Assembly (NCBI RefSeq): GCF_001083805.1
Contig: NZ_JXSK01000005.1
Coordinates: 248,001 to 312,000 of the forward strand
Source: Photorhabdus luminescens subsp. luminescens
Lineage (GTDB): Bacteria > Pseudomonadota > Gammaproteobacteria > Enterobacterales > Enterobacteriaceae
Length of the DNA: 64,000 nucleotides
Direction of reading: 5' to 3'
Positions 1-64,000 of this stretch are shown here, piece after piece; position 1 is the first letter of the stretch; every line of letters begins with the position of its first letter. Position numbers and translations under genes: made by a program. A model generated the notes under the pieces. It worked only from the letters and a program-made list of their open reading frames with translations. It did not search any database and was not told the DNA's origin.

Positions 1-32
1 CTCCTTGAGAACAGATAGTATTTTCCGATTAA

Positions 33-146
33 GGGATTGTTCAGATAATAACACCTAGCGTTGTATTTTTAGCCTTACCTCAACATGCTGATTATGCGAC
101 GACTTTATTTGAGTACATTGACAGATATTCTGATCACGTTGGTTAG
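33..146 (+). pseudogene. Possible C-terminal remnant of an unrecognised protein
   Basis: An open stretch of 37 codons without a start, entered after a TAA at 30-32 and closed by TAG at 144-146. It reads like a folded-protein tail (hydrophobic strand, then a Tyr/Asp-rich helix) more than random AT-rich DNA. I do not recognise the family. From about 150 to 479 I see only AT-rich sequence without a convincing gene. The call is weak and rests on amino-acid character alone. Confidence 0.2.
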
Positions 147-479
147 ATTAATGGCAAGGGCCTGTAACTATTTTCTGGCCGTAAACTTACCGGCTCTGGT
201 AGATAAATTAGATATTAAAAAAAGTAATTTTAAAAGCCTATATACAAGTTCCACTATTTAACTTGAGATTTGTTTAATCGAGTATATTAGTAATTTCTGT
301 ATAGAAGTTACATATATACTAATAATAGAGTAATAGGAAAATAACATTTAATTACTATCAATGGTATTTAATGTTATCCTTATAATATTAATTTTATGAT
401 AAATAAGGCTTAATTTGTTTATCTGAGAAATATATCTCATTCATTAAATGACTTGTTTGAAAAAATATAGGAATAGTGT

Positions 480-814
480 ATGAATATTACCTTCTACAAA
501 TATCAAATGGAATATGGTTGTGAAATTAAGTGATATAGGTAGTACGATTTTACTCGAAATTGATAAATTTAAAATAAATGATAATCGAGTATTTTCGAAG
601 TGTGAATATCACAATCCTATCGGTAGCAGGAAGGATAGAACATTCTTGCATATAGTTAATATCCTGGATAAAGAAGGTAAGATACGATCAGGCATGACAG
701 ATGAGCGTAAAGAGAAAATAAGATCTTCTGTATGAAACACCAAAGGAATTATTTCTGAACGGAGTAGTTTCGGCAGCAAAGAATTATACTAAAAGTGGAG
801 ATAATAGTGATTAA
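480..814 (+). pseudogene. Frameshifted small gene of unknown function
   Basis: Three overlapping reading frames together give one plausible protein of about 110 residues. An ATG at 480 opens a 17-codon start. The frame then changes near 525-530 to the open stretch ending at the TGA of 733-735. A second change near 715-725 gives a tail ending in TAA at 812-814. Each shift point keeps lysine/glutamate-rich, soluble-protein character on both sides, which is why I read it as one broken gene. No motif or family is recognised. It lies directly upstream of a DMT exporter gene, but no functional link can be shown. Confidence 0.4.
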
Positions 815-889
815 AGATTAATTTTCAATAATAAAATTAGTCTAATATCGGAATTTTAATTTTTGGAGAAAGAAAATAATAGGTGATAT

Positions 890-1810
890 ATGTCTACATA
901 TAGTGGCGTAGTATACGGGATTATTTTTTGTCTCATCAGTGCAGCATCTGATGTGTTTGTTGCGTATTTAACGCAATCGATAAATTCAGCTATTGTTATC
1001 TTTTATTGTTTTATATCGTCTACTTTATTATTTATGATGATAAGTATTTTCAAAGGAATTGATCAATTAATTATGAAGGTCCGCAAGAACACCTTATTGG
1101 TATTAATTGTTAATGTCTCAATTCTATTAAATTGGGGAGGGTTAATCATTTCGTTGCGTTTTCTTGAACCTGCAATAGTAGGTGTGGCTTCAGTGGCTTG
1201 TGGCCCTGCGATAACTATCCTCCTCTCATCTTTTATCGATAAAGGTGAGGCAAAAACGGAGAAATTGGAAGTTGTCATATCCTGGTTAGTCCTCATTGGG
1301 GTAGGTGTGATGCTGGTAAATGTATTTTTAGGAAATAGTGGATTACCATCATCCTCAATTCAGGATAGGATTATTGGTATTGTTAGTGTGATAATCGGTG
1401 CTGTAGGAACGGTATTATACACTATTTTTTCTAAGAAATTATTCAAGGAAAAATGGCAAACATATGAGATATTGTCTGTTAGAAGTATTTTAATGGTAAT
1501 ACTTTCATTTTGTTATGTTTCAATATCCGATGTTTCTCTTAGTTTAGATAGCGAGATGATTTTTCCGATGTCGATTCTTGTTATAATTGGACATTTACTT
1601 CCAATCTATCTTGTATTGAAGACAATTAATGCCATCACCCCTCTTCATGTTTCTTTACTATTTCTACTAATACCGGTATTTACCATTCTTTTTCAATATT
1701 TTGATTCACGTATAGCTTTTTCTGTTGAAAGTCTTATCGCAGCTTCGGTTATAGTTTCTTTATTAACTATTCTTGGTGTAAGTAAGATAAAAAAAGACAA
1801 GAAGGTATAA
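890..1810 (+). CDS. DMT/EamA-family membrane transporter
   Basis: A 306-residue, strongly hydrophobic protein with about ten predicted membrane segments in two similar halves, the size and layout of drug/metabolite transporter (EamA) exporters of the inner membrane. An AGGTGA ribosome site lies just before the ATG. It is a paralogue of the exporter at 27559-28485: both share an LR-aromatic-x-EPA motif near residue 90 and an FQ-x-FDSR motif near residue 270. Since the second copy sits in a biosynthetic operon, this one may export a related small molecule, but the substrate is unknown. Low GC and broken neighbours suggest acquired DNA. Confidence 0.75.
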   Translation: MSTYSGVVYGIIFCLISAASDVFVAYLTQSINSAIVIFYCFISSTLLFMMISIFKGIDQLIMKVRKNTLLVLIVNVSILLNWGGLIISLRFLEPAIVGVASVACGPAITILLSSFIDKGEAKTEKLEVVISWLVLIGVGVMLVNVFLGNSGLPSSSIQDRIIGIVSVIIGAVGTVLYTIFSKKLFKEKWQTYEILSVRSILMVILSFCYVSISDVSLSLDSEMIFPMSILVIIGHLLPIYLVLKTINAITPLHVSLLFLLIPVFTILFQYFDSRIAFSVESLIAASVIVSLLTILGVSKIKKDKKV

Positions 1811-1820
1811 TGAGGTATAA

Positions 1821-2168
1821 ATAGATGGAATATTACGACCGATAATAGCTAAATTAGCAATAGGTTTAGGGAAAATTAGTGCTGCTGTTATGTCTATTAT
1901 TGAGTCGGGGGGGCACAAGGCTATAAAGAGATAAGTTTATACACTTATTAATCACTCCTATAATGTACGTCTGATTAATCACCGTTTTGGTTTATTTACT
2001 GCTAATAATTTCATAGCGTAATTAAAGAAATCCCCCTTTTTCTATGAAGTTGTTTTTTATGTTGATGAAGGTGATGAAATTAAAGTAACTAAAGATGGCT
2101 TTAGCCAGCTTGGTATTAATGATGGACTGATAATGGTAACGGTCGCTAATTTATTAGTTAATTATTAA
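1821..2168 (+). pseudogene. Degenerate gene with two in-frame stops
   Basis: One frame runs 116 codons from 1821 to the TAA at 2166-2168, interrupted only by two TAA codons, after residue 37 and near residue 67. The segments around both stops look like continuous protein: a Leu/Ile/Ala-rich first part, then an Asn/His-rich middle, then an acidic tail with a repeated Val/Asp pattern. No start codon with a ribosome site is visible and no family is recognised. I read it as a decayed gene of unknown function. Confidence 0.4.
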
Positions 2169-2263
2169 TGAAACCAAAAGTGATGAAAAGTAAATAAAAC
2201 TAGTAACAGGTTTTTGTATTTATTTATATTATTAGTGTTATACTTATTTGATTCACTTTTCAG

Positions 2264-2283
2264 GTGCCGACTTTATTCGGCAC
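2264..2283 (+). terminator. Short stem-loop after the degenerate gene
   Basis: A perfect 7-bp stem (GTGCCGA / TCGGCAC) with a 6-nt loop, followed after a few bases by a short T run. It could terminate transcription from the left or sit in the dppA leader. The T run is weak, so this is tentative. Confidence 0.3.
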
Positions 2284-2611
2284 ACAGCATTTTATACCAG
2301 TTATCATCTTTTCTACCGAAATAATCGTTTACTAATTAATCAAACAACCACAAATTTTGCGCACAAGTTAATGGTGATTAATACTGTCGCTATGTGCTTT
2401 TTATGGTCTTTTTGTCTGCAAAATGTGCTCATTGTCATGTTTTTGTGCTAACTATGTTAATTATTAGTTTCCTTTGTGTTCTTCTATTGTTGATGGCATC
2501 TGTTGAGATCTTATTGACGCAAGAGACAACAGTTGTTTAATTGATAAGCTGAAAATAATAAACAAAATCTAAACAGCGCAGTTTCTGACAGGAAGTGCAG
2601 ATTCTGGCTGT

Positions 2612-2628
2612 ACACAACAACACCACAA
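2612..2628 (+). promoter_or_regulatory. Candidate GcvB sRNA target in the dppA leader
   Basis: A C/A-rich stretch, ACACAACAACACCACAA, lies 16 to 32 nt upstream of the dppA ATG. In enteric bacteria the GcvB small RNA represses dppA by pairing its G/U-rich R1 region with exactly this type of sequence. The element and its position are seen; regulation here is inferred from E. coli and Salmonella. The rest of 2169-2611 is AT-rich leader or promoter DNA with no convincing gene. Confidence 0.55.
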
Positions 2629-2643
2629 ATGGAGTGCAAGAAA

Positions 2644-4251
2644 ATGACAACTTTCTCTAAAGGGGCGAAGTTATTGAAGCTAGGGGTCAGCTTAGTTGCA
2701 TTGGCAGTCACCGCCAGCGTTCAGGCAAAAACATTGGTTTACTGTTCCGAAGGCTCACCGGAAGGCTTTAATCCACAACTGTTCACCGCTGGCACAACTT
2801 ATGATGCCAGCTCCAGACCACTGTATAACCGTTTGGTTGAGTTCAAAACAGGTACAACTGAAATTATCCCGAGCCTGGCTGAAAAATGGGATATTAGCGA
2901 TGACGGTAAAGTTTACACTTTTCATCTGCGTAAAGGTGTTAAGTGGCACGATAACAAAGACTTCAAACCAAGCCGAGAATTTAATGCTGATGATGTGATC
3001 TACACTTTCATGCGGCAAAAAGATACAAACCACCCATACCACAAGGTGTCAGGCGGCAGCTATGAATATTTCATCGGCATGGGTATGAGTGAGATAATCA
3101 ATAAGGTTGAAAAAGTAGACGATTATACAGTCAGGATTGAACTGAATCGCCCGGAAGCACCATTCCTGGCTGACTTAGGCATGGATTTCGCCTCTATTAT
3201 GTCAGCAGAATATGCAGATAAGATGATGAAAGCCGGTACGCCGGAGAAAGTCGATCTGAATCCAATTGGTACAGGCCCGTTCCAGTTGGTGCAATATCAG
3301 AAAGATTCTCGCATTCTGTATAAAGCCTTCAAAGAATACTGGGGAGATAAAGCCAAAGTTGACCGGTTGGTCTTCTCTATTACCCCTGATGCTTCTGTGC
3401 GTTATGCAAAACTACAAAAAAATGAATGCCAGATTATGCCATATCCAAATCCGGCAGATATTGCTCGCATGAAACAGGATAAAGATATTGTTTTGTTGGA
3501 GCAGCCTGGTCTGAATGTCGGTTATGTCGCTTTCAACGTCACTAAAAAGCCATTGGATAACGTTAAAGTTCGTCAGGCGTTGACGATGGCAGTCAATAAA
3601 GACGCTATCGTTGAAGCGGTTTATCAGGGCGCTGGTCAGAAAGCCAAAAATCTGATCCCACCAACCATGTGGGGTTACGACAATGATCTTAAAGATTATC
3701 AGTACGATCCGGAAAAAGCGAAACAGCTTCTAAAAGAAGCAGGGATGGGAAGTGGTTTTACCATTGATCTGTGGGCAATGCCCGTACAGCGTCCATACAA
3801 CCCGAATGCTCGTCGTATGGCTGAAATGGTCCAGGCTGACTGGGCAAAAATTGGTGTTAAAGCCAAAATTGTTAGCTATGAATGGGGGGAATATTTGAAG
3901 CGAGCTAAAGACGGCGAGCACCAAATTGTGATGATGGGCTGGACGGGAGACAATGGTGATCCAGATAACTTCTTCGCAACCCTATTTAGCTGTGCAGCCA
4001 AAGATCAAGGTTCTAACTACTCTAAGTGGTGTTACAAACCGTTTGAAGATGCCATTCAGCCAGCACGAATCGTTGCTGATCACGCCAAACGTGTCGAGCT
4101 TTACAAACAGGCGCAGGTTGTGATGCACGAACAGGTCCCGGCACTGATTGTAGCTCACTCCACGGTTTATGAACCGATTCGTAAAGAGGTCAAAGGTTAC
4201 GTCGTTGATCCTCTGGGCAGACATATTTTCAGTAACGTGTCTCTCGAATAA
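2644..4251 (+). CDS. dppA: Periplasmic dipeptide-binding protein DppA
   Basis: Solute-binding subunit of the Dpp ABC importer; it captures di- and tripeptides in the periplasm. The 535-residue product has the E. coli length and follows E. coli DppA closely throughout, including the TLVYCSEGSPEGFNPQLF start of the mature protein and the GWTGDNGDPDNF region. A signal peptide (Lys-rich start, hydrophobic core, cleavage after VQA near residue 28) is clear. I chose ATG 2644 rather than the in-frame ATG at 2629 because GGAG at 2631-2634 is then well spaced, and the length matches. It is first in dppABCDF, with a 212-bp gap and hairpins before dppB, which fits its higher expression. Confidence 0.97.
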   Translation: MTTFSKGAKLLKLGVSLVALAVTASVQAKTLVYCSEGSPEGFNPQLFTAGTTYDASSRPLYNRLVEFKTGTTEIIPSLAEKWDISDDGKVYTFHLRKGVKWHDNKDFKPSREFNADDVIYTFMRQKDTNHPYHKVSGGSYEYFIGMGMSEIINKVEKVDDYTVRIELNRPEAPFLADLGMDFASIMSAEYADKMMKAGTPEKVDLNPIGTGPFQLVQYQKDSRILYKAFKEYWGDKAKVDRLVFSITPDASVRYAKLQKNECQIMPYPNPADIARMKQDKDIVLLEQPGLNVGYVAFNVTKKPLDNVKVRQALTMAVNKDAIVEAVYQGAGQKAKNLIPPTMWGYDNDLKDYQYDPEKAKQLLKEAGMGSGFTIDLWAMPVQRPYNPNARRMAEMVQADWAKIGVKAKIVSYEWGEYLKRAKDGEHQIVMMGWTGDNGDPDNFFATLFSCAAKDQGSNYSKWCYKPFEDAIQPARIVADHAKRVELYKQAQVVMHEQVPALIVAHSTVYEPIRKEVKGYVVDPLGRHIFSNVSLE

Positions 4252-4276
4252 TCCTGTTCTTGCTTTGTTGTGATAT

Positions 4277-4315
4277 GCCATCTTCCTGATCTTTAACCGA
4301 AGATGGCGGTTTTCT
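4277..4315 (+). terminator. dppA-dppB intergenic stem-loop with T-rich tail
   Basis: A perfect 9-bp stem (GCCATCTTC / GAAGATGGC, 4277-4285 with 4299-4307) is followed by GGTTTTCT. A second hairpin (AAGGGGG / CCCCCTT) lies at 4386-4407. Together they probably act as a partial terminator and 3'-end stabiliser, so that the binding protein is made in excess over the membrane and ATPase subunits. Confidence 0.65.
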
Positions 4316-4463
4316 CCAGGCAGTTATAACCGGCGGAAAACTAGCAAGAAAAGTAGAGGCAAGATGTTTATTACATTGTGAGCCAAAGGGGGAAAGTCCT
4401 CCCCCTTATCAAGCCAAACGGCCTGAGAGCTGTAACCGGCATTTAAAAAAGAGAGTTTGGGAT

Positions 4464-5483
4464 ATGTTGCAGTTCATACTCCGACGTCTGGGGTTGGTAA
4501 TCCCAACGTTTATTGGCATTACTTTACTGACTTTTGCTTTTGTCCATATGATCCCCGGCGACCCGGTGACCATTATGGCCGGGGAACGTGGAATATCGGC
4601 TGAGCGCTATGCTCAGGTAATGGCTGAAATGGGGCTGGATAAGCCACTCTGGCAGCAATATTTTCATTATGTAGGCAATGTGTTACATGGCGATCTTGGT
4701 ATCTCCATGAAAAGCCGTATCTCTGTGTGGGAAGAGTTTGTTCCCCGTTTCAAGGCAACTCTTGAACTGGGGATGTGCGCCATGCTGTTCGCGATTGCTG
4801 TCGGTATTCCCGTTGGCGTCCTCGCGGCGGTAAAACGCGGTTCTGTTTTTGATCATACTGCGATAGGTATTTCCCTAACGGGATACTCCATGCCGATCTT
4901 CTGGTGGGGGATCATGTTGATCATGCTGGTTTCTGTCCAGTTGGATCTAACGCCGGTATCCGGGCGAATAAGCGACAGTGTTTTCCTTGACGACAGTTAT
5001 CCGCTGACGGGCTTTATGCTAATCGACACACTATTCTGGGGTGAAGCCGGTGATTTTAAAGACGCGGTGATGCATATCATTTTGCCTGCCGTTGTCTTGG
5101 GGACGATTCCACTGGCGGTGATTGTCCGTATGACCCGCTCTTCTATGCTGGAAGTACTAGGTGAAGATTATATCCGTACTGCACGCGCTAAAGGCTTGAG
5201 CCGTATTCGTGTGATTGTGGTCCATGCGCTTCGCAACGCATTGCTGCCGGTTGTAACCGTTATCGGCTTGCAGGTGGGCATGATGCTGGCGGGGGCGATC
5301 CTGACTGAAACTATCTTCTCTTGGCCGGGGCTTGGACGCTGGCTGATCGACGCCCTTCAACGCCGGGATTATCCGGTGGTGCAAGGCGGCGTATTACTGG
5401 TAGCGATCATGATCATCTTGGTTAACCTGATAGTTGACTTGCTATACGGCATCGTTAACCCGCGTATCCGGCATAAGAAATAG
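4464..5483 (+). CDS. dppB: Dipeptide ABC transporter permease DppB
   Basis: Inner-membrane permease of the Dpp importer. The product has 339 residues, the same as E. coli DppB, with a nearly identical N-terminus (MLQFILRRLGLVIPTFIGIT) and C-terminus (NPRIRHKK). Six membrane segments and the cytoplasmic EAA-type loop (RTARAKGL around residue 235), which docks to the ATPases, are visible. It partners with DppC and is energised by DppD/DppF. dppC starts 10 bp after its stop. Confidence 0.97.
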   Translation: MLQFILRRLGLVIPTFIGITLLTFAFVHMIPGDPVTIMAGERGISAERYAQVMAEMGLDKPLWQQYFHYVGNVLHGDLGISMKSRISVWEEFVPRFKATLELGMCAMLFAIAVGIPVGVLAAVKRGSVFDHTAIGISLTGYSMPIFWWGIMLIMLVSVQLDLTPVSGRISDSVFLDDSYPLTGFMLIDTLFWGEAGDFKDAVMHIILPAVVLGTIPLAVIVRMTRSSMLEVLGEDYIRTARAKGLSRIRVIVVHALRNALLPVVTVIGLQVGMMLAGAILTETIFSWPGLGRWLIDALQRRDYPVVQGGVLLVAIMIILVNLIVDLLYGIVNPRIRHKK

Positions 5484-5493
5484 GGAGTGTATT

Positions 5494-6393
5494 ATGTCTC
5501 AAGTGACTGAGCTTGCAAGCGGTGTGCCTAAAATTATGACGCCGATGCAGGAGTTTTGGTATTACTTTAAGCGCAATAAAGGGGCTGTTGTTGGTCTGGT
5601 TTATATTGTGCTGATGTTATTGGTTGCTCTGTTGGCGGGGGTACTGGCTCCACACAGTGCGGCTGAACAATTCCGCGATTCTTTGCTGATGCCGCCGGTA
5701 TGGCAGGATGGAGGAAGTTGGCAGTTTATTTTGGGTACTGATGATGTTGGACGTGATTTACTTTCACGTCTGATGTATGGCGCCCGGCTTTCACTACTGG
5801 TAGGTTGTCTGGTGGTGGTGCTATCCCTGTTGATGGGGGTTGTTCTGGGTGTGCTGGCGGGTTATTTCGGTGGTGTGGTGGATATCATCATCATGCGTAT
5901 CGTTGATATTATGCTGGCATTGCCAAGCCTGTTGCTGGCTTTGGTGCTGGTAGCGATCTTTGGGCCATCCATTGTCAATGCTTCACTGGCGTTGACCTTT
6001 GTGTCTCTGCCGCATTACATCCGCTTAACTCGTGCTGCGGTATTAGTCGAAGTTAACCGTGATTATGTGACGGCTTCACAAGTGGCGGGGGCGGGTTCCA
6101 TGCGCCAGATGTTTATCAATATTCTGCCTAACTGTCTGGCGCCGCTGATTGTGCAGGCTTCTCTGGGTTTTTCTAATGCCATTCTTGATATGGCTGCTTT
6201 GGGTTTTCTGGGGATGGGGGCGCAGCCGCCCACGCCGGAATGGGGAACAATGCTGTCTGATGTATTGCAGTTTGCGCAAAGCGCCTGGTGGGTGGTGACA
6301 TTCCCAGGGGTGGCGATTCTGTTGACAGTGTTGGCGTTTAACCTGATGGGTGACGGTTTGCGTGATGCGCTTGATCCTAAACTCAAACAGTAG
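5494..6393 (+). CDS. dppC: Dipeptide ABC transporter permease DppC
   Basis: Second permease of the Dpp importer, 299 residues against 300 in E. coli. The start is ATG 5494 (MSQVTE, as in E. coli) behind a GGGAGTG site; longer in-frame starts inside dppB are not needed. It has an N-terminal OppC-type cytoplasmic segment, a first membrane helix near residue 30 and a binding-protein-dependent permease core with an EAA loop (VNRDYVTASQVAGAG). The C-terminus DALDPKLKQ is that of the E. coli protein. Confidence 0.97.
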   Translation: MSQVTELASGVPKIMTPMQEFWYYFKRNKGAVVGLVYIVLMLLVALLAGVLAPHSAAEQFRDSLLMPPVWQDGGSWQFILGTDDVGRDLLSRLMYGARLSLLVGCLVVVLSLLMGVVLGVLAGYFGGVVDIIIMRIVDIMLALPSLLLALVLVAIFGPSIVNASLALTFVSLPHYIRLTRAAVLVEVNRDYVTASQVAGAGSMRQMFINILPNCLAPLIVQASLGFSNAILDMAALGFLGMGAQPPTPEWGTMLSDVLQFAQSAWWVVTFPGVAILLTVLAFNLMGDGLRDALDPKLKQ

Positions 6394-6405
6394 TGAGGTG
6401 GCGAA

Positions 6406-7386
6406 ATGGCACTGTTAAATGTAGAAAAATTATCGGTTCACTTCGGGGACGAAGAGGCGCCGTTCCGCGCCGTTGACCGCATCAGTTACCGGGTTGAGCA
6501 AGGGCAGGTTGTTGGGATTGTCGGAGAGTCTGGTTCAGGTAAATCGGTCAGTTCATTGGCTGTAATGGGACTGATTGATTATCCGGGTAGAGTGATGGCT
6601 GACAAGTTGGAATTTAACCAGCGTGATCTGACCAAAATTTCCGAACAAGAACGCCGACAATTAGTTGGTGCGGAAGTGGCAATGATCTTCCAAGATCCGA
6701 TGACCAGCTTGAATCCCTGTTATACCGTTGGGTTTCAGATTATGGAAGCACTAAAAGTGCATCAAGGCGGTAATCGTCGTACTCGCCGCCAGCGAGCGAT
6801 TGATCTGTTGACCTTGGTGGGTATCCCTGATCCTGCATCACGTCTGGATGTGTATCCGCATCAATTATCAGGTGGTATGAGTCAACGGGTGATGATCGCA
6901 ATGGCGATTGCCTGTCGGCCCAAGTTATTGATTGCTGATGAACCGACAACGGCTTTGGATGTCACCATTCAGGCGCAGGTTATTGAACTGTTGTTGGAGT
7001 TGCAACAACGGGAAAATATGGCGCTGGTATTAATCACCCATGACTTAGCATTAGTGGCAGAAGCTGCTCATCACATTATCGTGATGTATGCCGGGCAGGT
7101 AGTGGAATCAGGTAAAGCATTGGAGATCTTCCGTGCGCCACGCCATCCCTATACTCAGGCCCTACTTAGAGCATTACCTGAATTTGCCGCGGATAAATCC
7201 CGTCTTGCTTCTTTGCCGGGCGTTGTACCGGGGAAATATGACCGGCCCATTGGTTGCTTGCTGAATCCGCGTTGTCCCTATGCCGAGAAACATTGTCGTC
7301 AGAAGGAGCCTGAATTAAGAACGGTGGGGGAACGTCAGGTGAAATGTCATATGCCGTTGGATGATGCAGGGAGACCGACAGTATGA
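6406..7386 (+). CDS. dppD: Dipeptide ABC transporter ATPase DppD
   Basis: Cytoplasmic ATPase subunit of the Dpp importer, 326 residues. Walker A is GESGSGKS near residue 40, the signature is LSGGMSQR near residue 150, Walker B is [12 protein letters not shown], and the H-loop is ITHD. The C-terminal oligopeptide-transporter domain has the Cys-rich motif [14 protein letters not shown], which binds an iron-sulfur cluster in some DppD/OppD homologues. The ATG follows a GAGGTG site 12 bp after dppC. Its stop overlaps the dppF start (ATGA), indicating coupled translation. Confidence 0.96.
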
Positions 7387-8402
7387 GTGAACCTACTTAT
7401 CAGGCGCGGGAGACATCAACGGCGCCGTTATTGAAAGCAACAGAGCTGAAAAAATATTACCCAATCAAAGGGGGGCTATTCTCACCCGCGCGTACGGTAA
7501 AAGCATTGGATGGCATCTCTTTCGAACTGGAGAGAGGAAAAACGCTGGCAGTTGTGGGTGAATCGGGGTGTGGTAAATCTACCCTGGGACGATTGTTGAC
7601 GATGATTGAAAAACCAACCGATGGTGAGCTCTATTATCAGGGGCAAGATCTGCTGGTACCCAATAAAGCAGCCGAAAAACTGCGCCGTCAGAAAATCCAG
7701 ATTGTGTTCCAAAATCCTTATGGTTCACTTAATCCGCGTAAGAAAGTTGGTCAGATCCTGGAAGAACCTCTGCGGATCAATACCAAGTTGAGCGCACAGG
7801 AACGTAAAGAGAAAGTGTTGCAGATGATGGAAAAAGTGGGGCTGAAAACTGAACACTACGGCCGTTATCCGCACATGTTCTCTGGTGGTCAACGGCAACG
7901 GATTGCGATTGCTCGTGGTTTAATGTTGGACCCGGATGTGGTGATTGCAGACGAACCCGTTTCCGCGTTGGATGTCTCGGTGCGGGCGCAGGTGCTGAAC
8001 CTGATGATGGATTTGCAGCAAGAGTTGGGGCTTTCTTATGTCTTTATCTCCCATGACTTATCTGTGGTTGAACATATCGCTGATGAAGTGATGGTGATGT
8101 ACCTTGGTCGTTGTGTGGAAAAAGGCAGTAAGGAGATGATTTTCAGTAACCCTCGTCATCCCTATACACAGGCGTTATTATCAGCAACGCCAAGGCTGAA
8201 CCCTGAATTACGCCGTGAGCGGATAAAGTTGACCGGCGAATTGCCAAGCCCGATGAATCCACCACCCGGTTGCGCATTTGCAGCGCGTTGCCGTCGGGCG
8301 CTTAGCGTTTGTACCCAGCTTCAACCAAAACTGAATCAATATGGTAATCAACTGATTGCTTGTTTTGCGGTTGATCAGGATGAAAATGTTGCGGTGGAAT
8401 AA
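7383..8402 (+). CDS. dppF: Dipeptide ABC transporter ATPase DppF
   Basis: Second ATPase of the Dpp importer, 339 residues. It has Walker [10 protein letters not shown] near residue 60, signature FSGGQRQR, Walker [13 protein letters not shown] and H-loop ISHD. The C-terminal region contains the oligopeptide-transporter Cys motif ([15 protein letters not shown]). It begins inside the dppD stop codon and ends the operon; an ERIC element follows 10 bp after the stop. Confidence 0.96.
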
Positions 8403-8412
8403 TTAGTTAAGC

Positions 8413-8539
8413 TATACCTAATAGATTTCGAGTTGCAGCGCGGCGGCAAGTGAACGAATCCCCAGGAGCATAGATGACTATGTGACTGGGGTGAGTGAAA
8501 GCAGCCAACAAAGCAGCAGCTTGAAAGATGAAGGGTATA
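8413..8539 (+). repeat. ERIC/IRU element, copy 1 (127 bp)
   Basis: Exactly 127 bp from TATACC to GGTATA, containing the hallmark ERIC core GAATCCCCAGGAGC and GTGACTGGGGTGAGTGA. It forms a long imperfect hairpin. It lies 10 bp after dppF, so it would be transcribed at the 3' end of the dpp mRNA. Between it and 8794 I see only AT-rich intergenic DNA. Confidence 0.93.
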
Positions 8540-8794
8540 ATAACTTTTAAGGATGGTGGGTAGTTTCACCATCCTTAATTTCCCATAATAGCGTTGGTAT
8601 AAACGCTATTTTCTGATTTCCCCTTTCAAATGCGAGCTGAGGCAACTCATTCATTACACGTATAAAAATCCTTGATGGGATGAAATATCCATTTTCTGGG
8701 ACGGAATGCTTACCCTGTAAATATTCTTATGATTTATATTCTAAAGGAGAGAATTCATCATTATTTGACATTGAGTCGTCAGGGAGAGTCATGT

Positions 8795-9766
8795 ATGAAA
8801 AGTTTTGAGAAAATACCTCATATTGACCTTGCGCCGATATTTACCCATACAGATACGGGATTATTGTCAGTTGCTGATCAAGTTCGCCAAATATATACAA
8901 ATGTGGGGTTTGCTTACCTTATTAATCACGGCATATCAGAAGATTTAGTACAAGCCGCTTTTCAGGCAGCAAGAGATTTCCACAATTTACCACTGAATAA
9001 AAAATTAAAAATTCGTCAAAATAAGTTCTTTCGGGGTTATATGCCTAGGAAAGCATCTCGATTTGAATTATCTACTTTGGAAAAAGCAAGTAAGCCTAAT
9101 CAAAGTGAGGCATTTATTATTGCTAATGAAGTATCGGAGGAGAGTGAAGATTTTAAACTAGAACAAAACTTAGCTGGCCCAAATCAATGGCCTGAAGATA
9201 TGCCGGAGTTTAAGGAGACGATCACTACATACTATAAATCTATGCAGGCTTTGGCGAAACGGATGGTACAAGTTTTTGCAATGGCGTTCGGCCTAAGCCC
9301 CGATGCATTAGATAATTATTTCAGGGAACCGACTATCTTCTTGAGGCTTCAATATTACCCGGAACAGCCAGACATCATTCCTGAAGACCAATATGGCATT
9401 GCCCCGCATACGGATTATGGATTTTTGACCTTATTAGCACAAGATACGGTTGGGGGACTGCAAGTCAAGAATCAAGAGGGAGCATGGATTGATGTTCCAC
9501 CTGAACCGGGTTCTTTTATTCTAAATAGTGGAGATATGATCAAGTGGATGACTAATGATAACTTTATTTCTACTCCCCACCGGGTAATAAATCGCTCTGG
9601 AAAGAAACGGTATGCTATCCCTTTCTTTTTTGAGCCAAGTATGCATGCTGAAATAGCTCCATTAGATATATTTAAGGATGCTAATAATCCAGCAAAATAT
9701 CCTCGTATTGAGTATGCAGATCATCTTATGACGAGAATAAAGTCGAATTACAGTATTGGTGCTTAG
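8795..9766 (+). CDS. Fe(II)/2-oxoglutarate oxygenase, isopenicillin-N-synthase-like
   Basis: A 323-residue non-haem iron oxygenase with the N-terminal DIOX_N domain (DLAPIF, then YLINHGI) and the catalytic 2OG-FeII domain. Iron ligands are H205 and D207 (HTDYGFLTLL) and H262 (TPHRVIN). The 2-oxoglutarate arginine is R272, but the usual RxS motif reads RYA here, so cosubstrate binding may differ. ATG 8795 was chosen because AGGGAGAG precedes it and family members begin just before the IDLAPI strand. It lies 33 bp upstream of a cyclodipeptide synthase gene, so the likely substrate is a cyclodipeptide (hydroxylation or desaturation). That role is inferred from context. Confidence 0.85.
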   Translation: MKSFEKIPHIDLAPIFTHTDTGLLSVADQVRQIYTNVGFAYLINHGISEDLVQAAFQAARDFHNLPLNKKLKIRQNKFFRGYMPRKASRFELSTLEKASKPNQSEAFIIANEVSEESEDFKLEQNLAGPNQWPEDMPEFKETITTYYKSMQALAKRMVQVFAMAFGLSPDALDNYFREPTIFLRLQYYPEQPDIIPEDQYGIAPHTDYGFLTLLAQDTVGGLQVKNQEGAWIDVPPEPGSFILNSGDMIKWMTNDNFISTPHRVINRSGKKRYAIPFFFEPSMHAEIAPLDIFKDANNPAKYPRIEYADHLMTRIKSNYSIGA

Positions 9767-9799
9767 GAAATAATAAAGCTTCAATTTGGAGGCAAGAAT

Positions 9800-10540
9800 A
9801 TGGCTAGTTACACCTTCTTTTCAAAAGCTGCATTCAATTTTGATAAAGAAAAAACGGCCTTATCGGGTAGCAAGGTCATCTTGCTTATCAGTGTCGGCCA
9901 AAAATATCACGAAGGCGATAAACTCGCAGCAACCATTGATTTGATTAATAAGAGTGGGTTTTATTCATGCACAATCGCGGTAGCTGATACCTTACAGCGG
10001 CATAATTATTTCGGAATGAGTTATGAAGCAGCCTATCGTTTTACATATGAATTGGGTACTTCCTGGATCGCTCGAAATTCTGAAGTTCTCGCCGCGCTCT
10101 CGATTCCCAATAATATTCTCCGCTGGGATGAAGCCTTAAACGATATATCATATTTGGCATTTCGAGAAGATATAGAAGGATTATATGCCAATGATCCTGC
10201 CTATAAAGAGGCAATTAACGAAACCATAGGCATATTTATTGATCGAATGATAAAGCGGAACCCAAGTATTGATACCGCTCAGGCGTTCATACGTTGTTTA
10301 AATTATCTTATGGAGGAATGTCCCATAATTATGCCGATTTGGGCAGCTAAAGGTTATGATTTTGTCATCTATCCACAACCAATGACTACGGCTATGAATG
10401 CTACACGTGAGCGTTTCGTTATTGAAAAATATCCTGGAAAAGAACGCTGGTTATCTCTACGCTTTAAGAAGCGGTCTATACCAAATTTTCTTAATAATGC
10501 ATTCCTTCAGGAAGACGCGATTCATTGTATGGTGGAATAA
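9800..10540 (+). CDS. tRNA-dependent cyclodipeptide synthase (CDPS)
   Basis: Makes a 2,5-diketopiperazine from two aminoacyl-tRNAs without ribosome or NRPS. The 246-residue protein has the CDPS landmarks: the nucleophile-serine motif LISVGQKYHEGD near residue 30, a FGMSYE helix, and the catalytic Tyr-x-x-x-Glu in NYLMEE. A Tyr-Pro pair follows (VIYPQP), which with Gln at the serine+3 position suggests the XYP-type subfamily. P. luminescens Plu0297 is an experimentally studied CDPS, reported as I recall to make mainly cyclo(Leu-Leu); this is probably that protein or an orthologue. A GGAGG site precedes the start. It is likely cotranscribed with the oxygenase upstream. Confidence 0.92.
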   Translation: MASYTFFSKAAFNFDKEKTALSGSKVILLISVGQKYHEGDKLAATIDLINKSGFYSCTIAVADTLQRHNYFGMSYEAAYRFTYELGTSWIARNSEVLAALSIPNNILRWDEALNDISYLAFREDIEGLYANDPAYKEAINETIGIFIDRMIKRNPSIDTAQAFIRCLNYLMEECPIIMPIWAAKGYDFVIYPQPMTTAMNATRERFVIEKYPGKERWLSLRFKKRSIPNFLNNAFLQEDAIHCMVE

Positions 10541-10620
10541 ATCAAAAAGACATGAAACATCAGTAACCTGATAGATATGAGATAACTAAGGAAGATAAGG
10601 TCATAGTCTGTCGTTCCAGG

Positions 10621-10683
10621 AAATTCCCGGCACATGCTAAGCCAATATTCGAGCTTGTTTCAATGAGGTTCCGGGAATTTTTT
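10621..10683 (+). terminator. Rho-independent terminator after the CDPS gene
   Basis: A perfect 10-bp stem, AAATTCCCGG with CCGGGAATTT, closes a 40-nt loop and is followed by TTT, 80 bp after the CDPS stop. It would separate the oxygenase-CDPS unit from the MFS gene, at least partly. Confidence 0.65.
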
Positions 10684-10716
10684 AGATGAGCTACTGAACA
10701 CAGTGGAGGCTATTTG

Positions 10717-12237
10717 ATGATTTTTTTCTCAGAGAATCACAGAAAGTGGTGGGTTTTGACTGGTGTGAGTATTGCGAGCTTTCTTGGTTGTATTGACTTT
10801 ACTATCGTCAACACGGCCTTGCCCGCAATAAGAGCGGATCTTCATGCTACAGTGGCTGAACTCCAGTGGATTATCAATATTTTTCTCTTGGCGCTATCGG
10901 CTTTCATGGTTGTGATGGGGCGTATGGCCGATATCTATGGTCGTCGACGCATACTCTACCTTGGCGCCATATGCTTCGGACTCGCATCACTCGGTGCTGG
11001 ACTCGTTACCAATATGAACTGGCTTATCGCTTTTCGATTTGCTCAGGGAGTTTCTTGCGCAGTCTTATACACAGCCTCTGGCGCCATCGTTTCTAATGCT
11101 TTCCCTGAGGAGGAGCGTGGAAAAGGTATCGGTTTGCTCTTTGGGGTTAATGGACTTGGACTGGCAATTGGTCCAGTAATAGGAGGAATCATTGTTAGCA
11201 CTCTGGGTTGGCGTTGGATTTTCCTGATAAACGTGCCATTGATTGTCTTAAGCCTATTAATCTGTACGGCTAGCGTCAAAGAATCCAGAAATAAGGAACA
11301 AGGGACCACGTTAGATTGGGGGGGATTGATTTTTTTGATCACAGGTCTGTCGGCCTGTATTGTTGTACTCAGCTTAGGTAGTGAATGGGGCTGGCTGTCA
11401 TTCTCCACACTAGGTCTTTTAATCGTATCGGTCGTAGCGTTGGTCATATTTTATTATATTGAGCAACGGGTCTCTTCGCCGATCCTTCAACTCCATTTGT
11501 TTAAAAACCGGACTTTCATTGGTGCGGCTATAGCCAATGCTGCGCTGGCCTTCTTTTACTGTCTGGCTTTTTTCCTGATGCCTCTGTATTTACATACGAT
11601 AAAGTCTCTCCAGGGATATCAGATAGGTATGATGTTACTTCCTACTACGGCGATGGTTGCCCTTCTTTCACCGATTGTTGGTCGGCTTACTGACCGAATG
11701 GGAGTCAAAATAATACTCGTCAGCGGCTTTTTATTTTTTGCTATTTCAGCATTCCTTCAAACACTCTTTTCCGAATACAGCAGTCTATTCAGTATTGCTA
11801 TTGCATTTACATTTATGGGTATTGGTTGGGCTTGTGTATTGGGGCCATCCACAGTGGCGGCGCTTTCATCTGTACCAGAACGTATGGGAGCGGTTGCTAT
11901 GGGGTCGTCGTGGACGGTGCATAATATTGGCGGCGCTGTAGGTCTTGCTTTTGGTCTGCTACTTTATCAGCAAGTTGCCACCAGCAGCTTATTACTTAAA
12001 TTAGGCGCATTTGGCGTGGTTCCTGGTCAGTGGGTGGAAAAAGTTATCGCTGAACCAGAAGGGGCTGTTTCAGCTTTGCATCAGCATGCTGGTCTTGACC
12101 TTGCAGATGCGCTGAATATTGTTCATACGTTCTTTATTGAGGGATACCGTGCGGCAATGGGGTTGTTGTTAGCCATCTCTCTTTCAGTTTTGTGTGTCCT
12201 TTGGATGACATTAAAACGGCAACAGCCGAAACAATAG
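10717..12237 (+). CDS. MFS exporter, DHA2 (14-helix) family
   Basis: A 506-residue major-facilitator protein with about 14 membrane segments. The N-terminus has the DHA2 motif region (LDxTIVNTALPAI-like, seen as IDFTIVNTALPAIRADL) and the A-motif GRMADIYGRRR near residue 70. The start is ATG 10717 behind GTGGAGG. Such drug:proton antiporters often export the product of adjacent natural-product genes; pulcherrimin loci pair a CDPS with an MFS protein in the same way. The probable role is export of the modified cyclodipeptide, which is inference. Confidence 0.85.
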   Translation: MIFFSENHRKWWVLTGVSIASFLGCIDFTIVNTALPAIRADLHATVAELQWIINIFLLALSAFMVVMGRMADIYGRRRILYLGAICFGLASLGAGLVTNMNWLIAFRFAQGVSCAVLYTASGAIVSNAFPEEERGKGIGLLFGVNGLGLAIGPVIGGIIVSTLGWRWIFLINVPLIVLSLLICTASVKESRNKEQGTTLDWGGLIFLITGLSACIVVLSLGSEWGWLSFSTLGLLIVSVVALVIFYYIEQRVSSPILQLHLFKNRTFIGAAIANAALAFFYCLAFFLMPLYLHTIKSLQGYQIGMMLLPTTAMVALLSPIVGRLTDRMGVKIILVSGFLFFAISAFLQTLFSEYSSLFSIAIAFTFMGIGWACVLGPSTVAALSSVPERMGAVAMGSSWTVHNIGGAVGLAFGLLLYQQVATSSLLLKLGAFGVVPGQWVEKVIAEPEGAVSALHQHAGLDLADALNIVHTFFIEGYRAAMGLLLAISLSVLCVLWMTLKRQQPKQ

Positions 12238-12326
12238 ATTTAAAAATCGGTCTAAATTGAAAACAGATGATGAAACAACAGAGAGACAGTGACTATTACC
12301 AACTTTGAAAATGAGGAGAGAGCGCC

Positions 12327-13970
12327 GTGGGGAAAGAATCAAACCATCAGAGTATGACGAATATCTCATCACCTCATCCACGGGCGTTTTCTCCATTAAT
12401 GTTAGTTGTATTGATTCTGGTCAGTTCTCTCGGATCAATAATTGGTATCCAAACACTTGTCACTCTGGGTGTCACACCAAGCACATCTATAATTGGTGCT
12501 TTAGTTGCTATGGCTATTGCACGACTTCCAATCTATCAATTCACGCTTTTCCGTTCTGTTCATGCACAAAATTTGGTGCAAACCAGTATGTCCTCTGCCA
12601 CTTTTGGCGCAGCTATCAGCCTTCTCGCCCCGCTGGGTATTGCGCACGTCATGGAGATGCCTGAACTCATTATGCCGATACTGGTAGGGGTAAGTTTGGC
12701 TATGTTGTGGGATGCTTTCCTGCTATATCGTATGTTTGATTCACCGGTATTTCCGGCATCAGGCGCTTGGCCTCTTGGGATGGCTACCGCTGAAGTGATC
12801 AAAGCCACTGATCGAGGTGGTTATCGGACGGTCACATTAATCTGTGGGGTGATAAGTGGGTTTATCGGCAGTTTTTTAGGTTTGCCAATGTCGGCTGCTG
12901 GTATTGCTTTTATCGGGGGTTTTGCGGCTATGTTGTCATTCGCGGCTGGACTGCTATTGGCTCCCGGTCTCTATATTGTGTTTGCATTGGATATTAGTAC
13001 CCTGAAAATGCCGGAAGGGATTTTGGTTGGTGCTGGTATGGTAGCAGCTTTGCAAATTGGCTTTTCCATGTACAAGCGGAAGAAGATACACATCACTACC
13101 CCCGCCGGTTGTCATCAACATCAGATTGATCAGCCTGGTACTTCATCTTTTCGGGCTTTACTGGGTATCGGTAGTTTGGGCTATCTGCTTTTGGCTATGA
13201 TACTTGCTCTAGCGACGGGGCTGTTTGAACAACTTAGCTTACCTATGTTGATTGGATTTGTGGTATTTGGCACGATTTCAGCGCTACTTCACGAGCTCAT
13301 CGTAGGAATCGCAGCCATGAATACCGGGTGGATGCCTGCGTTTGGTGTCGCACTGCTATCATTGGTAATTGGTATCTGGATCGGCTTTCCAGTCAAGGCC
13401 TTGGTTGTATTAACAGCGTTTACATCGGCAACTGGGCCTGCATTTGCTGATATGGGCTACGACCTTAAAGCAGGATACATATTGAGAGGTGATAATCGTG
13501 ATCCCATATTTGAGCAAAGAGGACGGCGAGAACAAATGATCGCAGGCATGTTAGGTTTTGGCATAGCGATTATAGCTGTTCTATTGACCTGGCATGATTT
13601 GTTCGCTCGTAACCTGTTTGCCCCAGTCAATTTGGCTTATGCTGCGGCTATTAAAACAAGTATCGATCAAAGCGACTTAATGAATTTCACCTGCTGGGTC
13701 ATATTGGGCGCACTACTACAGGTTATTGGCGGCGCTCGGGGCCAACTAGGTATCATGCTTGCGACAGGACTATTGATAGCTAAACCTACCGTTGGCTGGA
13801 TGGTTCTCCTTGGGTTGATTTGTCGTTTATGGGTAAAACGAAAGTATCGCAACCACCCTTCCCATGGACTGGAATCTTTCGCGGGCGGGATGATTGCAGG
13901 AGATGCTCTTTGTAGCATAATGCTAAGCACCCATTCACCCGCAGTGGGGCAGAGCACAGGCAAACATTAA
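12327..13970 (+). CDS. OPT/YSL-family transporter
   Basis: A 547-residue polytopic protein of the oligopeptide-transporter family; the C-terminal ADMGYDLKAGYILRG segment corresponds to the conserved D-LKTGYLL motif of OPT/YSL proteins. GTG 12327 follows GAGGAG at a good distance; ATG 12354 is an alternative. OPT/YSL members take up peptides or metal complexes of peptide-like chelators. Placed behind a CDPS, an oxygenase and an exporter, it could reimport a cyclodipeptide or its metal complex. It is convergent with the araC-type gene, 7 bp apart, leaving no room for a long terminator. Confidence 0.82.
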   Translation: MGKESNHQSMTNISSPHPRAFSPLMLVVLILVSSLGSIIGIQTLVTLGVTPSTSIIGALVAMAIARLPIYQFTLFRSVHAQNLVQTSMSSATFGAAISLLAPLGIAHVMEMPELIMPILVGVSLAMLWDAFLLYRMFDSPVFPASGAWPLGMATAEVIKATDRGGYRTVTLICGVISGFIGSFLGLPMSAAGIAFIGGFAAMLSFAAGLLLAPGLYIVFALDISTLKMPEGILVGAGMVAALQIGFSMYKRKKIHITTPAGCHQHQIDQPGTSSFRALLGIGSLGYLLLAMILALATGLFEQLSLPMLIGFVVFGTISALLHELIVGIAAMNTGWMPAFGVALLSLVIGIWIGFPVKALVVLTAFTSATGPAFADMGYDLKAGYILRGDNRDPIFEQRGRREQMIAGMLGFGIAIIAVLLTWHDLFARNLFAPVNLAYAAAIKTSIDQSDLMNFTCWVILGALLQVIGGARGQLGIMLATGLLIAKPTVGWMVLLGLICRLWVKRKYRNHPSHGLESFAGGMIAGDALCSIMLSTHSPAVGQSTGKH

Positions 13971-13977
13971 TCAACAA

Positions 13978-15003
13978 TCAACGAGACCGTAGCCAAAAAT
14001 CGCCACTAGGCTTCAAGACAGATGAATCTTCATCGGTAGGAAGAACTATTCTTTTCGTTTCGCTTGGAGAATAGCTAAATTTCCTCTTATAGGCACGCGC
14101 GAATTGAACAGGACTACTGAACCCATATTCATAAGCCAAGTCAGCAATACGTTGACGTGGGGTGATTTGGGAACTCAGAATTGAATGAACTTTAGATAAA
14201 CGTCGTGAACAAATGTAACTTGCTACACCGCCTACTGTTTCGAAGAGCCGGTATAAATGGCTCCTGGAAATACCGATTTGTTCACAAATCTGGTTAACGT
14301 TTAGTTTATTTGAATTAAGATTTTGATCGATATAGTGTCTGATCCTGTTGAACAAGGTCGTGTCAATTGCAGTTTGTGCCTGAATAATATTATCTGGAGT
14401 TGCAGAAAGCGTTGCATGCAAGAAGCCCAAAGTCGCTTGCATAACCTGTGGCATATCGTTCTTAGGCAAGTGGGGAGCATGTAGAAAGAGTGCTCTAATA
14501 TGTTCTGCAAAAAGCTGTCCCAGGCTGTGATTTAAAACTGCCCCATGAAAATTAGCCGTTGTTGTCGGGAGAAGATCTCGAGGAACCATCAACATGATGA
14601 CCTCACCTTCGGCAATGCTCAAATTATATGATTGACCTAAATCGATAACAGCCAATTGTGACGGCCTTATCTTAGCTTGGCGGCTATCATCATTATAAAT
14701 CCACGAATCAGAAAGGCTAAGGCGAAAATAATAATGGTCAAGATTATCCTTGCGAATCTTGTCTAATGAACGATAAGCAAAGTTATTGATTGTACTCTCG
14801 CGCTTGCTAAGAAAACGCCAACGTCCAAGCATCAACTCCCCTAGATGCATTCCACAGAAATTAGCGTCTAAGATAGTAATTTCACGCATTTTTAGCGAAA
14901 TGTTATGATGCTGATGCTCTTCTCGCCAGGCATCAAACCGTTCAGCTTTAGAGTAGGAAAGTGCTGAAAAACGATAGGGGTATAAATCTTCAAGATCACT
15001 CAT
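13978..15003 (-). CDS. AraC-family transcriptional regulator
   Basis: A 341-residue protein with an N-terminal AraC-binding-like (cupin) domain and a C-terminal double helix-turn-helix (about residues 225-325, containing LNVNQICEQIGISRSHLYRL and the FSSPVQFARAYKRKF recognition region). ATG 15003 is preceded by AAGGATG; the longer start at 15024 has no good site. It probably controls the CDPS/oxygenase/transporter locus, but whether it senses the product, its metal complex or something else cannot be read from sequence. Confidence 0.88.
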   Translation of the reverse strand: MSDLEDLYPYRFSALSYSKAERFDAWREEHQHHNISLKMREITILDANFCGMHLGELMLGRWRFLSKRESTINNFAYRSLDKIRKDNLDHYYFRLSLSDSWIYNDDSRQAKIRPSQLAVIDLGQSYNLSIAEGEVIMLMVPRDLLPTTTANFHGAVLNHSLGQLFAEHIRALFLHAPHLPKNDMPQVMQATLGFLHATLSATPDNIIQAQTAIDTTLFNRIRHYIDQNLNSNKLNVNQICEQIGISRSHLYRLFETVGGVASYICSRRLSKVHSILSSQITPRQRIADLAYEYGFSSPVQFARAYKRKFSYSPSETKRIVLPTDEDSSVLKPSGDFWLRSR

Positions 15004-15167
15004 ACACACCATCCTTTCACACAAGGTTAATCACATAAGGTTAATAGTGTCACATTGAGGGGCAGGACATACACTGAATTACAGTGGTTAATATATGTTT
15101 ATCCGAAATAGGTACAGATAATAGACATAGTATAAATTTAAACTTTCATTACGTTTTGCTTAATGAT

Positions 15168-15237
15168 GTCGTGTATACAGTTAGTTTTATTGCATATATG
15201 GTATGAACTTATTGTGTTGCCCTATTTCATACACGAC
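15168..15237. promoter_or_regulatory. Separated 9-bp inverted repeat between araC-type gene and hmsP remnant
   Basis: GTCGTGTAT at 15168-15176 and its exact complement ATACACGAC at 15229-15237 lie in the 505-bp intergenic region between two divergent genes. The spacing (52 bp) would allow looping or two half-sites for the neighbouring AraC-type regulator. No other feature is visible between 15004 and 15508, which is AT-rich. Confidence 0.3.
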
Positions 15238-15508
15238 TTTATGCAATTATCTGCTACGTATCTCACTAAAACCTATTTCAATACAGTTGGTTAAATCATG
15301 ACAACATAACTATTGGAATGGGCCTTGGACAGAGTAAGTGAAGGTGGATTGCCAGGAAAAGTTACAGATAGCCATTAAAGGCAATTATTTTAGCAAAATA
15401 ACAACTTGGATAAGCGAAACAGGAGCGTTAGCGATAAAATCAAGTATACTCAATTCCATTGATCACGTGTTATAACTGCGATATCCATAAGCATTGGTTT
15501 AAGTGAAA

Positions 15509-16216
15509 ATGAAATTGCGCGTCAAACGTTCGTTAACCATTAAACAGATGGCCGCAGTGACCGGCGTCACGCTGGTGACCATTGCTATTTTTATTACGAT
15601 TCAATTGTGTCATTTTATACAGCAACGTAAAGATGATTATATCAGCCAGCTTAATAATGCGGCAGTTCAGGTACAGGCACCTTTAACGGAAGCACTACTT
15701 AATTCCGATCTCAGTAAAGCAAAAGAGTTGCTAATAGGGCTGCGTACTGTAGGTATTTTAGGACGGGCAGATGTGGTGTTGCCGGAGGATATCCGGGTGA
15801 TACGATTGAGCTTTGCTACCCATCGCCCAATCCCCGAACTGGCGAAACGAGTTTTTGGGATCCCTGTGGAAGTGAGTATTCCTCTGCATGTTTATGGTTC
15901 AGTATCGACAGATGCTAAACCGCTAGGGCATCTGATTTTGCAAGTGGATTCCAACCGAGTATATCGTTTTGCTATTAATACGTTGGCGCTGATGCTGACA
16001 ACTTATTTATTACTGGCCCTTATCCTTACGGTGTCGATAAGCTGGTGTATCAACCGGATTATTGTGCACCCATTACGTGACATTGCGCGGGATCTTAATA
16101 ACGATCAACCATCAGAGCCAATGGCTTGCCCTAAATACCATCAGGATGATGAACTGGGTCTGCTGATCAGGGGATATAATCGTCAATTTAATAAGCATAA
16201 ACCTCCGTCATCATGA
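15509..16216 (+). pseudogene. Truncated HmsP/YhjK-like c-di-GMP phosphodiesterase: sensor half only
   Basis: The 235-residue product matches the N-terminal sensor part of HmsP/YhjK (PdeK): a first membrane helix, a periplasmic domain of about 120 residues containing RADVVLPE, and a second helix (TTYLLLALILTVSISW). A HAMP-like NRIIVHPLRDIARDL segment follows. It stops after the HAMP domain, so the GGDEF and EAL domains of the full-length (over 600-residue) protein are missing and no remnant follows before yhjJ. The phosphodiesterase function must be lost. It could still encode a membrane sensor stub. Gene order hmsP-yhjJ-yhjD recalls the E. coli yhj region. Confidence 0.7.
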
Positions 16217-16394
16217 AACCATCCGTGGCGGTTTGAGGTCTAATCCTCGGTTATAATCCTAATAGGATTTCGCCTGCTAAAATTCAGGTTTTTGCTTTTT
16301 CTACCGTTATTATTGGTCGAAGGGAACATATTCTGTCATCAATGGTTAAACCTTCGAGGGCTAAAACCAAGGATAGACATCTATAGGGGTTCAC

Positions 16395-17885
16395 ATGCAG
16401 GGTACGAAAATTCGTTATTTTATTGGTGGGATAATGCTGGCAGTTACGGGCCAGACGCAGGCAGAAGCCTTGCAGCCTGACCCTGCCTGGAAACAAGGTA
16501 AACTGGAAAATGGTTTTAACTGGCAAATCTTGCAGACGCCGCAACGTCCTAACGACAGAATACAGTTGCGCCTGGTAGTGAAAACAGGGTCACTGGCGGA
16601 GAAAACTCAACAAACGGGTTATACCTGGTTGATTCCGAAAGTGGTGCTCTTTAGTAGCAAAAGTTTATCTTCTACCAAATTAGAGCAGCTATGGAACAGT
16701 GCTATTGATCCAAAATATCCGCTGCCTCCGGCAATTGTTTCATATGATTTCACACTTTATAGCTTGAGCTTGCCACATAATCGGCCTGAACTACTAAAAG
16801 ACGCATTGAGCTGGTTGGCTGATGCCGCGGGCAAAGCGGTATTTACACCTGAGACACTACAGCATGCCATGAAAATGGCTGATACATCTGTCGCAACCTA
16901 TCCACCAGATATACAAGATCCTGTGTGGCGTAGACGTTTGAAAGGTTCAACGCTGTTAGGGCATGATCCGGCGCAAAACGCGCATCAGCCTATTGATTTG
17001 GATAAGCTTAAGCAGTTTTACCGGCAGTGGTATACCCCTGACATGATGACGTTATATGTTGCGGGCCATGTGGATAGCCGTACTCTGCCGGAAAATATCA
17101 GCCAAGCGTTTTCATCATTGAAAGGTAAACGTCATACTCCGGCCACTATCGCGGCATTGTCACCAATGAAACCGGAGACAGTAGGGATTATCAGCGATAA
17201 AAAGAAAGAAGATACTTTATCTTTGATTTGGGATCTCAATTGGCAGCCGATTAATGATTCACAGGTGCTTAATCACTATTGGATCAGTGATATTACCCGC
17301 GAGGCACTTTATCGCTATCTGCAACTTGGGTTGGAAAGAAAAAATGATAAGGCGTTGAAATTGGGGCTGGATTGTAAAGTCCAGTATCATCGTGCGAGTT
17401 GCGCCCTGAATCTCAACACGGCAGCAGGTAATCTAAAACCCGCAATGGAGTATCTGGCGGCTGAATTGGTCACACTACGCGATAAAGGATTGCCGAAGGG
17501 ACAATTTGATGAGCTATATGCGCAAAAACAAGCACAACTTAGCCAGTTGTTTGCCATGTATGCTCATACCAGCACGGATATTCTGATTAACCAGCGCCTT
17601 TTGTCCCAACAGAGCAATGTGGTGGATATCGCTCCTGAGCAGTATCAGCGTTTGAGGCAAGCATTTTTGGCTTCATTGACCCCTGACATGCTTAATCGTG
17701 AGTTGAAGCATATCCTTTCACAAGAGGTTGCATTTATTCTGATTCAACCAAAAGGGGAAGCGGAGATGGATGTTGACCAGTTAAGAAACAGCTTTAATCA
17801 GATTATGTTGCTGACACCCCATAAGGATAAAGTTGATATTCCGGCACAGCCACCGATATCTAAGCCTGATGCAAAAGCGTCTTAA
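16395..17885 (+). CDS. yhjJ: Periplasmic M16-like protein YhjJ
   Basis: A 496-residue protein of the M16 peptidase (insulinase) fold, close in length to E. coli YhjJ (498). A signal peptide is visible (start to about QTQAEA, residue 24). The zinc motif HxxEH of active M16 enzymes is absent, as is normal in YhjJ, so it is presumably a non-catalytic periplasmic protein. ATG 16395 follows AGGGG. Its 3' end faces the tautomerase gene across a shared terminator. Confidence 0.85.
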   Translation: MQGTKIRYFIGGIMLAVTGQTQAEALQPDPAWKQGKLENGFNWQILQTPQRPNDRIQLRLVVKTGSLAEKTQQTGYTWLIPKVVLFSSKSLSSTKLEQLWNSAIDPKYPLPPAIVSYDFTLYSLSLPHNRPELLKDALSWLADAAGKAVFTPETLQHAMKMADTSVATYPPDIQDPVWRRRLKGSTLLGHDPAQNAHQPIDLDKLKQFYRQWYTPDMMTLYVAGHVDSRTLPENISQAFSSLKGKRHTPATIAALSPMKPETVGIISDKKKEDTLSLIWDLNWQPINDSQVLNHYWISDITREALYRYLQLGLERKNDKALKLGLDCKVQYHRASCALNLNTAAGNLKPAMEYLAAELVTLRDKGLPKGQFDELYAQKQAQLSQLFAMYAHTSTDILINQRLLSQQSNVVDIAPEQYQRLRQAFLASLTPDMLNRELKHILSQEVAFILIQPKGEAEMDVDQLRNSFNQIMLLTPHKDKVDIPAQPPISKPDAKAS

Positions 17886-17893
17886 AGCGATAA

Positions 17894-17915
17894 AAGGGCG
17901 GGTAATGCCGCCCTT
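17894..17915. terminator. Bidirectional terminator between yhjJ and the tautomerase gene
   Basis: An 8-bp perfect stem, AAGGGCGG with CCGCCCTT, around a 6-nt loop, with A and T runs on either side. It serves both converging genes. Confidence 0.8.
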
Positions 17916-17927
17916 CATCATTGGAAG

Positions 17928-18134
17928 CTACTTTTTAGCCTCAGCTCTAATCTCAGTCACATTCTTACCGCCGATTCCCCAGTTATCAGTATCGACTTCA
18001 TCAATAATGACAAAAGTTGTCGCCGGATTTTTTCCTAATACATCGACCAGTAACTGAGTGGCTCCTTCAATTAATTGTTTCTTTTGTTCTGCTGTAGCAC
18101 CTTCACGAGTAATTCTGATATTAACAAACGGCAT
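17928..18134 (-). CDS. 4-oxalocrotonate tautomerase family protein
   Basis: A 68-residue protein that starts Met-Pro-Phe-Val-Asn. Proline 1 after Met removal is the catalytic base of the 4-OT family, and the residues match small tautomerases of the PptA/YdcE type. ATG 18134 follows GGAG at 8 bp; a longer frame from 18188 would bury the catalytic proline and is rejected. The substrate is unknown. It lies 54 bp after yhjD in the same direction and may share its transcript. Confidence 0.85.
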   Translation of the reverse strand: MPFVNIRITREGATAEQKKQLIEGATQLLVDVLGKNPATTFVIIDEVDTDNWGIGGKNVTEIRAEAKK

Positions 18135-18188
18135 AAACAGCTCCTTCTCATTGGTTATTATTGGCAGATTCGCTCTACCAGGGCACAT

Positions 18189-19184
18189 TTATTCGGTATT
18201 TTTATAATTATTATCATCCGCGGTAGCTATCCAGGCAGCGCAGAATAGCGTTAAGCGGGCAAAGAGATAGAAAAATGTCATCAGACCGATAACAGAGCCA
18301 AATGCGGCGCCAGAAGGGGAATTGGCGAGGCGTGGTAACGTCATAGTCATAATATATTTGATCACTTCGAAGCCTATTGCCGCCATCAATGTTCCTCTCA
18401 ATAGCGCTTTACGTTCTGGCTGGTGGCGAGGCAACACCCAAAATAGCCATAGGAAAAGCAGATAGTTGGCTGAAATAGAAATGGCCAATCCGATCAGGAA
18501 CCAGGATGGACGCAGCCATTCAATGCCATCTAACCCTAACATCTTAACAATGGTTGCTTGGGCGGAGCCTGCGATAGAGGTCAGTGATAGCGTGATTACC
18601 AGCGCTAATAATAGCCCAATCAGAGAAATAGCATCACGAAGATATTTAAAATAGATTTTCTCGTTGTCTTCCTGATTTCGCACCCAGACAGGATGGAATT
18701 GGGCAAGAATGGCCTGACGTAAATTACTGACCCAATTCACCCCAGAATACAGCGCAATTGCCAAACCGGTTAATCCCACGGTAGTACGTTGTTTAATTGC
18801 TGTATCGACACTATTTTTCAGTGTATTGGCAAGAGTCGGATCACTAATACTGCTGGCGATACCATTAATCAGTTTTGCCAGCAAATCGGGATTAGAGGCC
18901 AGAATAAAACCGGCAATAGCGAAAGAGAGCATCAGGATGGGAATAAGCGATAAGAAGGAAAAATAGGTTATTGCGGCGCCAAACTGATTACCCATCCGAT
19001 CATTAAAACGCAGAGTTGCCCGGATAAAGTGAGCGATAATAGGAATATTGCGGATATAATTTCCTACTCTGACCGTCAGAGAAATCGCTTTTTTGCCGTG
19101 ATGAATGCCTTTCTCCAAAGGAGTTCTGGATAACCTTTTCGGCTGGTGTTGGGCTGTTTCCTGTTTTTCTGCACACTTTGGCAT
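18189..19184 (-). CDS. yhjD: Inner-membrane protein YhjD (YihY/virulence factor BrkB family)
   Basis: A 331-residue protein matching E. coli YhjD (337) along its length: PxIAHxIRAT-RFNDR-GNQFGAAITYFSFLS in the first third and FFY-FARLTLFCAAWIATA near the end. Six or so membrane segments are visible. ATG 19184 is preceded by TGAGG; the longer frame from 19250 lacks a site. In E. coli the family has been linked to lipid A/LPS transport, a link I would not assert for this copy. It marks the core-genome edge of the hydrazine-type operon at 19352-29729. Confidence 0.88.
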   Translation of the reverse strand: MPKCAEKQETAQHQPKRLSRTPLEKGIHHGKKAISLTVRVGNYIRNIPIIAHFIRATLRFNDRMGNQFGAAITYFSFLSLIPILMLSFAIAGFILASNPDLLAKLINGIASSISDPTLANTLKNSVDTAIKQRTTVGLTGLAIALYSGVNWVSNLRQAILAQFHPVWVRNQEDNEKIYFKYLRDAISLIGLLLALVITLSLTSIAGSAQATIVKMLGLDGIEWLRPSWFLIGLAISISANYLLFLWLFWVLPRHQPERKALLRGTLMAAIGFEVIKYIMTMTLPRLANSPSGAAFGSVIGLMTFFYLFARLTLFCAAWIATADDNNYKNTE

Positions 19185-19351
19185 GTAGAGCCTCAATGAC
19201 GTTAAATAACCTACTATCTTATGATGCCATTGTAAGACAATTATTAACAATTCATCATATATCGGTACTTAGGTATTAAAATGTTGAATAAAGACTTTTT
19301 TCAAAGTTGGGATTTTGTGGACCAGATTTGTAGGCGCAGATAAACGTTAAT

Positions 19352-20449
19352 TTATAGTTTGTCTGAATTGTTCTTAATGCAAAGGGACTGACCGAATAGG
19401 CGTTTAGCTAACTGCTGACTGAATTCACGTGCAGCCCAAGGAATATATTTGGCTCCCCTTCCGGAGAAACCACTGAAGATCGCAATAGAGCGATCCGGCG
19501 GACACTGCATTTCTGGCAGATAGTTAGTTGTGTAGCCATCATATCCATTTCGTCCGTCTACGACGGTACTCTGACAGATAAGAAGCTGATTTGCCATTTG
19601 GTGATGACGAGCGTTCGCTTGTTCTGGCTGCCAGTGAAGTTGGTCGGGATTCGAAGCATTGTATTGCGTAGCTCCACCCACAAAGAAAAAAGAGGAAGAC
19701 TCAGGCCGAAAATAGCCTCCTGAACATTCATCAATAATGCACTGTTCAGGTACATCAGATTTCATACTTTGTAGACAACTGAGAGGGATGGTTCGACTGA
19801 AGATTTGACTTTCAGGATATAGTTGTGGCGTGTAAGCCCCAGCCGCAATTACTGCCAGCCTGGTTGGGAGCTTTGTATCTATTCCGGTGATCACCTCAAC
19901 TCCGCCCGAAATTTCTCGCACCGCTTTAACTGGTGAGCCTTCGAGAATTTCTACACCATGAAAACGAGCTTCATCAATGAAAATCCGAGCAGCTTGACGA
20001 GGATTCACATACCCGCCAAGCGGTTCCCACAACGCAATGCGCTTGCCGGAAAAGCAGTGACGTTGCAGCGTTGGAAAGCAATGGGTAGATTCGACTTCAC
20101 TTAACATATGAATGGGGTACGCATCGGAAGAGAACTCAGTAATACGCTGACGAGCTAGGGCCTGATGTTCTGCTTTGAGCAAGTAAACCAAGCCACAGCG
20201 GGTAAAAACATCGGGATGCGTTGCTGCGATCTCACTCCATACCTTAATGCCTTGGATATTCTTTGTCATCAGAGCATACAGTGGATCATAGACGCGTATT
20301 ATCCCTCGTGAATGCACCGTTGCTCCTCCGGCACCGGGTGCTGTAGCTTCTAGTAGCAAGATTTTCAGTGGTAATTTGCTGCACCAAAATGCTAATGCAC
20401 TACCAGCCAACCCTCCCCCGACGATAATGAGGTCCCATTGCGAAGCCAT
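19352..20449 (-). CDS. FAD-dependent oxidase, glycine-oxidase/DAO family (Spb36-like)
   Basis: A 365-residue flavoenzyme with an N-terminal Rossmann motif (IIVGGGLAGSALAFWCS, residues 8-24) and a DAO-type C-terminus (FSGFSGRGAKYIPWAAREF), last gene of the operon. In known hydrazine pathways (Spb36 of s56-p1, with relatives in formycin and pyrazofurin clusters) a glycine-oxidase-like FAD enzyme cleaves the N-N-linked diamino-acid conjugate. That releases a hydrazino acid and an amino-acid semialdehyde. The companion hydroxylase, cupin and MetRS-like genes in this operon make that role likely here; it is inferred, not shown. It starts 3 bp after the cupin stop. Confidence 0.8.
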   Translation of the reverse strand: MASQWDLIIVGGGLAGSALAFWCSKLPLKILLLEATAPGAGGATVHSRGIIRVYDPLYALMTKNIQGIKVWSEIAATHPDVFTRCGLVYLLKAEHQALARQRITEFSSDAYPIHMLSEVESTHCFPTLQRHCFSGKRIALWEPLGGYVNPRQAARIFIDEARFHGVEILEGSPVKAVREISGGVEVITGIDTKLPTRLAVIAAGAYTPQLYPESQIFSRTIPLSCLQSMKSDVPEQCIIDECSGGYFRPESSSFFFVGGATQYNASNPDQLHWQPEQANARHHQMANQLLICQSTVVDGRNGYDGYTTNYLPEMQCPPDRSIAIFSGFSGRGAKYIPWAAREFSQQLAKRLFGQSLCIKNNSDKL

Positions 20450-20452
20450 GTC

Positions 20453-20824
20453 TTACCCTCTGTTTTGGATGTTGTTGCCCCCAATAGGGCCAAAGAAAAT
20501 CACCCATGTTCTAAAATCGCTACTGAACGATTCAAAGCGATGATCAACATAAGCGGGAACAAATAGAAAATCTCCAGCAGAGAAATTGACATAAGCTTCT
20601 CCCCGACGGAAAACACCATGACCAGAACTGACGATATAAATTTCGTCCCTGTCATGTGGTGTTTGAGTATCGACTTCGACAGGAGAAAATAGTTCAACGG
20701 AGAGTTGTCCCCTTTCAAACAACACGGCAAAAGGCTGTGGTAGGCTAGGAAGGTAGGTTGCTGTTTCAGACTCATTGATATGTAAAATATCGTCAGGAAT
20801 ATTTGTATCGGATACTACACTCAT
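20453..20824 (-). CDS. Single-domain cupin, second cupin of the operon
   Basis: A 123-residue cupin_2 protein with metal-binding motif 1 (HDRDEIYIVSSGHGVF, about residues 57-72) and motif 2 (GDFLFVPAYVDHRF). Its ATG overlaps the TAA of the preceding (frameshifted) gene as TAATG, and the FAD oxidase begins 3 bp after its stop, so all three are translationally linked. It differs from the cupin at 24012-24410, which sits beside the MetRS-like gene. It might act on the released hydrazine or support the oxidase; the role is unknown. Confidence 0.8.
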   Translation of the reverse strand: MSVVSDTNIPDDILHINESETATYLPSLPQPFAVLFERGQLSVELFSPVEVDTQTPHDRDEIYIVSSGHGVFRRGEAYVNFSAGDFLFVPAYVDHRFESFSSDFRTWVIFFGPIGGNNIQNRG

Positions 20825-21860
20825 TATGCATTACTCCCGGTATTCAAAATAGGCAGATCATTCTTTGAAATTAGTCCCCATTTTAGTCCCTGTAACTCCC
20901 CTTGTGGTGAAAGGGTCAGTTCACCATAAGGGGTCTGCCAGCATTGCTGACGTAGATGCATTATTAATGCTTTTCCTTGCAGATGTGGATTGTGCCGCCA
21001 ACTGTCGCATAGAACCCGAATAGCCAGATAACTAGTAAAGAAATAAGCTCCCGGTTGTTTTTCGATAGTGAGAAAGCTCTGCTAATTAACTGATATTGAG
21101 TATGCTCTAGCATATTGCTACCATAATTAATAAGAAAAGGCACAGTAATATTTGGATGTGTCAATTGTCGTATTGCTGGGCCATATGCATCATCCGATAA
21201 AATGATTTTTGCCACAGGAGAAAAGGCATATCGCTGCATTAACCCGAAGGAAAACTCTTGACTGCCCAACAGATAGACGACATCACTTTGTAAAGCCAAC
21301 TGTATAATCTTTTCATCACCGATAGCAGGCGAAATAGACAGATAAACGTTAGCCGTGATATTCATAGACGCCAGCGCAGCACTCAACTGATCAGCAAGAC
21401 GTTCTCCATAATTATGCTGTTGTGCCAAGATCAAAACCTGATCATCAGTGGAACAGCACGCGATAAGACACAGTAACTGTTCATCATCACGTCCAAAAAA
21501 ACGCAGCGTACTTCGCTTCTGGCGACATAAGTCAGGGTGGGAACTTCCTGGTGTGATAAAGGGAAGTTCGTTGGCTTCATAGAGGGGGCTGGCCGCTAAT
21601 GCGGTAATGCTACTGAAATGTCCCACGATCGCATGACTGCCCGCTGAAATCACTTCTCGGGCCGCCTTCTTTGCTTGTCTGGCTTCCCGCCCATCGTCGA
21701 AGTAACGCAGCTTGACAGATATCCCTGCGTCGTTGACTGCTAGCAGTGCCGCCACCAATAAATCTTGCTGATTGGGACCATTACTTTCACTGAGTGAAAG
21801 CTGGTGGCAATCATTGCCACCATGAAGGCAGTCGGCTTGGTTAATCCATTTTGGTAGCAT
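20824..21860 (-). pseudogene. LivJ/AmiC-like type I periplasmic-binding-fold protein, frameshifted
   Basis: The first 260 or so residues match the Leu/Ile/Val-binding fold (AALLAVNDAGI, then AIVGHFSSITALAASPLYEANELPFITPGSSHP), but no signal peptide is present. This suggests a cytoplasmic AmiC-like ligand sensor rather than a transporter subunit. The frame then runs out at 20964. A second frame from about 21078 to TAA at 20824-20826 supplies exactly the expected C-terminus (GAYFFTSYLAIRVL, then TPYGELTLSPQGELQGLKWGLI). One indel near 21050-21080 therefore breaks the gene. The restored stop overlaps the cupin start (TAATG), showing the original end. It may be a mutation, a sequencing error or, less likely, programmed frameshifting. 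Confidence 0.8.
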
Positions 21861-22413
21861 CTCTGTTTTCCTGGTTCACTCCACCATGCAATATATAAGG
21901 CTCACCTTGAGCATCAAACAACTGTTTGAAGGTAAATGCATAGGGTGTAGTGCCATAATCGTGTAAATACTCAAGTCGATGACATGCCTCACGCCAGCAT
22001 GGTTGGTGATTATCAGGCACCCACCAGACGACGTAGATAGGCCAGTTTTGTTTGCCAAACCAGTTTTTGCGAAGCTGTAATGCCTTTTTATGTAATGGTC
22101 CGTAATAGGCGAATTGATAAATACTTTCTAGATCGCGCCAAAGAGAAAGGGTCTGCGCCTGTTTAGTATGACCATTGCTTATCCCATCAAGGTAAAAGCG
22201 TGGCACTGCAAAAGGACCCCATCGTCCCCAGTCTTTCTGGTAATTTGTCATCCAGACAATATCTTCCACTGGTTTGGCCCGGTCAATAAATCCTTCCGAC
22301 TTTTCTGCTTCAAGGAAAACGTCGGGGGTGCGATCATCAAACTCCTGAACCTGTATATCGCCATATGGAGCACGAAGTATGGAAAAGGTCATCAGGCAAG
22401 CTTTGGAAGTCAT
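21841..22413 (-). CDS. DUF3291-family protein
   Basis: A 190-residue protein with DUF3291 features: an Asn/Trp-rich N-terminal strand (WMTNYQKDWGRWGPFAVPRFY), SLWRDLESIYQFAYYGPLHKKAL in the middle, and the typical VVWWVPDNHQPCWREACHRLEYLHDYGTTP, of which WWVP and the H-RLE-L segment are hallmarks. These alpha/beta-barrel-like proteins resemble monooxygenase-fold dimers. Function is unknown in general; in this operon it could bind or modify an intermediate. Its 3' end overlaps the start of the LivJ-like gene by 20 bp. ATG 22413 follows AAAGGGG; ATG 22392 is an alternative. Confidence 0.75.
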   Translation of the reverse strand: MTSKACLMTFSILRAPYGDIQVQEFDDRTPDVFLEAEKSEGFIDRAKPVEDIVWMTNYQKDWGRWGPFAVPRFYLDGISNGHTKQAQTLSLWRDLESIYQFAYYGPLHKKALQLRKNWFGKQNWPIYVVWWVPDNHQPCWREACHRLEYLHDYGTTPYAFTFKQLFDAQGEPYILHGGVNQENRDATKMD

Positions 22414-22419
22414 ACACTT

Positions 22420-23985
22420 TTAACCCCTTTTGTCTAGGTGGATCACTGGTGTGGGTAGAAAAAATGACGAAGGTAAATCACACAGGTGAAGAATATCTGT
22501 GGTATTCAGCGTCATCTTGTCTATCCCCGTTAACAGATGGAACAATTTTTCACTACTCTGCGGCATTAAAGGCCAGGCAGCCTGTGAGAAACATTGCAGT
22601 AACCAGCTAACTCCCCGTAGTGTTTCTACATCATGATATTGGGATAATGTCATCTCAATAAATTTCATCAGATGTAGTAAGTCTTCCGCTGCTTGTCGCA
22701 AATGAAAGCGTTCTAAGGTGTAGCTAGCTAGAATCCGTTGACGGGCAGATTCGCCAATTTGGCGCCATGTTTCTGACAGCGTCGGCAGTGGAGTGACATT
22801 GGTCACCATTTTTTGATTCCATACCGTAGTAATGTTTCTCCAACTCTTTTCCAGTGAGTTGTCAAGCACTTTTATCATATCTGCTTCATTAAAGTTGGCT
22901 TTTTCAAAACCAGGAGCATTAAACGCCGCATAAAAGCGAATGGCATCCACGCTGTAACGTTGCGCCAGGTCAGATGCCCACACGATATGATTGTTACTGG
23001 TAGAGAACTTGGCATGATCAAAGTTATAGAACTCATTAATCATCGTTGCCCAAGGTAGCCAACGTCCGCTATCAATTTGCGATAGCATGGCGACATGCAC
23101 CACAGCGTAAAAATAGGAGTTATCAAAGCCGAAGAAATTAATGGGTACTGGAAAATCATTTAGTTGTGGATCTTGCTCAATAGCTCGTTGATAACTGAAC
23201 AACAACTCCGCCATAATTTCCGGCCAGGCATTGATCACCTGACCAGAGAAATCAGTATGTGCTATGGAAATCCCCCAATTTCCCGGCATGGTGATCGGAA
23301 AATCTGGCAGAGTCATAGACAGGGCATCTTCTGCAAGCCACTGGTAGCGTTGACGGAATCGTTTGTTTTGCTGATAGAATTGTGTAATTGGCTGGCGGAA
23401 ACGTTCCAATTCGAGTACTAATACCTCTTCGTGGCGAATTGTCATCTCTGTTGACCCGTTATTCGTCACATGGGGCTTAATAATGGTTTCAGCATTCGTC
23501 AAGTTGCCACAGGCTTCACAGATGCCACATTTACAGGTGGCTAAACAGACCGGACAGTAACCTGAAATACCCGCTTCATCATGCCAGATTTGTTCTTTTT
23601 CACTGTAAAAGAACGGAAAACGTTTTTTAACTAAAACACCACGTTGATAAAGTTGATGGAAAAGATTCCGCACCCAAGTTACTGCTTCCTCTTCCGGTGA
23701 AAAATAATCGGCTACATCAATATGATAGAGCTTAAGGGTTTTAATAATATCATCAGTCCAGTAACGGTGCAGTGTTTCCGGATCGCATTGCTGACGTTCG
23801 GCTGTCACGCGCACATAAGACTGATTAATATCACTGTAACAGGTTACAAAGCTGTGTTGGCCTTGCAAACGTGTTGCTCGGGCAAATACATCACCTGCCA
23901 GAAACGGTCCACTCATGTGCCCAACATGTAGCCCGCCGTTAGGTGTTGGAGGTGGTAATGTGATAATAAAACCGGTTGGTGTCAT
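22420..23985 (-). CDS. MetRS-like hydrazine-synthetase component (Spb40 C-terminal half)
   Basis: A 521-residue class I aminoacyl-tRNA-synthetase fold related to MetRS. The HIGH motif is HVGH (residues 20-23), a zinc knuckle with six Cys lies at residues 144-159, and the KMSKS loop is degenerate (KFSTS, about 325-329). An anticodon-binding-like helical C-terminus follows, shorter than a housekeeping MetRS. In Spb40 of the s56-p1 pathway (and PyrN, ForK, Tri28 relatives) such a domain is fused to a cupin and forms the N-N bond between an N-hydroxylated diamino acid and a second amino acid. Here the cupin is a separate gene 26 bp upstream. A housekeeping MetRS role is unlikely given length, motifs and operon. 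Confidence 0.85.
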   Translation of the reverse strand: MTPTGFIITLPPPTPNGGLHVGHMSGPFLAGDVFARATRLQGQHSFVTCYSDINQSYVRVTAERQQCDPETLHRYWTDDIIKTLKLYHIDVADYFSPEEEAVTWVRNLFHQLYQRGVLVKKRFPFFYSEKEQIWHDEAGISGYCPVCLATCKCGICEACGNLTNAETIIKPHVTNNGSTEMTIRHEEVLVLELERFRQPITQFYQQNKRFRQRYQWLAEDALSMTLPDFPITMPGNWGISIAHTDFSGQVINAWPEIMAELLFSYQRAIEQDPQLNDFPVPINFFGFDNSYFYAVVHVAMLSQIDSGRWLPWATMINEFYNFDHAKFSTSNNHIVWASDLAQRYSVDAIRFYAAFNAPGFEKANFNEADMIKVLDNSLEKSWRNITTVWNQKMVTNVTPLPTLSETWRQIGESARQRILASYTLERFHLRQAAEDLLHLMKFIEMTLSQYHDVETLRGVSWLLQCFSQAAWPLMPQSSEKLFHLLTGIDKMTLNTTDILHLCDLPSSFFLPTPVIHLDKRG

Positions 23986-24011
23986 TTTGGCTGCCTTAAT
24001 TTGATCATCAT

Positions 24012-24410
24012 TTAAAAAACGGAATCAGAACTACCACCCATATCCCAGTAAATATCTAACATTAAAAATGGGATGTTTTCTGAATGGTTACGTAACTGAT
24101 GTTCTGAAAAACGTGGCAAATAGACCACATCACCATAGGATATGGTGGTTGTTTCTCCATTGATGAATAACTCTGCTTCACCGCTGATAACAATAAATGT
24201 CTCTTCTTCATCATGTGAATGCCGATCAACATCTTTACCGGGTTCAACCATCACCCAGATACAGCCAAATTCAGTAAGTGGTCTTTGTGTGTTGACTCTT
24301 CCTTTCCAGGGAAATAACCGTCGGAGTTTACAGTTATATTCATCGGTATACAGGATATCTGCTTTACGGCGAATCAAGGTTTCAATTTTGCGGTTGGTTA
24401 CCTCTGACAT
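24012..24410 (-). CDS. Cupin partner of the MetRS-like protein (Spb40 N-terminal half)
   Basis: A 132-residue single cupin with metal ligands in HSHDEEETFIVISGEAEL and the second motif YLPRFSEHQLRN. ATG 24410 follows GGGTGA; a GTG at 24419 is an in-frame alternative. It lies directly before the MetRS-like gene, in the order of the fused cupin-MetRS hydrazine synthetases, and the summed length (about 650 residues) is close to those fusions. The likely role is rearranging the N-hydroxy ester intermediate to the hydrazine inside a two-protein complex. That is inferred from the fused homologues. Confidence 0.83.
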   Translation of the reverse strand: MSEVTNRKIETLIRRKADILYTDEYNCKLRRLFPWKGRVNTQRPLTEFGCIWVMVEPGKDVDRHSHDEEETFIVISGEAELFINGETTTISYGDVVYLPRFSEHQLRNHSENIPFLMLDIYWDMGGSSDSVF

Positions 24411-24433
24411 ATCATTCACCCATTCTATGGTTT

Positions 24434-25726
24434 CTATACCTGGTTTGTCAGAAAATGCTCGATTTTCTCTGCTATTAACCAGGAGCGAATTGAAAGCAAA
24501 CTGAATGAACCTGCGTCACCAAAACCATGAGTTGATTCACATAAGCCATTGAGAAAAAAAGGTGATAACGGTTTATCATTGCTTTCTAAACAATAATCCC
24601 GCGCCACATGCAGAGATCCATCTTCTCGGCGCTTAAAATGGTCAGCTATATTGGAAAGTAATGGATGATTACGTTCCTGGTTTTCCTCACAGCCCATATT
24701 TCTGAATCCGGTGGCAAGAATTACGCCATCAACCTGTAATTTCCTGACTCTGCCAGAAATTTTATTTTTATAACGAATTTCTATGCCCGATTTATTCTCT
24801 GTAACTTGGGAAATATCGGTCATATTATGCAGCGTAATACGTTCTCGTCCGTCCAGTTTTTGCTCATAAAGTTTCACATAGAGCATTTTAATTACATCGT
24901 GATCCGCAGAGCTGTAATTACTACGCCACAATTCACGAGTAAGCGCTTTTTGCTGTTCAATATCGAGCTGATAAAACTCATCAATAAACTCTGGAAAATA
25001 GATATGTTCAGTAAAAGGACTGACATCTTTGAACTGATAAGAATAGCCTCGGAAAATATTATGTATCCGTAGATGTGGATAACGAGAGGAAAGATCCAAT
25101 ACCAATTCTATGGCACTCTGGCTGTTGCCAATCACTGCAACAGATGTTAAATGACTTTTTGCTTGCCATTGCGACAGTGCTGAGCTTGCACGGGTAAAAT
25201 GGACTATCTGTGATGAATGACACTGCTCGAATTGTGGTGGAATATAGGGTGTCCTTCCTGGCCCAAAAGAAACCACTTTCGCATGCAAAACTCTTCCAAG
25301 ACTGGTTTCGATCCGGTATTGTTCGGAAAAAGTGTTATCTAGCGTAATGGTGATCGCTGTTTCACCATAACTCACCCAGCGATCGAAATGACGCGCCACC
25401 CAACGTACATAGCGGGCATAATCTTTTCTTAAAGGAAACTCTAACCCAAGATTGAGATATTCAAACAAACGGTTTTCGCTTTTCAGATAGCTAAGAAAAC
25501 CGTAGGGACTGATGGGGTTACGAGGAGTGACAAAGTCACGCAATGGGTTATGCTGTATATCCGAACCAGCCAGTAGCATTTCAGGTTGCCAGTCTGGAGC
25601 GGTGTTACTTTCCAGAAATAACACTGAATCTGTGATTTGCTTTTCTTCTAATGACACAGCAAGGGAAATATTACCCGGTCCAAACCCTATACCGATCACA
25701 TCGAATTCTTCAATAATATCATTCAC
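24434..25726 (-). CDS. Lysine/ornithine/diaminobutyrate N-monooxygenase
   Basis: A 430-residue flavin-dependent N-hydroxylating monooxygenase (IucD/SidA/PvdA family). The FAD motif is GIGFGPGN at residues 12-19, the NADPH motif VIGNSQSAIE is near 195-205, and ATGFRNMG is near 360. It hydroxylates the terminal amine of a diamino acid. In hydrazine pathways the homologue (Spb38, PyrM, ForJ) makes N6-hydroxylysine. The neighbouring aminotransferase of the diaminobutyrate type leaves diaminobutyrate or ornithine open as substrate. It begins 30 bp after the aminotransferase stop and ends about 23 bp before the cupin start. Confidence 0.9.
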   Translation of the reverse strand: MNDIIEEFDVIGIGFGPGNISLAVSLEEKQITDSVLFLESNTAPDWQPEMLLAGSDIQHNPLRDFVTPRNPISPYGFLSYLKSENRLFEYLNLGLEFPLRKDYARYVRWVARHFDRWVSYGETAITITLDNTFSEQYRIETSLGRVLHAKVVSFGPGRTPYIPPQFEQCHSSQIVHFTRASSALSQWQAKSHLTSVAVIGNSQSAIELVLDLSSRYPHLRIHNIFRGYSYQFKDVSPFTEHIYFPEFIDEFYQLDIEQQKALTRELWRSNYSSADHDVIKMLYVKLYEQKLDGRERITLHNMTDISQVTENKSGIEIRYKNKISGRVRKLQVDGVILATGFRNMGCEENQERNHPLLSNIADHFKRREDGSLHVARDYCLESNDKPLSPFFLNGLCESTHGFGDAGSFSLLSIRSWLIAEKIEHFLTNQV

Positions 25727-25756
25727 GGGCTCACCTTTTTTGATGGGTATCGTTGT

Positions 25757-27028
25757 TTAAGCATGCCTTAATGATTGAATAATATTTCGAGTCGCCGCGA
25801 TGATTCTCTCTGCTCCTTCCTGTAACTTTTCATTTTCAATGGTTAAAGGAGGCATACACTTAACGACTTCGTCTTGTGGTCCACAGGTTTCAATTAGGAG
25901 TTTTCTTTCGAAAAGAGAACGACTAATTTTTTTAGCCAGAACCGAAGCAGTAAATTTAATTCCTACCATCAATCCCTTGCCTACAATAGAGAATGGAGTG
26001 CCCAGATCTTGTAGTTCGGACTGAAAAATAGTTTTCAGAAACTGCTCTTTTTTCTTTATCTGCTGTGAAAAGCTCGTGTCTCCCCAGTATTTCTTCAGAG
26101 TTACTGTTGAGGTGATCATGGCAAGATTATTGCCACGGAAGGTACCATTGTGTTCACCAGGGTACCATTTATCGAGATCTGGAGAGATAAGGTTGATTGA
26201 CATGGGTAGCCCAGAACCGCTGATCGATTTTGAAATGCAGACGATATCTGGCGTAATGCCAGCTTCTTCAAAGCTGAAAAAGTTTCCTGTCCGGCCACAG
26301 CCAGCCTGGATATCATCAATAATAAGCAGAGATCCAATTTCTTGGGCTAATGTGGCGAGACCTCGTAGCCAAGCTACAGAGGCACAGTTGAGTCCTCCTT
26401 CACCCTGAACACATTCCAAGATGAATGCAGCGGGCAGATCAATACCACTGCCAGGCTTACATAACATATCTCTAATGAAACTTAATTGTTGTCCAACATC
26501 CGTGATGGAAAATTGATCGTAAGGCAGTCGTAATATCCCTGGTATTTGTAGGCCAATAGACCGTTGCTTGGCAGGGTTTGCTGTAATGGAAAGTGAACCC
26601 AGTGACATGCCGTGGTAACCGCCAGAAAAACAGGCGATAGTGTGTCGTCCAGTAACCTTACGTGCCAGTTTCAGTGCGGCTTCAATGGCATTAGTTCCAG
26701 TCGGTCCGGTGAATTGAACTTTGTATTGCAAATGTCGCGGCGTCAGAATATATTCGTGTAAAGTGGTAAGGAAGGTCTCCTTGGCTTCGGTATGCATATC
26801 TAGCCCCTGAAGAATACCATTTTCATTTAAGTAACATATTGCCGCTTCAATCATGGAGGGATCGTTATGCCCATAATTGACAGAACCCGCCCCGGCAAGA
26901 AAGTCTAAATATTCATTACCTTGTTTATCAAATAATAAGGCATTTTTACCTCGTGAAAAAATAGAGGGAAAATTCCGACAATAACTTCTGACCTCAGATT
27001 CTATGTTTTCAAAAACGGAAAAGTTCAT
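25757..27028 (-). CDS. Class III aminotransferase, diaminobutyrate-2-oxoglutarate type
   Basis: A 423-residue PLP enzyme of the EctB/DABA-aminotransferase group: GPTGTNAIEAALKLARK near residue 105, GGYHGMSLGS, the DDIQAGCGRTGNFF motif (Asp for the PLP nitrogen) and the Schiff-base lysine in CISKSISG near residue 266. The start is ATG 27028, five to seven bases after AGAGG. It could make 2,4-diaminobutyrate from aspartate semialdehyde and glutamate. In this operon it could also re-aminate the semialdehyde released by the FAD oxidase and so regenerate the diamino acid carrier; that is a hypothesis. Confidence 0.87.
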   Translation of the reverse strand: MNFSVFENIESEVRSYCRNFPSIFSRGKNALLFDKQGNEYLDFLAGAGSVNYGHNDPSMIEAAICYLNENGILQGLDMHTEAKETFLTTLHEYILTPRHLQYKVQFTGPTGTNAIEAALKLARKVTGRHTIACFSGGYHGMSLGSLSITANPAKQRSIGLQIPGILRLPYDQFSITDVGQQLSFIRDMLCKPGSGIDLPAAFILECVQGEGGLNCASVAWLRGLATLAQEIGSLLIIDDIQAGCGRTGNFFSFEEAGITPDIVCISKSISGSGLPMSINLISPDLDKWYPGEHNGTFRGNNLAMITSTVTLKKYWGDTSFSQQIKKKEQFLKTIFQSELQDLGTPFSIVGKGLMVGIKFTASVLAKKISRSLFERKLLIETCGPQDEVVKCMPPLTIENEKLQEGAERIIAATRNIIQSLRHA

Positions 27029-27072
27029 AAGCAACCTCTGTTATATAAATATTTCTTGGTAAAGGTAGAATA

Positions 27073-27555
27073 CTAACAACATTCAATTTGATAATGATAC
27101 CAACTGGTTCTATCAGCCAAGAAGCTGTCATATAACCGCTGAGCGGTTGTGTTATTTTCCTGAGTTGTCCAGTTCAGGGAAAAATATTTCCCTTGCTGTT
27201 TTGCCCATTGTAATGCGTGTAAAATAAGGTTCTTTCCCACTCCTCTGCCACGATAATCTGGAATAACATATAAATCATTTAATAATGCATTTTCAACTGC
27301 ATTAACACTGGAGAAAGTATAATAAATTGTTGAAAAGCCTATAGCATCATCTTTTTCATTTAGACAAAGATATTGTCGGCCTTTTTCTTTATTGTGGATA
27401 AATTGAGAAAAGAATAGACTGTTCTTTTTCTCATCAGGTTCACTGACATCATAAAATCTTTGATAATCCGCTACCAGTTTCAATAGATTGGAAAAATTTT
27501 TCTCATCCACAGGTACTATTTTCCACGGTGTTTTAACGCCAGATATTTGTGTCAT
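27073..27555 (-). CDS. GNAT-family N-acetyltransferase
   Basis: A 160-residue GNAT with the acetyl-CoA motif A YVIPDYRGRGVGKNLILHAL near residues 97-116 and the usual motif B region NWTTQENNTTAQRLYDSF. It resembles small amine acetyltransferases. In this operon it may acylate an amine or hydrazine of an intermediate, or provide self-protection. It starts 3 bp after the exporter stop, which indicates tight coupling. Confidence 0.82.
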   Translation of the reverse strand: MTQISGVKTPWKIVPVDEKNFSNLLKLVADYQRFYDVSEPDEKKNSLFFSQFIHNKEKGRQYLCLNEKDDAIGFSTIYYTFSSVNAVENALLNDLYVIPDYRGRGVGKNLILHALQWAKQQGKYFSLNWTTQENNTTAQRLYDSFLADRTSWYHYQIECC

Positions 27556-27558
27556 AGA

Positions 27559-28485
27559 TTATTCCTCCTGCTGTAATTGTTGTTTCACTTTCTCTTCCTG
27601 ATTTTTCTCTATCTTTAAACCAATAAATGAAATGATTATCACACTAATAATCGCTATTAGCGAGTAGATGGAGAGTTCCAGACGACTATCAAATATTTGG
27701 AAAACAAATACAAAAAGCGGTGTTAACAATAATATATAAGAAACTTGTACAGGAGGAACTAAAGTAATACCCTTCTGTAGCATAAATAGAGGGATCACAT
27801 TTCCGAATATAGCAATAATCATAAATTCAGTCAGATATGTGTTAAAATCGGCGGTCAGGTCTTTACTGAGATAAAACGACACGATGAGTAATAAGAAAAA
27901 TCGCATTGACATTAATTGATAAAGATTAAAACCATTATCGTAGATTTTTTTTGACACGACATTAATGATAGCCATACAGAAACCGGTTAATATTGCCATT
28001 ATAAAGCCATGAATTAATTGTCGATTTTCGACATTTGTGAGACCAGAGTGTCCTTCCGATACAGTATACCCGACTAACAGCATACAGATGATGGTGAAAA
28101 CACTGACCAGTAATTTGACAGATGTTAAGTTTCTCATTTGCTTTAATAAAAAGACAGAGACAATTAACGTAGCTAACGGATTAATCCCGTACAATGTTGC
28201 TGCTGTAAGCGCTGGTTCCATATACCGCAATGAAATATATAAAAAGAGCCACGATCCAAGTGTCGCAGCATTAAGTATGAGGAAATACATTATGTTACGT
28301 AAATTCAATATGGCCTGATTATTACGATGAAAGTAGTTTAGTATGGCGAAAATAATTGTGATAATGGCAAAATTAATAAATAAAACGTTATAGACATTAA
28401 TTCCCTGTAGGAGGGAACCGAGCCAAACTGATTGTGCGGCAGACAACACATCAAAGGTCAGAACGAATAATATTCCCTTGTTCAT
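27559..28485 (-). CDS. DMT/EamA-family exporter of the operon
   Basis: A 308-residue inner-membrane protein with ten hydrophobic segments in two repeats. Its ATG at 28485 overlaps the TGA of the ATP-grasp gene (ATGA), so I prefer it to the upstream in-frame ATG at 28497. It shares the LR-aromatic-MEPA and FQ-x-FDSR motifs with the transporter at 890-1810. It probably exports the end product or an amino-acid-like intermediate. Confidence 0.82.
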   Translation of the reverse strand: MNKGILFVLTFDVLSAAQSVWLGSLLQGINVYNVLFINFAIITIIFAILNYFHRNNQAILNLRNIMYFLILNAATLGSWLFLYISLRYMEPALTAATLYGINPLATLIVSVFLLKQMRNLTSVKLLVSVFTIICMLLVGYTVSEGHSGLTNVENRQLIHGFIMAILTGFCMAIINVVSKKIYDNGFNLYQLMSMRFFLLLIVSFYLSKDLTADFNTYLTEFMIIAIFGNVIPLFMLQKGITLVPPVQVSYILLLTPLFVFVFQIFDSRLELSIYSLIAIISVIIISFIGLKIEKNQEEKVKQQLQQEE

Positions 28486-29729
28486 TTTAACACCCATAAT
28501 TTACCGGATTTTTCCATTTCCCTAATGCGTTGGGTATCATATTCCAATGCACGCGGATCTTGGTTAGCCAAGAAAATTCCTCCAGGGCTATCAAACAGAT
28601 TGCTGGTGGGTAATAATTGTTGGCCAATATTGATATTCCAGAATGCCGTGGTATAGGAAGACAATGTTTCAGCCCATTTCATGCCAGGAATATCGACGAT
28701 CATCCCTTTGTCATAGTTAATCAAAGATACTGCTTTTGAATGCTTATAGTAAACCGGAGGCAATTGTGTACGTTGATGGAAACGCTCCGGATCGATGGCC
28801 GCATCAACTAGTAGATCAAGCTGTGACACATTCGAAAAAAACTGAACATTTTTTGGTGCCTTCGCACCATGCAACCGCGCACCCACTTCTATCAGTACTG
28901 GTCCATGTTCATCGACCATAATTTCAAAATGCGCAGCGCCAAAGTGGATACCTAGCGCATTCATCACATTTATCGCGTATTCAATAACGTTTTTGACTTC
29001 TTTTTCTGAGGGATGAATAAATAGTTCTTCTGAATAGACAATTGCACCATTTGGTAATATTTGTTTTTTGTACATGGACGTATTGGTGATGTAGTGTGTT
29101 TTATTCAAACTTACGCTATCGACGACATATTCTTTTCCTTTGATAAATTGCTGGGCTAGGACATATTCATTGTGATTTCCTAGAGCATCGTACTTGCCTA
29201 CAATGTTAGAAATTGCTTGCTCTATCTCAGCGCCAGTCTGGCAAAATTTAACGCTGTCCGTACCGGCTGAACTGAGAGGTTTAATGACTATGGTTGATGA
29301 TAAATGGTGTTCTAGCCATGGCTTCAACTCTTCGAAGCTTGACACTTTAATTTGTGGTATAGATCGTAACCCGGCTCGAGCTATCCGTTCTTGCATCAGG
29401 TACTTATCACGCAGGCAGAGTAGGATGTCTGGCTCACAACAGGGTAAACCCAGGTGATGAGCCAGTGTATTTGCCAGCAAGACACCACTTTCAGTTCCTG
29501 GTACCACGGCTTGGCAGTCATATTCATTAATTTTATTGATTAACTCACTAAAATTAGATATGGTATGGGGTAATTCGTTTATAAAATTATCTTTATGATA
29601 GGAGGCCGCATAGACTGCCGGTATATTTACACTGCTTTTAACGCAAACGCTTGAAAATCCCCTTGAATAAAACTCGCCAGCGAGATATTGTCCGCTGGAG
29701 TAAGGGTCAACAATCGCAACAGTCTTCAT
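28482..29729 (-). CDS. ATP-grasp ligase, amino-acid/peptide ligase type
   Basis: A 415-residue ATP-grasp enzyme, first gene of the eleven-gene operon. It has an N-terminal pre-ATP-grasp domain (VAIVDPYSSGQYLA), the ATP-binding strand IVIKPLSSAGTDSVKF near residue 150 and the metal-binding end FEIMVDEHGPVLIEVGARLHG near residue 280, as in BacD-type L-amino-acid ligases. It probably joins an amino acid to a second amine or hydrazino acid by an acyl-phosphate. ATG 29729 follows GGAG at seven bases. The operon promoter should lie in the AT-rich 29730-29930 region; I did not find a clear consensus. Confidence 0.85.
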   Translation of the reverse strand: MKTVAIVDPYSSGQYLAGEFYSRGFSSVCVKSSVNIPAVYAASYHKDNFINELPHTISNFSELINKINEYDCQAVVPGTESGVLLANTLAHHLGLPCCEPDILLCLRDKYLMQERIARAGLRSIPQIKVSSFEELKPWLEHHLSSTIVIKPLSSAGTDSVKFCQTGAEIEQAISNIVGKYDALGNHNEYVLAQQFIKGKEYVVDSVSLNKTHYITNTSMYKKQILPNGAIVYSEELFIHPSEKEVKNVIEYAINVMNALGIHFGAAHFEIMVDEHGPVLIEVGARLHGAKAPKNVQFFSNVSQLDLLVDAAIDPERFHQRTQLPPVYYKHSKAVSLINYDKGMIVDIPGMKWAETLSSYTTAFWNINIGQQLLPTSNLFDSPGGIFLANQDPRALEYDTQRIREMEKSGKLWVLK

Positions 29730-29930
29730 AGTAAACTCCATAAATTCTTACCAAATTTCATCCAATCATAAAAAAACACAAAGTAAATAGCTTTGGTTGT
29801 ATTAAGATAACAAAACTTTCTATTCTGTGACTTATGTGGATAAAGTCCATTTCGTCCCGCTTGATGGATGTATAGGCGCAATATCAACCATTGAAATAAT
29901 AAATTAGCGTTTATTTATTAGGAAACAAAT

Positions 29931-30530
29931 ATGGAATCAGTGGCGATCACGATTTAATGGTCGAATAATATTACTATCGGTAGCTATATTATCATTTTCA
30001 ATATCTGCTATTGCCGCAGGACCTGATTGTTCAGATATAAATGGATGGGCAACTCAGCTTACTGCAAATAGTTTGAATGACTTTGGTATTGACAGACATA
30101 ATATCGATTTCGATAAAACGCAAACATCATTAATTCTTTCTGAGAAATTAAACAAAAGTGAAGTAGCTATTATTCTACAACGTGAAATAGCTAAAGCTGA
30201 AAAGGACAAAATACTGAGTGATAAACATGAATTTGACGATATTTATTTATCTCATCCGATTTATAGGCAAATGTATCATGTAACATTTATCAACAAATCT
30301 AGGGATAAACTCAGTTTCATAACAATGGCTTTAGCTTCAGATGATGAATGTTCTATCGGTATATACCCGTTATCTTTCAAGTTGCCTCTTTGTTGGCTGC
30401 ACTCACTCACCCCGGTCACATAGTTATCTATGCTCCCGGGGATTCGCTCCCTTGCCGTCGCGATGCACCTCGAAATCCATAGGGTATAGAAAATATTTAT
30501 CAAATTTCAAAGGAAATACAAAAATATTGA
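29931..30530 (+). pseudogene. Small secreted-protein gene broken by a frameshift and an ERIC insertion
   Basis: ATG 29931 has an AGGA site, but the next bases are out of frame with the rest; removing one G restores a start of about MNQWRSRFNGR followed by a signal peptide (IILLSVAILSFSISAIAAG). The mature part (about 100 residues, Asp/Lys-rich, two Cys) is unrecognised. At 30362 an ERIC element interrupts the frame. Excising it at the TA pair gives SIGIENIYQISKEIQKY and a stop at 30528-30530, so the original C-terminus is still present on the far side. Function is unknown. Confidence 0.7.
30362..30488 (-). repeat. ERIC/IRU element, copy 2 (127 bp), inside a gene
   Basis: Same 127-bp element as at 8413 but in the opposite orientation (TCACTCACCCCGGTCACATA, then CTCCCGGGGATTCGCTC). 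It is slightly more diverged. It sits at a TA dinucleotide in the coding sequence of a secreted protein, and the flanking frames join when it is removed. Confidence 0.92.
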
Positions 30531-30587
30531 TGCTAGCTTTATTTAAAAGCCGCTTTCATTGAAGTGACCCCCAATAGTTGATATCCC

Positions 30588-31076
30588 CTATTCATGCATA
30601 GTGAATACTCTCTTATTAAATATCTTAATGATTAGGTATATTGATATGCTGATAATCATCAATAAAAATACTTTTAATGAAAAATTATATATAACAATGC
30701 TGGATAAATATGAGATTGGTATCCACATTAATATTGAAGCAGCTATTAATATAATTGAAATTAATACTTTGTGTGAGATTTTTATCTTTTCGTTAGAATA
30801 ATTAATATCCTCTGGTTTATATCCGCTCATCAATATATCAAATGCTCTGCTAATATTAACGGATATGCTTATTAACGTAGTAATTAGCATTATTGCCATA
30901 GCGTAATCTACATATCTAAATAATGGATTATTGAACTCAAATACGGACATAAAAATAATATATGCAATGAATATATTTGAACAAATAGTTTCCTTCCTAA
31001 ATATTCTATTTATTTTAATTTGTGATTTATAGTGATTTTTATGTTTTAAAGTCTGCTTGCAAATTCTAAATATCAT
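30588..31076 (-). CDS. Small membrane protein of unknown function
   Basis: A 162-residue, very AT-rich gene for a basic protein with four hydrophobic segments (about residues 33-50, 58-78, 108-128 and 134-152). I recognise no family. It lies about 135 bp downstream of the haemolysin gene on the same strand but beyond a strong terminator. The position would suit an immunity protein, but the upstream TpsA has no visible toxin tip, so this is only a possibility. Confidence 0.5.
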   Translation of the reverse strand: MIFRICKQTLKHKNHYKSQIKINRIFRKETICSNIFIAYIIFMSVFEFNNPLFRYVDYAMAIMLITTLISISVNISRAFDILMSGYKPEDINYSNEKIKISHKVLISIILIAASILMWIPISYLSSIVIYNFSLKVFLLMIISISIYLIIKIFNKRVFTMHE

Positions 31077-31171
31077 GATATTCCCAAGTCATTTGTTGAT
31101 TTTTCAACATTATGGGGAAATATTAATATTGTCAATTGGAATTATTGAAATATTCAATATATGTAGCAATA

Positions 31172-31200
31172 AAAAGATCCCTCACTTGAAGGATCTTTTA
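31172..31200 (-). terminator. Terminator of the tpsA gene
   Basis: A 9-bp stem AAAAGATCC / GGATCTTTT with a 10-nt loop and T-rich tails on both strands, 12 bp after the tpsA stop. Confidence 0.88.
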
Positions 31201-31212
31201 TAAAAGAACAAA

Positions 31213-34200
31213 TTAATCAGATTTACGATTAATTATTTCGCCATTAGTTGTACTACTTTCAGTTTCATTACTATAAGTTTTCACCAAAGGTATTTTGCCG
31301 GACAATACACCTTCCTGAACTGCCTTAACAATTCCGCTAACAGAATCAGGTAATGCAACATTGCCGCCTTTACTATTGTCATAACCAGTAACAGATTGTT
31401 GTTCCACATTTTGGGTATTAAGAATGACATTGCCTTTCTCGCTACCAATTTGCCCGCCAATCAGATGAGTATTTCCTTTTACATCTAAATTAACCCCTTG
31501 ATTGCCGGAAATAACCGATTGTTCGCCGACATTTTCCCGATCTTTAATATCAACATTGCTCTTAAGTTTACCTGTAACCCCATTAATACCTTTAATATTA
31601 TTAAGACTATTAAATGCAGAGGTTAATCTGTCCTGCCATCCTTTCGGTTGTGGCTCTTCGGTTGGGTTTTTAGATGGATCATCTTTCAATACCTCATCTT
31701 TCGACACATCGTCTTGAGGCGAATCATCCTGAGTTGCTTCGTCTTTAGGGATATCGTCACTTTTTACTTTGGATTCTTTCGTGTAATTAATGCCAGCATC
31801 AACACCGACATTTAATCCATGTTCAGTATCTTTACGGCTTTCAACTCGGAGATCGCCGCCAATACTGCCTTTTACCTGATCAGCCTCTATCCGCGCTCCG
31901 GCAACTGTCGTATCGCCGCCGCTGTTGATAACGACATGTTCACCTTTAATATGGCTATTACGTTGGGTTGTTGCTTGCAGGCGATCAATACCCGCTTTGA
32001 CTTCCCCGCCAAAGTTATGTTTTGTGGTGGTGGTTGTACTTTCATCTTCCGCTTTCTTGATCGAGCTTGCATTCCCTCCATTGCCTTTCAGGTTAAATTC
32101 CCAACCATCGTTATTAATGCGATCCTGAGCAGATACCAGTTCAACATTACCTTGTTTAGCATTCAGGTCGATTTGCTTACCGGTCACTTCGGCGCCTTTC
32201 AGCGTCAAGTTATTGCCCGCACTTAGATTGACACCTTGCTGACCACTAATCTCACTGACCTGAGCTGTGGTACTATTTTTGCTATCTGTGTTGTAACCGC
32301 CGCCAAGACCGATATGAACATTCTTGCCTTCCGGCGAGTTCCCTCCTTTAGCAGATGCTTCTCCGTTATAACCGGTTGCTGTTTTCGTTGTGCTATTGGC
32401 GGCATTATCAAAACGGATATCACCTTTAGCATCTATATTGGCTTTGCCAGCGCCAGTATTCAGAGATGTGCCTTGATATTCAGCGTCCCTTTCGACGCGA
32501 ATATTAATGTCATCCGCGGCGGTAATCCGGCTGGTTACTGCTTCGGTTGTCGCGGTATGGCTGCTTTGTATGCCGCCTTTGCCTTTACCATTACCGGAGA
32601 TATCTTCACCGGTGGTGGTGTAAACACGTAAGTCAGCATTGCCGCGGGTTTCACTGTGGCTGCTTTCGTGGTGATTCTGTGCTGCTTTACTGTTATGGCT
32701 ACCGGCGGTTAGTGTAACGTTACCCTTATCAGCACGATATTGAGTACCCTGATCATACAGCTCGCCATTGGTTTTCATGACGATATTGCTAGCCTGAACA
32801 GAAGTTACAACCGCTTCGGACTTTTGGTTTGCGGTCTGAATATTACTGCCGTTGGCGGCAATATCTGCGCCGAAATTAGGTGTGCCTTTTTTGGTTAAAG
32901 TGCCATCCAGCGCAGACTTAGCGGGTTCTTTAACGACTTTCTCAATTGGGCGAGTAACAGCGCTATAATCGACATTGACGCCAATATCTGCGCCAACCTG
33001 TAGTTTGCGATTGGTATTTGATTCCGTATTCGATACGGCCAGATTGCTGACCTTGCCTGCCTCAGCGGTATAAGCGCCATTGACTTCATGCTTAGTCCCT
33101 TCCTGAACCAATTCGCCGTTGGTTTTAATGTTCAAATTACCTGCGATTTGAGAACCGGAAACAACGGCAGTCGTACTGGTATGATTGTTATTATTACCTT
33201 CATAATTACCATGAATACCAGAACCAAATTTATCAACTCCTCCGGTAAGATAACCTCCAACGTAAGTTTTACTCTGAGATTTCTCTTCGGATTTTTTATT
33301 ATCTGCGGCTAACAGATGAACATTCGCACCGGTGATCTTAGCATCACCTGTAGTCGTCACCAGATTGGAACCACGCAAGGTGACATCTTTATCAGCATCG
33401 ATAGTGATGCTACCTCCACTCAAGGAGGAAGCTTGCTGTGTTATCGTCTGATTTTTTTGACTGTTACTGGTATGTTCAATACCTATTCCGGCACGATACT
33501 GTTTATCCCCCTTTGGTTGGAAGTGAACTTGCGGCTCCAGAGAGGTGCTTTGTTTATCAACCTGTTTCTGCTCGCCATAAGAGAGCACGTTGATATTACC
33601 GGATGTGTTCAGGCTAAGCGCGCCGGTACTTTGCACCTGACTGCCAATAATATTGATATCTTCATCACCGAGTAATTTGAGATCCGCTTCAGAAACCAAC
33701 TCGCTGCCATGAGATTTCTGTTGATGGCTATTGGTTCTTTTTGAGCTGTTAGTGATGTTGAGTACGGTGCCTGTTCGCTCATCGATTTTTTGATTGATGT
33801 GACTGACCGCATTATCGATGGTGACTTCACCACTATTAGCATGTACAAAAGCACCTTGGGTCGCTTTTACTTTACTACCGGTAATCGCTATACCCTCATA
33901 ACCTGATAGCAATAAACGCCCATTAGCCGTCAATTCGGATGCGTGGCTGGTTTCTTTCAACTCACTATTGTCTTTATTCTTGCCGCCGCCGATACCGCCC
34001 CAGTATCTTTTATCATCACGTACAGCACCGCTGTTAGCTGTTTTCTGAACATCTATTTGCAGTTGTTTACCGGCTTCCAGTGTCAGATTTTGACCTGCAT
34101 GGACTTTCGCCCCAAGAATCTCGGCTTGATTTCCCGCTTTAATATCAATATTACGACCTGCTTGTAATTCACTGGCAATCAGGCGTTCGGTCTGTTTACT

Positions 34201-35655
34201 CTCTTCCCAACTTCCGGTCTGCAATTTAGCTGTTTGATTTTTTTTATAACCTTTTTCTGATGATGTTTCTATTTCAGTTAAGCCCGCAATCTGCACATCT
34301 TTTTTCGCTGTAATAGCCAGCTTATCGTTGGCATTTATTTGACTGCCACGGATCTTAACGTCACCTTCAACGGCATTTAAATTCACATTCTGCCGGGCGG
34401 TTATCGTATTCCCTGCCTGATGCAGTTTTTCACTTTCTCGAGTGACCTCATTGCGCCGGGAATAACGCCATTGGTTATCAATATTTTTAGTAGATTGTTT
34501 TAACTGCTGCCCATCTAAAGTCAGATTAGCGCCACTCAGATTAACATCATCACCCACGATATCCGTGGCTGTAATCCGGTTATTATTATTGGCGACCAAT
34601 GAGATATTTTTGCCTGCTAGTTGAGTGCGGGCAAGTGACTGACTACTTTTACTCTCATTGACATAAGAACCGCTGAAATAGCTTTGGTAATTATTGCTAC
34701 CATCACGGCTATATGCTGATTCGCTGACTTTACCTTTTACTTCAATATTATTACCTGTGAGCGCAACATCTCCGCCTTGCAGGTGCGCCGCTTCTAAATT
34801 GAGATTGCCGTGGGAATTAACCATAATCTCGTCACTGGCAGTAAGAGAACCTTGCAAATTAACGCCACTGCCTTTTGCGGTATTGAGTAGACGGATACGC
34901 CCCGCTTGCATACTGCCAAGATAATAGCTATCGAGAACACCGGTTAACTGTTGCTGAGAATCAATGATTTCTCCTGTGGCTGAGGTTTTATTTTCACCAC
35001 TGATCGCATTAATCTCTTTTTGAGCGGTGACTAGGCCCCGGTTGTCAATTTTGGGTGCGATAAGATCAAGGATCGCATTGGCGATTAAACCATCCGATTT
35101 AATTTTCAGGCTATTCTGATTATTAAACATATTAAAACCTTGCAAATCACCTTGTTCTACCAATGGATTACCCACAACCAGAGAGGCGCGGTTAGTATTG
35201 ATAAAGCCACATCCATTACAGGTGATGCCGTTTGGGTTTGCCAGTACATAATCTGCTGCTATACCAAACACCTCCTGTTGACCTAATAACAGAGAAGGGT
35301 TTCTGCTGATAACTTCATTCAGAATCAGGCTAGCGGCTTGACCATTTAAATTAGGGTTAGCAGCGAGCTGACCGGCTAATTGTGATTGCCCCTCCTTCAG
35401 CGCATTATTTAGCACGACGCCCATCTGACCGACGTTGTAATCCAGATATTGGTTATGTGACAGCCCGGAAGAGGAGGGGGTCACGATATTCACAACCGTT
35501 GCTTTACCTTCGGCAGCGAAAATATCGGGATGGTGTGCTGGATCGCCGCCGCCAACGATTTCGCTGGCAAAACTGGTAGAACAAGAGACAAGAATGATTG
35601 CCATAGAAGCGGTAAGCTTGCCGGTAGGGGATAACCTGAATTTTTTGTTTTTCAT
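31213..35655 (-). CDS. TpsA exoprotein, ShlA/HpmA/PhlA-type haemolysin
   Basis: A 1480-residue two-partner-secretion exoprotein. It has a signal peptide (to about SFA, residue 30) and the TPS haemagglutination-activity domain (about 35-270), with the NPNGITCNGCGFINT motif and the paired Cys 147/150 typical of Serratia ShlA and Proteus HpmA. A long run of filamentous repeats follows to the end. The match to ShlA extends along most of the protein (YLGSMQAGRI, KTANSGAVRDDK-WGGIGGG, LGSGI, AVTRPIEK). This points to a pore-forming cytolysin activated and exported by the TpsB next door rather than a CdiA. There is no VENN motif or separate toxin tip. Photorhabdus PhlA is of this type and size. Confidence 0.88.
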   Translation of the reverse strand: MKNKKFRLSPTGKLTASMAIILVSCSTSFASEIVGGGDPAHHPDIFAAEGKATVVNIVTPSSSGLSHNQYLDYNVGQMGVVLNNALKEGQSQLAGQLAANPNLNGQAASLILNEVISRNPSLLLGQQEVFGIAADYVLANPNGITCNGCGFINTNRASLVVGNPLVEQGDLQGFNMFNNQNSLKIKSDGLIANAILDLIAPKIDNRGLVTAQKEINAISGENKTSATGEIIDSQQQLTGVLDSYYLGSMQAGRIRLLNTAKGSGVNLQGSLTASDEIMVNSHGNLNLEAAHLQGGDVALTGNNIEVKGKVSESAYSRDGSNNYQSYFSGSYVNESKSSQSLARTQLAGKNISLVANNNNRITATDIVGDDVNLSGANLTLDGQQLKQSTKNIDNQWRYSRRNEVTRESEKLHQAGNTITARQNVNLNAVEGDVKIRGSQINANDKLAITAKKDVQIAGLTEIETSSEKGYKKNQTAKLQTGSWEESKQTERLIASELQAGRNIDIKAGNQAEILGAKVHAGQNLTLEAGKQLQIDVQKTANSGAVRDDKRYWGGIGGGKNKDNSELKETSHASELTANGRLLLSGYEGIAITGSKVKATQGAFVHANSGEVTIDNAVSHINQKIDERTGTVLNITNSSKRTNSHQQKSHGSELVSEADLKLLGDEDINIIGSQVQSTGALSLNTSGNINVLSYGEQKQVDKQSTSLEPQVHFQPKGDKQYRAGIGIEHTSNSQKNQTITQQASSLSGGSITIDADKDVTLRGSNLVTTTGDAKITGANVHLLAADNKKSEEKSQSKTYVGGYLTGGVDKFGSGIHGNYEGNNNNHTSTTAVVSGSQIAGNLNIKTNGELVQEGTKHEVNGAYTAEAGKVSNLAVSNTESNTNRKLQVGADIGVNVDYSAVTRPIEKVVKEPAKSALDGTLTKKGTPNFGADIAANGSNIQTANQKSEAVVTSVQASNIVMKTNGELYDQGTQYRADKGNVTLTAGSHNSKAAQNHHESSHSETRGNADLRVYTTTGEDISGNGKGKGGIQSSHTATTEAVTSRITAADDINIRVERDAEYQGTSLNTGAGKANIDAKGDIRFDNAANSTTKTATGYNGEASAKGGNSPEGKNVHIGLGGGYNTDSKNSTTAQVSEISGQQGVNLSAGNNLTLKGAEVTGKQIDLNAKQGNVELVSAQDRINNDGWEFNLKGNGGNASSIKKAEDESTTTTTKHNFGGEVKAGIDRLQATTQRNSHIKGEHVVINSGGDTTVAGARIEADQVKGSIGGDLRVESRKDTEHGLNVGVDAGINYTKESKVKSDDIPKDEATQDDSPQDDVSKDEVLKDDPSKNPTEEPQPKGWQDRLTSAFNSLNNIKGINGVTGKLKSNVDIKDRENVGEQSVISGNQGVNLDVKGNTHLIGGQIGSEKGNVILNTQNVEQQSVTGYDNSKGGNVALPDSVSGIVKAVQEGVLSGKIPLVKTYSNETESSTTNGEIINRKSD

Positions 35656-35719
35656 ACATTAGTCTCTATATATTTAGTTATATTGTTGTGTGTACAGCGT
35701 TGGGTACTGCTTAAAACCA

Positions 35720-37387
35720 TCAAAAGGTGTAAGAAAAACGGACTAGCACCTGAATGGGTTCATCAGATGCTCGGCGATTGGAAAGTAACTTTCCTCGGCT
35801 GGTTTCTATATCGAATACCATGCGTTGGTATTTCAGCGTGGCGCCGGAACTGATTCCGGCGCTGCTTTGCCAGCCTTGTGGGCTGCGATATCCCTGAACC
35901 CGGCCGGTATCAATGCCGATACGCATTGATAATGTGCTGTTGGCGAGGGGAAATGTCCGAGACAGCGTATTTTGCAGATACCAACCGTTATCCCCGGATA
36001 GCGTATTTTTGCTAAATCCCCGGACTGCATTCCGATCAGTGATATTTAGCCATTCGACGCCGGGCAGACCGCGCCGGTTGTATTGCCCATAAAACAGGTT
36101 ATTGAGCTGATAAGGCGAGTTGAACAGCATAAAACGTTGATGCAGATTGACCATCAACTTGCCTTTGGTGAACTGTTTATTGAGATAAGAGGTTCCGGTT
36201 TGTGCGCCAAACCAAGGTAAACCTTGTTCAACACTCAGATTGAGCGTGATTAATCCGGTTGGAATGATATGTAAATGATTAGCACCGAGTTCAAAGACAC
36301 TCAATGTTTGGCTACTGACGCCAATCTTGGCATCGTCGATGTAATTATTGTAATTCTTGTAAGTTAATTGCCCGCTGACACTATTAATCTGAGATTGATT
36401 ACGATAGAAGGCAAAATCGGAACGCATGCCGATTTGCTGAGTATCACCATAAATCTTTATGGTTCTCATTTGTAAATGGGGGCGGCTGGCATATTGGGAA
36501 TAACTGCCGAACCCACTGAATGTTGCTGCGCCATAGGGCGCCGAATAAAGCAGAGTATAAGCACGGCTGTACCGGTTGGATGGGCTATCCAACGTACTAC
36601 TGGCATTCAGACTGATGAAATCGGATAAACCAAATGGACTGTCAAAACTGGCATTTGTGCGGACCAGCCATTTCCCAGTGCTCTTTTGCCCGTAATTATC
36701 AGTTTTGATATTCAATAGCCAAGGCTTACTGCGCTGATTATGCAGTTTAATTACCGAACCGCCATTCACTGCTCCTGGTAAAATATCCAGGGTGGTTTTA
36801 TTAGACTGTAGCCGGTTAGCTTGATCTAAACCTTGATCGAGTTGCGTGATATTGAGCGGTTGTTTTTCCAGACCGGGAAATAACATACTACTATTCACCC
36901 AGCGATCACCGCCTTCGATTTTTTCAATAAACCCTTCGATAACATTTAGTCCTAACTCTCCATCGGTATTAGGGGCAATAAACTGAATACGGGCGGTGAT
37001 ATAGCCTTTACTGATATAAAGATGAGTCAGTTCGTGGCTGAGCCGATTGATATCATGACTACTGATACACATCGGGGACAAAGCGCTGAGCGTACTTAAA
37101 TCCCGGATCGAGAGCAGGAAGATTCCTTTAAGGTAAACACCGGTTAACGGCAGACATTGTTTGGATTCTGGCAATATCGGCGCAGGAGTTGGTTCAGGGA
37201 CAGTATTAGCCTGCTGCTTTAATTGCTGATATCGGCGTTGTTCTATCAGTTGGTTAATTTCCCTGGAACTGTCTTGCAGAGTTCTTCTCGCCTCAATCAT
37301 TGGCAGGTTATTATTTATCTCTGCCGGAGAAGCGATTATCTGAAAGGAAATACAACCCAATATTAAAATAGATATTCTTTTTATCAT
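35720..37387 (-). CDS. TpsB outer-membrane transporter (ShlB/FhaC/PhlB family)
   Basis: A 555-residue outer-membrane protein that secretes and, in the ShlB family, activates the partner TpsA. It has a signal peptide (to about IIA, residue 18), a periplasmic helix with Gln/Arg-rich linker, a POTRA_2 domain (about 80-155), and a 16-stranded barrel with the VRGF signature (NAVRGFSKNTLSGDNGWY) and a terminal Phe (VRFSYTF). It lies 64 bp upstream of tpsA on the same strand, the normal phlB-phlA or shlB-shlA order. Confidence 0.9.
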   Translation of the reverse strand: MIKRISILILGCISFQIIASPAEINNNLPMIEARRTLQDSSREINQLIEQRRYQQLKQQANTVPEPTPAPILPESKQCLPLTGVYLKGIFLLSIRDLSTLSALSPMCISSHDINRLSHELTHLYISKGYITARIQFIAPNTDGELGLNVIEGFIEKIEGGDRWVNSSMLFPGLEKQPLNITQLDQGLDQANRLQSNKTTLDILPGAVNGGSVIKLHNQRSKPWLLNIKTDNYGQKSTGKWLVRTNASFDSPFGLSDFISLNASSTLDSPSNRYSRAYTLLYSAPYGAATFSGFGSYSQYASRPHLQMRTIKIYGDTQQIGMRSDFAFYRNQSQINSVSGQLTYKNYNNYIDDAKIGVSSQTLSVFELGANHLHIIPTGLITLNLSVEQGLPWFGAQTGTSYLNKQFTKGKLMVNLHQRFMLFNSPYQLNNLFYGQYNRRGLPGVEWLNITDRNAVRGFSKNTLSGDNGWYLQNTLSRTFPLANSTLSMRIGIDTGRVQGYRSPQGWQSSAGISSGATLKYQRMVFDIETSRGKLLSNRRASDEPIQVLVRFSYTF

Positions 37388-38055
37388 TCATTCACCGATA
37401 AGGATGATATTTTATTCCATAAAACATAAATATAGGGTGATAGCCTGATGGTAATGACATTCAGATTGGCTGAATTATTTGTTATTAAAGCACACTCCTG
37501 GTTATATCTTTCTCTGATTAACGAGTGACGTTTCTTTTATATCTCGATTTTCTATTAGAAATTTTAATTAGTTGGTTATTCGGATAATAATGAGTTAATA
37601 AGAGCAATGATTTTATTGCTTATTAATGAATTAACTTAAGTGGAATAAGTAACAGGTGATGTTTTTTTAAATAATATCGGGTGTTGTACTAGGAAGATTT
37701 TTAAAGAAAGGAATGTTTAATCTAAGTAAGTAATAATAAACTAAATTTTAATTTACCGTTGTTTAGCTTGATAGACGATAATGCCAGATGTAATAGTTCC
37801 TGTAAGTTATCTTAGTTAAAGAAATAAATAATGGAGAGGAAATCATCTGAATTGATGACAGAATAATTGTCGGAAGATTGCTGAATTTATGGAGGGGAAT
37901 AGAGTTTACCTGGATGTTAGAAGATTTTATTGATAAGGAAATAACATTATTATATAAATAATTATTTATTATGGATATTTAAGTGAGGTGGAAAATAAAA
38001 ATACTGGAAAACTATTGTAATAATTTTCCAGTAGAAAATGACAATATACAAATGA
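37388..38055. other. 668-bp AT-rich intergenic region
   Basis: Contains the upstream region of the tpsBA operon (minus strand) and the downstream region of the pixA-like gene. The sequence ACTGGAAAA-CTATTGTAATAA-TTTTCCAGT near 38003-38032 forms a 9-bp-stem hairpin suited to ending pixA transcription. I see no coding sequence. Confidence 0.5.
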
Positions 38056-38646
38056 TTAGTTATTAGTTACTTCAACGTATGGATCATATCGATAATAACC
38101 CAAGAGCTTTTTGCCATCATAAGCAGCAAAGAACCATGTATATTGTTCTTCGCCTGGTCTATGAGCTGTTGCTTGGAAATAACTGTCTTGAGATTCAACA
38201 AAAATTACCTTAGGGGCATCTTCATCTGCATTAACGCCTGAAGGAACCATTGGAACTTTTTTGCCTATAGGATTCTGTGACCATATTTGTGATGGGACAG
38301 AGATGACATCTTCTCCTTTACTAAGTTTTTTGAATTTATACAGTATAATTGTATAGTCGAAATTATTAGATACAGTTGTCGCCCTCCATCTAATATTTGC
38401 ATTAATGGGAACAGTTACACGGGCGCCAGATGAACTCGCCACTTTTAGCCCAAACTCTGGAGTATAATTTGCTATATATACATGCTGACGAATAATTGTT
38501 GGATCTTTAGGGTCCAGAGAATTTTTAAGATTATTAGTGTGAAGATATTCAATTATTGACTCAATATCAATAACAAAGGTCACATCAGCTGTAACAGATT
38601 TCCTGGCTGTAACAGTATCATCTTTACCCTGAATGATTTCATTCAT
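38056..38646 (-). CDS. PixA/AidA-family inclusion body protein
   Basis: A 196-residue soluble protein of the AidA/PixA family: an N-terminal DVTFVIDIESIIEYL strand-helix, central VTVPINANIRWRATT, and a C-terminal YTWFFAAYDGKKLLGYYRYDPYV. Xenorhabdus PixA forms cytoplasmic inclusions and is phase- and condition-regulated; Ralstonia/Burkholderia AidA is under quorum-sensing control. ATG 38646 has a GAGG site. It is divergent from a LuxR gene with a palindrome in between, so control by that LuxR is likely. Confidence 0.85.
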   Translation of the reverse strand: MNEIIQGKDDTVTARKSVTADVTFVIDIESIIEYLHTNNLKNSLDPKDPTIIRQHVYIANYTPEFGLKVASSSGARVTVPINANIRWRATTVSNNFDYTIILYKFKKLSKGEDVISVPSQIWSQNPIGKKVPMVPSGVNADEDAPKVIFVESQDSYFQATAHRPGEEQYTWFFAAYDGKKLLGYYRYDPYVEVTNN

Positions 38647-38768
38647 TATAACACCTCTTTACATATTTAAATTATTTATTAGTAATCGAAAGATTATTTT
38701 GCTTACTCATTATTATTATAATAACTTTCTTTTTATATAATTAACTATTAAAGTTGAAACAGCTACTG

Positions 38769-38788
38769 GTATAAACCATAGTTTATAC
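38769..38788. promoter_or_regulatory. Perfect 20-bp palindrome, candidate LuxR operator
   Basis: GTATAAACCATAGTTTATAC: two exact 8-bp arms around a 4-bp centre, the geometry of lux boxes. It lies 123 bp upstream of the pixA-like start and 370 bp upstream of luxR in their shared 512-bp AT-rich promoter region, where I see no other feature. Confidence 0.5.
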
Positions 38789-39158
38789 GGGAAAATTACT
38801 CATATATTTATTAGGTATTACTTCATATCGTTCAATATCTTGGCTAATTTATTGTTGTAAAAAATAAAACATAAATCTTTAGATTAAAATATCAAATAAT
38901 CACTTACATTGACTTGAAAATAGTTTAATGTTCTTCATGTGGTTATAATATTTTTTTATATATATTGTTTTTCCTGATTATTAAAGTTTAAATTCTATTG
39001 ATATAATTTCTCTTGTTTACGAATAATACATTGTGGCTTATCGGATCTTGCTTCTGTATAACAGTAAATAATTATTTTCTTTATTAAGTGTAAATTTTGC
39101 TACTATAATAAATATTGGGATTCACTATCAATATTCTTAATTTTCAAGAGGACATTGA

Positions 39159-39887
39159 ATGAATATTTATCGACCATATACCTTACCCTATAATTTTCAT
39201 AAATTAGACGTAGATGCCCATTTTGTGGCTGAAATTTGTGAGCTTATTAACAAAATTTCGGGGTTTAGTTTATTCTCCCTTTTATTAAAAGCGCGCTTTC
39301 CTATATCTAACCGAGAAGTGTATTTCTTTAATAATTATCATGAATCTTGGAGAGCTATTTATATAGAAAAAAAGTATTGGATGATTGATCCGGTTCTAAA
39401 TTTCCGACCTGTGCCACCTTCTTTTTCAAAAATATGGGACTTGGATTTTTTTTCCAAATCTAATGGGCAAGAACTTTGGTATGTGAATCAGAAATATGGG
39501 TTTCGCTCTGGGATCACGTTTGGTCTTCCTGCATTTTCAGGAACTTATGGAATATTTTCTGTTGCGGGAAAAGAGGGGCCTATTGATAACGAGACAATGT
39601 ATAAATGTAGTGGAGAAATTTTAGGAGTATACATTAGGATAATAAGATACTTAACATCACACACAAAATATTTACAATCGTTCTATATCGATAATACCTC
39701 ATTTTCACATAGAGAATTAGAGGTATTAAGGTATACCGCAGATGGGATGACATCAAGTGAAATTGCATCAACCATTTGTGTCACTAAAAGTACAGTTGAT
39801 TTTCACCTAATGAATATCGTCAAGAAACTGGATTGTAAGAATAAATTCCAGGCAATAGCTAAAGCTGCATTACTTGGCTATATATAA
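39159..39887 (+). CDS. LuxR-family regulator (LuxR solo)
   Basis: A 242-residue regulator with an N-terminal autoinducer-binding-like domain (about 20-160, containing WRAIYIEKKYWMIDPVL and SGITFGLPAFSG) and a C-terminal LuxR helix-turn-helix (SHRELEVLRYTADGMTSSEIAST, then STVDFHLMNIVKKL). No luxI is present nearby, as is usual for the many Photorhabdus LuxR solos. AGGACA precedes the ATG. The probable target is the divergent pixA-like gene. The signal molecule cannot be predicted from sequence. Confidence 0.88.
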   Translation: MNIYRPYTLPYNFHKLDVDAHFVAEICELINKISGFSLFSLLLKARFPISNREVYFFNNYHESWRAIYIEKKYWMIDPVLNFRPVPPSFSKIWDLDFFSKSNGQELWYVNQKYGFRSGITFGLPAFSGTYGIFSVAGKEGPIDNETMYKCSGEILGVYIRIIRYLTSHTKYLQSFYIDNTSFSHRELEVLRYTADGMTSSEIASTICVTKSTVDFHLMNIVKKLDCKNKFQAIAKAALLGYI

Positions 39888-40148
39888 CTAATATCAATTT
39901 GCAATTATCAGATGATTATATTTTTACCTTATAAATTAACTTAATGATTAATACTATTGCTCAAATGGATTATTACGAGAATTTGAGAAAAAACTGATTT
40001 TTGACCTTCGTATCTTTACTGGTATCGTTGTAAATAGAAGGTTGGAGAGATTTTCCTGACAAGATGACAATGATATCTATTCAAAATATAAAAACAGCCT
40101 CAACAAATGCACTTCTATTTTGGCAGAATAGTCATATTACGTTCTGCC

Positions 40149-40275
40149 TATACCTAATAGATTTCGAGTTGCAGCGCGGCGGCAAGTGAACGAATCCCCA
40201 GGAGCATAGATAACTATGTGACTGGGGTGAGTGAAAGCAGCCAACAAAGCAGCAGTTTGAAAGATGAAGGGTATA
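40149..40275 (+). repeat. ERIC/IRU element, copy 3 (127 bp)
   Basis: Same orientation as copy 1 and differing from it at only a few bases. It lies just upstream of the point where a PatB/MalY gene loses its N-terminus, which suggests a role in the deletion. Outside it, 39888-40335 shows no gene. Confidence 0.93.
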
Positions 40276-40335
40276 TTCTTTGCTTAATATATGAGTGATT
40301 CAAAGGATGGTAATGACTGTTTGAATGGCTTTTAG

Positions 40336-41343
40336 TGTTCCCACCAAACCTACAGTCGTTGGCAGCATGAAGAATTTCTTGGTGCTATTCGTCATTGGTA
40401 CCAACAACGTTTTAATTGTGAAATTAATACAAATTGGGTGGTTTATGGTCCTTCTGTGATTTACATGGCGTCTCAATTAATTCGTATTTGGTCTAAACCT
40501 AGTGAAAATATCGTTGTTCATACTCCTGCTTATGATGGTTTTTATAAAATTATTCAGGAGAATAAGCGGGGATTGCTTCCTTGCCCACTTGAGAAACAAG
40601 GCAATAACTGGGTGTGTGATATGGAAAAACTTGAAGTTTTGCTATCACAACCAGAAACCAAAATATTATTACTGTGCAACCCACACAATCCAACGGGCAA
40701 AGTCTGGAGTCATTCTGAACTTAAAACGATGTCTGTATTGTGTGAGCGTTATAATGTTAACGTTATCAGTGATGAAATTCATATGGATATAACCTTGGGG
40801 GGAACAAAACATATTCCTTGGAGTAAAGTTGCCACGACACATTGGGCATTAATGACCTCAGCATCCAAGTCATTTAATATTCCTGCGCTTACCGGTGCTT
40901 ATGGTTTTATCAATGATAATCATAGTCGTGAGGCATATTCTCATCAACTAACGCAGTGTGATGGATTATCTTCTCCTGCTATTTTAGCGGTATCAGCCTA
41001 TATTGCAGCTTACCGGGAAGGACATATCTGGCTTGATGAACTGCGCAATTACCTGAGTAATAACTTGAATTATGTGGCACAAGTACTGAATGCTGCATTT
41101 CCACAATTGAACTGGCAACCACCCCAGGCAACTTATTTGGCTTGGATAGACCTGCGTGATCTGAATATTGATGATGATAAATTGCAGCAGATACTTATCC
41201 ATGAAGAAAAAGTTGCCATTATGCCGGGTAAAATTTATGGTGAAGCAGGTAAGGGATTTCTTCGTTTTAATGCGGGGTGCCCCCGTAGCAAAGTTGAATT
41301 GGGTATTCAAAAATTGATCTCAGCGTTGGGAAAACTTTGCTGA
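40336..41343 (+). pseudogene. PatB/MalY-type aminotransferase (C-S lyase), 5'-truncated
   Basis: The open frame begins right after a TAG with TYSRWQHEEFLGAIRHW and continues as a fold-type I PLP enzyme: NPHNPTGKVW, DEIHMD, the lysine motif TSASKSFNIPALTG and a C-terminal LRFNAGCPRSKVE. Full-length PatB/MalY proteins have about 385-400 residues; here the first 60 or so are missing and no ATG with a ribosome site is found in frame (the longest starts are GTG). The enzyme would cleave cystathionine or cysteine conjugates. ERIC copy 3 lies 60 bp upstream, near the break. Confidence 0.75.
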
Positions 41344-41402
41344 TAATAAGCTGTTCTAATAGTTGAACAACTTATATTATTAATTATACACTGGTTCAGT
41401 GA

Positions 41403-41445
41403 GAATTGAGTTATCTAATCAACAGAACTCAATTCTTTTCTTTTT
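41403..41445 (+). terminator. Terminator after the PatB-like gene
   Basis: A perfect 10-bp stem GAATTGAGTT / AACTCAATTC with a 13-nt loop followed by TTTTCTTTTT. Confidence 0.88.
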
Positions 41446-41448
41446 GAT

Positions 41449-42533
41449 GGTAGATTCACATAATAAGTGCAACATCGTTAATCTGGAAGTAAACATGTTC
41501 GCATACCCTTAAATAATTCATTCGGTGTCTTCCCACCCCGTGTTTTTCGGGGGCGATGATTTAATCTGTTTACCACAAAATTTATTTCCTGATCAGAGAC
41601 TTCATTAAAATCAGTTCCCTTTGGAAAGTATTGTCTAATTAACCCGTTGATATTCTCATTGATCCCTCTTTCCCAAGGCGAGTAAGGGTGGGCACAAAGT
41701 AAATTTCGGTTTCTAATTTTTTACTCATGGTTTCATGATCTGCGAACTCCAAACCGTTATCGAAGGTGATGGTCTTAACCCTTTGTTTTAACGGATATAA
41801 TACTTTCACCACCGCCTTTGTGACTTCTGATGCTCGCTTGCCATCCAGTTTAACAATAATTGTATACAGCGTTTTACGATCAACCAGGGTTAATAAGGCA
41901 CGTTTTTTATCTTTCCCATTATCGTATCACCTTCCCAGTCGCCGATACGCTCTTTTTTATCAACGATTTCCGGGCGCTTATCAATACTGACCCGATTTTT
42001 AATTTTGCCTCTTTTTTCATAGCAACCATAGCGTTTACGATAGGGTTTTCTAGCAATTCGTAGATGTTGCCATAAATCACCCCCCCTCTATTTTATCTTG
42101 ATAAATCAGCCTATAAATCGTCTCATGATGCAAAAATATCCCTTTATGTTGCTTCAAATAATCCGCCACCTGCTCAGGACTTAAATCTTTCCAAATTAAC
42201 CGTTTTATCCATTTTTTTACTTCCGGTGTGATTTTTACGGCTTTCTTAGCAAAATGACGACGAGCCAATCCCTTTAAATGAGCCTGTTCGGGGCAGTATG
42301 TCTGGACTTCTTGATTTCTCTTCAATTCTCTGCTGATGGTCGATGGGCTTCGCTTAAGTGACTCAGCAATGAAACGCTGTGAAAAACCCGCTTTTTTTAA
42401 ACTGGAAATCTGATATCTTTCTGTCTCGGTCAGTTGTGTATAGGCCATAGTGCATTTTCCTGTGGCGGGAAAGGTGCCTACTATAGCAACTGACCGCCTT
42501 TCTGAAAAATTGCACTTATTAGTCGAATCCGCC
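41449..42533 (-). mobile_element. IS30-family insertion sequence, inactivated
   Basis: About 1085 bp bounded by imperfect 24-bp inverted repeats, 41449-41472 and 42510-42533, sharing the inner GATTC and TAATAAGTGCAA parts. It holds a single broken IS30 transposase gene on the minus strand. It separates the patB remnant from the VgrG immunity gene. Confidence 0.85.
41478..42448 (-). pseudogene. IS30-family transposase, multiply frameshifted
   Basis: The start MAYTQLTETERYQISSLKK has the IS30 N-terminal helix-turn-helix, with STISRELKRN and the LSPEQVADYL/HHETIYRLIYQD region. The frame breaks at a run of seven G (near 42080-42087) and continues in another frame as DLWQHLRIARKPYRKRYG. Further breaks follow before the DDE core (GDWEGDTI and TFDNGLEFADHE) and before the end. 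At least three shifts are needed, so the transposase is dead. Confidence 0.82.
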
Positions 42534-42544
42534 ATATCAAATCA

Positions 42545-42913
42545 TTATTGGGAATTCCATTTTCCGATTTCTGATAAAAGCAATTTATTCCCTTGAGTGA
42601 TTTCTAATATTCCGTCGAGATATATTGTATATGTCGTACCACGATTAATAAATTCATAACCATATAAGTTACAAGTTCCTGTTTTACAGTTTTTATTTAA
42701 TGTTTTCCCTTTAAGTGTCAGTGTGGCGCTATCTTTTTTTCTTATTCCAGTATACACAACGTCATCACAAGTGACTTCACCTTCTGAGCAAAGAACATTA
42801 ATAGTAATAATAAATTTCTCTGTTTCCAATGACGAAGTATAAGACGCAAACGATGTATAAGAATGGGAAATGGAAATAATCCCAATAAGAATAGAAAATA
42901 TTTTTCTTACCAT
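42545..42913 (-). CDS. Probable periplasmic immunity protein for the VgrG lysozyme domain
   Basis: A 122-residue protein with a signal peptide (MVRKIFSILIGIISISHSYTS, cleaved after about FAS) and four cysteines that could form disulfides (CSEGEVTC and CKTGTC). Its ATG lies within the last codons of vgrG (7-bp overlap), so production is coupled. A periplasmic protein made with a VgrG that carries a peptidoglycan-cutting domain is the expected shape of a T6SS immunity protein. I do not recognise its family; the role rests on position, export and overlap. Confidence 0.7.
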   Translation of the reverse strand: MVRKIFSILIGIISISHSYTSFASYTSSLETEKFIITINVLCSEGEVTCDDVVYTGIRKKDSATLTLKGKTLNKNCKTGTCNLYGYEFINRGTTYTIYLDGILEITQGNKLLLSEIGKWNSQ

Positions 42914-45516
42914 TTTTCATAGACTCCATTATTAAATATTTTTAACTCGGCTTCTCGTCGATTTATTAAGCCTTGATTGACCTTACCTTGTGATTTATTC
43001 CATGCTTTCCAGGCATCATCAATGCTGTCATAACCTGTCTTCGCATTTTCATCATTTATCATTTTTACAACAGATGATTTTTCAAATCCACCGATACCAA
43101 TGTTATACGAAAATAAAACTAAAGCATCATATTCATTTTGTTTTATTTCCTTTGTTATTCCATCGTTCACAGCTTTTTCGTAAGGTGCAAGCGTATCCTT
43201 GAATAACTGTTCTGCTTCATCTTCTGTAATGCCATTTTTATATGTGTCCCATTCACTTCTTGAAATCAATTTACCATATCCGATAGTTGCCCCCTTAGTC
43301 CAATTATCTATATTTTTACCTGTTTGGTCATCATAGGGTTTCAATCGCAATCCCTCGATTTCTTTTAATAAATTTAATCCATCCTCGCTCATTGATTTTT
43401 CATTATCATCTGAAATGGTCTTGTTTTCAGATTGAGGCGATTGGCTTGTGGGTCTTGCCGTAATCGCGCTATTCACAGGTGCAGATTGTTTTTCTCCTCC
43501 CTGACTTGTCGAAGGTAAAATGACAGGGGCCGCATCAGGAACAGGGGATTTAGTTGTCGCCCCATCAGCCGCAGGTGAAGCAACGCTGCTTTGACCGCCT
43601 CCGTTATTTAAACTAATTTGGGTGCCATTAACCCACACACCGCCCGGATTGAGTTCAATCACGGAATTGCCAAAGGTAAGCTCAATATGCTCTTTGGTTA
43701 TTACCGTGTTCCCCGCCCCGACGGTGAGGGTGATGTTGTCGCTGGCGGTGTACAGTTGCGTGCCCTCGCCGGCTTTACCGGCGCTGGCCTTGACCTGCAC
43801 CTGATTGGCGTCGGTGCTGCGCAGCCGGCAGATGGTTTCCGTGAGGCTGCCCTGTTCAATGCGGGTCTGTTCATCCCCGGTCTTTACCGCCACCTGGCGG
43901 TTGCCGGTTTCCACCACCAGAGTCTGGTCGTGTTTCACCACCGTGTTCATGTCGCGCTGGGCGTGCAGCGCCAGCTCTTCGCTGCCTTTGGCGTCCTCGA
44001 AGCGCAGTTCGTTGTAGCCGTCCCCTTTATGGGTTTTGGAGCGCAGGGCCATCTGGGTTTTGCTGGCCGGCAGGTCGCCCGGCGGGAGATTGCTGGCATG
44101 GTAGGCGCGGCCGGTGACTATCGGCTGGTCCGGGTCGCCGTTAAGAAAGTCCACCACCACTTCCTGCCCGATACGCGGTATCGCCAGCATGCCCCAGCCC
44201 TGACCGGCCCAGGGCTGGGCGACCCGTATCCAGCAGGAACTGTTGTCGTTGCTCCGGCCGTAGCGGTCCCACAGGAATTGCAGGCGGATGCGCCCGTATG
44301 AGTCGCAGTAGATTTCTTCGCCTTCCGGGCCGACCACTTTGGCAATCTGCGGGCCTTCCATCACGGGTTTGGGGAGCGGGGTCGGGCGCCAGTGCTGGTT
44401 ATCGGGAATGAAGGTGAAGCGGTTGCTCATCACGGTGCCGCTCTCGCCGGCGGCCTGTTCCAGCGCCTGCGGCTGGCTGCCGTGATGGATGACGCCGACC
44501 AGTTGCCAGAGCCGGTTCAGGTCATTCCGGGGATGGTTGACCAGGGTGAGCAGCACCCCGGGGCGCAGGGCGGCGTGGTTGCTTTCACCGTCCCCGGTCA
44601 GGGCATTGTTGCGCAGGGCTTCCAGCCGGTAGCGGGTGAAATCGGCGCCGTGCTGGGCATCTTTGAAGCGGCCGGGAAAATCAAAGTGTTCATAGCCGGT
44701 ATGCTGGAGGTCCTGCTCCCGCATCTGATGACGGAACTCCGCCGCCCAGGCCGGGTTTTTGAAGGTGTAATCTTTGAGTTCCACCACCGCCGGCCGCACC
44801 TGAGCCTGGCGGGTCAGCCGGGTAATGCACAGCTGCTGAGCCTGTTCGGCGTCGCCGGGGTGATAGGGCAGTACCGGGCCGTTGACCACGGCGCCGGCAT
44901 CGTCGGCAAACACCAGGGTATTTTTATTGCCGCTGAATTCAAAGAAATAAAAAATACCCTCTTCGGCGGTCAGTCGTTGCAGAAAGTCAAAATCGGTTTC
45001 CCGGTACTGGACGCAGAATTCCCGTTCCGGGTGCGGGTTGCGCAGACTGAACGCCACATCCCGGACGCCGTTTTCTTTGAGCAGGGCGGTGATAATGGTC
45101 TGGATATCCTGCTGCTGAAAAATGCGGGAATTCTGGCGCAGGGTGGCGCGCCACATATCGGGCCGGACCGTCATTTTATAGCCGGTCTGATGTTTGCCGG
45201 TGTTGCCCTGCTCAAAGCAGGCGACCATGCCGGTGACGGCGCGCTCGACTTTGCCTTCGCGCAGGATGGTCAGGGTGGCGGTTTGGTCGAGCACCGCGGC
45301 GAAATCGATGGCCGGGTCGGTGCTGGCTAAACTGACCGCCAGGGTGAACGGGGTGGATAAAGCTTCGTTCAGGGTAAAGGCGGAGACGACAAAGGTGTGG
45401 GGCGGCAGTCCGCCGGCGGTGAGGGTGAACTGTAAGCCGCCGGCGCTTTGGGGACGGAGGCGGTCGGCGATGTGCTGGGCGAGGTTGCCGGCGGTCTTTT
45501 TGGGCTGAAATGACAT
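42907..45516 (-). CDS. Evolved VgrG with C-terminal phage-type lysozyme (GH24) domain
   Basis: An 869-residue T6SS spike protein. The gp27-like base and gp5-like OB/needle regions occupy about residues 20-640 (FVVSAFTLNEALSTPFTLAVS; SCWIRVAQPWAGQGWGMLAIPRIGQEVVVDFLNGDPDQPIVTGR), followed by DUF2345-like needle strands and a Pro/Ser/Ala linker. The last 155 residues are a T4-lysozyme-like GH24 domain with the catalytic trio in order: Glu in LLKEIEGLRLKPYDD, Asp in YDDQTG, Thr in GATIGYGK. It would be delivered into rival cells' periplasm. GC content drops sharply at the lysozyme part, suggesting a later fusion. AGAAGGAA precedes the ATG. Confidence 0.92.
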   Translation of the reverse strand: MSFQPKKTAGNLAQHIADRLRPQSAGGLQFTLTAGGLPPHTFVVSAFTLNEALSTPFTLAVSLASTDPAIDFAAVLDQTATLTILREGKVERAVTGMVACFEQGNTGKHQTGYKMTVRPDMWRATLRQNSRIFQQQDIQTIITALLKENGVRDVAFSLRNPHPEREFCVQYRETDFDFLQRLTAEEGIFYFFEFSGNKNTLVFADDAGAVVNGPVLPYHPGDAEQAQQLCITRLTRQAQVRPAVVELKDYTFKNPAWAAEFRHQMREQDLQHTGYEHFDFPGRFKDAQHGADFTRYRLEALRNNALTGDGESNHAALRPGVLLTLVNHPRNDLNRLWQLVGVIHHGSQPQALEQAAGESGTVMSNRFTFIPDNQHWRPTPLPKPVMEGPQIAKVVGPEGEEIYCDSYGRIRLQFLWDRYGRSNDNSSCWIRVAQPWAGQGWGMLAIPRIGQEVVVDFLNGDPDQPIVTGRAYHASNLPPGDLPASKTQMALRSKTHKGDGYNELRFEDAKGSEELALHAQRDMNTVVKHDQTLVVETGNRQVAVKTGDEQTRIEQGSLTETICRLRSTDANQVQVKASAGKAGEGTQLYTASDNITLTVGAGNTVITKEHIELTFGNSVIELNPGGVWVNGTQISLNNGGGQSSVASPAADGATTKSPVPDAAPVILPSTSQGGEKQSAPVNSAITARPTSQSPQSENKTISDDNEKSMSEDGLNLLKEIEGLRLKPYDDQTGKNIDNWTKGATIGYGKLISRSEWDTYKNGITEDEAEQLFKDTLAPYEKAVNDGITKEIKQNEYDALVLFSYNIGIGGFEKSSVVKMINDENAKTGYDSIDDAWKAWNKSQGKVNQGLINRREAELKIFNNGVYEKW

Positions 45517-45537
45517 ATAAGGGTTCCTTCTCTGAAT

Positions 45538-46878
45538 TTACGGGCGGTGTTGTTCAGGGCGCGCGGTCAGTCCGGCGGCGTTCTGCAACGCGTAGTACCG
45601 GCTGAGTAGGGCGTTAAAACGGTCGTCGGTCTTTTTTATCAGCGCCGGGGAGACGGCCTGCCCCTGTTCGACGGCAGCGGCCAGCTGGCGCAGCAGCTCT
45701 TCCAGCGGAACGTCACGGTTGTGGCTGTGCTGAATCTGATAAATCGCGGTTTTCAGGTAAGAGAGGGTGAAACTGCCCCGGTTACGCTCCTGTTCCAGGA
45801 TTTTGTCCGCCAGCCGCTGGAGCTGATGCCGGGTCTGGCGCCAGCTGCCGGGCGCCGGCGCGTTTTCCAGCCGGATGGTCTGTAACTGCTGCCAGCGCTG
45901 GGTTTCACGTTGTTGCTGACGGTCCTGCGGCCAGGTTTTTTGTGCCGTGGCGGTCAGTTGCTCAGCCTGTTGCAGGACGACCAGCGGGGAGGTGTCCGCT
46001 AACCGGGTTAACTGCTGTGCATAGGTTGGCAGGTCGGGATGAGACAGCCAGGCCAGTCTGGCCCCGTCCGGGGTGCCGGTCAGGGCCGTCATCTGCTGTT
46101 GTAAGGGCCGGTAAAGGCCCAGCCAGGTCCCGGTCAGGACAAACACCCCCAGTAATACGCCCAGTCCGAACCCCTGTAAGGCGCTCATCGGTCGCGGCGG
46201 GGGTTCAGGGAAATGGACCTGCACTTTGGGCTGGCTGCGGTCGTCACTCATGCTGTCGTCCGTTTCCGGTTCAGGCGGCGCCGGTTCAGTGCTGGCGAGG
46301 TAAACCAGCGGCGGCAGCTGCGCCGGTCTGGCGGCCGGTTTGGGTAATATACGGGCCTGTTCCAGTTTTTTGGCGGTGTTCTGGAAAAACCACAGCAGGT
46401 TTTCGACCTTCGGCAGGCGTTTCAGGTCGGACTGCTGGAGCCGGTCGACGATGAGCTGTAAGGCCCGCTCGGCCCGGTAAATCATCCGCAGGTCGCGGGG
46501 GGTGTAATCGTGCTGGCGTAAGGCGTTGCCGCAGCGGGTGTTAAACCAGTCCAGCATCTCGGTACGGACCGCCGGCTGCGGCGGCCACAGTTCATCCCAC
46601 TGGCTGACCATCACCTCGGCCAGCAGTTCGCAGCCTTCCGTAAAGCCCGCCAGACCGCTGAGCTGCATCCGGGCCAGCGTGTAGTAAATCGCGCTCTGCA
46701 AATCGACGCCGTGGGTGCGAAACAGCGTCAGGGCCAGCGATTCAATCAGCGGCCAGTTCACTGCCGGCTGAGACGGGTGATTGATTTTGTTGATTTCTTC
46801 GCGTATTGCCGTGAACGCCGGCAGATTCATCGGGTTGCCGCCGGCGCGGATAATCAGGTTTTCAGGGTGTTCACGCAT
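45538..46878 (-). CDS. T6SS VasL/TssA-like protein (ImpA N-terminal domain)
   Basis: A 446-residue T6SS accessory protein with an ImpA-type N-terminal domain (about 25-190), a Pro-rich linker, one membrane segment (FGLGVLLGVFVLTGTWLGLY, about 240-260) and a VasL C-terminal helical region. TssA-like VasL proteins cap or regulate sheath assembly. AAAGGATG precedes the ATG. It lies 21 bp upstream of vgrG on the same strand and about 80 bp downstream of the tssM remnant. Confidence 0.8.
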   Translation of the reverse strand: MREHPENLIIRAGGNPMNLPAFTAIREEINKINHPSQPAVNWPLIESLALTLFRTHGVDLQSAIYYTLARMQLSGLAGFTEGCELLAEVMVSQWDELWPPQPAVRTEMLDWFNTRCGNALRQHDYTPRDLRMIYRAERALQLIVDRLQQSDLKRLPKVENLLWFFQNTAKKLEQARILPKPAARPAQLPPLVYLASTEPAPPEPETDDSMSDDRSQPKVQVHFPEPPPRPMSALQGFGLGVLLGVFVLTGTWLGLYRPLQQQMTALTGTPDGARLAWLSHPDLPTYAQQLTRLADTSPLVVLQQAEQLTATAQKTWPQDRQQQRETQRWQQLQTIRLENAPAPGSWRQTRHQLQRLADKILEQERNRGSFTLSYLKTAIYQIQHSHNRDVPLEELLRQLAAAVEQGQAVSPALIKKTDDRFNALLSRYYALQNAAGLTARPEQHRP

Positions 46879-46957
46879 GGCCGTTCATCCTTTAGCCTGC
46901 CTCCGCCGGCGCGGAGGACAGGGTGGGTTGCTATTTTGTAATGAATAAAATTTGCCA

Positions 46958-48017
46958 TTAATACAGCGTGTCGGGCAGTCTGAACTGACTGAACAGGCCG
47001 CCGGCAAACGGGTTGTCGGATTCGTCCACGTAGATACGGTAGGTCATGTCGCCCCCGTCCACCGTGAACCGCACGTCAAACGCATCCTGACGCACGTTGG
47101 TCAGTGTGCCGCTGTTAATCAGACGCAGCTGGGCCCACGGGCCGGTGAAGCGGATGGCGCGCGGCGATTTGCCGCTGGCGTCCGGTATCAGCGTGAGCTG
47201 GCTTTCCACCCCGGCCCGCATCGAGTTGGGCCATATCAGGTGCGCGATGCTGCTGCGGCCGTGGGCGTAATCGAGCAGCTGGCCGTCGAGATTGAGCAGG
47301 CTGCGGCGTTTATTGCCGGTCAGGCTGAGAGGCTCAATGGCGAACTGGGTCCCCAGACCGTTTTGCGGCGTGAAGAAGGTGTCGCGGATACGGTCGGCCA
47401 GTTTCAGTTGCGCCAGCACATCCGGGCGGATAAGCTGTTTGCCGTCGGCGCTGTGGGTCAGGTTGTTTTCAACAAACGGTTTGAGGTTTTGCTGATAGAA
47501 GGCATCCAGCGTGCCGCCGGGGCGGAAGAAGCGGTCGAACTTGTAACGGACGCTGACCGTTAAAGGCCTGACTCCAGCGCGTCCGCATGTAGTGTTCGAC
47601 CAGCGATTTATTGCGGCCGCTGCCGTCTTCCAGCATCCGCATGATGCGCAGGACTTCCAGTTTTTCTTCACTGCCTTTAGGCGCCCGGTTCAGGTCGTCC
47701 AGCAGGCCGTTCATTAAGGCGGGCAGGAAGCGCTGAGACAGCAGTTGCAGGTAGGTGTTTTCCACATACGGGCCGATATCCGCGCCCTGATAGAGTCCCA
47801 TATCCGCCAGCAGCCCTTTATGATGGTAATCCCCGTAGGCCAGCGTCGCCTCGCGGATAGGATTGAGCAGGGGCAGCTGTAAATTCCCGTTGCGGTCTTC
47901 GCCTTTGGGCGGCGGAACCGACAGGAAGGTTCTGGCCTGCGTCAGCACCTCGTCCCCCGCCCGGTAGTTTTTCTGATAGTAGTGGTGCCAGCCGGTCCAC
48001 AGGGCCAACAGCACGAC
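46958..48017 (-). pseudogene. TssM/IcmF remnant: 5'-truncated with internal deletion
   Basis: Two reading frames carry parts of the T6SS inner-membrane protein TssM. The upstream part (47560-48014) begins in the membrane segment LLALWTGWHHYYQ and covers the following periplasmic region to RTRWSQAF. The second part (46958-47560, other frame) jumps to YKFDRFFRPGGTLDAFYQQ and runs to the natural C-terminus. Hundreds of residues normally between them, and the whole cytoplasmic N-terminal half, are missing. The left cut at about 48018 joins AT-rich debris. No T6SS can be assembled from this copy. Confidence 0.85.
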
Positions 48018-48071
48018 GGATCTCTCTCTATTTATTCTCTATTCTTTAATAAGAATAGGGTTGAAAATAAC

Positions 48072-48361
48072 TCATGCCTTTTTGTCTTTCTTTATACCGC
48101 ACGGCATAATTCCTTTTTTGAATATAGAAAATAGGGTTTCTAATTTAGCGTTCTGATTAAAAGAAAATAAATATTGATGAATGCTTATCATATTTAACCT
48201 GTCATTATATTTGTCATTATATTTGTCATTAACTTCATTAACTTCATTAACTTCATTAACTTCATTAACTTCATTAACTTCATTAACTTCATTAACTTCA
48301 TTAACTTCATTAACTTCATTAACTTCATTTAGAAAATTATCGTATTTTATGTTATCAATTA
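48072..48361 (-). pseudogene. Low-complexity minus-strand frame containing the 9-bp repeat
   Basis: A minus-strand frame reads LIDNIKYDNFLNEV, a run of Asn-Glu-Val units, two NDKY units, then a normal-looking tail ending KKDKKA and a TGA at 48072-48074. A stop interrupts it upstream (near 48390). The plus-strand reading (Ser-Leu-Thr repeats) has no protein-like flanks, so I favour the minus strand. It is probably the tail of a decayed gene; function unknown. Confidence 0.35.
48227..48325. repeat. Tandem array of a 9-bp unit, 11 perfect copies
   Basis: The unit CATTAACTT is repeated 11 times without change. Since 9 is divisible by three, copy-number change by slippage keeps the frame. Two slightly longer related units lie at its left edge. 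Confidence 0.97.
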
Positions 48362-48441
48362 ACCCTTGTTTATTTCTTATAAGATATTATTTTCTTTTTC
48401 TCATATTTTCTTTAACTTGATCCTGGGTAGATATTTTTACT

Positions 48442-48629
48442 CTATTCAGAGAAAAAATCACTCCAAACCATAGAGTTGCCTGATATGTCTTGATCGAAAA
48501 TAAGCTTTAACGCCCTATCTTTATTATGAATAATTTCATATTCATTAAACTCTTCAATAGAACCGGATAAAAAATTCGAACTTTTAAAAAATTTAACGGT
48601 TCCATATAGAAATTTATTATCTCATCCAT
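48442..48629 (-). pseudogene. Small acidic gene, frameshifted; immunity-like debris
   Basis: ATG 48629 begins MDEIINFYMEPLNFLK. After a 1-bp shift at an A/T run near 48583-48591 the frame continues as SSNFLSGSIEEFNEYEII, then DQDISGNSMVWSDFFSE and stops at 48442-48444. Size (about 62 residues) and acidity resemble small immunity proteins, and it follows another effector-like fragment on the same strand. No family is recognised. Confidence 0.4.
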
Positions 48630-48683
48630 ATTGAACTATCCTAAAATTTTACTCCAGAGATCAAAGACGCGTTGTCTTACTTT

Positions 48684-48890
48684 TTAATTTACGTCTTTTT
48701 CCTGGATATTAGTATTATATCTATTTTGGGGTTTAATAATATTGCTATTCTCCATATCTTTTTTGGCTATATTTTTTATGTGAGTCACTTGTTTCGATAT
48801 GGCATCAGTTGATTGATTTAAATTTATTTTATCCAGAGCATTGCTTATTGCACCAGTATATCCGTGATGATCCTTGCTATTGCACTAACC
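48684..48890 (-). pseudogene. C-terminal fragment of an unrecognised protein, possibly an effector tail
   Basis: A frame without a start reads DHHGYTGAISNALDKINLNQ, then a Lys/Asn-rich region ending EKDVN at TAA 48684-48686. It precedes the small acidic pseudogene on the same strand, the order of a toxin tail and its immunity gene. The upstream part is gone. Confidence 0.35.
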
Positions 48891-48938
48891 CGTCGGCGTT
48901 GACGTGGCATGGGTATTCACCTCGGTAAGAAAGAAGCC

Positions 48939-48963
48939 AGCCGGAAGCGATTCCGGCTTTTTG
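48939..48963 (+). terminator. Strong stem-loop terminator among debris
   Basis: An 8-bp stem AGCCGGAA / TTCCGGCT with GCGA loop, then TTTTT. The gene it served is no longer evident. Apart from this and the next hairpin, 48891-49201 shows only AT-rich DNA. Confidence 0.7.
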
Positions 48964-49156
48964 CTGTTTCAGAGAGAAAACAGAATAAAATAGCTAAAAT
49001 ATAGCCTATGTATATATTTACTATGAATCTTATATTTTTCTGTATTATTCCTTTGTTTATCTTCTTATTTGTTTTATATTTTTTTTTTGATTTAAATTAT
49101 ATATTTAATATATAAGTCTAACACTGTAAGCTATTTGTTTTAAACATAAAAATAAC

Positions 49157-49192
49157 AAAGCTGAAAGATCACGGGGATCTTTTTAGCTTTTT
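49157..49192. terminator. Two-part stem-loop after the orphan immunity gene
   Basis: AAAGCT plus AAAGATC pair with GATCTTT plus AGCTTT around a short loop, with T runs on the right. It lies 10 bp beyond the 3' end of the minus-strand gene at 49202-49863. Confidence 0.65.
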
Positions 49193-49201
49193 GCTATTAG
49201 T

Positions 49202-49863
49202 TTAGGGTAATTTTATTTTCCCTTTTTTGACATTAGCTTTAATGTCGTACCTAAAATCTACACAATAGTGATTCAAGACTTCATCTAATTTAATTAGCTT
49301 TATTCATTTGATATTTTCTTTACTTAATTTGTTAGCTACTTTTTCTGAAATAAAGATAAATCCTGCTAATAAAGTAGTTCGTATTGAAAAAATATCATAA
49401 TTTAATGATTCATTATGAAAAGGTAATTTATGAGGAATTAAACTTCCATATTTATCTTTTTCCAATATGGAATCTTTTTCATTCAGAAATAACGCCTTGT
49501 CAGTAAAAAAAAGATAATTTAATGAGCTATTGATAGTTTTTCCATCTTTAATAGATGTCGCAATTAATTTTTTAAAACATGAACGCTTAATTTAAATTCA
49601 TTGATAATATCGAAAAATCTATCAGATAGGATATGAGCCATATTGTGTTGATAATAATTAAACCCCAATTTCCCAATATTTTTATTACATAATAAATACA
49701 AAGAATTAGAGTATGCCTTATCTAAGAGATAATAAGGCATATCATGCCTGGAGCCTTCATAATCCCATTTGTCATTAATTTGCTTCTCGGTATCTATTAT
49801 AGCATGAAGATATCTTGGCATGAGTGAAGAATTATAATCGTTCATTAATACATAATAATTCAT
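49202..49863 (-). pseudogene. Orphan immunity-type gene (Imm11/Imm43-like), broken
   Basis: ATG 49863, after GGGAGAG, begins MNYYVLMNDYNSSLMPRYL. Near 49564-49575 the frame must shift by one at an A/T run to continue LIATSIKDGKTINSSLNYLFFTDKALF and so on. A TGA at 49304-49306 then interrupts before a tail ending at TAA 49202-49204. The N-terminal YYVLM-D pattern and length (about 220) recall Imm11/Imm43-type polymorphic-toxin immunity proteins; the match is loose. Two lesions make it a pseudogene unless there are base errors. Confidence 0.5.
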
Positions 49864-49960
49864 TAATTTACTCTCCCACATTTGGTTGTAGACATTTGAC
49901 CAGACTATATTTTATTTTTCGTATCCATCTGATTATTGTTTTTAAAATCATATTTTCTTC

Positions 49961-50185
49961 ATGTGGATGAAAAGCATCATTAAGCGTCATTTCAATAATA
50001 TTGTTCTGATCATGGATAAAGAAAATTTCATTTTTGAAGCACTGGCCTTAGCACAACTGGTTAAGCGGCTGAACTGGGCGGAGATACGCGCCTGCGCGGT
50101 GAATGATGAGGAAGCGTATCAGATTAAGGATGCGATCTCTAAGCTCCAGTCCGCGTTGGCTTACTGTGGATATGCGCCACGGTAG
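49961..50185 (+). CDS. Small conserved protein, diverged partial copy
   Basis: A 74-residue product whose last 50 residues (EALALAQLVKRLNWAEIRAC onward) are nearly identical to the gene at 59306-59503, while the first 24 are unrelated. Homology begins abruptly at 50036, so this looks like the element's small gene fused to foreign 5' DNA. Function is unknown. It is followed by the same hairpin and by an immunity/Rhs module, as at 59.5 kb. Confidence 0.55.
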   Translation: MWMKSIIKRHFNNIVLIMDKENFIFEALALAQLVKRLNWAEIRACAVNDEEAYQIKDAISKLQSALAYCGYAPR

Positions 50186-50197
50186 ATCATGAAGAAG

Positions 50198-50226
50198 GCC
50201 GGAAGATCACAGGGGATCTTTCCGGC
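50198..50226. terminator. Stem-loop between the small gene and immunity gene A
   Basis: GCCGGAAGATC pairs with GATCTTTCCGGC (one bulged base). It lies between converging genes and recurs at 59512-59545 after the second copy of the small gene. Confidence 0.6.
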
Positions 50227-50241
50227 TCTGCCACTATATAA

Positions 50242-50847
50242 TTACCACGCCTTAAGAAGATTGAATGAATCAAGTTCTACAAATAATACTTTTTCTTTTT
50301 CAAAAAGCAGTACTATTTCATCCCATAGCTCAGGTTTAAAGACAATTAATGTTTTACCTGATTCTGGCATGTAAAAATCACTAATAATAAAACCACAACC
50401 ATGTTTTATTAATTCATTAACCTTTTCATAGCGATATAAATTATCTTCATAGAGATCTAAAAGAACAGGATTTGAAGGTAAAGAAATAAGAGGTAACCCT
50501 TTTTTCTCTCTAAGTTTATTTTTTAGCATAATATGATTGTAATTATAAACTTCACTCATTATTTTTTCATTTTCGTTGTTTTCTCCATAAAAATATATTC
50601 CATCTTTATTAATGTTTTTACATTTCTTTAACGAGTTGATTGTAGAATCAAAAAAACACAACTCATTGAATGTTAATGATATTATTTTTTGGGCTATATC
50701 AGTAAGAAAACCATAAGGTCCATAACCGTTCTGAGTAACATTGTATTGATAGCAAATACAATATGGTTCAACGATTAATTTATTTACGTCAGTAAAAACA
50801 TTTGCCCATTCAGGGAAAGGATATTTAATTAATTTTTCTATATACAT
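50242..50847 (-). CDS. Putative immunity protein for Rhs module A
   Basis: A 201-residue, AT-rich, soluble, Tyr/Asn-rich protein with no signal peptide, starting 14 bp after the stop of Rhs fragment A. Cytoplasmic location and position suit immunity to a nuclease-type Rhs toxin. I recognise no family. Confidence 0.6.
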   Translation of the reverse strand: MYIEKLIKYPFPEWANVFTDVNKLIVEPYCICYQYNVTQNGYGPYGFLTDIAQKIISLTFNELCFFDSTINSLKKCKNINKDGIYFYGENNENEKIMSEVYNYNHIMLKNKLREKKGLPLISLPSNPVLLDLYEDNLYRYEKVNELIKHGCGFIISDFYMPESGKTLIVFKPELWDEIVLLFEKEKVLFVELDSFNLLKAW

Positions 50848-50861
50848 ACATGGTCACCTTC

Positions 50862-51779
50862 TTACCATACAAAAATACGCTCAACTCCCTTCGGATCTAC
50901 TGCGTGTATATGCCCTCCGGAGTGATGTTCTGGAATACCAGGTTGCCCAGCGTCAGGATGACCGTCCGGATGTTCAAACCAATTATTTTTGCCATTGGGA
51001 TTGCGGCGACCTAATTTTTTACCACCTTCAGCTTTCATTTTACCCCAATTATCCCCACGGCTACTTGCATTCAATTCATCAATTCCAATATCTTGGCCAC
51101 CTCTTGAATTTCTAGGAACTTGCGCATGATTTTTGGCCTGACGGATAGCATCATTTCTACTTTTTGCCTTGACAGCATTACATCCGGCCAACCCGAATGG
51201 ATCAATCCAGTTCGCCGGATTATGCACGTAACTGTAAGGATTTACTCCTCCGGCTAAGTTCAGCGGATCGGGCGATAGGTACTGGCCTGTTTCACTCTCG
51301 TAATAACGGTGCCGGTTGTAAAACAGCCCGCTTTCCTCGTCTTCGTATTGCCCACAAAACCGGAAATTACACGTCAGGTTCCGTGGGTCGTTGACCGTCA
51401 GCACCGGCCAGCGCTCCGGCTCGCCCCAGGTGAGCAGCCGGCCCGCCCAGAGCAGTTCTCCCGCTTCGGTCAGAATTTCCCGCACCGTCCCTTGGTGGTC
51501 GCTCACCACATAGTATAGCTGACCTTTTTGATACCGTGCCGAAGGGGTCAGGGCGCCCGGCTCATAGAGCCAGTGAATGCTCTGTTCACAGTCAACGGTG
51601 CCGTCCGCATACACCGGCGTCTCTTCAATCAGCTGCTCTCCGCTCCACAGGTAATCATAGCCGATTATCGCGGTCGGTTTGGCCGGCGGTCCGGCCGGGT
51701 CTGCTTCCTTCCGCTTGCTAATCCGCCGCCCGAAGGCGTCATAGCAATGTTCCTGATAGTTGCCGTTTAGGGTAAAATT
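50862..51779 (-). pseudogene. Orphan Rhs C-terminal module A (core end plus toxin tip)
   Basis: A 305-codon frame without a start, cut at 51780. It begins in Rhs core repeats (YDAFGRRISKRKEADP; YQKGQLYYVVSDHQGTVREI), passes the core-end motif ([46 protein letters not shown]) and ends with a tip of about 105 residues. The tip contains SRNDAIRQAKNHAQVPRNS and EHHSGGHIHAVDPKG, with several His that suggest a metal-dependent HNH/EndoVII-like nuclease. As an orphan tip it could be expressed only after recombination onto a full rhs gene. It keeps the intact sequence across the DPLNL site where modules B and C are cut. Confidence 0.8.
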
Positions 51780-51791
51780 TTAATGGTATCC

Positions 51792-52295
51792 TTATAATTT
51801 TTTACCTTTACTTTCTACTAAGCTGATAAACCATTCATTAAATGATATGAAGTCAGCTTCTTCTATCCAAAACTCAGGGGGAATATCAGGGTAATATATT
51901 GAATAATTGTTATCGGACTGATTTTTTGTCCAAAAACCTCCAAAATAGCCAAATTTTGGAATTGAAGTGGTTAACAATAAGTTAGGATATAGATCATCAC
52001 CAAAATTATAAAATACACTCTTAGAGAAATTTTTAACATCTAAAGGAGATAAAATTTCTATTCCAGAATCAATGTCGGTAGAAAAAATATCAACAGCTCC
52101 CACATTTATTAAAAAACATTTATATTGTTCAGGCAATTTAACTTTTGTATCTGATTCAAATTGATATAGTTCAGCATCTGAGAACAATTTTAACCGAGTA
52201 AATGAATACTTTTCTGAATTACCAATATTAATAACTTCTCCATTGCTACTATTAATCCATAAATTCATTTGATTATAAGCGTCTACAATATTCAC
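51792..52295 (-). CDS. SUKH (SMI1/KNR4)-type immunity protein, module B
   Basis: A 167-residue protein with the SUKH pattern: FESDTKVKLPEQYKCFLINV near residue 45 and a C-terminal aromatic helix (FNEWFISLVESKG). SUKH proteins neutralise nuclease toxins of polymorphic systems. It starts 18 bp after the stop of Rhs fragment B, whose HNH tip is the likely target. Confidence 0.75.
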   Translation of the reverse strand: MNIVDAYNQMNLWINSSNGEVINIGNSEKYSFTRLKLFSDAELYQFESDTKVKLPEQYKCFLINVGAVDIFSTDIDSGIEILSPLDVKNFSKSVFYNFGDDLYPNLLLTTSIPKFGYFGGFWTKNQSDNNYSIYYPDIPPEFWIEEADFISFNEWFISLVESKGKKL

Positions 52296-52313
52296 AACTT
52301 GCTCCTATGAATC

Positions 52314-52811
52314 TTATAAATACCAAAGTCTTCCACCAGTTTTTTGGTAAGGCATATGGGTACGAAGGGCAGAACCCTGACCATGAATTGTTCCTGTATG
52401 TGGGTGTTGAACTGGGATGATATTCCACCATTCATTAGAACCACCATTTTTAATAGGAATAACATGATGGGGAGTTGCTCTTTTGCCATTAGCTTGTGTC
52501 GGCCAAGTCATTCCTGTTTGGTTTTCCCATTCTTTTATTATTTTAGATTCATTATCATTGAAATACTCTCTCATTTTCTTATTAAGAACACTTGATCTTT
52601 CTTTTACAACCGAAAGCTTATCTTCGATCATTCCTTTTTGCCGATCACTTATCTTGGCTAAAGACCATTTATCAACATCATCCAATATTTGTTTCATTGG
52701 ACATCCCGCCAACCCGAACGGATCAATCCAATTGACCGGATCATGCACATACCCGTATGGGTTAAATCCGCCACTAAGATTCAGGGGGTCTTCGGCACTA
52801 TCCCGACGCCA
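52314..52811 (-). pseudogene. Orphan Rhs C-terminal module B with HNH nuclease tip
   Basis: An open frame with no ATG near its 5' end. It enters from element DNA as WRRDSAE and joins rhs sequence exactly at [18 protein letters not shown], then [11 protein letters not shown]. The tip (about 125 residues) carries an HNH-type core, [19 protein letters not shown] with later His ([14 protein letters not shown]). All rhs sequence upstream of the DPLNL codons has been replaced by the repeated element. It pairs with the SUKH gene downstream. Confidence 0.8.
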
Positions 52812-53455
52812 TCATACTCTTTAGGCCACTTTTCCCTTTGATTTAGCAGCCTTTTTCTCCGCCGCTTTTTCCCACCCTGTTAAAGAGCATGCCAACTCGC
52901 CCCGACGGGCATTTTGCCGATGTTAGCGCATTTTTTCCCCGACGTCAGCACCGGGTTGAGGCCCCGTTTTCCTGCCGGAACCGGGTTTTATCGGGAACCC
53001 GCGACGGCGGGGCAGCTTGTCTGCGCCGCTGACGCGGGTTGGCCGGGTGCGGGCCGGCGAGGCCCGCAGGTGAAGCTTTTCTGCGGGGAAGCCCCTGGGG
53101 GCTGCACGGGGCGGAGATGGCGAGCACGGGAACGAGCAAGGAGCCTGCGACTGCGAGCCGGGCGCAGCCAGTGCAGCGGGGTTGGGGCGGGGGCAATAAA
53201 CCGCGGCCAGCTCGCTGGCCTGCTTTCAGGGCTGTTGACCTTAACAGGCTGACCGGCAACAGTTTCAGGTAGATTTGGGTGCCGGAGCCGCCACGGACGG
53301 CGGCGATTGCGGCGGTGGGTTTTAGCACTGATACTGACAGCAGCGGGTGAGCGAGCGAACCCGGTGCGCCTCTGGGGCTGAGAAGCTCAACCCGGCGGCC
53401 AGCCGCACGCTGTTGTTGAGGTGACCGCGCAGCGCCCTTGGGTGGGCGGCGCCGA

Positions 53456-53516
53456 CATAATGTTCCGTTAAGCGTGGCGGGCCGTTCAGGCCCATTGCGC
53501 TTAATGCCACATTATG
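53456..53516. repeat. 61-bp extended dyad in the element end
   Basis: Nested perfect arms: CATAATGT with ACATTATG, TTAAGCG with CGCTTAA, and a central GGGCC-GTTCA-GGCCC, separated by short mismatched gaps. It recurs at 61258-61318. It could fold as a cruciform or single-strand hairpin and is a candidate recombinase or replication site. Confidence 0.75.
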
Positions 53517-53616
53517 TTCAATGGCGGCTGACCGGCAACGGTTGTGACAGAGAACACCGGAGCTTAGGGCCGGGCGGCCGGCATTTACCGCCGGCACTCA
53601 GAAGGTAGGGGGCAGT

Positions 53617-53638
53617 CTGTGCGCAGGGACGCGCACAG
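53617..53638. repeat. Stem-loop 3' of the recombinase gene
   Basis: CTGTGCGC / GCGCACAG, an 8-bp perfect stem with a 6-nt loop, about 75 bp beyond the recombinase stop. No T run follows on the minus strand, so termination is uncertain. Repeated in copy 2. Confidence 0.5.
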
Positions 53639-53712
53639 TCTGCCTTTCACTGCACCCCACGTGCTCACAGGGAACCGGCTAACCTTAAAGACTGTCCGGC
53701 AACTGCGGGCGT

Positions 53713-55131
53713 TCAGGCCGGCTTCGGGCTGTCCGGCTTATCGCTATCCGCCTGTTTGTCGTCTGGCGGCGTTGCCTGCTTTGACTGCCGTTCTGCCGGG
53801 TGGGTCTGCTCATGCACTTTCTTTAAGTGACCGATAGCCACCCGCGTATAGATTTGGGTGGTTTCCAGCTTCTCATGCCCCAGTATCGCCTGGATGTGCC
53901 GGGTGTCCGCGCCGTTCTCCAGCATCTGGGTTGCCATTGAGTGGCGGAACAGATGGCAGGCCCCCGGTTTAGCCAGTTGCGCCTGTTTACGGATGCTGTC
54001 AGCGGCTATCTGGGTTAACGTGCCTCTGGCCAGCCCCCGGCCTTTCCTGGTGATAAACAGGTGACCGCTGTCCTCCCGCCGCGTTAACTGGGGCCGGACA
54101 CTGAGCCAGCGGCTTAACCAGTGCAGCGCCTGTTCGCCGATGGGCACTACCCGGTCTTTACCGCCTTTACCCTGTCTGACCATCACCACGCCGCGCCCGA
54201 AGTCCACCTCGCTTAACAGCAGGTTCGCCACTTCCATCCGCCGGATACCGGTACTCCACAGCACTTCAAGGATAGCCCGGTTTCTCAGGCCCGTGAGTGT
54301 GTCGATACTGGCGGCAGCTAATACCGTGTGGGTTTCGTCTTCATTCATCACCTGCGCCGGCAGCCGTTTTTCTTCTCTTGGCAATACCATGTTATCCGTC
54401 GGGTTATACAGGATATGGTGACGTTGCAGCAGCCAGCGGAACCACTGACGTAAGACACTCAGGCGGTCCCGCTGACTGCCCGGGCTGTAGGGTTGGCCGT
54501 TCGCTTTACGGGAGCTTCTCAGCCAGCGCTGGTAACTTTCCAGCAACGGCAGGCTGACCTGCGGTGCGGTCATTACTCCACGCGCTTCGCACCAGCTGAC
54601 GAACGGCAGCAGCCGCTCTTCATAGGACTCCTGAGTCCGTTCGCTTAAGCCCTGTCCCCGCACGGTTTCCAGCCAGGCGGCCAGATGCTGGCGTAAGGTG
54701 GCGAAGCGGGCCGGTATGGCGTCGGGTTGACCGTGGGTCTCCGTCACCGAGGGGCGTTTTTTTCTGTCTGGCGCGGCCAGTGTTGCCGCCGGGCTGGTCG
54801 GGATAGCGTGCTGTTGCTGCAACCAGTCGAACCACAGGCGTAAGGCGCGCAGGCGTCGGCGCTGACTGTCCGGCGTATAGGGCTGACCGTTGGCTTTGCG
54901 GTACCGGGTCAGAGACTGCTGCCAGTTTTCCAGTAACGGTTCGGTGACCTGAGCCGCGGATATTACGCCCTGTTCCTCACACCAGTTGACGAACGGTGAC
55001 AACCGTTCATGACGGGCGGACTGGCTCTTTTGACTCGCCCCCTGCAACAGCAGGTTATCCAGATACGCGTCCAGATGCTGGCGCAGGGTCAGCCGGGCAG
55101 GTTCAGATTGACGTTTAACGGGTGATGACAT
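53713..55131 (-). CDS. Tyrosine recombinase (XerC/D-like) with duplicated core-binding domain
   Basis: A 472-residue site-specific recombinase. The catalytic domain (about 265-445) shows the full set: Arg in STGIRRMEVANL, Lys in QGKGGKDRVVPI, HLFRHSMAT, LGHEKLETT and Tyr in IYTRVAI. Unusually, the N-terminal SAM-like core-binding domain occurs twice in tandem, about residues 14-130 and 145-260. The two share the pattern LRQHL, LLPFV-WCE-GV, LLE-YQ, KANGQPY-P-SQR-RL--LR-WF-WL. Normal XerC/D have about 300 residues and one such domain. It probably mobilises or resolves this element. Copy 2 is frameshifted. Confidence 0.9.
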   Translation of the reverse strand: MSSPVKRQSEPARLTLRQHLDAYLDNLLLQGASQKSQSARHERLSPFVNWCEEQGVISAAQVTEPLLENWQQSLTRYRKANGQPYTPDSQRRRLRALRLWFDWLQQQHAIPTSPAATLAAPDRKKRPSVTETHGQPDAIPARFATLRQHLAAWLETVRGQGLSERTQESYEERLLPFVSWCEARGVMTAPQVSLPLLESYQRWLRSSRKANGQPYSPGSQRDRLSVLRQWFRWLLQRHHILYNPTDNMVLPREEKRLPAQVMNEDETHTVLAAASIDTLTGLRNRAILEVLWSTGIRRMEVANLLLSEVDFGRGVVMVRQGKGGKDRVVPIGEQALHWLSRWLSVRPQLTRREDSGHLFITRKGRGLARGTLTQIAADSIRKQAQLAKPGACHLFRHSMATQMLENGADTRHIQAILGHEKLETTQIYTRVAIGHLKKVHEQTHPAERQSKQATPPDDKQADSDKPDSPKPA

Positions 55132-55240
55132 GATGGGATTTCCTGTAGGGAACAGCGGTTAATGGTTATCGGTGTGTGATGCATCACTACGGTACGATGG
55201 CTTGATTGTTAAGTGGCCGGAACAGTCCTTTTCTGTCTGC

Positions 55241-55582
55241 CCCAACTTGCAGACCGCTCCACCCAGTATTGCTGCGGTCTGGCGTCCATTTTCCGGCCTC
55301 CAACTTGGACCCAACTTGACCCCAACTTGAGGGCAACTTGCGGTTCAGTCAGTCCAACTTGCGTCGGTCGTATTCCGGGTTTTCGGGTTCGATGATGAGC
55401 TGGCAGTACGATACGACGACTTTTTCTTATTATTGCCGGAACAGTGTTTTTCAACCTTCCCCAACTTGCGAGCCGTTACATCCAGTATTGCTGCGGCCTG
55501 AAGCCGGTTTTACGACCTCCAACTTGGACCCAACTTGACCCCAACTTAGGGGCAACTTGCGGTTCAGTCAGTCCAACTTGCG
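55241..55582. repeat. Iteron-like array of CCAACTTG motifs in two tandem blocks
   Basis: Two blocks (55241-55363 and 55460-55582; period about 219 bp) each hold six CCAACTTG-like motifs. The spacing is the same in both: one alone, then three closely packed, a CAACTTG after GGG, and one after GTTCAGTCAGT. One motif in block 2 is changed to CAACTTA. The blocks also share flanking text such as CAGTATTGCTGCGG. The array lies between recombinase and primase genes, filling 55132-55592, and looks like a replication origin. Confidence 0.8.
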
Positions 55583-55592
55583 TGAGTCATAT

Positions 55593-58370
55593 TCAGGGTT
55601 TTACCGGTTTTTCCGGCGCTGTCAGGTCAATCAGGCCGCACAGGTGGGCTTCTTCTGCGCTGTCGCCGTTCCACAGCAGTTCATACTGCAACAGATGGCC
55701 CCGGCTGCCGCCGTGGACTAACAGGTATTCCATGTCGGCCAGTCGCTGACAATGGACTTTTAACTGGTTATCGCTCCATTGGGTGTAACTGCGGATATCC
55801 CGGCGGGTAAAGCGAACCGCGTTCACCGGGCGTTGCTGCGCTGTCGCCGTCTCTTTCACCATCGCTTGTATCAGCAGTAACAGTTTTCGGGTCTGGGGCG
55901 ACATTTCATCCAGCGTGCGGCCTAATATCTCGTGGGCCAGCCGGTTTGCTAAGCTAATATCGTCTTTGGTCACTTCGATATATTCAAGCCGTTTGCCCCG
56001 GTGTTCCGCGGTCTTCACCTCGCGCTGGTATTGATGCAGCAGGGCGATACTTTGTATCAGGGTGAGATATTTCATGTGGTCGCGTCGGGTGCGGGTTTTA
56101 TCGCTCATGAACGTTAATTGACTGGCGAACGGATTCACCACATTCAGCGGGCGTAGCAGCCGTTGGGCGTTTTGGTGCAGCTCGGTGATATAGGTCTTTT
56201 CATTCTCCGCCAATAAGCCTTCGAGGGTCTGCTTATGGCGCTGCAACGCGTGGATAGCTTCGGTCTGTTCCCGCGATTCGTTCACGGTCAGCACCAGACA
56301 ACGGTTTAACAGCTCTTCATCGACATCAATCGCCGTGGTGGTGAGCATCAGCATCACCGGGCCTTTCACCGTGTACTGTTTGGTCACCAGATTCCCGCTG
56401 GCGTCGTCTTTACCGGTGCTGGCAATGGTCAGTTCGCCGTCGCTTTGCAACAGTTTGAGCGCATAGGCGGCCTGCCGTACCCCTTCCTCTTCGGCAATGG
56501 CTAAGATTTTATGCTGGAGATTGGTTTCGCCCAGATAGAACAGACTCTGGCCGGTCATGGCGCTGTATTGCAGGCGTTCTTCTTCCGGTATCAGATTGAG
56601 TACGGCATCCATCAGTGAACTTTTCCCGGCGGCGCTACTGCTCTGTATCAGCACGGCCAGCGGACGGTCCAGCTTGCGACTGACCGCCGCTAAGTAACCG
56701 GCCAGCAGGTTGGTGCTTTCCCCCACCACGCCACAGGCGGCTAAGTCAGCGGTGATACGCTCGCTCAGTTTCGGGTCTTGCAGCAGCGCCAGCGCCGCTG
56801 CCCGCTGGTCCTCGCTCAGTTCGGGAACCGGCTGGGTTTCGGTTTGTTCACCGACACCGGCCTGTTGACACTGTTCCAGTACCAGCAACACCTGCCCCAG
56901 CGCCCGGCGCAGGTCGCCTTCGGCCAGCCCGAGTTCGGTGGCGGCCAGTCGCGCATACCCGCCCCGGCTGCGGGCGCTCATCATGTCCACGCTGTCCGCG
57001 AACATCACGCCGCTGTCGGTATCAACCACCTGAACATTCACTTTCATCACCGCCGCCCCGGCTTTCACCTGTGACAGGCCGCGGATACCCCACTGTTGTG
57101 TGCCGAGGGTGAGGGATATCTCGCCGTTAGCGCCGGTTTCCCAGACCACATTCGGCATCGACGGCAACGCCGCTATACTGGCGGCTAAGGTGCTGACTGT
57201 GTCCGGCACCGGAACCGGCTGGTGTTCAGCCAGCGCGGCCCGCTCTGTGGCGGTGGTTGCCTGTATTTCCGCCGCATCCTGCATCGGCACGGCACTGTCG
57301 AGCAACAACCCGAAGGCCCGTTCCGGCTCGGCGACCTGACACAGATAACCGTTGGCATCCATGCCCTCGGGGAACACCACCCGGAACACGGTGATACCGA
57401 CGGCGGTTAGTTCAGCGGCCAGTTTTACCGCCGCTTCATTGCCTGCCGGATCATTGTCGTAGGCGATCAAGACCTGCTTAACGCCATGCCGCTGAAACGC
57501 CTGCCGCATCTCATCGGTGAAGCCGTTCACCCCATAGGCGGCGGTGACATGGCGGTGACCGGCTACCCAGAACGACAGGGCGTCGATCAAGGATTCACAG
57601 AGGATGACCGCTCCTGAACTGATCAGCGCCGGCTCATTCCATATCCCGCCATGTGCGCCGGGAAGGTACAGATGCAGCGGCGTTCCGCTGCGTAAGCGGT
57701 CGGTGATTTTGCGCCCGTAGATCTCACGGATCTGGCCGTTCGGGTCGATAACCGGTATGACCAGCGAACCGGTAAAGTGCTCGTGCCCGCTGTCGCGCAT
57801 CAGCCCCACGGCCCGAAGACGGGCGCGGATCTGTGCGCCGGCCTGCACCGCCTTGATGGGCAGGCGATAGGCTAACGTGCGGTTGGCAAAGCCCAGTTTA
57901 AACCGGGCGACTAATTCCGGGTGGTTGAGCCGCCGTTTTTCCAGATAAGCCAGGGCTTCGGGGGCATTCAACAGCGTATGATGGTAGAACCCGACGACCC
58001 GACTGAGCAGCGCCTGCCGTCCGGCGTCATCATCGGCCAGCATGGCGGGTTCATCCGGTTGCACCAGCGGCGCCACCGAGGGGTTATCTCCCAGTATCCC
58101 GCGCAACTGTTCCACGGCCCGGCGCAGACTTAAGCCTTTGGTTTTCATGACCCAGTCCAGCACGGAGCCGCCGGCATCACAGCCAAAACAGTGATAAAGA
58201 TTTTTTGCCGTTGAGATAACCATTGACGGGGTTTTCTCCTCATGGAACGGGCACAGCAGCACGTAATCTTTGCCGCGTTTAAAGAGCTGTCGCCCCTGTT
58301 GCTCCACCACGGCGACTAAGGAGACGGCGGCTTTCAGGTGCTGTAATTCTGCGTCGGGTATCCGTGCCAT
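55593..58370 (-). CDS. Primase-helicase replication protein of the element
   Basis: A 925-residue protein with a CHC2 zinc finger at the N-terminus (CPFHEEKTPSMVIS, then YHCFGCDAGGSVLDWVM; residues 40-75). A TOPRIM region follows (VILCESLIDALSFW; VLIAYDNDPAGNEAA, about 260-340). The C-terminal ATPase has a P-loop (IQSSSAAGKSSLMDAV) and an acidic Walker B (ILAIAEEEG). It should prime and unwind DNA at an element origin, as P4 alpha does, though the domain types differ. AGGAG precedes the ATG. It is divergent from the XRE regulator, sharing an operator-like region. Confidence 0.87.
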   Translation of the reverse strand: MARIPDAELQHLKAAVSLVAVVEQQGRQLFKRGKDYVLLCPFHEEKTPSMVISTAKNLYHCFGCDAGGSVLDWVMKTKGLSLRRAVEQLRGILGDNPSVAPLVQPDEPAMLADDDAGRQALLSRVVGFYHHTLLNAPEALAYLEKRRLNHPELVARFKLGFANRTLAYRLPIKAVQAGAQIRARLRAVGLMRDSGHEHFTGSLVIPVIDPNGQIREIYGRKITDRLRSGTPLHLYLPGAHGGIWNEPALISSGAVILCESLIDALSFWVAGHRHVTAAYGVNGFTDEMRQAFQRHGVKQVLIAYDNDPAGNEAAVKLAAELTAVGITVFRVVFPEGMDANGYLCQVAEPERAFGLLLDSAVPMQDAAEIQATTATERAALAEHQPVPVPDTVSTLAASIAALPSMPNVVWETGANGEISLTLGTQQWGIRGLSQVKAGAAVMKVNVQVVDTDSGVMFADSVDMMSARSRGGYARLAATELGLAEGDLRRALGQVLLVLEQCQQAGVGEQTETQPVPELSEDQRAAALALLQDPKLSERITADLAACGVVGESTNLLAGYLAAVSRKLDRPLAVLIQSSSAAGKSSLMDAVLNLIPEEERLQYSAMTGQSLFYLGETNLQHKILAIAEEEGVRQAAYALKLLQSDGELTIASTGKDDASGNLVTKQYTVKGPVMLMLTTTAIDVDEELLNRCLVLTVNESREQTEAIHALQRHKQTLEGLLAENEKTYITELHQNAQRLLRPLNVVNPFASQLTFMSDKTRTRRDHMKYLTLIQSIALLHQYQREVKTAEHRGKRLEYIEVTKDDISLANRLAHEILGRTLDEMSPQTRKLLLLIQAMVKETATAQQRPVNAVRFTRRDIRSYTQWSDNQLKVHCQRLADMEYLLVHGGSRGHLLQYELLWNGDSAEEAHLCGLIDLTAPEKPVKP

Positions 58371-58383
58371 GCTGTTGACTCCT

Positions 58384-58433
58384 AAATCCTGTCAAGATTT
58401 AAATTGACTCTTAATTGGATTTATTTATAATCC
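58384..58433. promoter_or_regulatory. Divergent promoter with two dyads, between primase and XRE genes
   Basis: A plus-strand sigma-70 promoter, TTGACT at 58404-58409, 16-bp spacer, TATAAT at 58426-58431, reads to the XRE gene. The dyad GGATT-TATTTAT-AATCC (58417-58433) covers the -10, and a similar dyad AAATC-CTGTCAA-GATTT lies at 58384-58400 toward the primase gene. Autoregulation by the XRE protein and repression of the primase are likely. Confidence 0.7.
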
Positions 58434-58491
58434 TTTTAGGAGTTACTTGCAACCCCTAATTCAGACAAGCCCTTACACTAACGGAGTCACT

Positions 58492-58896
58492 ATGCAAACA
58501 GAGTTTTTGATTATGCAAAATGCTGAACTCCGCAAAGAGTTTGGGGTACGTCTCAAGGCGCTACGTAAGCAGAAGGGATGGCCTCAGAAAGAACTGGCTG
58601 GGAAAGTTGAGATCCGTTTTCAACAACTGAACAAGTACGAAAGCGGACTTAACATACCTCCCGCTGAGATGATGGTTAAGCTGGCTGATGTGTTAGGGGT
58701 CACTGTGGATTATCTGCTGACAGGCAATCCTGTTGAAGATTCACCGTTGGCTAACTCTCGATTATTTAGGCGTTTTCAGGTTCTGGAACAACTGGCACAG
58801 GAAGATCAGGAAACAGTTATCAAGATCATTGATGCCATGATCGCCAAGCAGCGTATGGAGTCTGCATTGCTGCCCGTCGATGAACCGGAAGGATAA
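58492..58896 (+). CDS. XRE-family repressor-like regulator
   Basis: A 134-residue protein with an HTH_3 domain (about residues 14-70: FGVRLKALRKQKGWPQKELAGKV, then YESGLNIPPAEMMVKLADVL) and a helical C-terminus. ATG 58492 follows GGAG; a longer TTG start at 58447 is unlikely. It is divergent from the primase gene and probably acts as the element's maintenance repressor. A 6-bp-stem hairpin (58904-58938) lies between it and symE. Confidence 0.85.
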   Translation: MQTEFLIMQNAELRKEFGVRLKALRKQKGWPQKELAGKVEIRFQQLNKYESGLNIPPAEMMVKLADVLGVTVDYLLTGNPVEDSPLANSRLFRRFQVLEQLAQEDQETVIKIIDAMIAKQRMESALLPVDEPEG

Positions 58897-58968
58897 AAAT
58901 AGCGCGGCGCTGATGTGTTGAGACCACACCAACGCCGCTCACCACAAGCAACTAAACAGGAGTTGATT

Positions 58969-59292
58969 ATGGCTAAGGCGCATTCTAAAGCAGAAGCGGC
59001 GATAAATAAAGCTGTGAAAACAGAACGTTATTACACGGTGGGTTATGTGCCGAACGGGAACAGGGTCAACAATGCCACACCGGCGATACATCTGAAGGGG
59101 CAGTGGCTGAGACAGGCGGGGTTTAATACCGGCGGCCAGATTACGGTAAAGGTGATGGACGGTTGTCTGGTGCTCATTCCAGAGAGTGAGGCCACCCAAC
59201 AACAGCATCAGCAATACCAGCGGCAACAGAACCAGCTTAATGAGATTAAGCTGCGGATGCGTGAGATGCTGGCTGAGTACAACGCGGGCTAA
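58969..59292 (+). CDS. SymE-family protein
   Basis: A 107-residue protein with the SymE core YTVGYVPNGNR, then IHLKGQWLRQAGFNTGGQITVKVMDGCLVLIPE (AbrB/SpoVT-like fold) and a Gln-rich helical tail. E. coli SymE is an SOS-induced toxin linked to RNA cleavage/nucleoid effects and repressed by the antisense RNA SymR; whether an antisense RNA exists here cannot be seen. AGGAG precedes ATG 58969. It sits between the XRE gene and the small conserved gene on one strand, and may stabilise the element. Confidence 0.8.
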   Translation: MAKAHSKAEAAINKAVKTERYYTVGYVPNGNRVNNATPAIHLKGQWLRQAGFNTGGQITVKVMDGCLVLIPESEATQQQHQQYQRQQNQLNEIKLRMREMLAEYNAG

Positions 59293-59305
59293 GGGAGGGG
59301 ATAAA

Positions 59306-59503
59306 ATGAAAATGGTGATTGAACATTTACAGGACATTCAGTTAACCCACATTGAAGCGCTGGCCTTGGCCCAACTGGTTAAGCGGCTGAACTGGGCGGA
59401 GATACGGGCTTGCGCGGTGAATGACGAGGAAGCGTATCAGATTAAGGATGCGATCTCTAAGCTTCGATCTGCTCTGGCTTACCGAGGGTATGCGCCAAGA
59501 TAG
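59306..59503 (+). CDS. Small conserved protein of the element
   Basis: A 65-residue protein (MKMVIEHLQDIQLTHIEALA start, ending YRGYAPR) behind GGGAGGGG, 13 bp after symE. Leu/Ala-rich with a central WAEIRAC and an acidic DEEAYQIKDA helix. I know no function. A diverged, 5'-fused copy lies at 49961-50185 beside Rhs module A, which links both places to the same element family. Confidence 0.75.
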   Translation: MKMVIEHLQDIQLTHIEALALAQLVKRLNWAEIRACAVNDEEAYQIKDAISKLRSALAYRGYAPR

Positions 59504-59511
59504 ATCATAAG

Positions 59512-59545
59512 AAGGCCGGAAGATCACGCGGATCTTTCCGACCTT
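59512..59545. terminator. Stem-loop between small gene and immunity gene C
   Basis: AAGGCCGGAAGATC pairs with GATCTTTCCGACCTT apart from one mismatch and one bulge. It is related to 50198-50226 and lies between converging genes. Confidence 0.6.
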
Positions 59546-59553
59546 AACATCAT

Positions 59554-60096
59554 TTAATTTGCTATTTCTTCCCAAAACTCATTTGTCTGAGAGCCAACAT
59601 ATTTGATAATTTCTGTGAATGTTTCTTTACCTAAGAAAATAGTTCCAGCACCTCTGATAAATAATTCAAAATTAGCTGAAACTTGTTCAAAGTCATCCAT
59701 TGATGATTCACTGGTCATAACAAAAACCTCACCAGTAATAGTGTTTAGTAATATGGTATAAGGATCAGATATTGCTATAACGATAAACTCTTTAGGTCTA
59801 TTTTCACCAATCCACCAATGATTAAAAGTACCCTCACTATTAATATTTACTATCATTTCGAGATAATCAGAACTATTACCAAATGATATGTTTCCTAATG
59901 AAAAATTATCTAAATCATAGTCTTTCATGAATGATAGAAATTCTTTAGGGAATATGATATTCAGTTTTTTTTCTGAAATTTCAACGTTTAATAACGGTTT
60001 GTATCTTTTCGATAATTTCAGATCATCAAAGTCATCGCCTAACGGTGAGAATTTTTCATCTAATTGTTCGCTTATTTCTTTGATCGTTAGCAACAT
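59554..60096 (-). CDS. SUKH (SMI1/KNR4)-type immunity protein, module C
   Basis: A 180-residue protein with a SUKH-like core (IIFPKEFLSFMKDYDLDNF, then a GNISFGNSSDYLEM strand pair and a late FEQVSANFELFI helix). ATG 60096 has a strong AAAAGGAG site; the longer frame upstream overlaps the Rhs tip and is rejected. It begins 13 bp after Rhs fragment C and should neutralise its nuclease tip. Confidence 0.75.
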   Translation of the reverse strand: MLLTIKEISEQLDEKFSPLGDDFDDLKLSKRYKPLLNVEISEKKLNIIFPKEFLSFMKDYDLDNFSLGNISFGNSSDYLEMIVNINSEGTFNHWWIGENRPKEFIVIAISDPYTILLNTITGEVFVMTSESSMDDFEQVSANFELFIRGAGTIFLGKETFTEIIKYVGSQTNEFWEEIAN

Positions 60097-60109
60097 AAAA
60101 TTCTCCTTT

Positions 60110-60613
60110 TTATTTTGTATGCCATATACCGCCGCTGCCAACATGAGTTGAACTCGGGACAGGTATTGCGTAACGCCCAAAATCAACATGATGGTGAATT
60201 AATGTTTCACCTTTGTAATTCACATGTTCTGGAAACGCTTTAATCCATTGATTATCTATTTTAGGTGATAATCCTAACTCTTTTATTCGGTACATATTAC
60301 TTTTACTCAAAGAATCTGGCTGCAAATTACTCCATTGTTGCCAAAATTCTTTATTGTTTCTGATACCACCATTAGCAGTCATTTTGCCACTAGTGAAAGT
60401 ACTTGTGTCTATTGAATACTTGGGATCAGGTCTATTTGGGATTCTTGGATCTACCCTTGTTTGATAAGGATTATCACCCCTTGAAATTTCTTTTGTGCTA
60501 GGGCAACTAGCAAGACCAAGCGGATCAATCCAGTTCGCCGGGTTATGCACGTAACTGTAAGGATTCGGACCCCCATTTAGCCCTAGCGGATCTTCGGCAC
60601 TATCCCGACGCCA
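60110..60613 (-). pseudogene. Orphan Rhs C-terminal module C with HHH/LHH-type nuclease tip
   Basis: Like module B, the frame has no start and enters from element DNA as WRRDSAE, joining rhs sequence at DPLGLNGGPNPYSYVHNPAN, then WIDPLGLASCP. The tip of about 120 residues ends with LIHHHVDFGRYAIPVPSSTH and GSGGIWH, the look of an LHH-type HNH/EndoVII nuclease. It needs fusion to an rhs core to be made. The SUKH gene downstream is the likely antidote. Confidence 0.78.
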
Positions 60614-61257
60614 TCATACTCTTTAGGCCACTTTTCCCTTTGATTTAGCAGCCTTTTTCTCCGCCGCTTTTTCCCACCCTGTTAAAGAGCATGCCAACTC
60701 GCCCCGACGGGCATTTTGCCGATGTTAGCGCATTTTTTCCCCGACGTCAGCACCGGGTTGAGGCCCCGTTTTCCTGCCGGAACCGGGTTTTATCGGGAAC
60801 CCGCGACGGCGGGGCAGCTTGTCTGCGCCGCTGACGCGGGTTGGCCGGGTGCGGGCCGGCGAGGCCCGCAGGTGAAGCTTTTCTGCGGGGAAGCCCCTGG
60901 GGGCTGCACGGGGCGGAGATGGCGAGCACGGGAACGAGCAAGGAGCCTGCGACTGCGAGCCGGGCGCAGCCAGTGCAGCGGGGTTGGGGCGGGGGCAATA
61001 AACCGCGGCCAGCTCGCTGGCCTGCTTTCAGGGCTGTTGACCTTAACAGGCTGACCGGCAACAGTTTCAGGTAGATTTGGGTGCCGGAGCCGCCACGGAC
61101 GGCGGCGATTGCGGCGGTGGGTTTTAGCACTGATACTGACAGCAGCGGGTGAGCGAGCGAACCCGGTGCGCCTCTGGGGCTGAGAAGCTCAACCCGGCGG
61201 CCAGCCGCACGCTGTTGTTGAGGTGACCGCGCAGCGCCCTTGGGTGGGCGGCGCCGA

Positions 61258-61318
61258 CATAATGTTCCGTTAAGCGTGGCGGGCCGTTCAGGCCCATTGC
61301 GCTTAATGCCACATTATG
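61258..61318. repeat. 61-bp extended dyad, copy 2
   Basis: Same sequence as 53456-53516, offset 7802. Confidence 0.75.
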
Positions 61319-61514
61319 TTCAATGGCGGCTGACCGGCAACGGTTGTGACAGAGAACACCGGAGCTTAGGGCCGGGCGGCCGGCATTTACCGCCGGCACT
61401 CAGAAGGTAGGGGGCAGTCTGTGCGCAGGGACGCGCACAGTCTGCCTTTCACTGCACCCCACGTGCTCACAGGGAACCGGCTAACCTTAAAGACTGTCCG
61501 GCAACTGCGGGCGT

Positions 61515-62932
61515 TCAGGCCGGCTTCGGGCTGTCCGGCTTATCGCTATCCGCCTGTTTGTCGTCTGGCGGCGTTGCCTGCTTTGACTGCCGTTCTGCCG
61601 GGTGGGTCTGCTCATGCACTTTCTTTAAGTGACCGATAGCCACCCGCGTATAGATTTGGGTGGTTTCCAGCTTCTCATGCCCCAGTATCGCCTGGATGTG
61701 CCGGGTGTCCGCGCCGTTCTCCAGCATCTGGGTTGCCATTGAGTGGCGGAACAGATGGCAGGCCCCCGGTTTAGCCAGTTGCGCCTGTTTACGGATGCTG
61801 TCAGCGGCTATCTGGGTTAACGTGCCTCTGGCCAGCCCCCGGCCTTTCCTGGTGATAAACAGGTGACCGCTGTCCTCCCGCCGCGTTAACTGGGGCCGGA
61901 CACTGAGCCAGCGGCTTAACCAGTGCAGCGCCTGTTCGCCGATGGGCACTACCCGGTCTTTACCGCCTTTACCCTGTCTGACCATCACCACGCCGCGCCC
62001 GAAGTCCACCTCGCTTAACAGCAGGTTCGCCACTTCCATCCGCCGGATACCGGTACTCCACAGCACTTCAAGGATAGCCCGGTTTCTCAGGCCCGTGAGT
62101 GTGTCGATACTGGCGGCAGCTAATACCGTGTGGGTTTCGTCTTCATTCATCACCTGCGCCGGCAGCCGTTTTTCTTCTCTTGGCAATACCATGTTATCCG
62201 TCGGGTTATACAGGATATGGTGACGTTGCAGCAGCCAGCGGAACCACTGACGTAAGACACTCAGGCGGTCCCGCTGACTGCCCGGGCTGTAGGGTTGGCC
62301 GTTCGCTTTACGGGAGCTTCTCAGCCAGCGCTGGTAACTTTCCAGCAACGGCAGGCTGACCTGCGGTGCGGTCATTACTCCACGCGCTTCGCACCAGCTG
62401 ACGAACGGCAGCAGCCGCTCTTCATAGGACTCCTGAGTCCGTTCGCTTAAGCCCTGTCCCCGCACGGTTTCCAGCCAGGCGGCCAGATGCTGGCGTAAGG
62501 TGGCGAAGCGGGCCGGTATGGCGTCGGGTTGACCGTGGGTCTCCGTCACCGAGGGGCGTTTTTTTCTGTCTGGCGCGGCCAGTGTTGCCGCCGGGCTGGT
62601 CGGGATAGCGTGCTGTTGCTGCAACCAGTCGAACCACAGGCGTAAGGCGCGCAGGCGTCGGCGCTGACTGTCCGGCGTATAGGGCTGACCGTTGGCTTTG
62701 CGGTACCGGGTCAGAGACTGCTGCCAGTTTTCCAGTAACGGTTCGGTGACCTGAGCCGCGGATATTACGCCCTGTTCCTCACACCAGTTGACGAACGGTG
62801 ACAACCGTTCATGACGGGCGGACTGGCTCTTTTGACTCGCCCCTGCAACAGCAGGTTATCCAGATACGCGTCCAGATGCTGGCGCAGGGTCAGCCGGGCA
62901 GGTTCAGATTGACGTTTAACGGGTGATGACAT
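61515..62932 (-). pseudogene. Tyrosine recombinase, copy 2, frameshifted
   Basis: Same gene as 53713-55131 but one C is missing from a C run at about 62840, about 30 codons after the start. The remaining frame (from 62804) keeps most of the first core-binding domain, the second one and the whole catalytic domain. A shorter protein from an internal start is conceivable, but no ribosome site is evident there. Recombination of this copy would depend on copy 1. Confidence 0.85.
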
Positions 62933-63041
62933 GATGGGATTTCCTGTAGGGAACAGCGGTTAATGGTTATCGGTGTGTGATGCATCACTACGGTACGATG
63001 GCTTGATTGTTAAGTGGCCGGAACAGTCCTTTTCTGTCTGC

Positions 63042-63383
63042 CCCAACTTGCAGACCGCTCCACCCAGTATTGCTGCGGTCTGGCGTCCATTTTCCGGCCT
63101 CCAACTTGGACCCAACTTGACCCCAACTTGAGGGCAACTTGCGGTTCAGTCAGTCCAACTTGCGTCGGTCGTATTCCGGGTTTTCGGGTTCGATGATGAG
63201 CTGGCAGTACGATACGACGACTTTTTCTTATTATTGCCGGAACAGTGTTTTTCAACCTTCCCCAACTTGCGAGCCGTTACATCCAGTATTGCTGCGGCCT
63301 GAAGCCGGTTTTACGACCTCCAACTTGGACCCAACTTGACCCCAACTTAGGGGCAACTTGCGGTTCAGTCAGTCCAACTTGCG
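63042..63383. repeat. Iteron-like CCAACTTG array, copy 2
   Basis: Same two-block array as 55241-55582, offset 7801, with the same single altered motif. It fills most of the 62933-63393 gap. Confidence 0.8.
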
Positions 63384-63393
63384 TGAGTCATAT

Positions 63394-64000
63394 TCAGGGT
63401 TTTACCGGTTTTTCCGGCGCTGTCAGGTCAATCAGGCCGCACAGGTGGGCTTCTTCTGCGCTGTCGCCGTTCCACAGCAGTTCATACTGCAACAGATGGC
63501 CCCGGCTGCCGCCGTGGACTAACAGGTATTCCATGTCGGCCAGTCGCTGACAATGGACTTTTAACTGGTTATCGCTCCATTGGGTGTAACTGCGGATATC
63601 CCGGCGGGTAAAGCGAACCGCGTTCACCGGGCGTTGCTGCGCTGTCGCCGTCTCTTTCACCATCGCTTGTATCAGCAGTAACAGTTTTCGGGTCTGGGGC
63701 GACATTTCATCCAGCGTGCGGCCTAATATCTCGTGGGCCAGCCGGTTTGCTAAGCTAATATCGTCTTTGGTCACTTCGATATATTCAAGCCGTTTGCCCG
63801 GTGTTCCGCGGTCTTCACCTCGCGCTGGTATTGATGCAGCAGGGCGATACTTTGTATCAGGGTGAGATATTTCATGTGGTCGCGTCGGGTGCGGGTTTTA
63901 TCGCTCATGAACGTTAATTGACTGGCGAACGGATTCACCACATTCAGCGGGCGTAGCAGCCGTTGGGCGTTTTGGTGCAGCTCGGTGATATAGGTCTTTT
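63394..64000 (-). pseudogene. Primase-helicase, copy 2, 3' part only in window, frameshifted
   Basis: Corresponds to the C-terminal about 200 codons of the gene at 55593-58370. One C is missing at about 63798, so the upstream part reads in a different frame from the last 126 residues. The 5' part lies beyond the window, so the gene cannot be judged fully. Confidence 0.75.

Follow-up and report, generated by a model that had tools for sequence, protein, structure and literature searches.

The window, the whole stretch of DNA that was analysed, comprises 64,000 nucleotides of the Photorhabdus luminescens genome. On its minus strand, from 29741 to 19352, a check of open reading frames (ORFs) delineates 11 close-packed genes that include a flavin N-hydroxylase (NMO), a cupin, and a MetRS-like protein (Table 1). 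Adjacent genes either overlap or are separated by 38 nt or less, with a single 139-nt gap as the exception. All minus-strand ORFs named in the initial annotation were found in place, and Pfam and NCBIfam domain matches broadly agree with its gene labels. The tailoring genes it listed (ATP-grasp, GNAT, second cupin, and DUF3291) are present, but it omitted the periplasmic-binding-fold gene and the EctB aminotransferase gene, which lies beside the NMO gene. The NMO gene in turn adjoins a cupin gene of the ATP-dependent hydrazine synthetase (HS; PyrN, Spb40, RHS1) type, and this NMO-cupin-MetRS linkage is conserved in the loci of relatives.

Table 1. Genes of the minus-strand operon (DABA, L-2,4-diaminobutyrate).
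Gene product	Coordinates	Strand	Length (aa)	Domain match and remarks
ATP-grasp ligase	28482..29741	-	419	First gene; NCBIfam NF005543 (PRK07206) 375 bits, cut-off 302
EamA-family transporter, probable exporter	27559..28497	-	312	PF00892 60 bits
GNAT acetyltransferase	27073..27555	-	160	PF00583 63 bits
EctB-type diaminobutyrate--2-oxoglutarate aminotransferase (class III)	25757..27034	-	425	TIGR02407 571.4 bits, cut-off 552.2
Flavin N-hydroxylase (NMO, Lys_Orn_oxgnase family)	24434..25726	-	430	PF13434 278.7 bits
HS cupin	24012..24419	-	135	GTG start; PF07883 63 bits
HS MetRS-like protein	22420..23985	-	521	PF09334 181.5 bits; HVGH, Cys insert, KFSTS
DUF3291 protein	21841..22413	-	190	PF11695 109.9 bits
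Periplasmic-binding-fold (LivJ-like) gene, Peripla_BP_6	20964..21860	-	298	PF13458 40 bits
Second cupin	20453..20824	-	123	PF07883 31 bits
FAD-dependent amine/amino acid oxidase (DAO family)	19352..20449	-	365	PF01266 123 bits

The predicted ligands of the HS cupin are H67, H69, E73, and H107. Their spacing (0, +2, +6, +40) is identical to that of H50/H52/E56/H90 in PyrN, from pyrazofurin (pyrazomycin) biosynthesis, and of D63/H65/E69/H103 in RHS1 from Rhodococcus jostii (PDB 5UQP). The protein carries the zinc-cupin pattern x-H-x3-E-x33-H, for a predicted zinc site, and E73 occupies the position of the Glu that is essential in both PyrN and RHS1. Exactly this spacing was found in 11 of 12 cupin-1 proteins checked, the cupin of locus L022 being the exception. 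The ORF opens with the GTG at 24419; a possible ATG three codons in gives the 24410 of the initial annotation.

The MetRS-like protein has both the HxGH motif (HVGH, residues 20-23) and the ATP-motif Lys of an HS. This Lys, K326, opens KFSTS and is probably the equivalent of PyrN K458, the essential Lys of the ATP-binding motif (PMC8664883). In an alignment of 16 MetRS-like sequences, H20, G22, H23, D52, W254, and FSTS are invariant, as are four of the six Cys in the insert. The alignment thus bears out the motifs first noticed at the locus. KFSTS had been called degenerate; because FSTS is kept in 16 of 16 sequences and the Lys in 14 (Asp replaces it in L021 and L022), it is instead the normal motif of the family. 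Unlike Spb40, Tri28, and PyrN, where cupin and MetRS-like parts form one protein, the operon encodes them in two genes, which the initial annotation read as a Gram-negative, insect-pathogen version of the fusion. However, HS enzymes are sometimes two standalone proteins (Zhao 2021, PMC8664883), and in a sample biased by the split query, just 5 of 96 entries have a cupin motif within the MetRS-like ORF (one gene accounts for two of the five). A further locus, L029, is fused by BLAST without a strict cupin motif. The split arrangement is ordinary.

That the MetRS-like gene encodes an extra MetRS for tRNA charging is extremely improbable. The protein does match PF09334 and MetRS models, but its best score against the curated models, 225.4 bits, falls far under the cut-off of 553. 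The canonical MetRS is a separate gene of the same genome (G000:C4), 21% identical to the MetRS-like protein, and its KMSKS is replaced by the KFSTS common to other NMO-cupin-MetRS-like operons. Among the best 80 of at least 566 relatives in a genome scan, proteins of seven other NMO-cupin-MetRS loci are 47-55% identical to it. In the MetRS-like tree it falls in a clade of eight (SH-aLRT 100) whose members adjoin cupin and NMO genes, apart from canonical MetRS. A hydroxamate siderophore served by the NMO, with its neighbors incidental, is very improbable as well. The nearest solved relatives of the NMO are ornithine and lysine monooxygenases (best PDB match 3s5w, L-ornithine 5-monooxygenase, E 8e-61), and the aerobactin route includes a GNAT (PMC2922099). 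However, none of the 11 operon genes has a Pfam match to an NIS synthetase or NRPS domain, and the NMO-cupin-MetRS order is conserved in Litchfieldella, Azospirillum, Agrobacterium, and Leisingera at 48-60% NMO identity. The initial annotation had named a grouping with tRNA-charging MetRS, or an NMO inside a siderophore set, as outcomes that would tell against it; neither was seen, and the NMO groups with those of other HS loci.

The EctB gene bears on the substrate. EctB is present in 15 of the 16 loci whose NMO belongs to the window's clade, never more than 8.4 kb away from the MetRS-like gene, and in 0 of the other 72 among 88 HS loci (67 whose NMO is on the tree and five that lack a long enough one, some on short contigs). 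Fisher's test gives p 5e-16, which overstates the association since the loci are related. The clade has an SH-aLRT support of 99 in a tree of 83 rows, and a careful tree of 49 NMOs unites these 16 NMOs and three more, each the second NMO of an EctB locus, in one set (bootstrap/SH-aLRT 100/99). None of 14 control genomes has a match to the EctB model TIGR02407 above the cut-off; the Photorhabdus genome carries two further EctB-type genes above it, so EctB is not unique to the operon. On gene context, the starting substrate is most likely N4-hydroxy-DABA rather than lysine, as in actinopyridazinone biosynthesis, and the NMO would be the N4-hydroxylase of DABA. EctB is also found at L074 and three Bacillaceae loci, whose NMOs are merely 28-32% identical to the window's, so a single substrate specificity for the whole clade is an assumption.

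The HS could instead use N6-hydroxylysine (or N5-hydroxyornithine), like those of s56-p1, triacsin, and pyrazofurin, while EctB provides some other building block; this is unlikely but keeps an appreciable chance. Lysine is the substrate of several characterised HS, Apy9 takes several hydroxylamines (PMC11705231), and DABA transaminase genes in such operons were interpreted in 2010 as producing extra residues or acting as modifiers (PMC2922099). Against a lysine or ornithine substrate, EctB presence needs 3 label changes on the NMO tree (15 on average when shuffled) but 7-8 on the MetRS-like tree (14-15 on average when shuffled); this closer match to the NMO tree is what would be expected if EctB feeds the NMO. 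The one clade member without EctB in its locus, L041 (Litchfieldella), has ectA-ectB-ectC on another contig and, as an ectoine producer, fits DABA supply. A decaying operon without a product in this strain is unlikely. A frameshift does affect the periplasmic-binding-like gene near its 3' end, the last 62-65 codons lying in another frame (about 20870-21060) by comparison with three relatives. The sister genomes G006 and G009 carry an identical three deletions, and G010 retains just a short fragment of the second cupin at the same site. Yet the frameshift may be a base-calling error, and nine other operon genes (GNAT left out) align nearly full length with relatives.

At the ends of the operon, the FAD oxidase has 45% identity with the FAD enzyme of L022; comparison with those of L041 (E 0.48) and L045 (unlisted at E 1) gives nothing significant. 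Cleavage is therefore the weakest step of the pathway proposed below. The ATP-grasp protein matches an "L-amino acid ligase" in the PDB (30vh, E 3e-62), its next NCBIfam match is the dapdiamide synthase DdaF (212 bits, below cut-off), and it is 56% identical to a gene of L041. The EamA transporter is 50% identical to the gene adjoining that L041 ligase gene. Several matches of the GNAT to antibiotic acetyltransferases lie below cut-off.

Three traits of the operon are less usual: a second cupin with HS spacing, a DUF3291 gene that, within this set of loci, only the DABA-type NMO clade has, and the remnants in sister genomes. The second cupin has T55, H57, E61, and H95, and of the 102 window ORFs just the two cupins contain H-x3-E-x33-H; loci L041, L045, and L046 also have a second cupin. 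DUF3291 is present in 8 of the 16 loci of the clade and 0 of the 72 others, with 62-67% identity to the proteins of the nearest operons. The periplasmic-binding-like gene, whose N-terminus lacks signal-like features, occurs in 16 of 88 loci (the window included), always on the strand of the MetRS-like gene. Conceivably, though improbably, the second cupin forms an N-N bond by rearranging a second hydroxylamine ester, DUF3291 and a cytosolic periplasmic-binding-type protein handle intermediates, and the product is an amino acid that is doubly N-N-bonded or cyclic (pyridazine-like) and leaves as a dipeptide. If true, this would add an undescribed branch to hydrazine chemistry. It is weakened because the second cupin resembles acireductone dioxygenases (PF03079, 22.1 bits, below the cut-off of 27), which are named for a subset of such operons (PMC2922099). 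From the same weak match, a second cupin may already have been seen in such operons in 2010.

Natural products of the hydrazine type are rare, and often they are bioactive. The sequence itself shows the identities of the genes, their motifs, the layout of the operon, and co-occurrence; by analogy with characterised relatives, the gene set very probably joins two nitrogen atoms to give such a product. The operon probably makes an N-N-bonded small molecule through a DABA-type, ATP-dependent HS, which upholds the initial reading of a hydrazine-synthetase operon with oxidase, ligase, and exporter in an insect-pathogen genus. EctB would convert aspartate semialdehyde to DABA, and the NMO would hydroxylate N4. 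The MetRS-like protein would adenylate a second amino acid and pass it to the hydroxylamine oxygen, and the zinc cupin, via E73, would rearrange the resulting unstable O-acyl ester to an N-N bond. Beyond the cupin, gene context suggests that the FAD oxidase cuts one C-N bond of the hydrazine intermediate and frees a hydrazino acid. The ATP-grasp enzyme likely joins it to another amino acid, or may close a hydrazide. The GNAT may acetylate, as tailoring or self-protection, and EamA may export the product.

By description, actinopyridazinone biosynthesis (Apy9/Apy10/Apy11) in Streptomyces sp. MSD090630SC-05 is alike in its NMO, MetRS/cupin HS, intermediate-cleaving FAD oxidase, and N4-hydroxy-DABA, used by Apy11/Apy9 and predicted here (PMC11705231). 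It differs in using alanine as partner and in a synthetase that is named as a single protein; the Photorhabdus operon is Gram-negative, with separate cupin and MetRS-like genes, EctB, DUF3291, a second cupin, and an ATP-grasp gene. The s56-p1 pathway (Spb38/Spb39/Spb40), also compared by description, shares the NMO, MetRS/cupin synthetase, and FAD oxidase, but its synthetase is fused and couples lysine and glycine toward hydrazinoacetic acid; its oxidase is Spb39, not Spb36 as first annotated, and ForK, proposed as a cupin/MetRS alignment partner, is an N-hydroxylase (PMC11705231). The Gram-negative por system of Pseudomonas orientalis (Por9/Por11) takes N4-hydroxy-DABA or another hydroxylamine, with glycine (PMC11705231). 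PyrN and RHS1, the latter from a cluster where the cupin and the MetRS-like protein are separate, join N6-hydroxylysine to glutamate, and a putative saccharopine dehydrogenase follows downstream; PyrL, of this type, is suggested for cleavage in pyrazofurin, which had been credited with the FAD-oxidase trio (PMC8664883).

The enzyme family and operon class are already known. MtRS-paralogue operons with a cupin, an NMO, and GNAT, ATP-grasp, periplasmic-binding-superfamily, and DABA-transaminase neighbors were described in 2010, with Photorhabdus luminescens among the hosts, although their chemistry was predicted as Met-Lys peptide synthesis; the available text does not name DUF3291 (Aravind et al., 2010, PMC2922099). 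From the present analysis, DABA-derived hydrazines might be predicted by gene context, the signature being the NMO clade together with either EctB or an ectoine pathway of the host; similar gene sets for comparison exist in Litchfieldella, Azospirillum, Agrobacterium, and Leisingera. The operon also offers biochemistry two conserved proteins, DUF3291 and the second cupin, and a likely function for plu4264 (PDB 4mv2), a solved structure without a named function.

The 11 close-packed genes on the minus strand of the window most likely form a hydrazine-synthetase (HS) operon of the L-2,4-diaminobutyrate (DABA) branch and of the split-gene type, a prediction made from sequence. Operons of this kind are already known through the synthetases Spb40, PyrN, and Apy9 and a genomic description from 2010 (PMC2922099). 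In PyrN/RHS1-type enzymes, a MetRS-like part joins an amino acid and N6-hydroxylysine into an unstable ester, which a zinc cupin converts to the N-N product (Zhao et al., 2021, PMC8664883). The metal ligands are H50, H52, E56, and H90 in PyrN and D63, H65, E69, and H103 in RHS1, and the Glu is essential in both (PMC8664883). Cupin 1 of the window carries H67, H69, E73, and H107 at exactly this spacing. Of the 102 ORFs in the window that reach 80 aa, cupin 1 and cupin 2 alone contain H-x3-E-x33-H; the motif is present in 11 of 12 cupin-1 proteins examined, the exception being that of locus L022. Among 16 aligned MetRS-like sequences, the invariant positions are H20, G22, H23, D52, W254, FSTS, and four Cys; 14 of the sequences have a Lys directly before FSTS, where L021 and L022 have Asp. 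Ligand spacing, these invariant residues, and the pairing of a flavin N-hydroxylase (NMO) with a cupin in related loci support in part the initial annotation, which had proposed a hydrazine (N-N bond) operon with a split cupin/MetRS-like synthetase and a probably undescribed product.

Genomic relatives of the MetRS-like protein were obtained by searching contigs with an alignment (A1), from which the best 80 of at least 566 were used; the same search with the protein alone found none. Within these 80, the closest relatives are 47-55% identical (a Rhizobacter MAG, Litchfieldella anticariensis, Azospirillum soli, a proteobacterial MAG, an Agrobacterium, and two Leisingera), and each of the seven loci contains a cupin and an NMO. 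In the MetRS-like tree, the window groups with L041 alone without support (SH-aLRT 3) and with L041 and L040 at SH-aLRT 98. A spare tRNA-charging MetRS was considered for this gene and rejected, given that the genome encodes a separate canonical MetRS on a different contig that is 21% identical to the MetRS-like protein. A siderophore role for the NMO was likewise rejected, as Pfam detects no NIS synthetase or NRPS domain among the 11 genes. Comparison with PHROGs gave nothing informative.

Intergenic spacing within the predicted HS operon is -20 to +38 nt, the sole exception being 139 nt preceding cupin 2, most of which is filled by the out-of-frame tail of the gene for a periplasmic-binding-fold (PBP-like) protein. 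That gene carries a frameshift close to its 3' end, and relatives have intact copies; the shift may be a true mutation or a base-calling error. Nine operon genes align with relatives over nearly their full length, GNAT being outside this comparison. A promoter scan gave 38 sites versus 35.8 (sd 5.3) in shuffled sequence, no excess, and no promoter is claimed.

Coordinates of the operon, its remnants and relatives, and other window features (window positions unless a locus is named)
Feature	Coordinates	Strand	Description
Operon	29741-19352	minus	ATP-grasp ligase, EamA, GNAT, class-III aminotransferase, NMO, cupin 1, MetRS-like, DUF3291, PBP-like, cupin 2, DAO-family FAD enzyme, in this order (domain searches)
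DABA aminotransferase (EctB)	25757-27034	minus	
Cupin 1	24012-24419	minus	
MetRS-like	22420-23985	minus	
C-terminal part of PBP-like gene	20872-21060	minus	other frame
Cupin 2	20453-20824	minus	
Operon remnants, three other genomes of the genus	L018:9689-10654; L019:10243-11212; L023:8911-8995		two with matching breakpoints within a few bases
plu4264-like cupin, genome G001	L021:9077-9445		
Cupin, genome G028	L022:7571-8218		N-terminal carrier-protein-like extension, as read from the sequence
NMO-cupin-MetRS-like set, Leisingera sp. S132 plasmid	L035:11986-12923		MetRS-like in two ORFs, each in its own frame
Two-partner secretion pair	31213-37387		TPS/hemagglutinin-repeat exoprotein and ShlB/FhaC-type transporter
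PixA inclusion-body protein gene and regulator	38056-39887		divergent; regulator LuxR-type, autoinducer-binding
Type VI/phage spike-like protein and VasL/ImpA-type gene	42907-46878		C-terminal phage-lysozyme domain in the spike-like protein; high-GC stretch
Phage-integrase-family genes	53713-55131; 61515-62804		identical domain make-up; GC-rich window end

The substrate assignment draws on the aminotransferase and on the NMO. The window aminotransferase scores 571.4 bits against the curated EctB model (cut-off 552.2), a cut-off passed by no gene in 14 control genomes. Gene neighbors were counted in 88 HS loci (the window, L020-L022, L036-L039, and the 80 best relatives; L027-L034 and the Leisingera locus L035 are outside these counts), of which 83 had an NMO of sufficient length for a tree with one best NMO per locus. 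The window NMO falls within a 16-member clade (SH-aLRT 99). EctB homologs (E < 1e-120) occur in 15 of the 16 clade loci versus 0 of the 72 others (67 on the tree and five absent from it); the Fisher p of 5e-16 is overstated, given the kinship among the loci (L045/L046 and L102/L108 being near-copies) and the shortness of some of them. Several of the 88 loci are short or break off close to the synthetase genes, such as L039, L075, L093, L104, L107, and L115, and a missing neighbor counts for little there. The threshold was adopted after 1e-100 had let in L108, a Micromonospora locus outside the clade, which the stricter value removed; its class-III aminotransferase is 27% identical and lies on the opposite strand. 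The EctB and MetRS-like genes of L042 lie on opposite strands. In a careful tree built from 49 NMOs, all 16 fall into one set (100/99) with three second NMOs of EctB loci, and because the latter are interspersed, the 16 are not a strict clade there. EctB presence tracks the NMO tree (three changes) more closely than the MetRS-like tree (seven to eight changes).

The sole clade member without EctB in its locus is Litchfieldella, a halophile, in which ectA, ectB, and ectC are adjacent on another contig and all pass their cut-offs (226.7, 644.9, and 183.1 bits, respectively). Where DABA is already produced for ectoine, an EctB within the operon would be superfluous. On the simplest reading of this gene context, EctB would feed the NMO, and the hydroxylamine would be N4-hydroxy-DABA. 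Two further EctB-type genes above the cut-off in the window's genome count against the DABA reading. N4-hydroxy-DABA has been reported for Apy11/Apy9 of the actinopyridazinone pathway (PMC11705231); for the window operon it is a prediction from gene context.

Two accessory genes are commoner in loci of the same NMO clade. The PBP-like gene occurs in 12 of the 16 clade loci versus 4 of 72 others, always on the MetRS-like strand and 0.5 to 5 kb from the MetRS-like gene; L030, outside these counts, has one too. Its chance placement is unlikely, since the window's genome has just four Peripla_BP_6 matches in 5.46 Mb, the operon gene included. GH and DD are invariant across 13 PBP-like sequences, and by hydropathy none of the 13 N-termini resembles a signal peptide, with L022 a possible exception. 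Periplasmic-binding-superfamily proteins were already mentioned in such operons in 2010 (PMC2922099). DUF3291 is found in 8 of 16 clade loci versus 0 of 72 others. It is 62-67% identical in the nearest operons carrying one, exceeding MetRS-like conservation there, and a single His (H108) is invariant across 17 members. The family is not rare generally (12 of 150 phylum-sample genomes, including the window's, and 2 of 14 controls), a PDB sequence search gave no match up to E 0.1, and a search of open-licence PMC papers turned up DUF3291 once.

Second cupins are likewise present in L041, L045, and L046; their first ligand is Thr or Gln, and H, E, and H are retained. Cupin 2 has below-cut-off matches to acireductone dioxygenase, a gene named in a subset of such operons in the 2010 paper (PMC2922099), whose authors may thus have come across this type of gene before. 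The FAD enzyme shares 45% identity with its L022 counterpart and has no significant similarity to those of L041 and L045, so the FAD module seems to have been exchanged. The nearest named families of the ATP-grasp ligase are PRK07206 and, below cut-off, dapdiamide synthase; this kinship suggests a dipeptide or amide as the putative end product. The accessory gene set of the window operon is unusual. Novelty was rejected for the two-gene synthetase, standalone cupin and MetRS-like proteins being described (PMC8664883), and for the PBP-like, ATP-grasp, and DABA-transaminase genes, already reported in such operons (PMC2922099). Among open-licence PMC papers, the window's operon variant and product were not found.

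Elsewhere in the window, the PixA gene belongs to a family known from Xenorhabdus and Photorhabdus, and the two phage-integrase-family genes suggest integrated elements in the GC-rich end. In Xenorhabdus sp. TCT-1, plasmid pXT29 (L150) has, close to a transposase of the Tn3 family, a synthetase-type cluster whose annotations are methionine--tRNA ligase, adenylation-domain protein, GNAT, rhodanese, and PvdA. This third arrangement resembles L022 in annotated gene content; the L022 cluster includes an adenylation-domain-like ORF.

Three other Photorhabdus genomes (G001, G002, and G007) have a different MetRS-like gene, 26% identical to the window's. In G001, it follows a cupin that has H-x3-E-x33-H and an EctB-like gene on its other side, with NMO, FAD, and PBP-like genes nearby. 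This cupin shares 120 of 122 residues with plu4264, the plu prefix being that of Photorhabdus luminescens locus tags. Together with the PixA gene, this match points to a Photorhabdus as host of the window. The PDB name of plu4264 (4mv2, 4q29) gives no function; from this context and motif, plu4264 is probably an HS cupin.

Of 12 genomes of the genus, only the window's own gave a match to the complete operon. A deletion that fuses window positions near 21120 and 29713 is common to G006 and G009, as are two smaller ones within the FAD gene; the flanks are 92-94% identical. In G010, about 85 bases of cupin 2 are left, followed by other genes. Cupin 2 is still open in G006 and G009 (dN/dS about 0.12 and 0.13 versus the window), which may merely reflect recent loss. 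The remnants indicate that the operon was probably present at this site in the common ancestor and lost at least twice.
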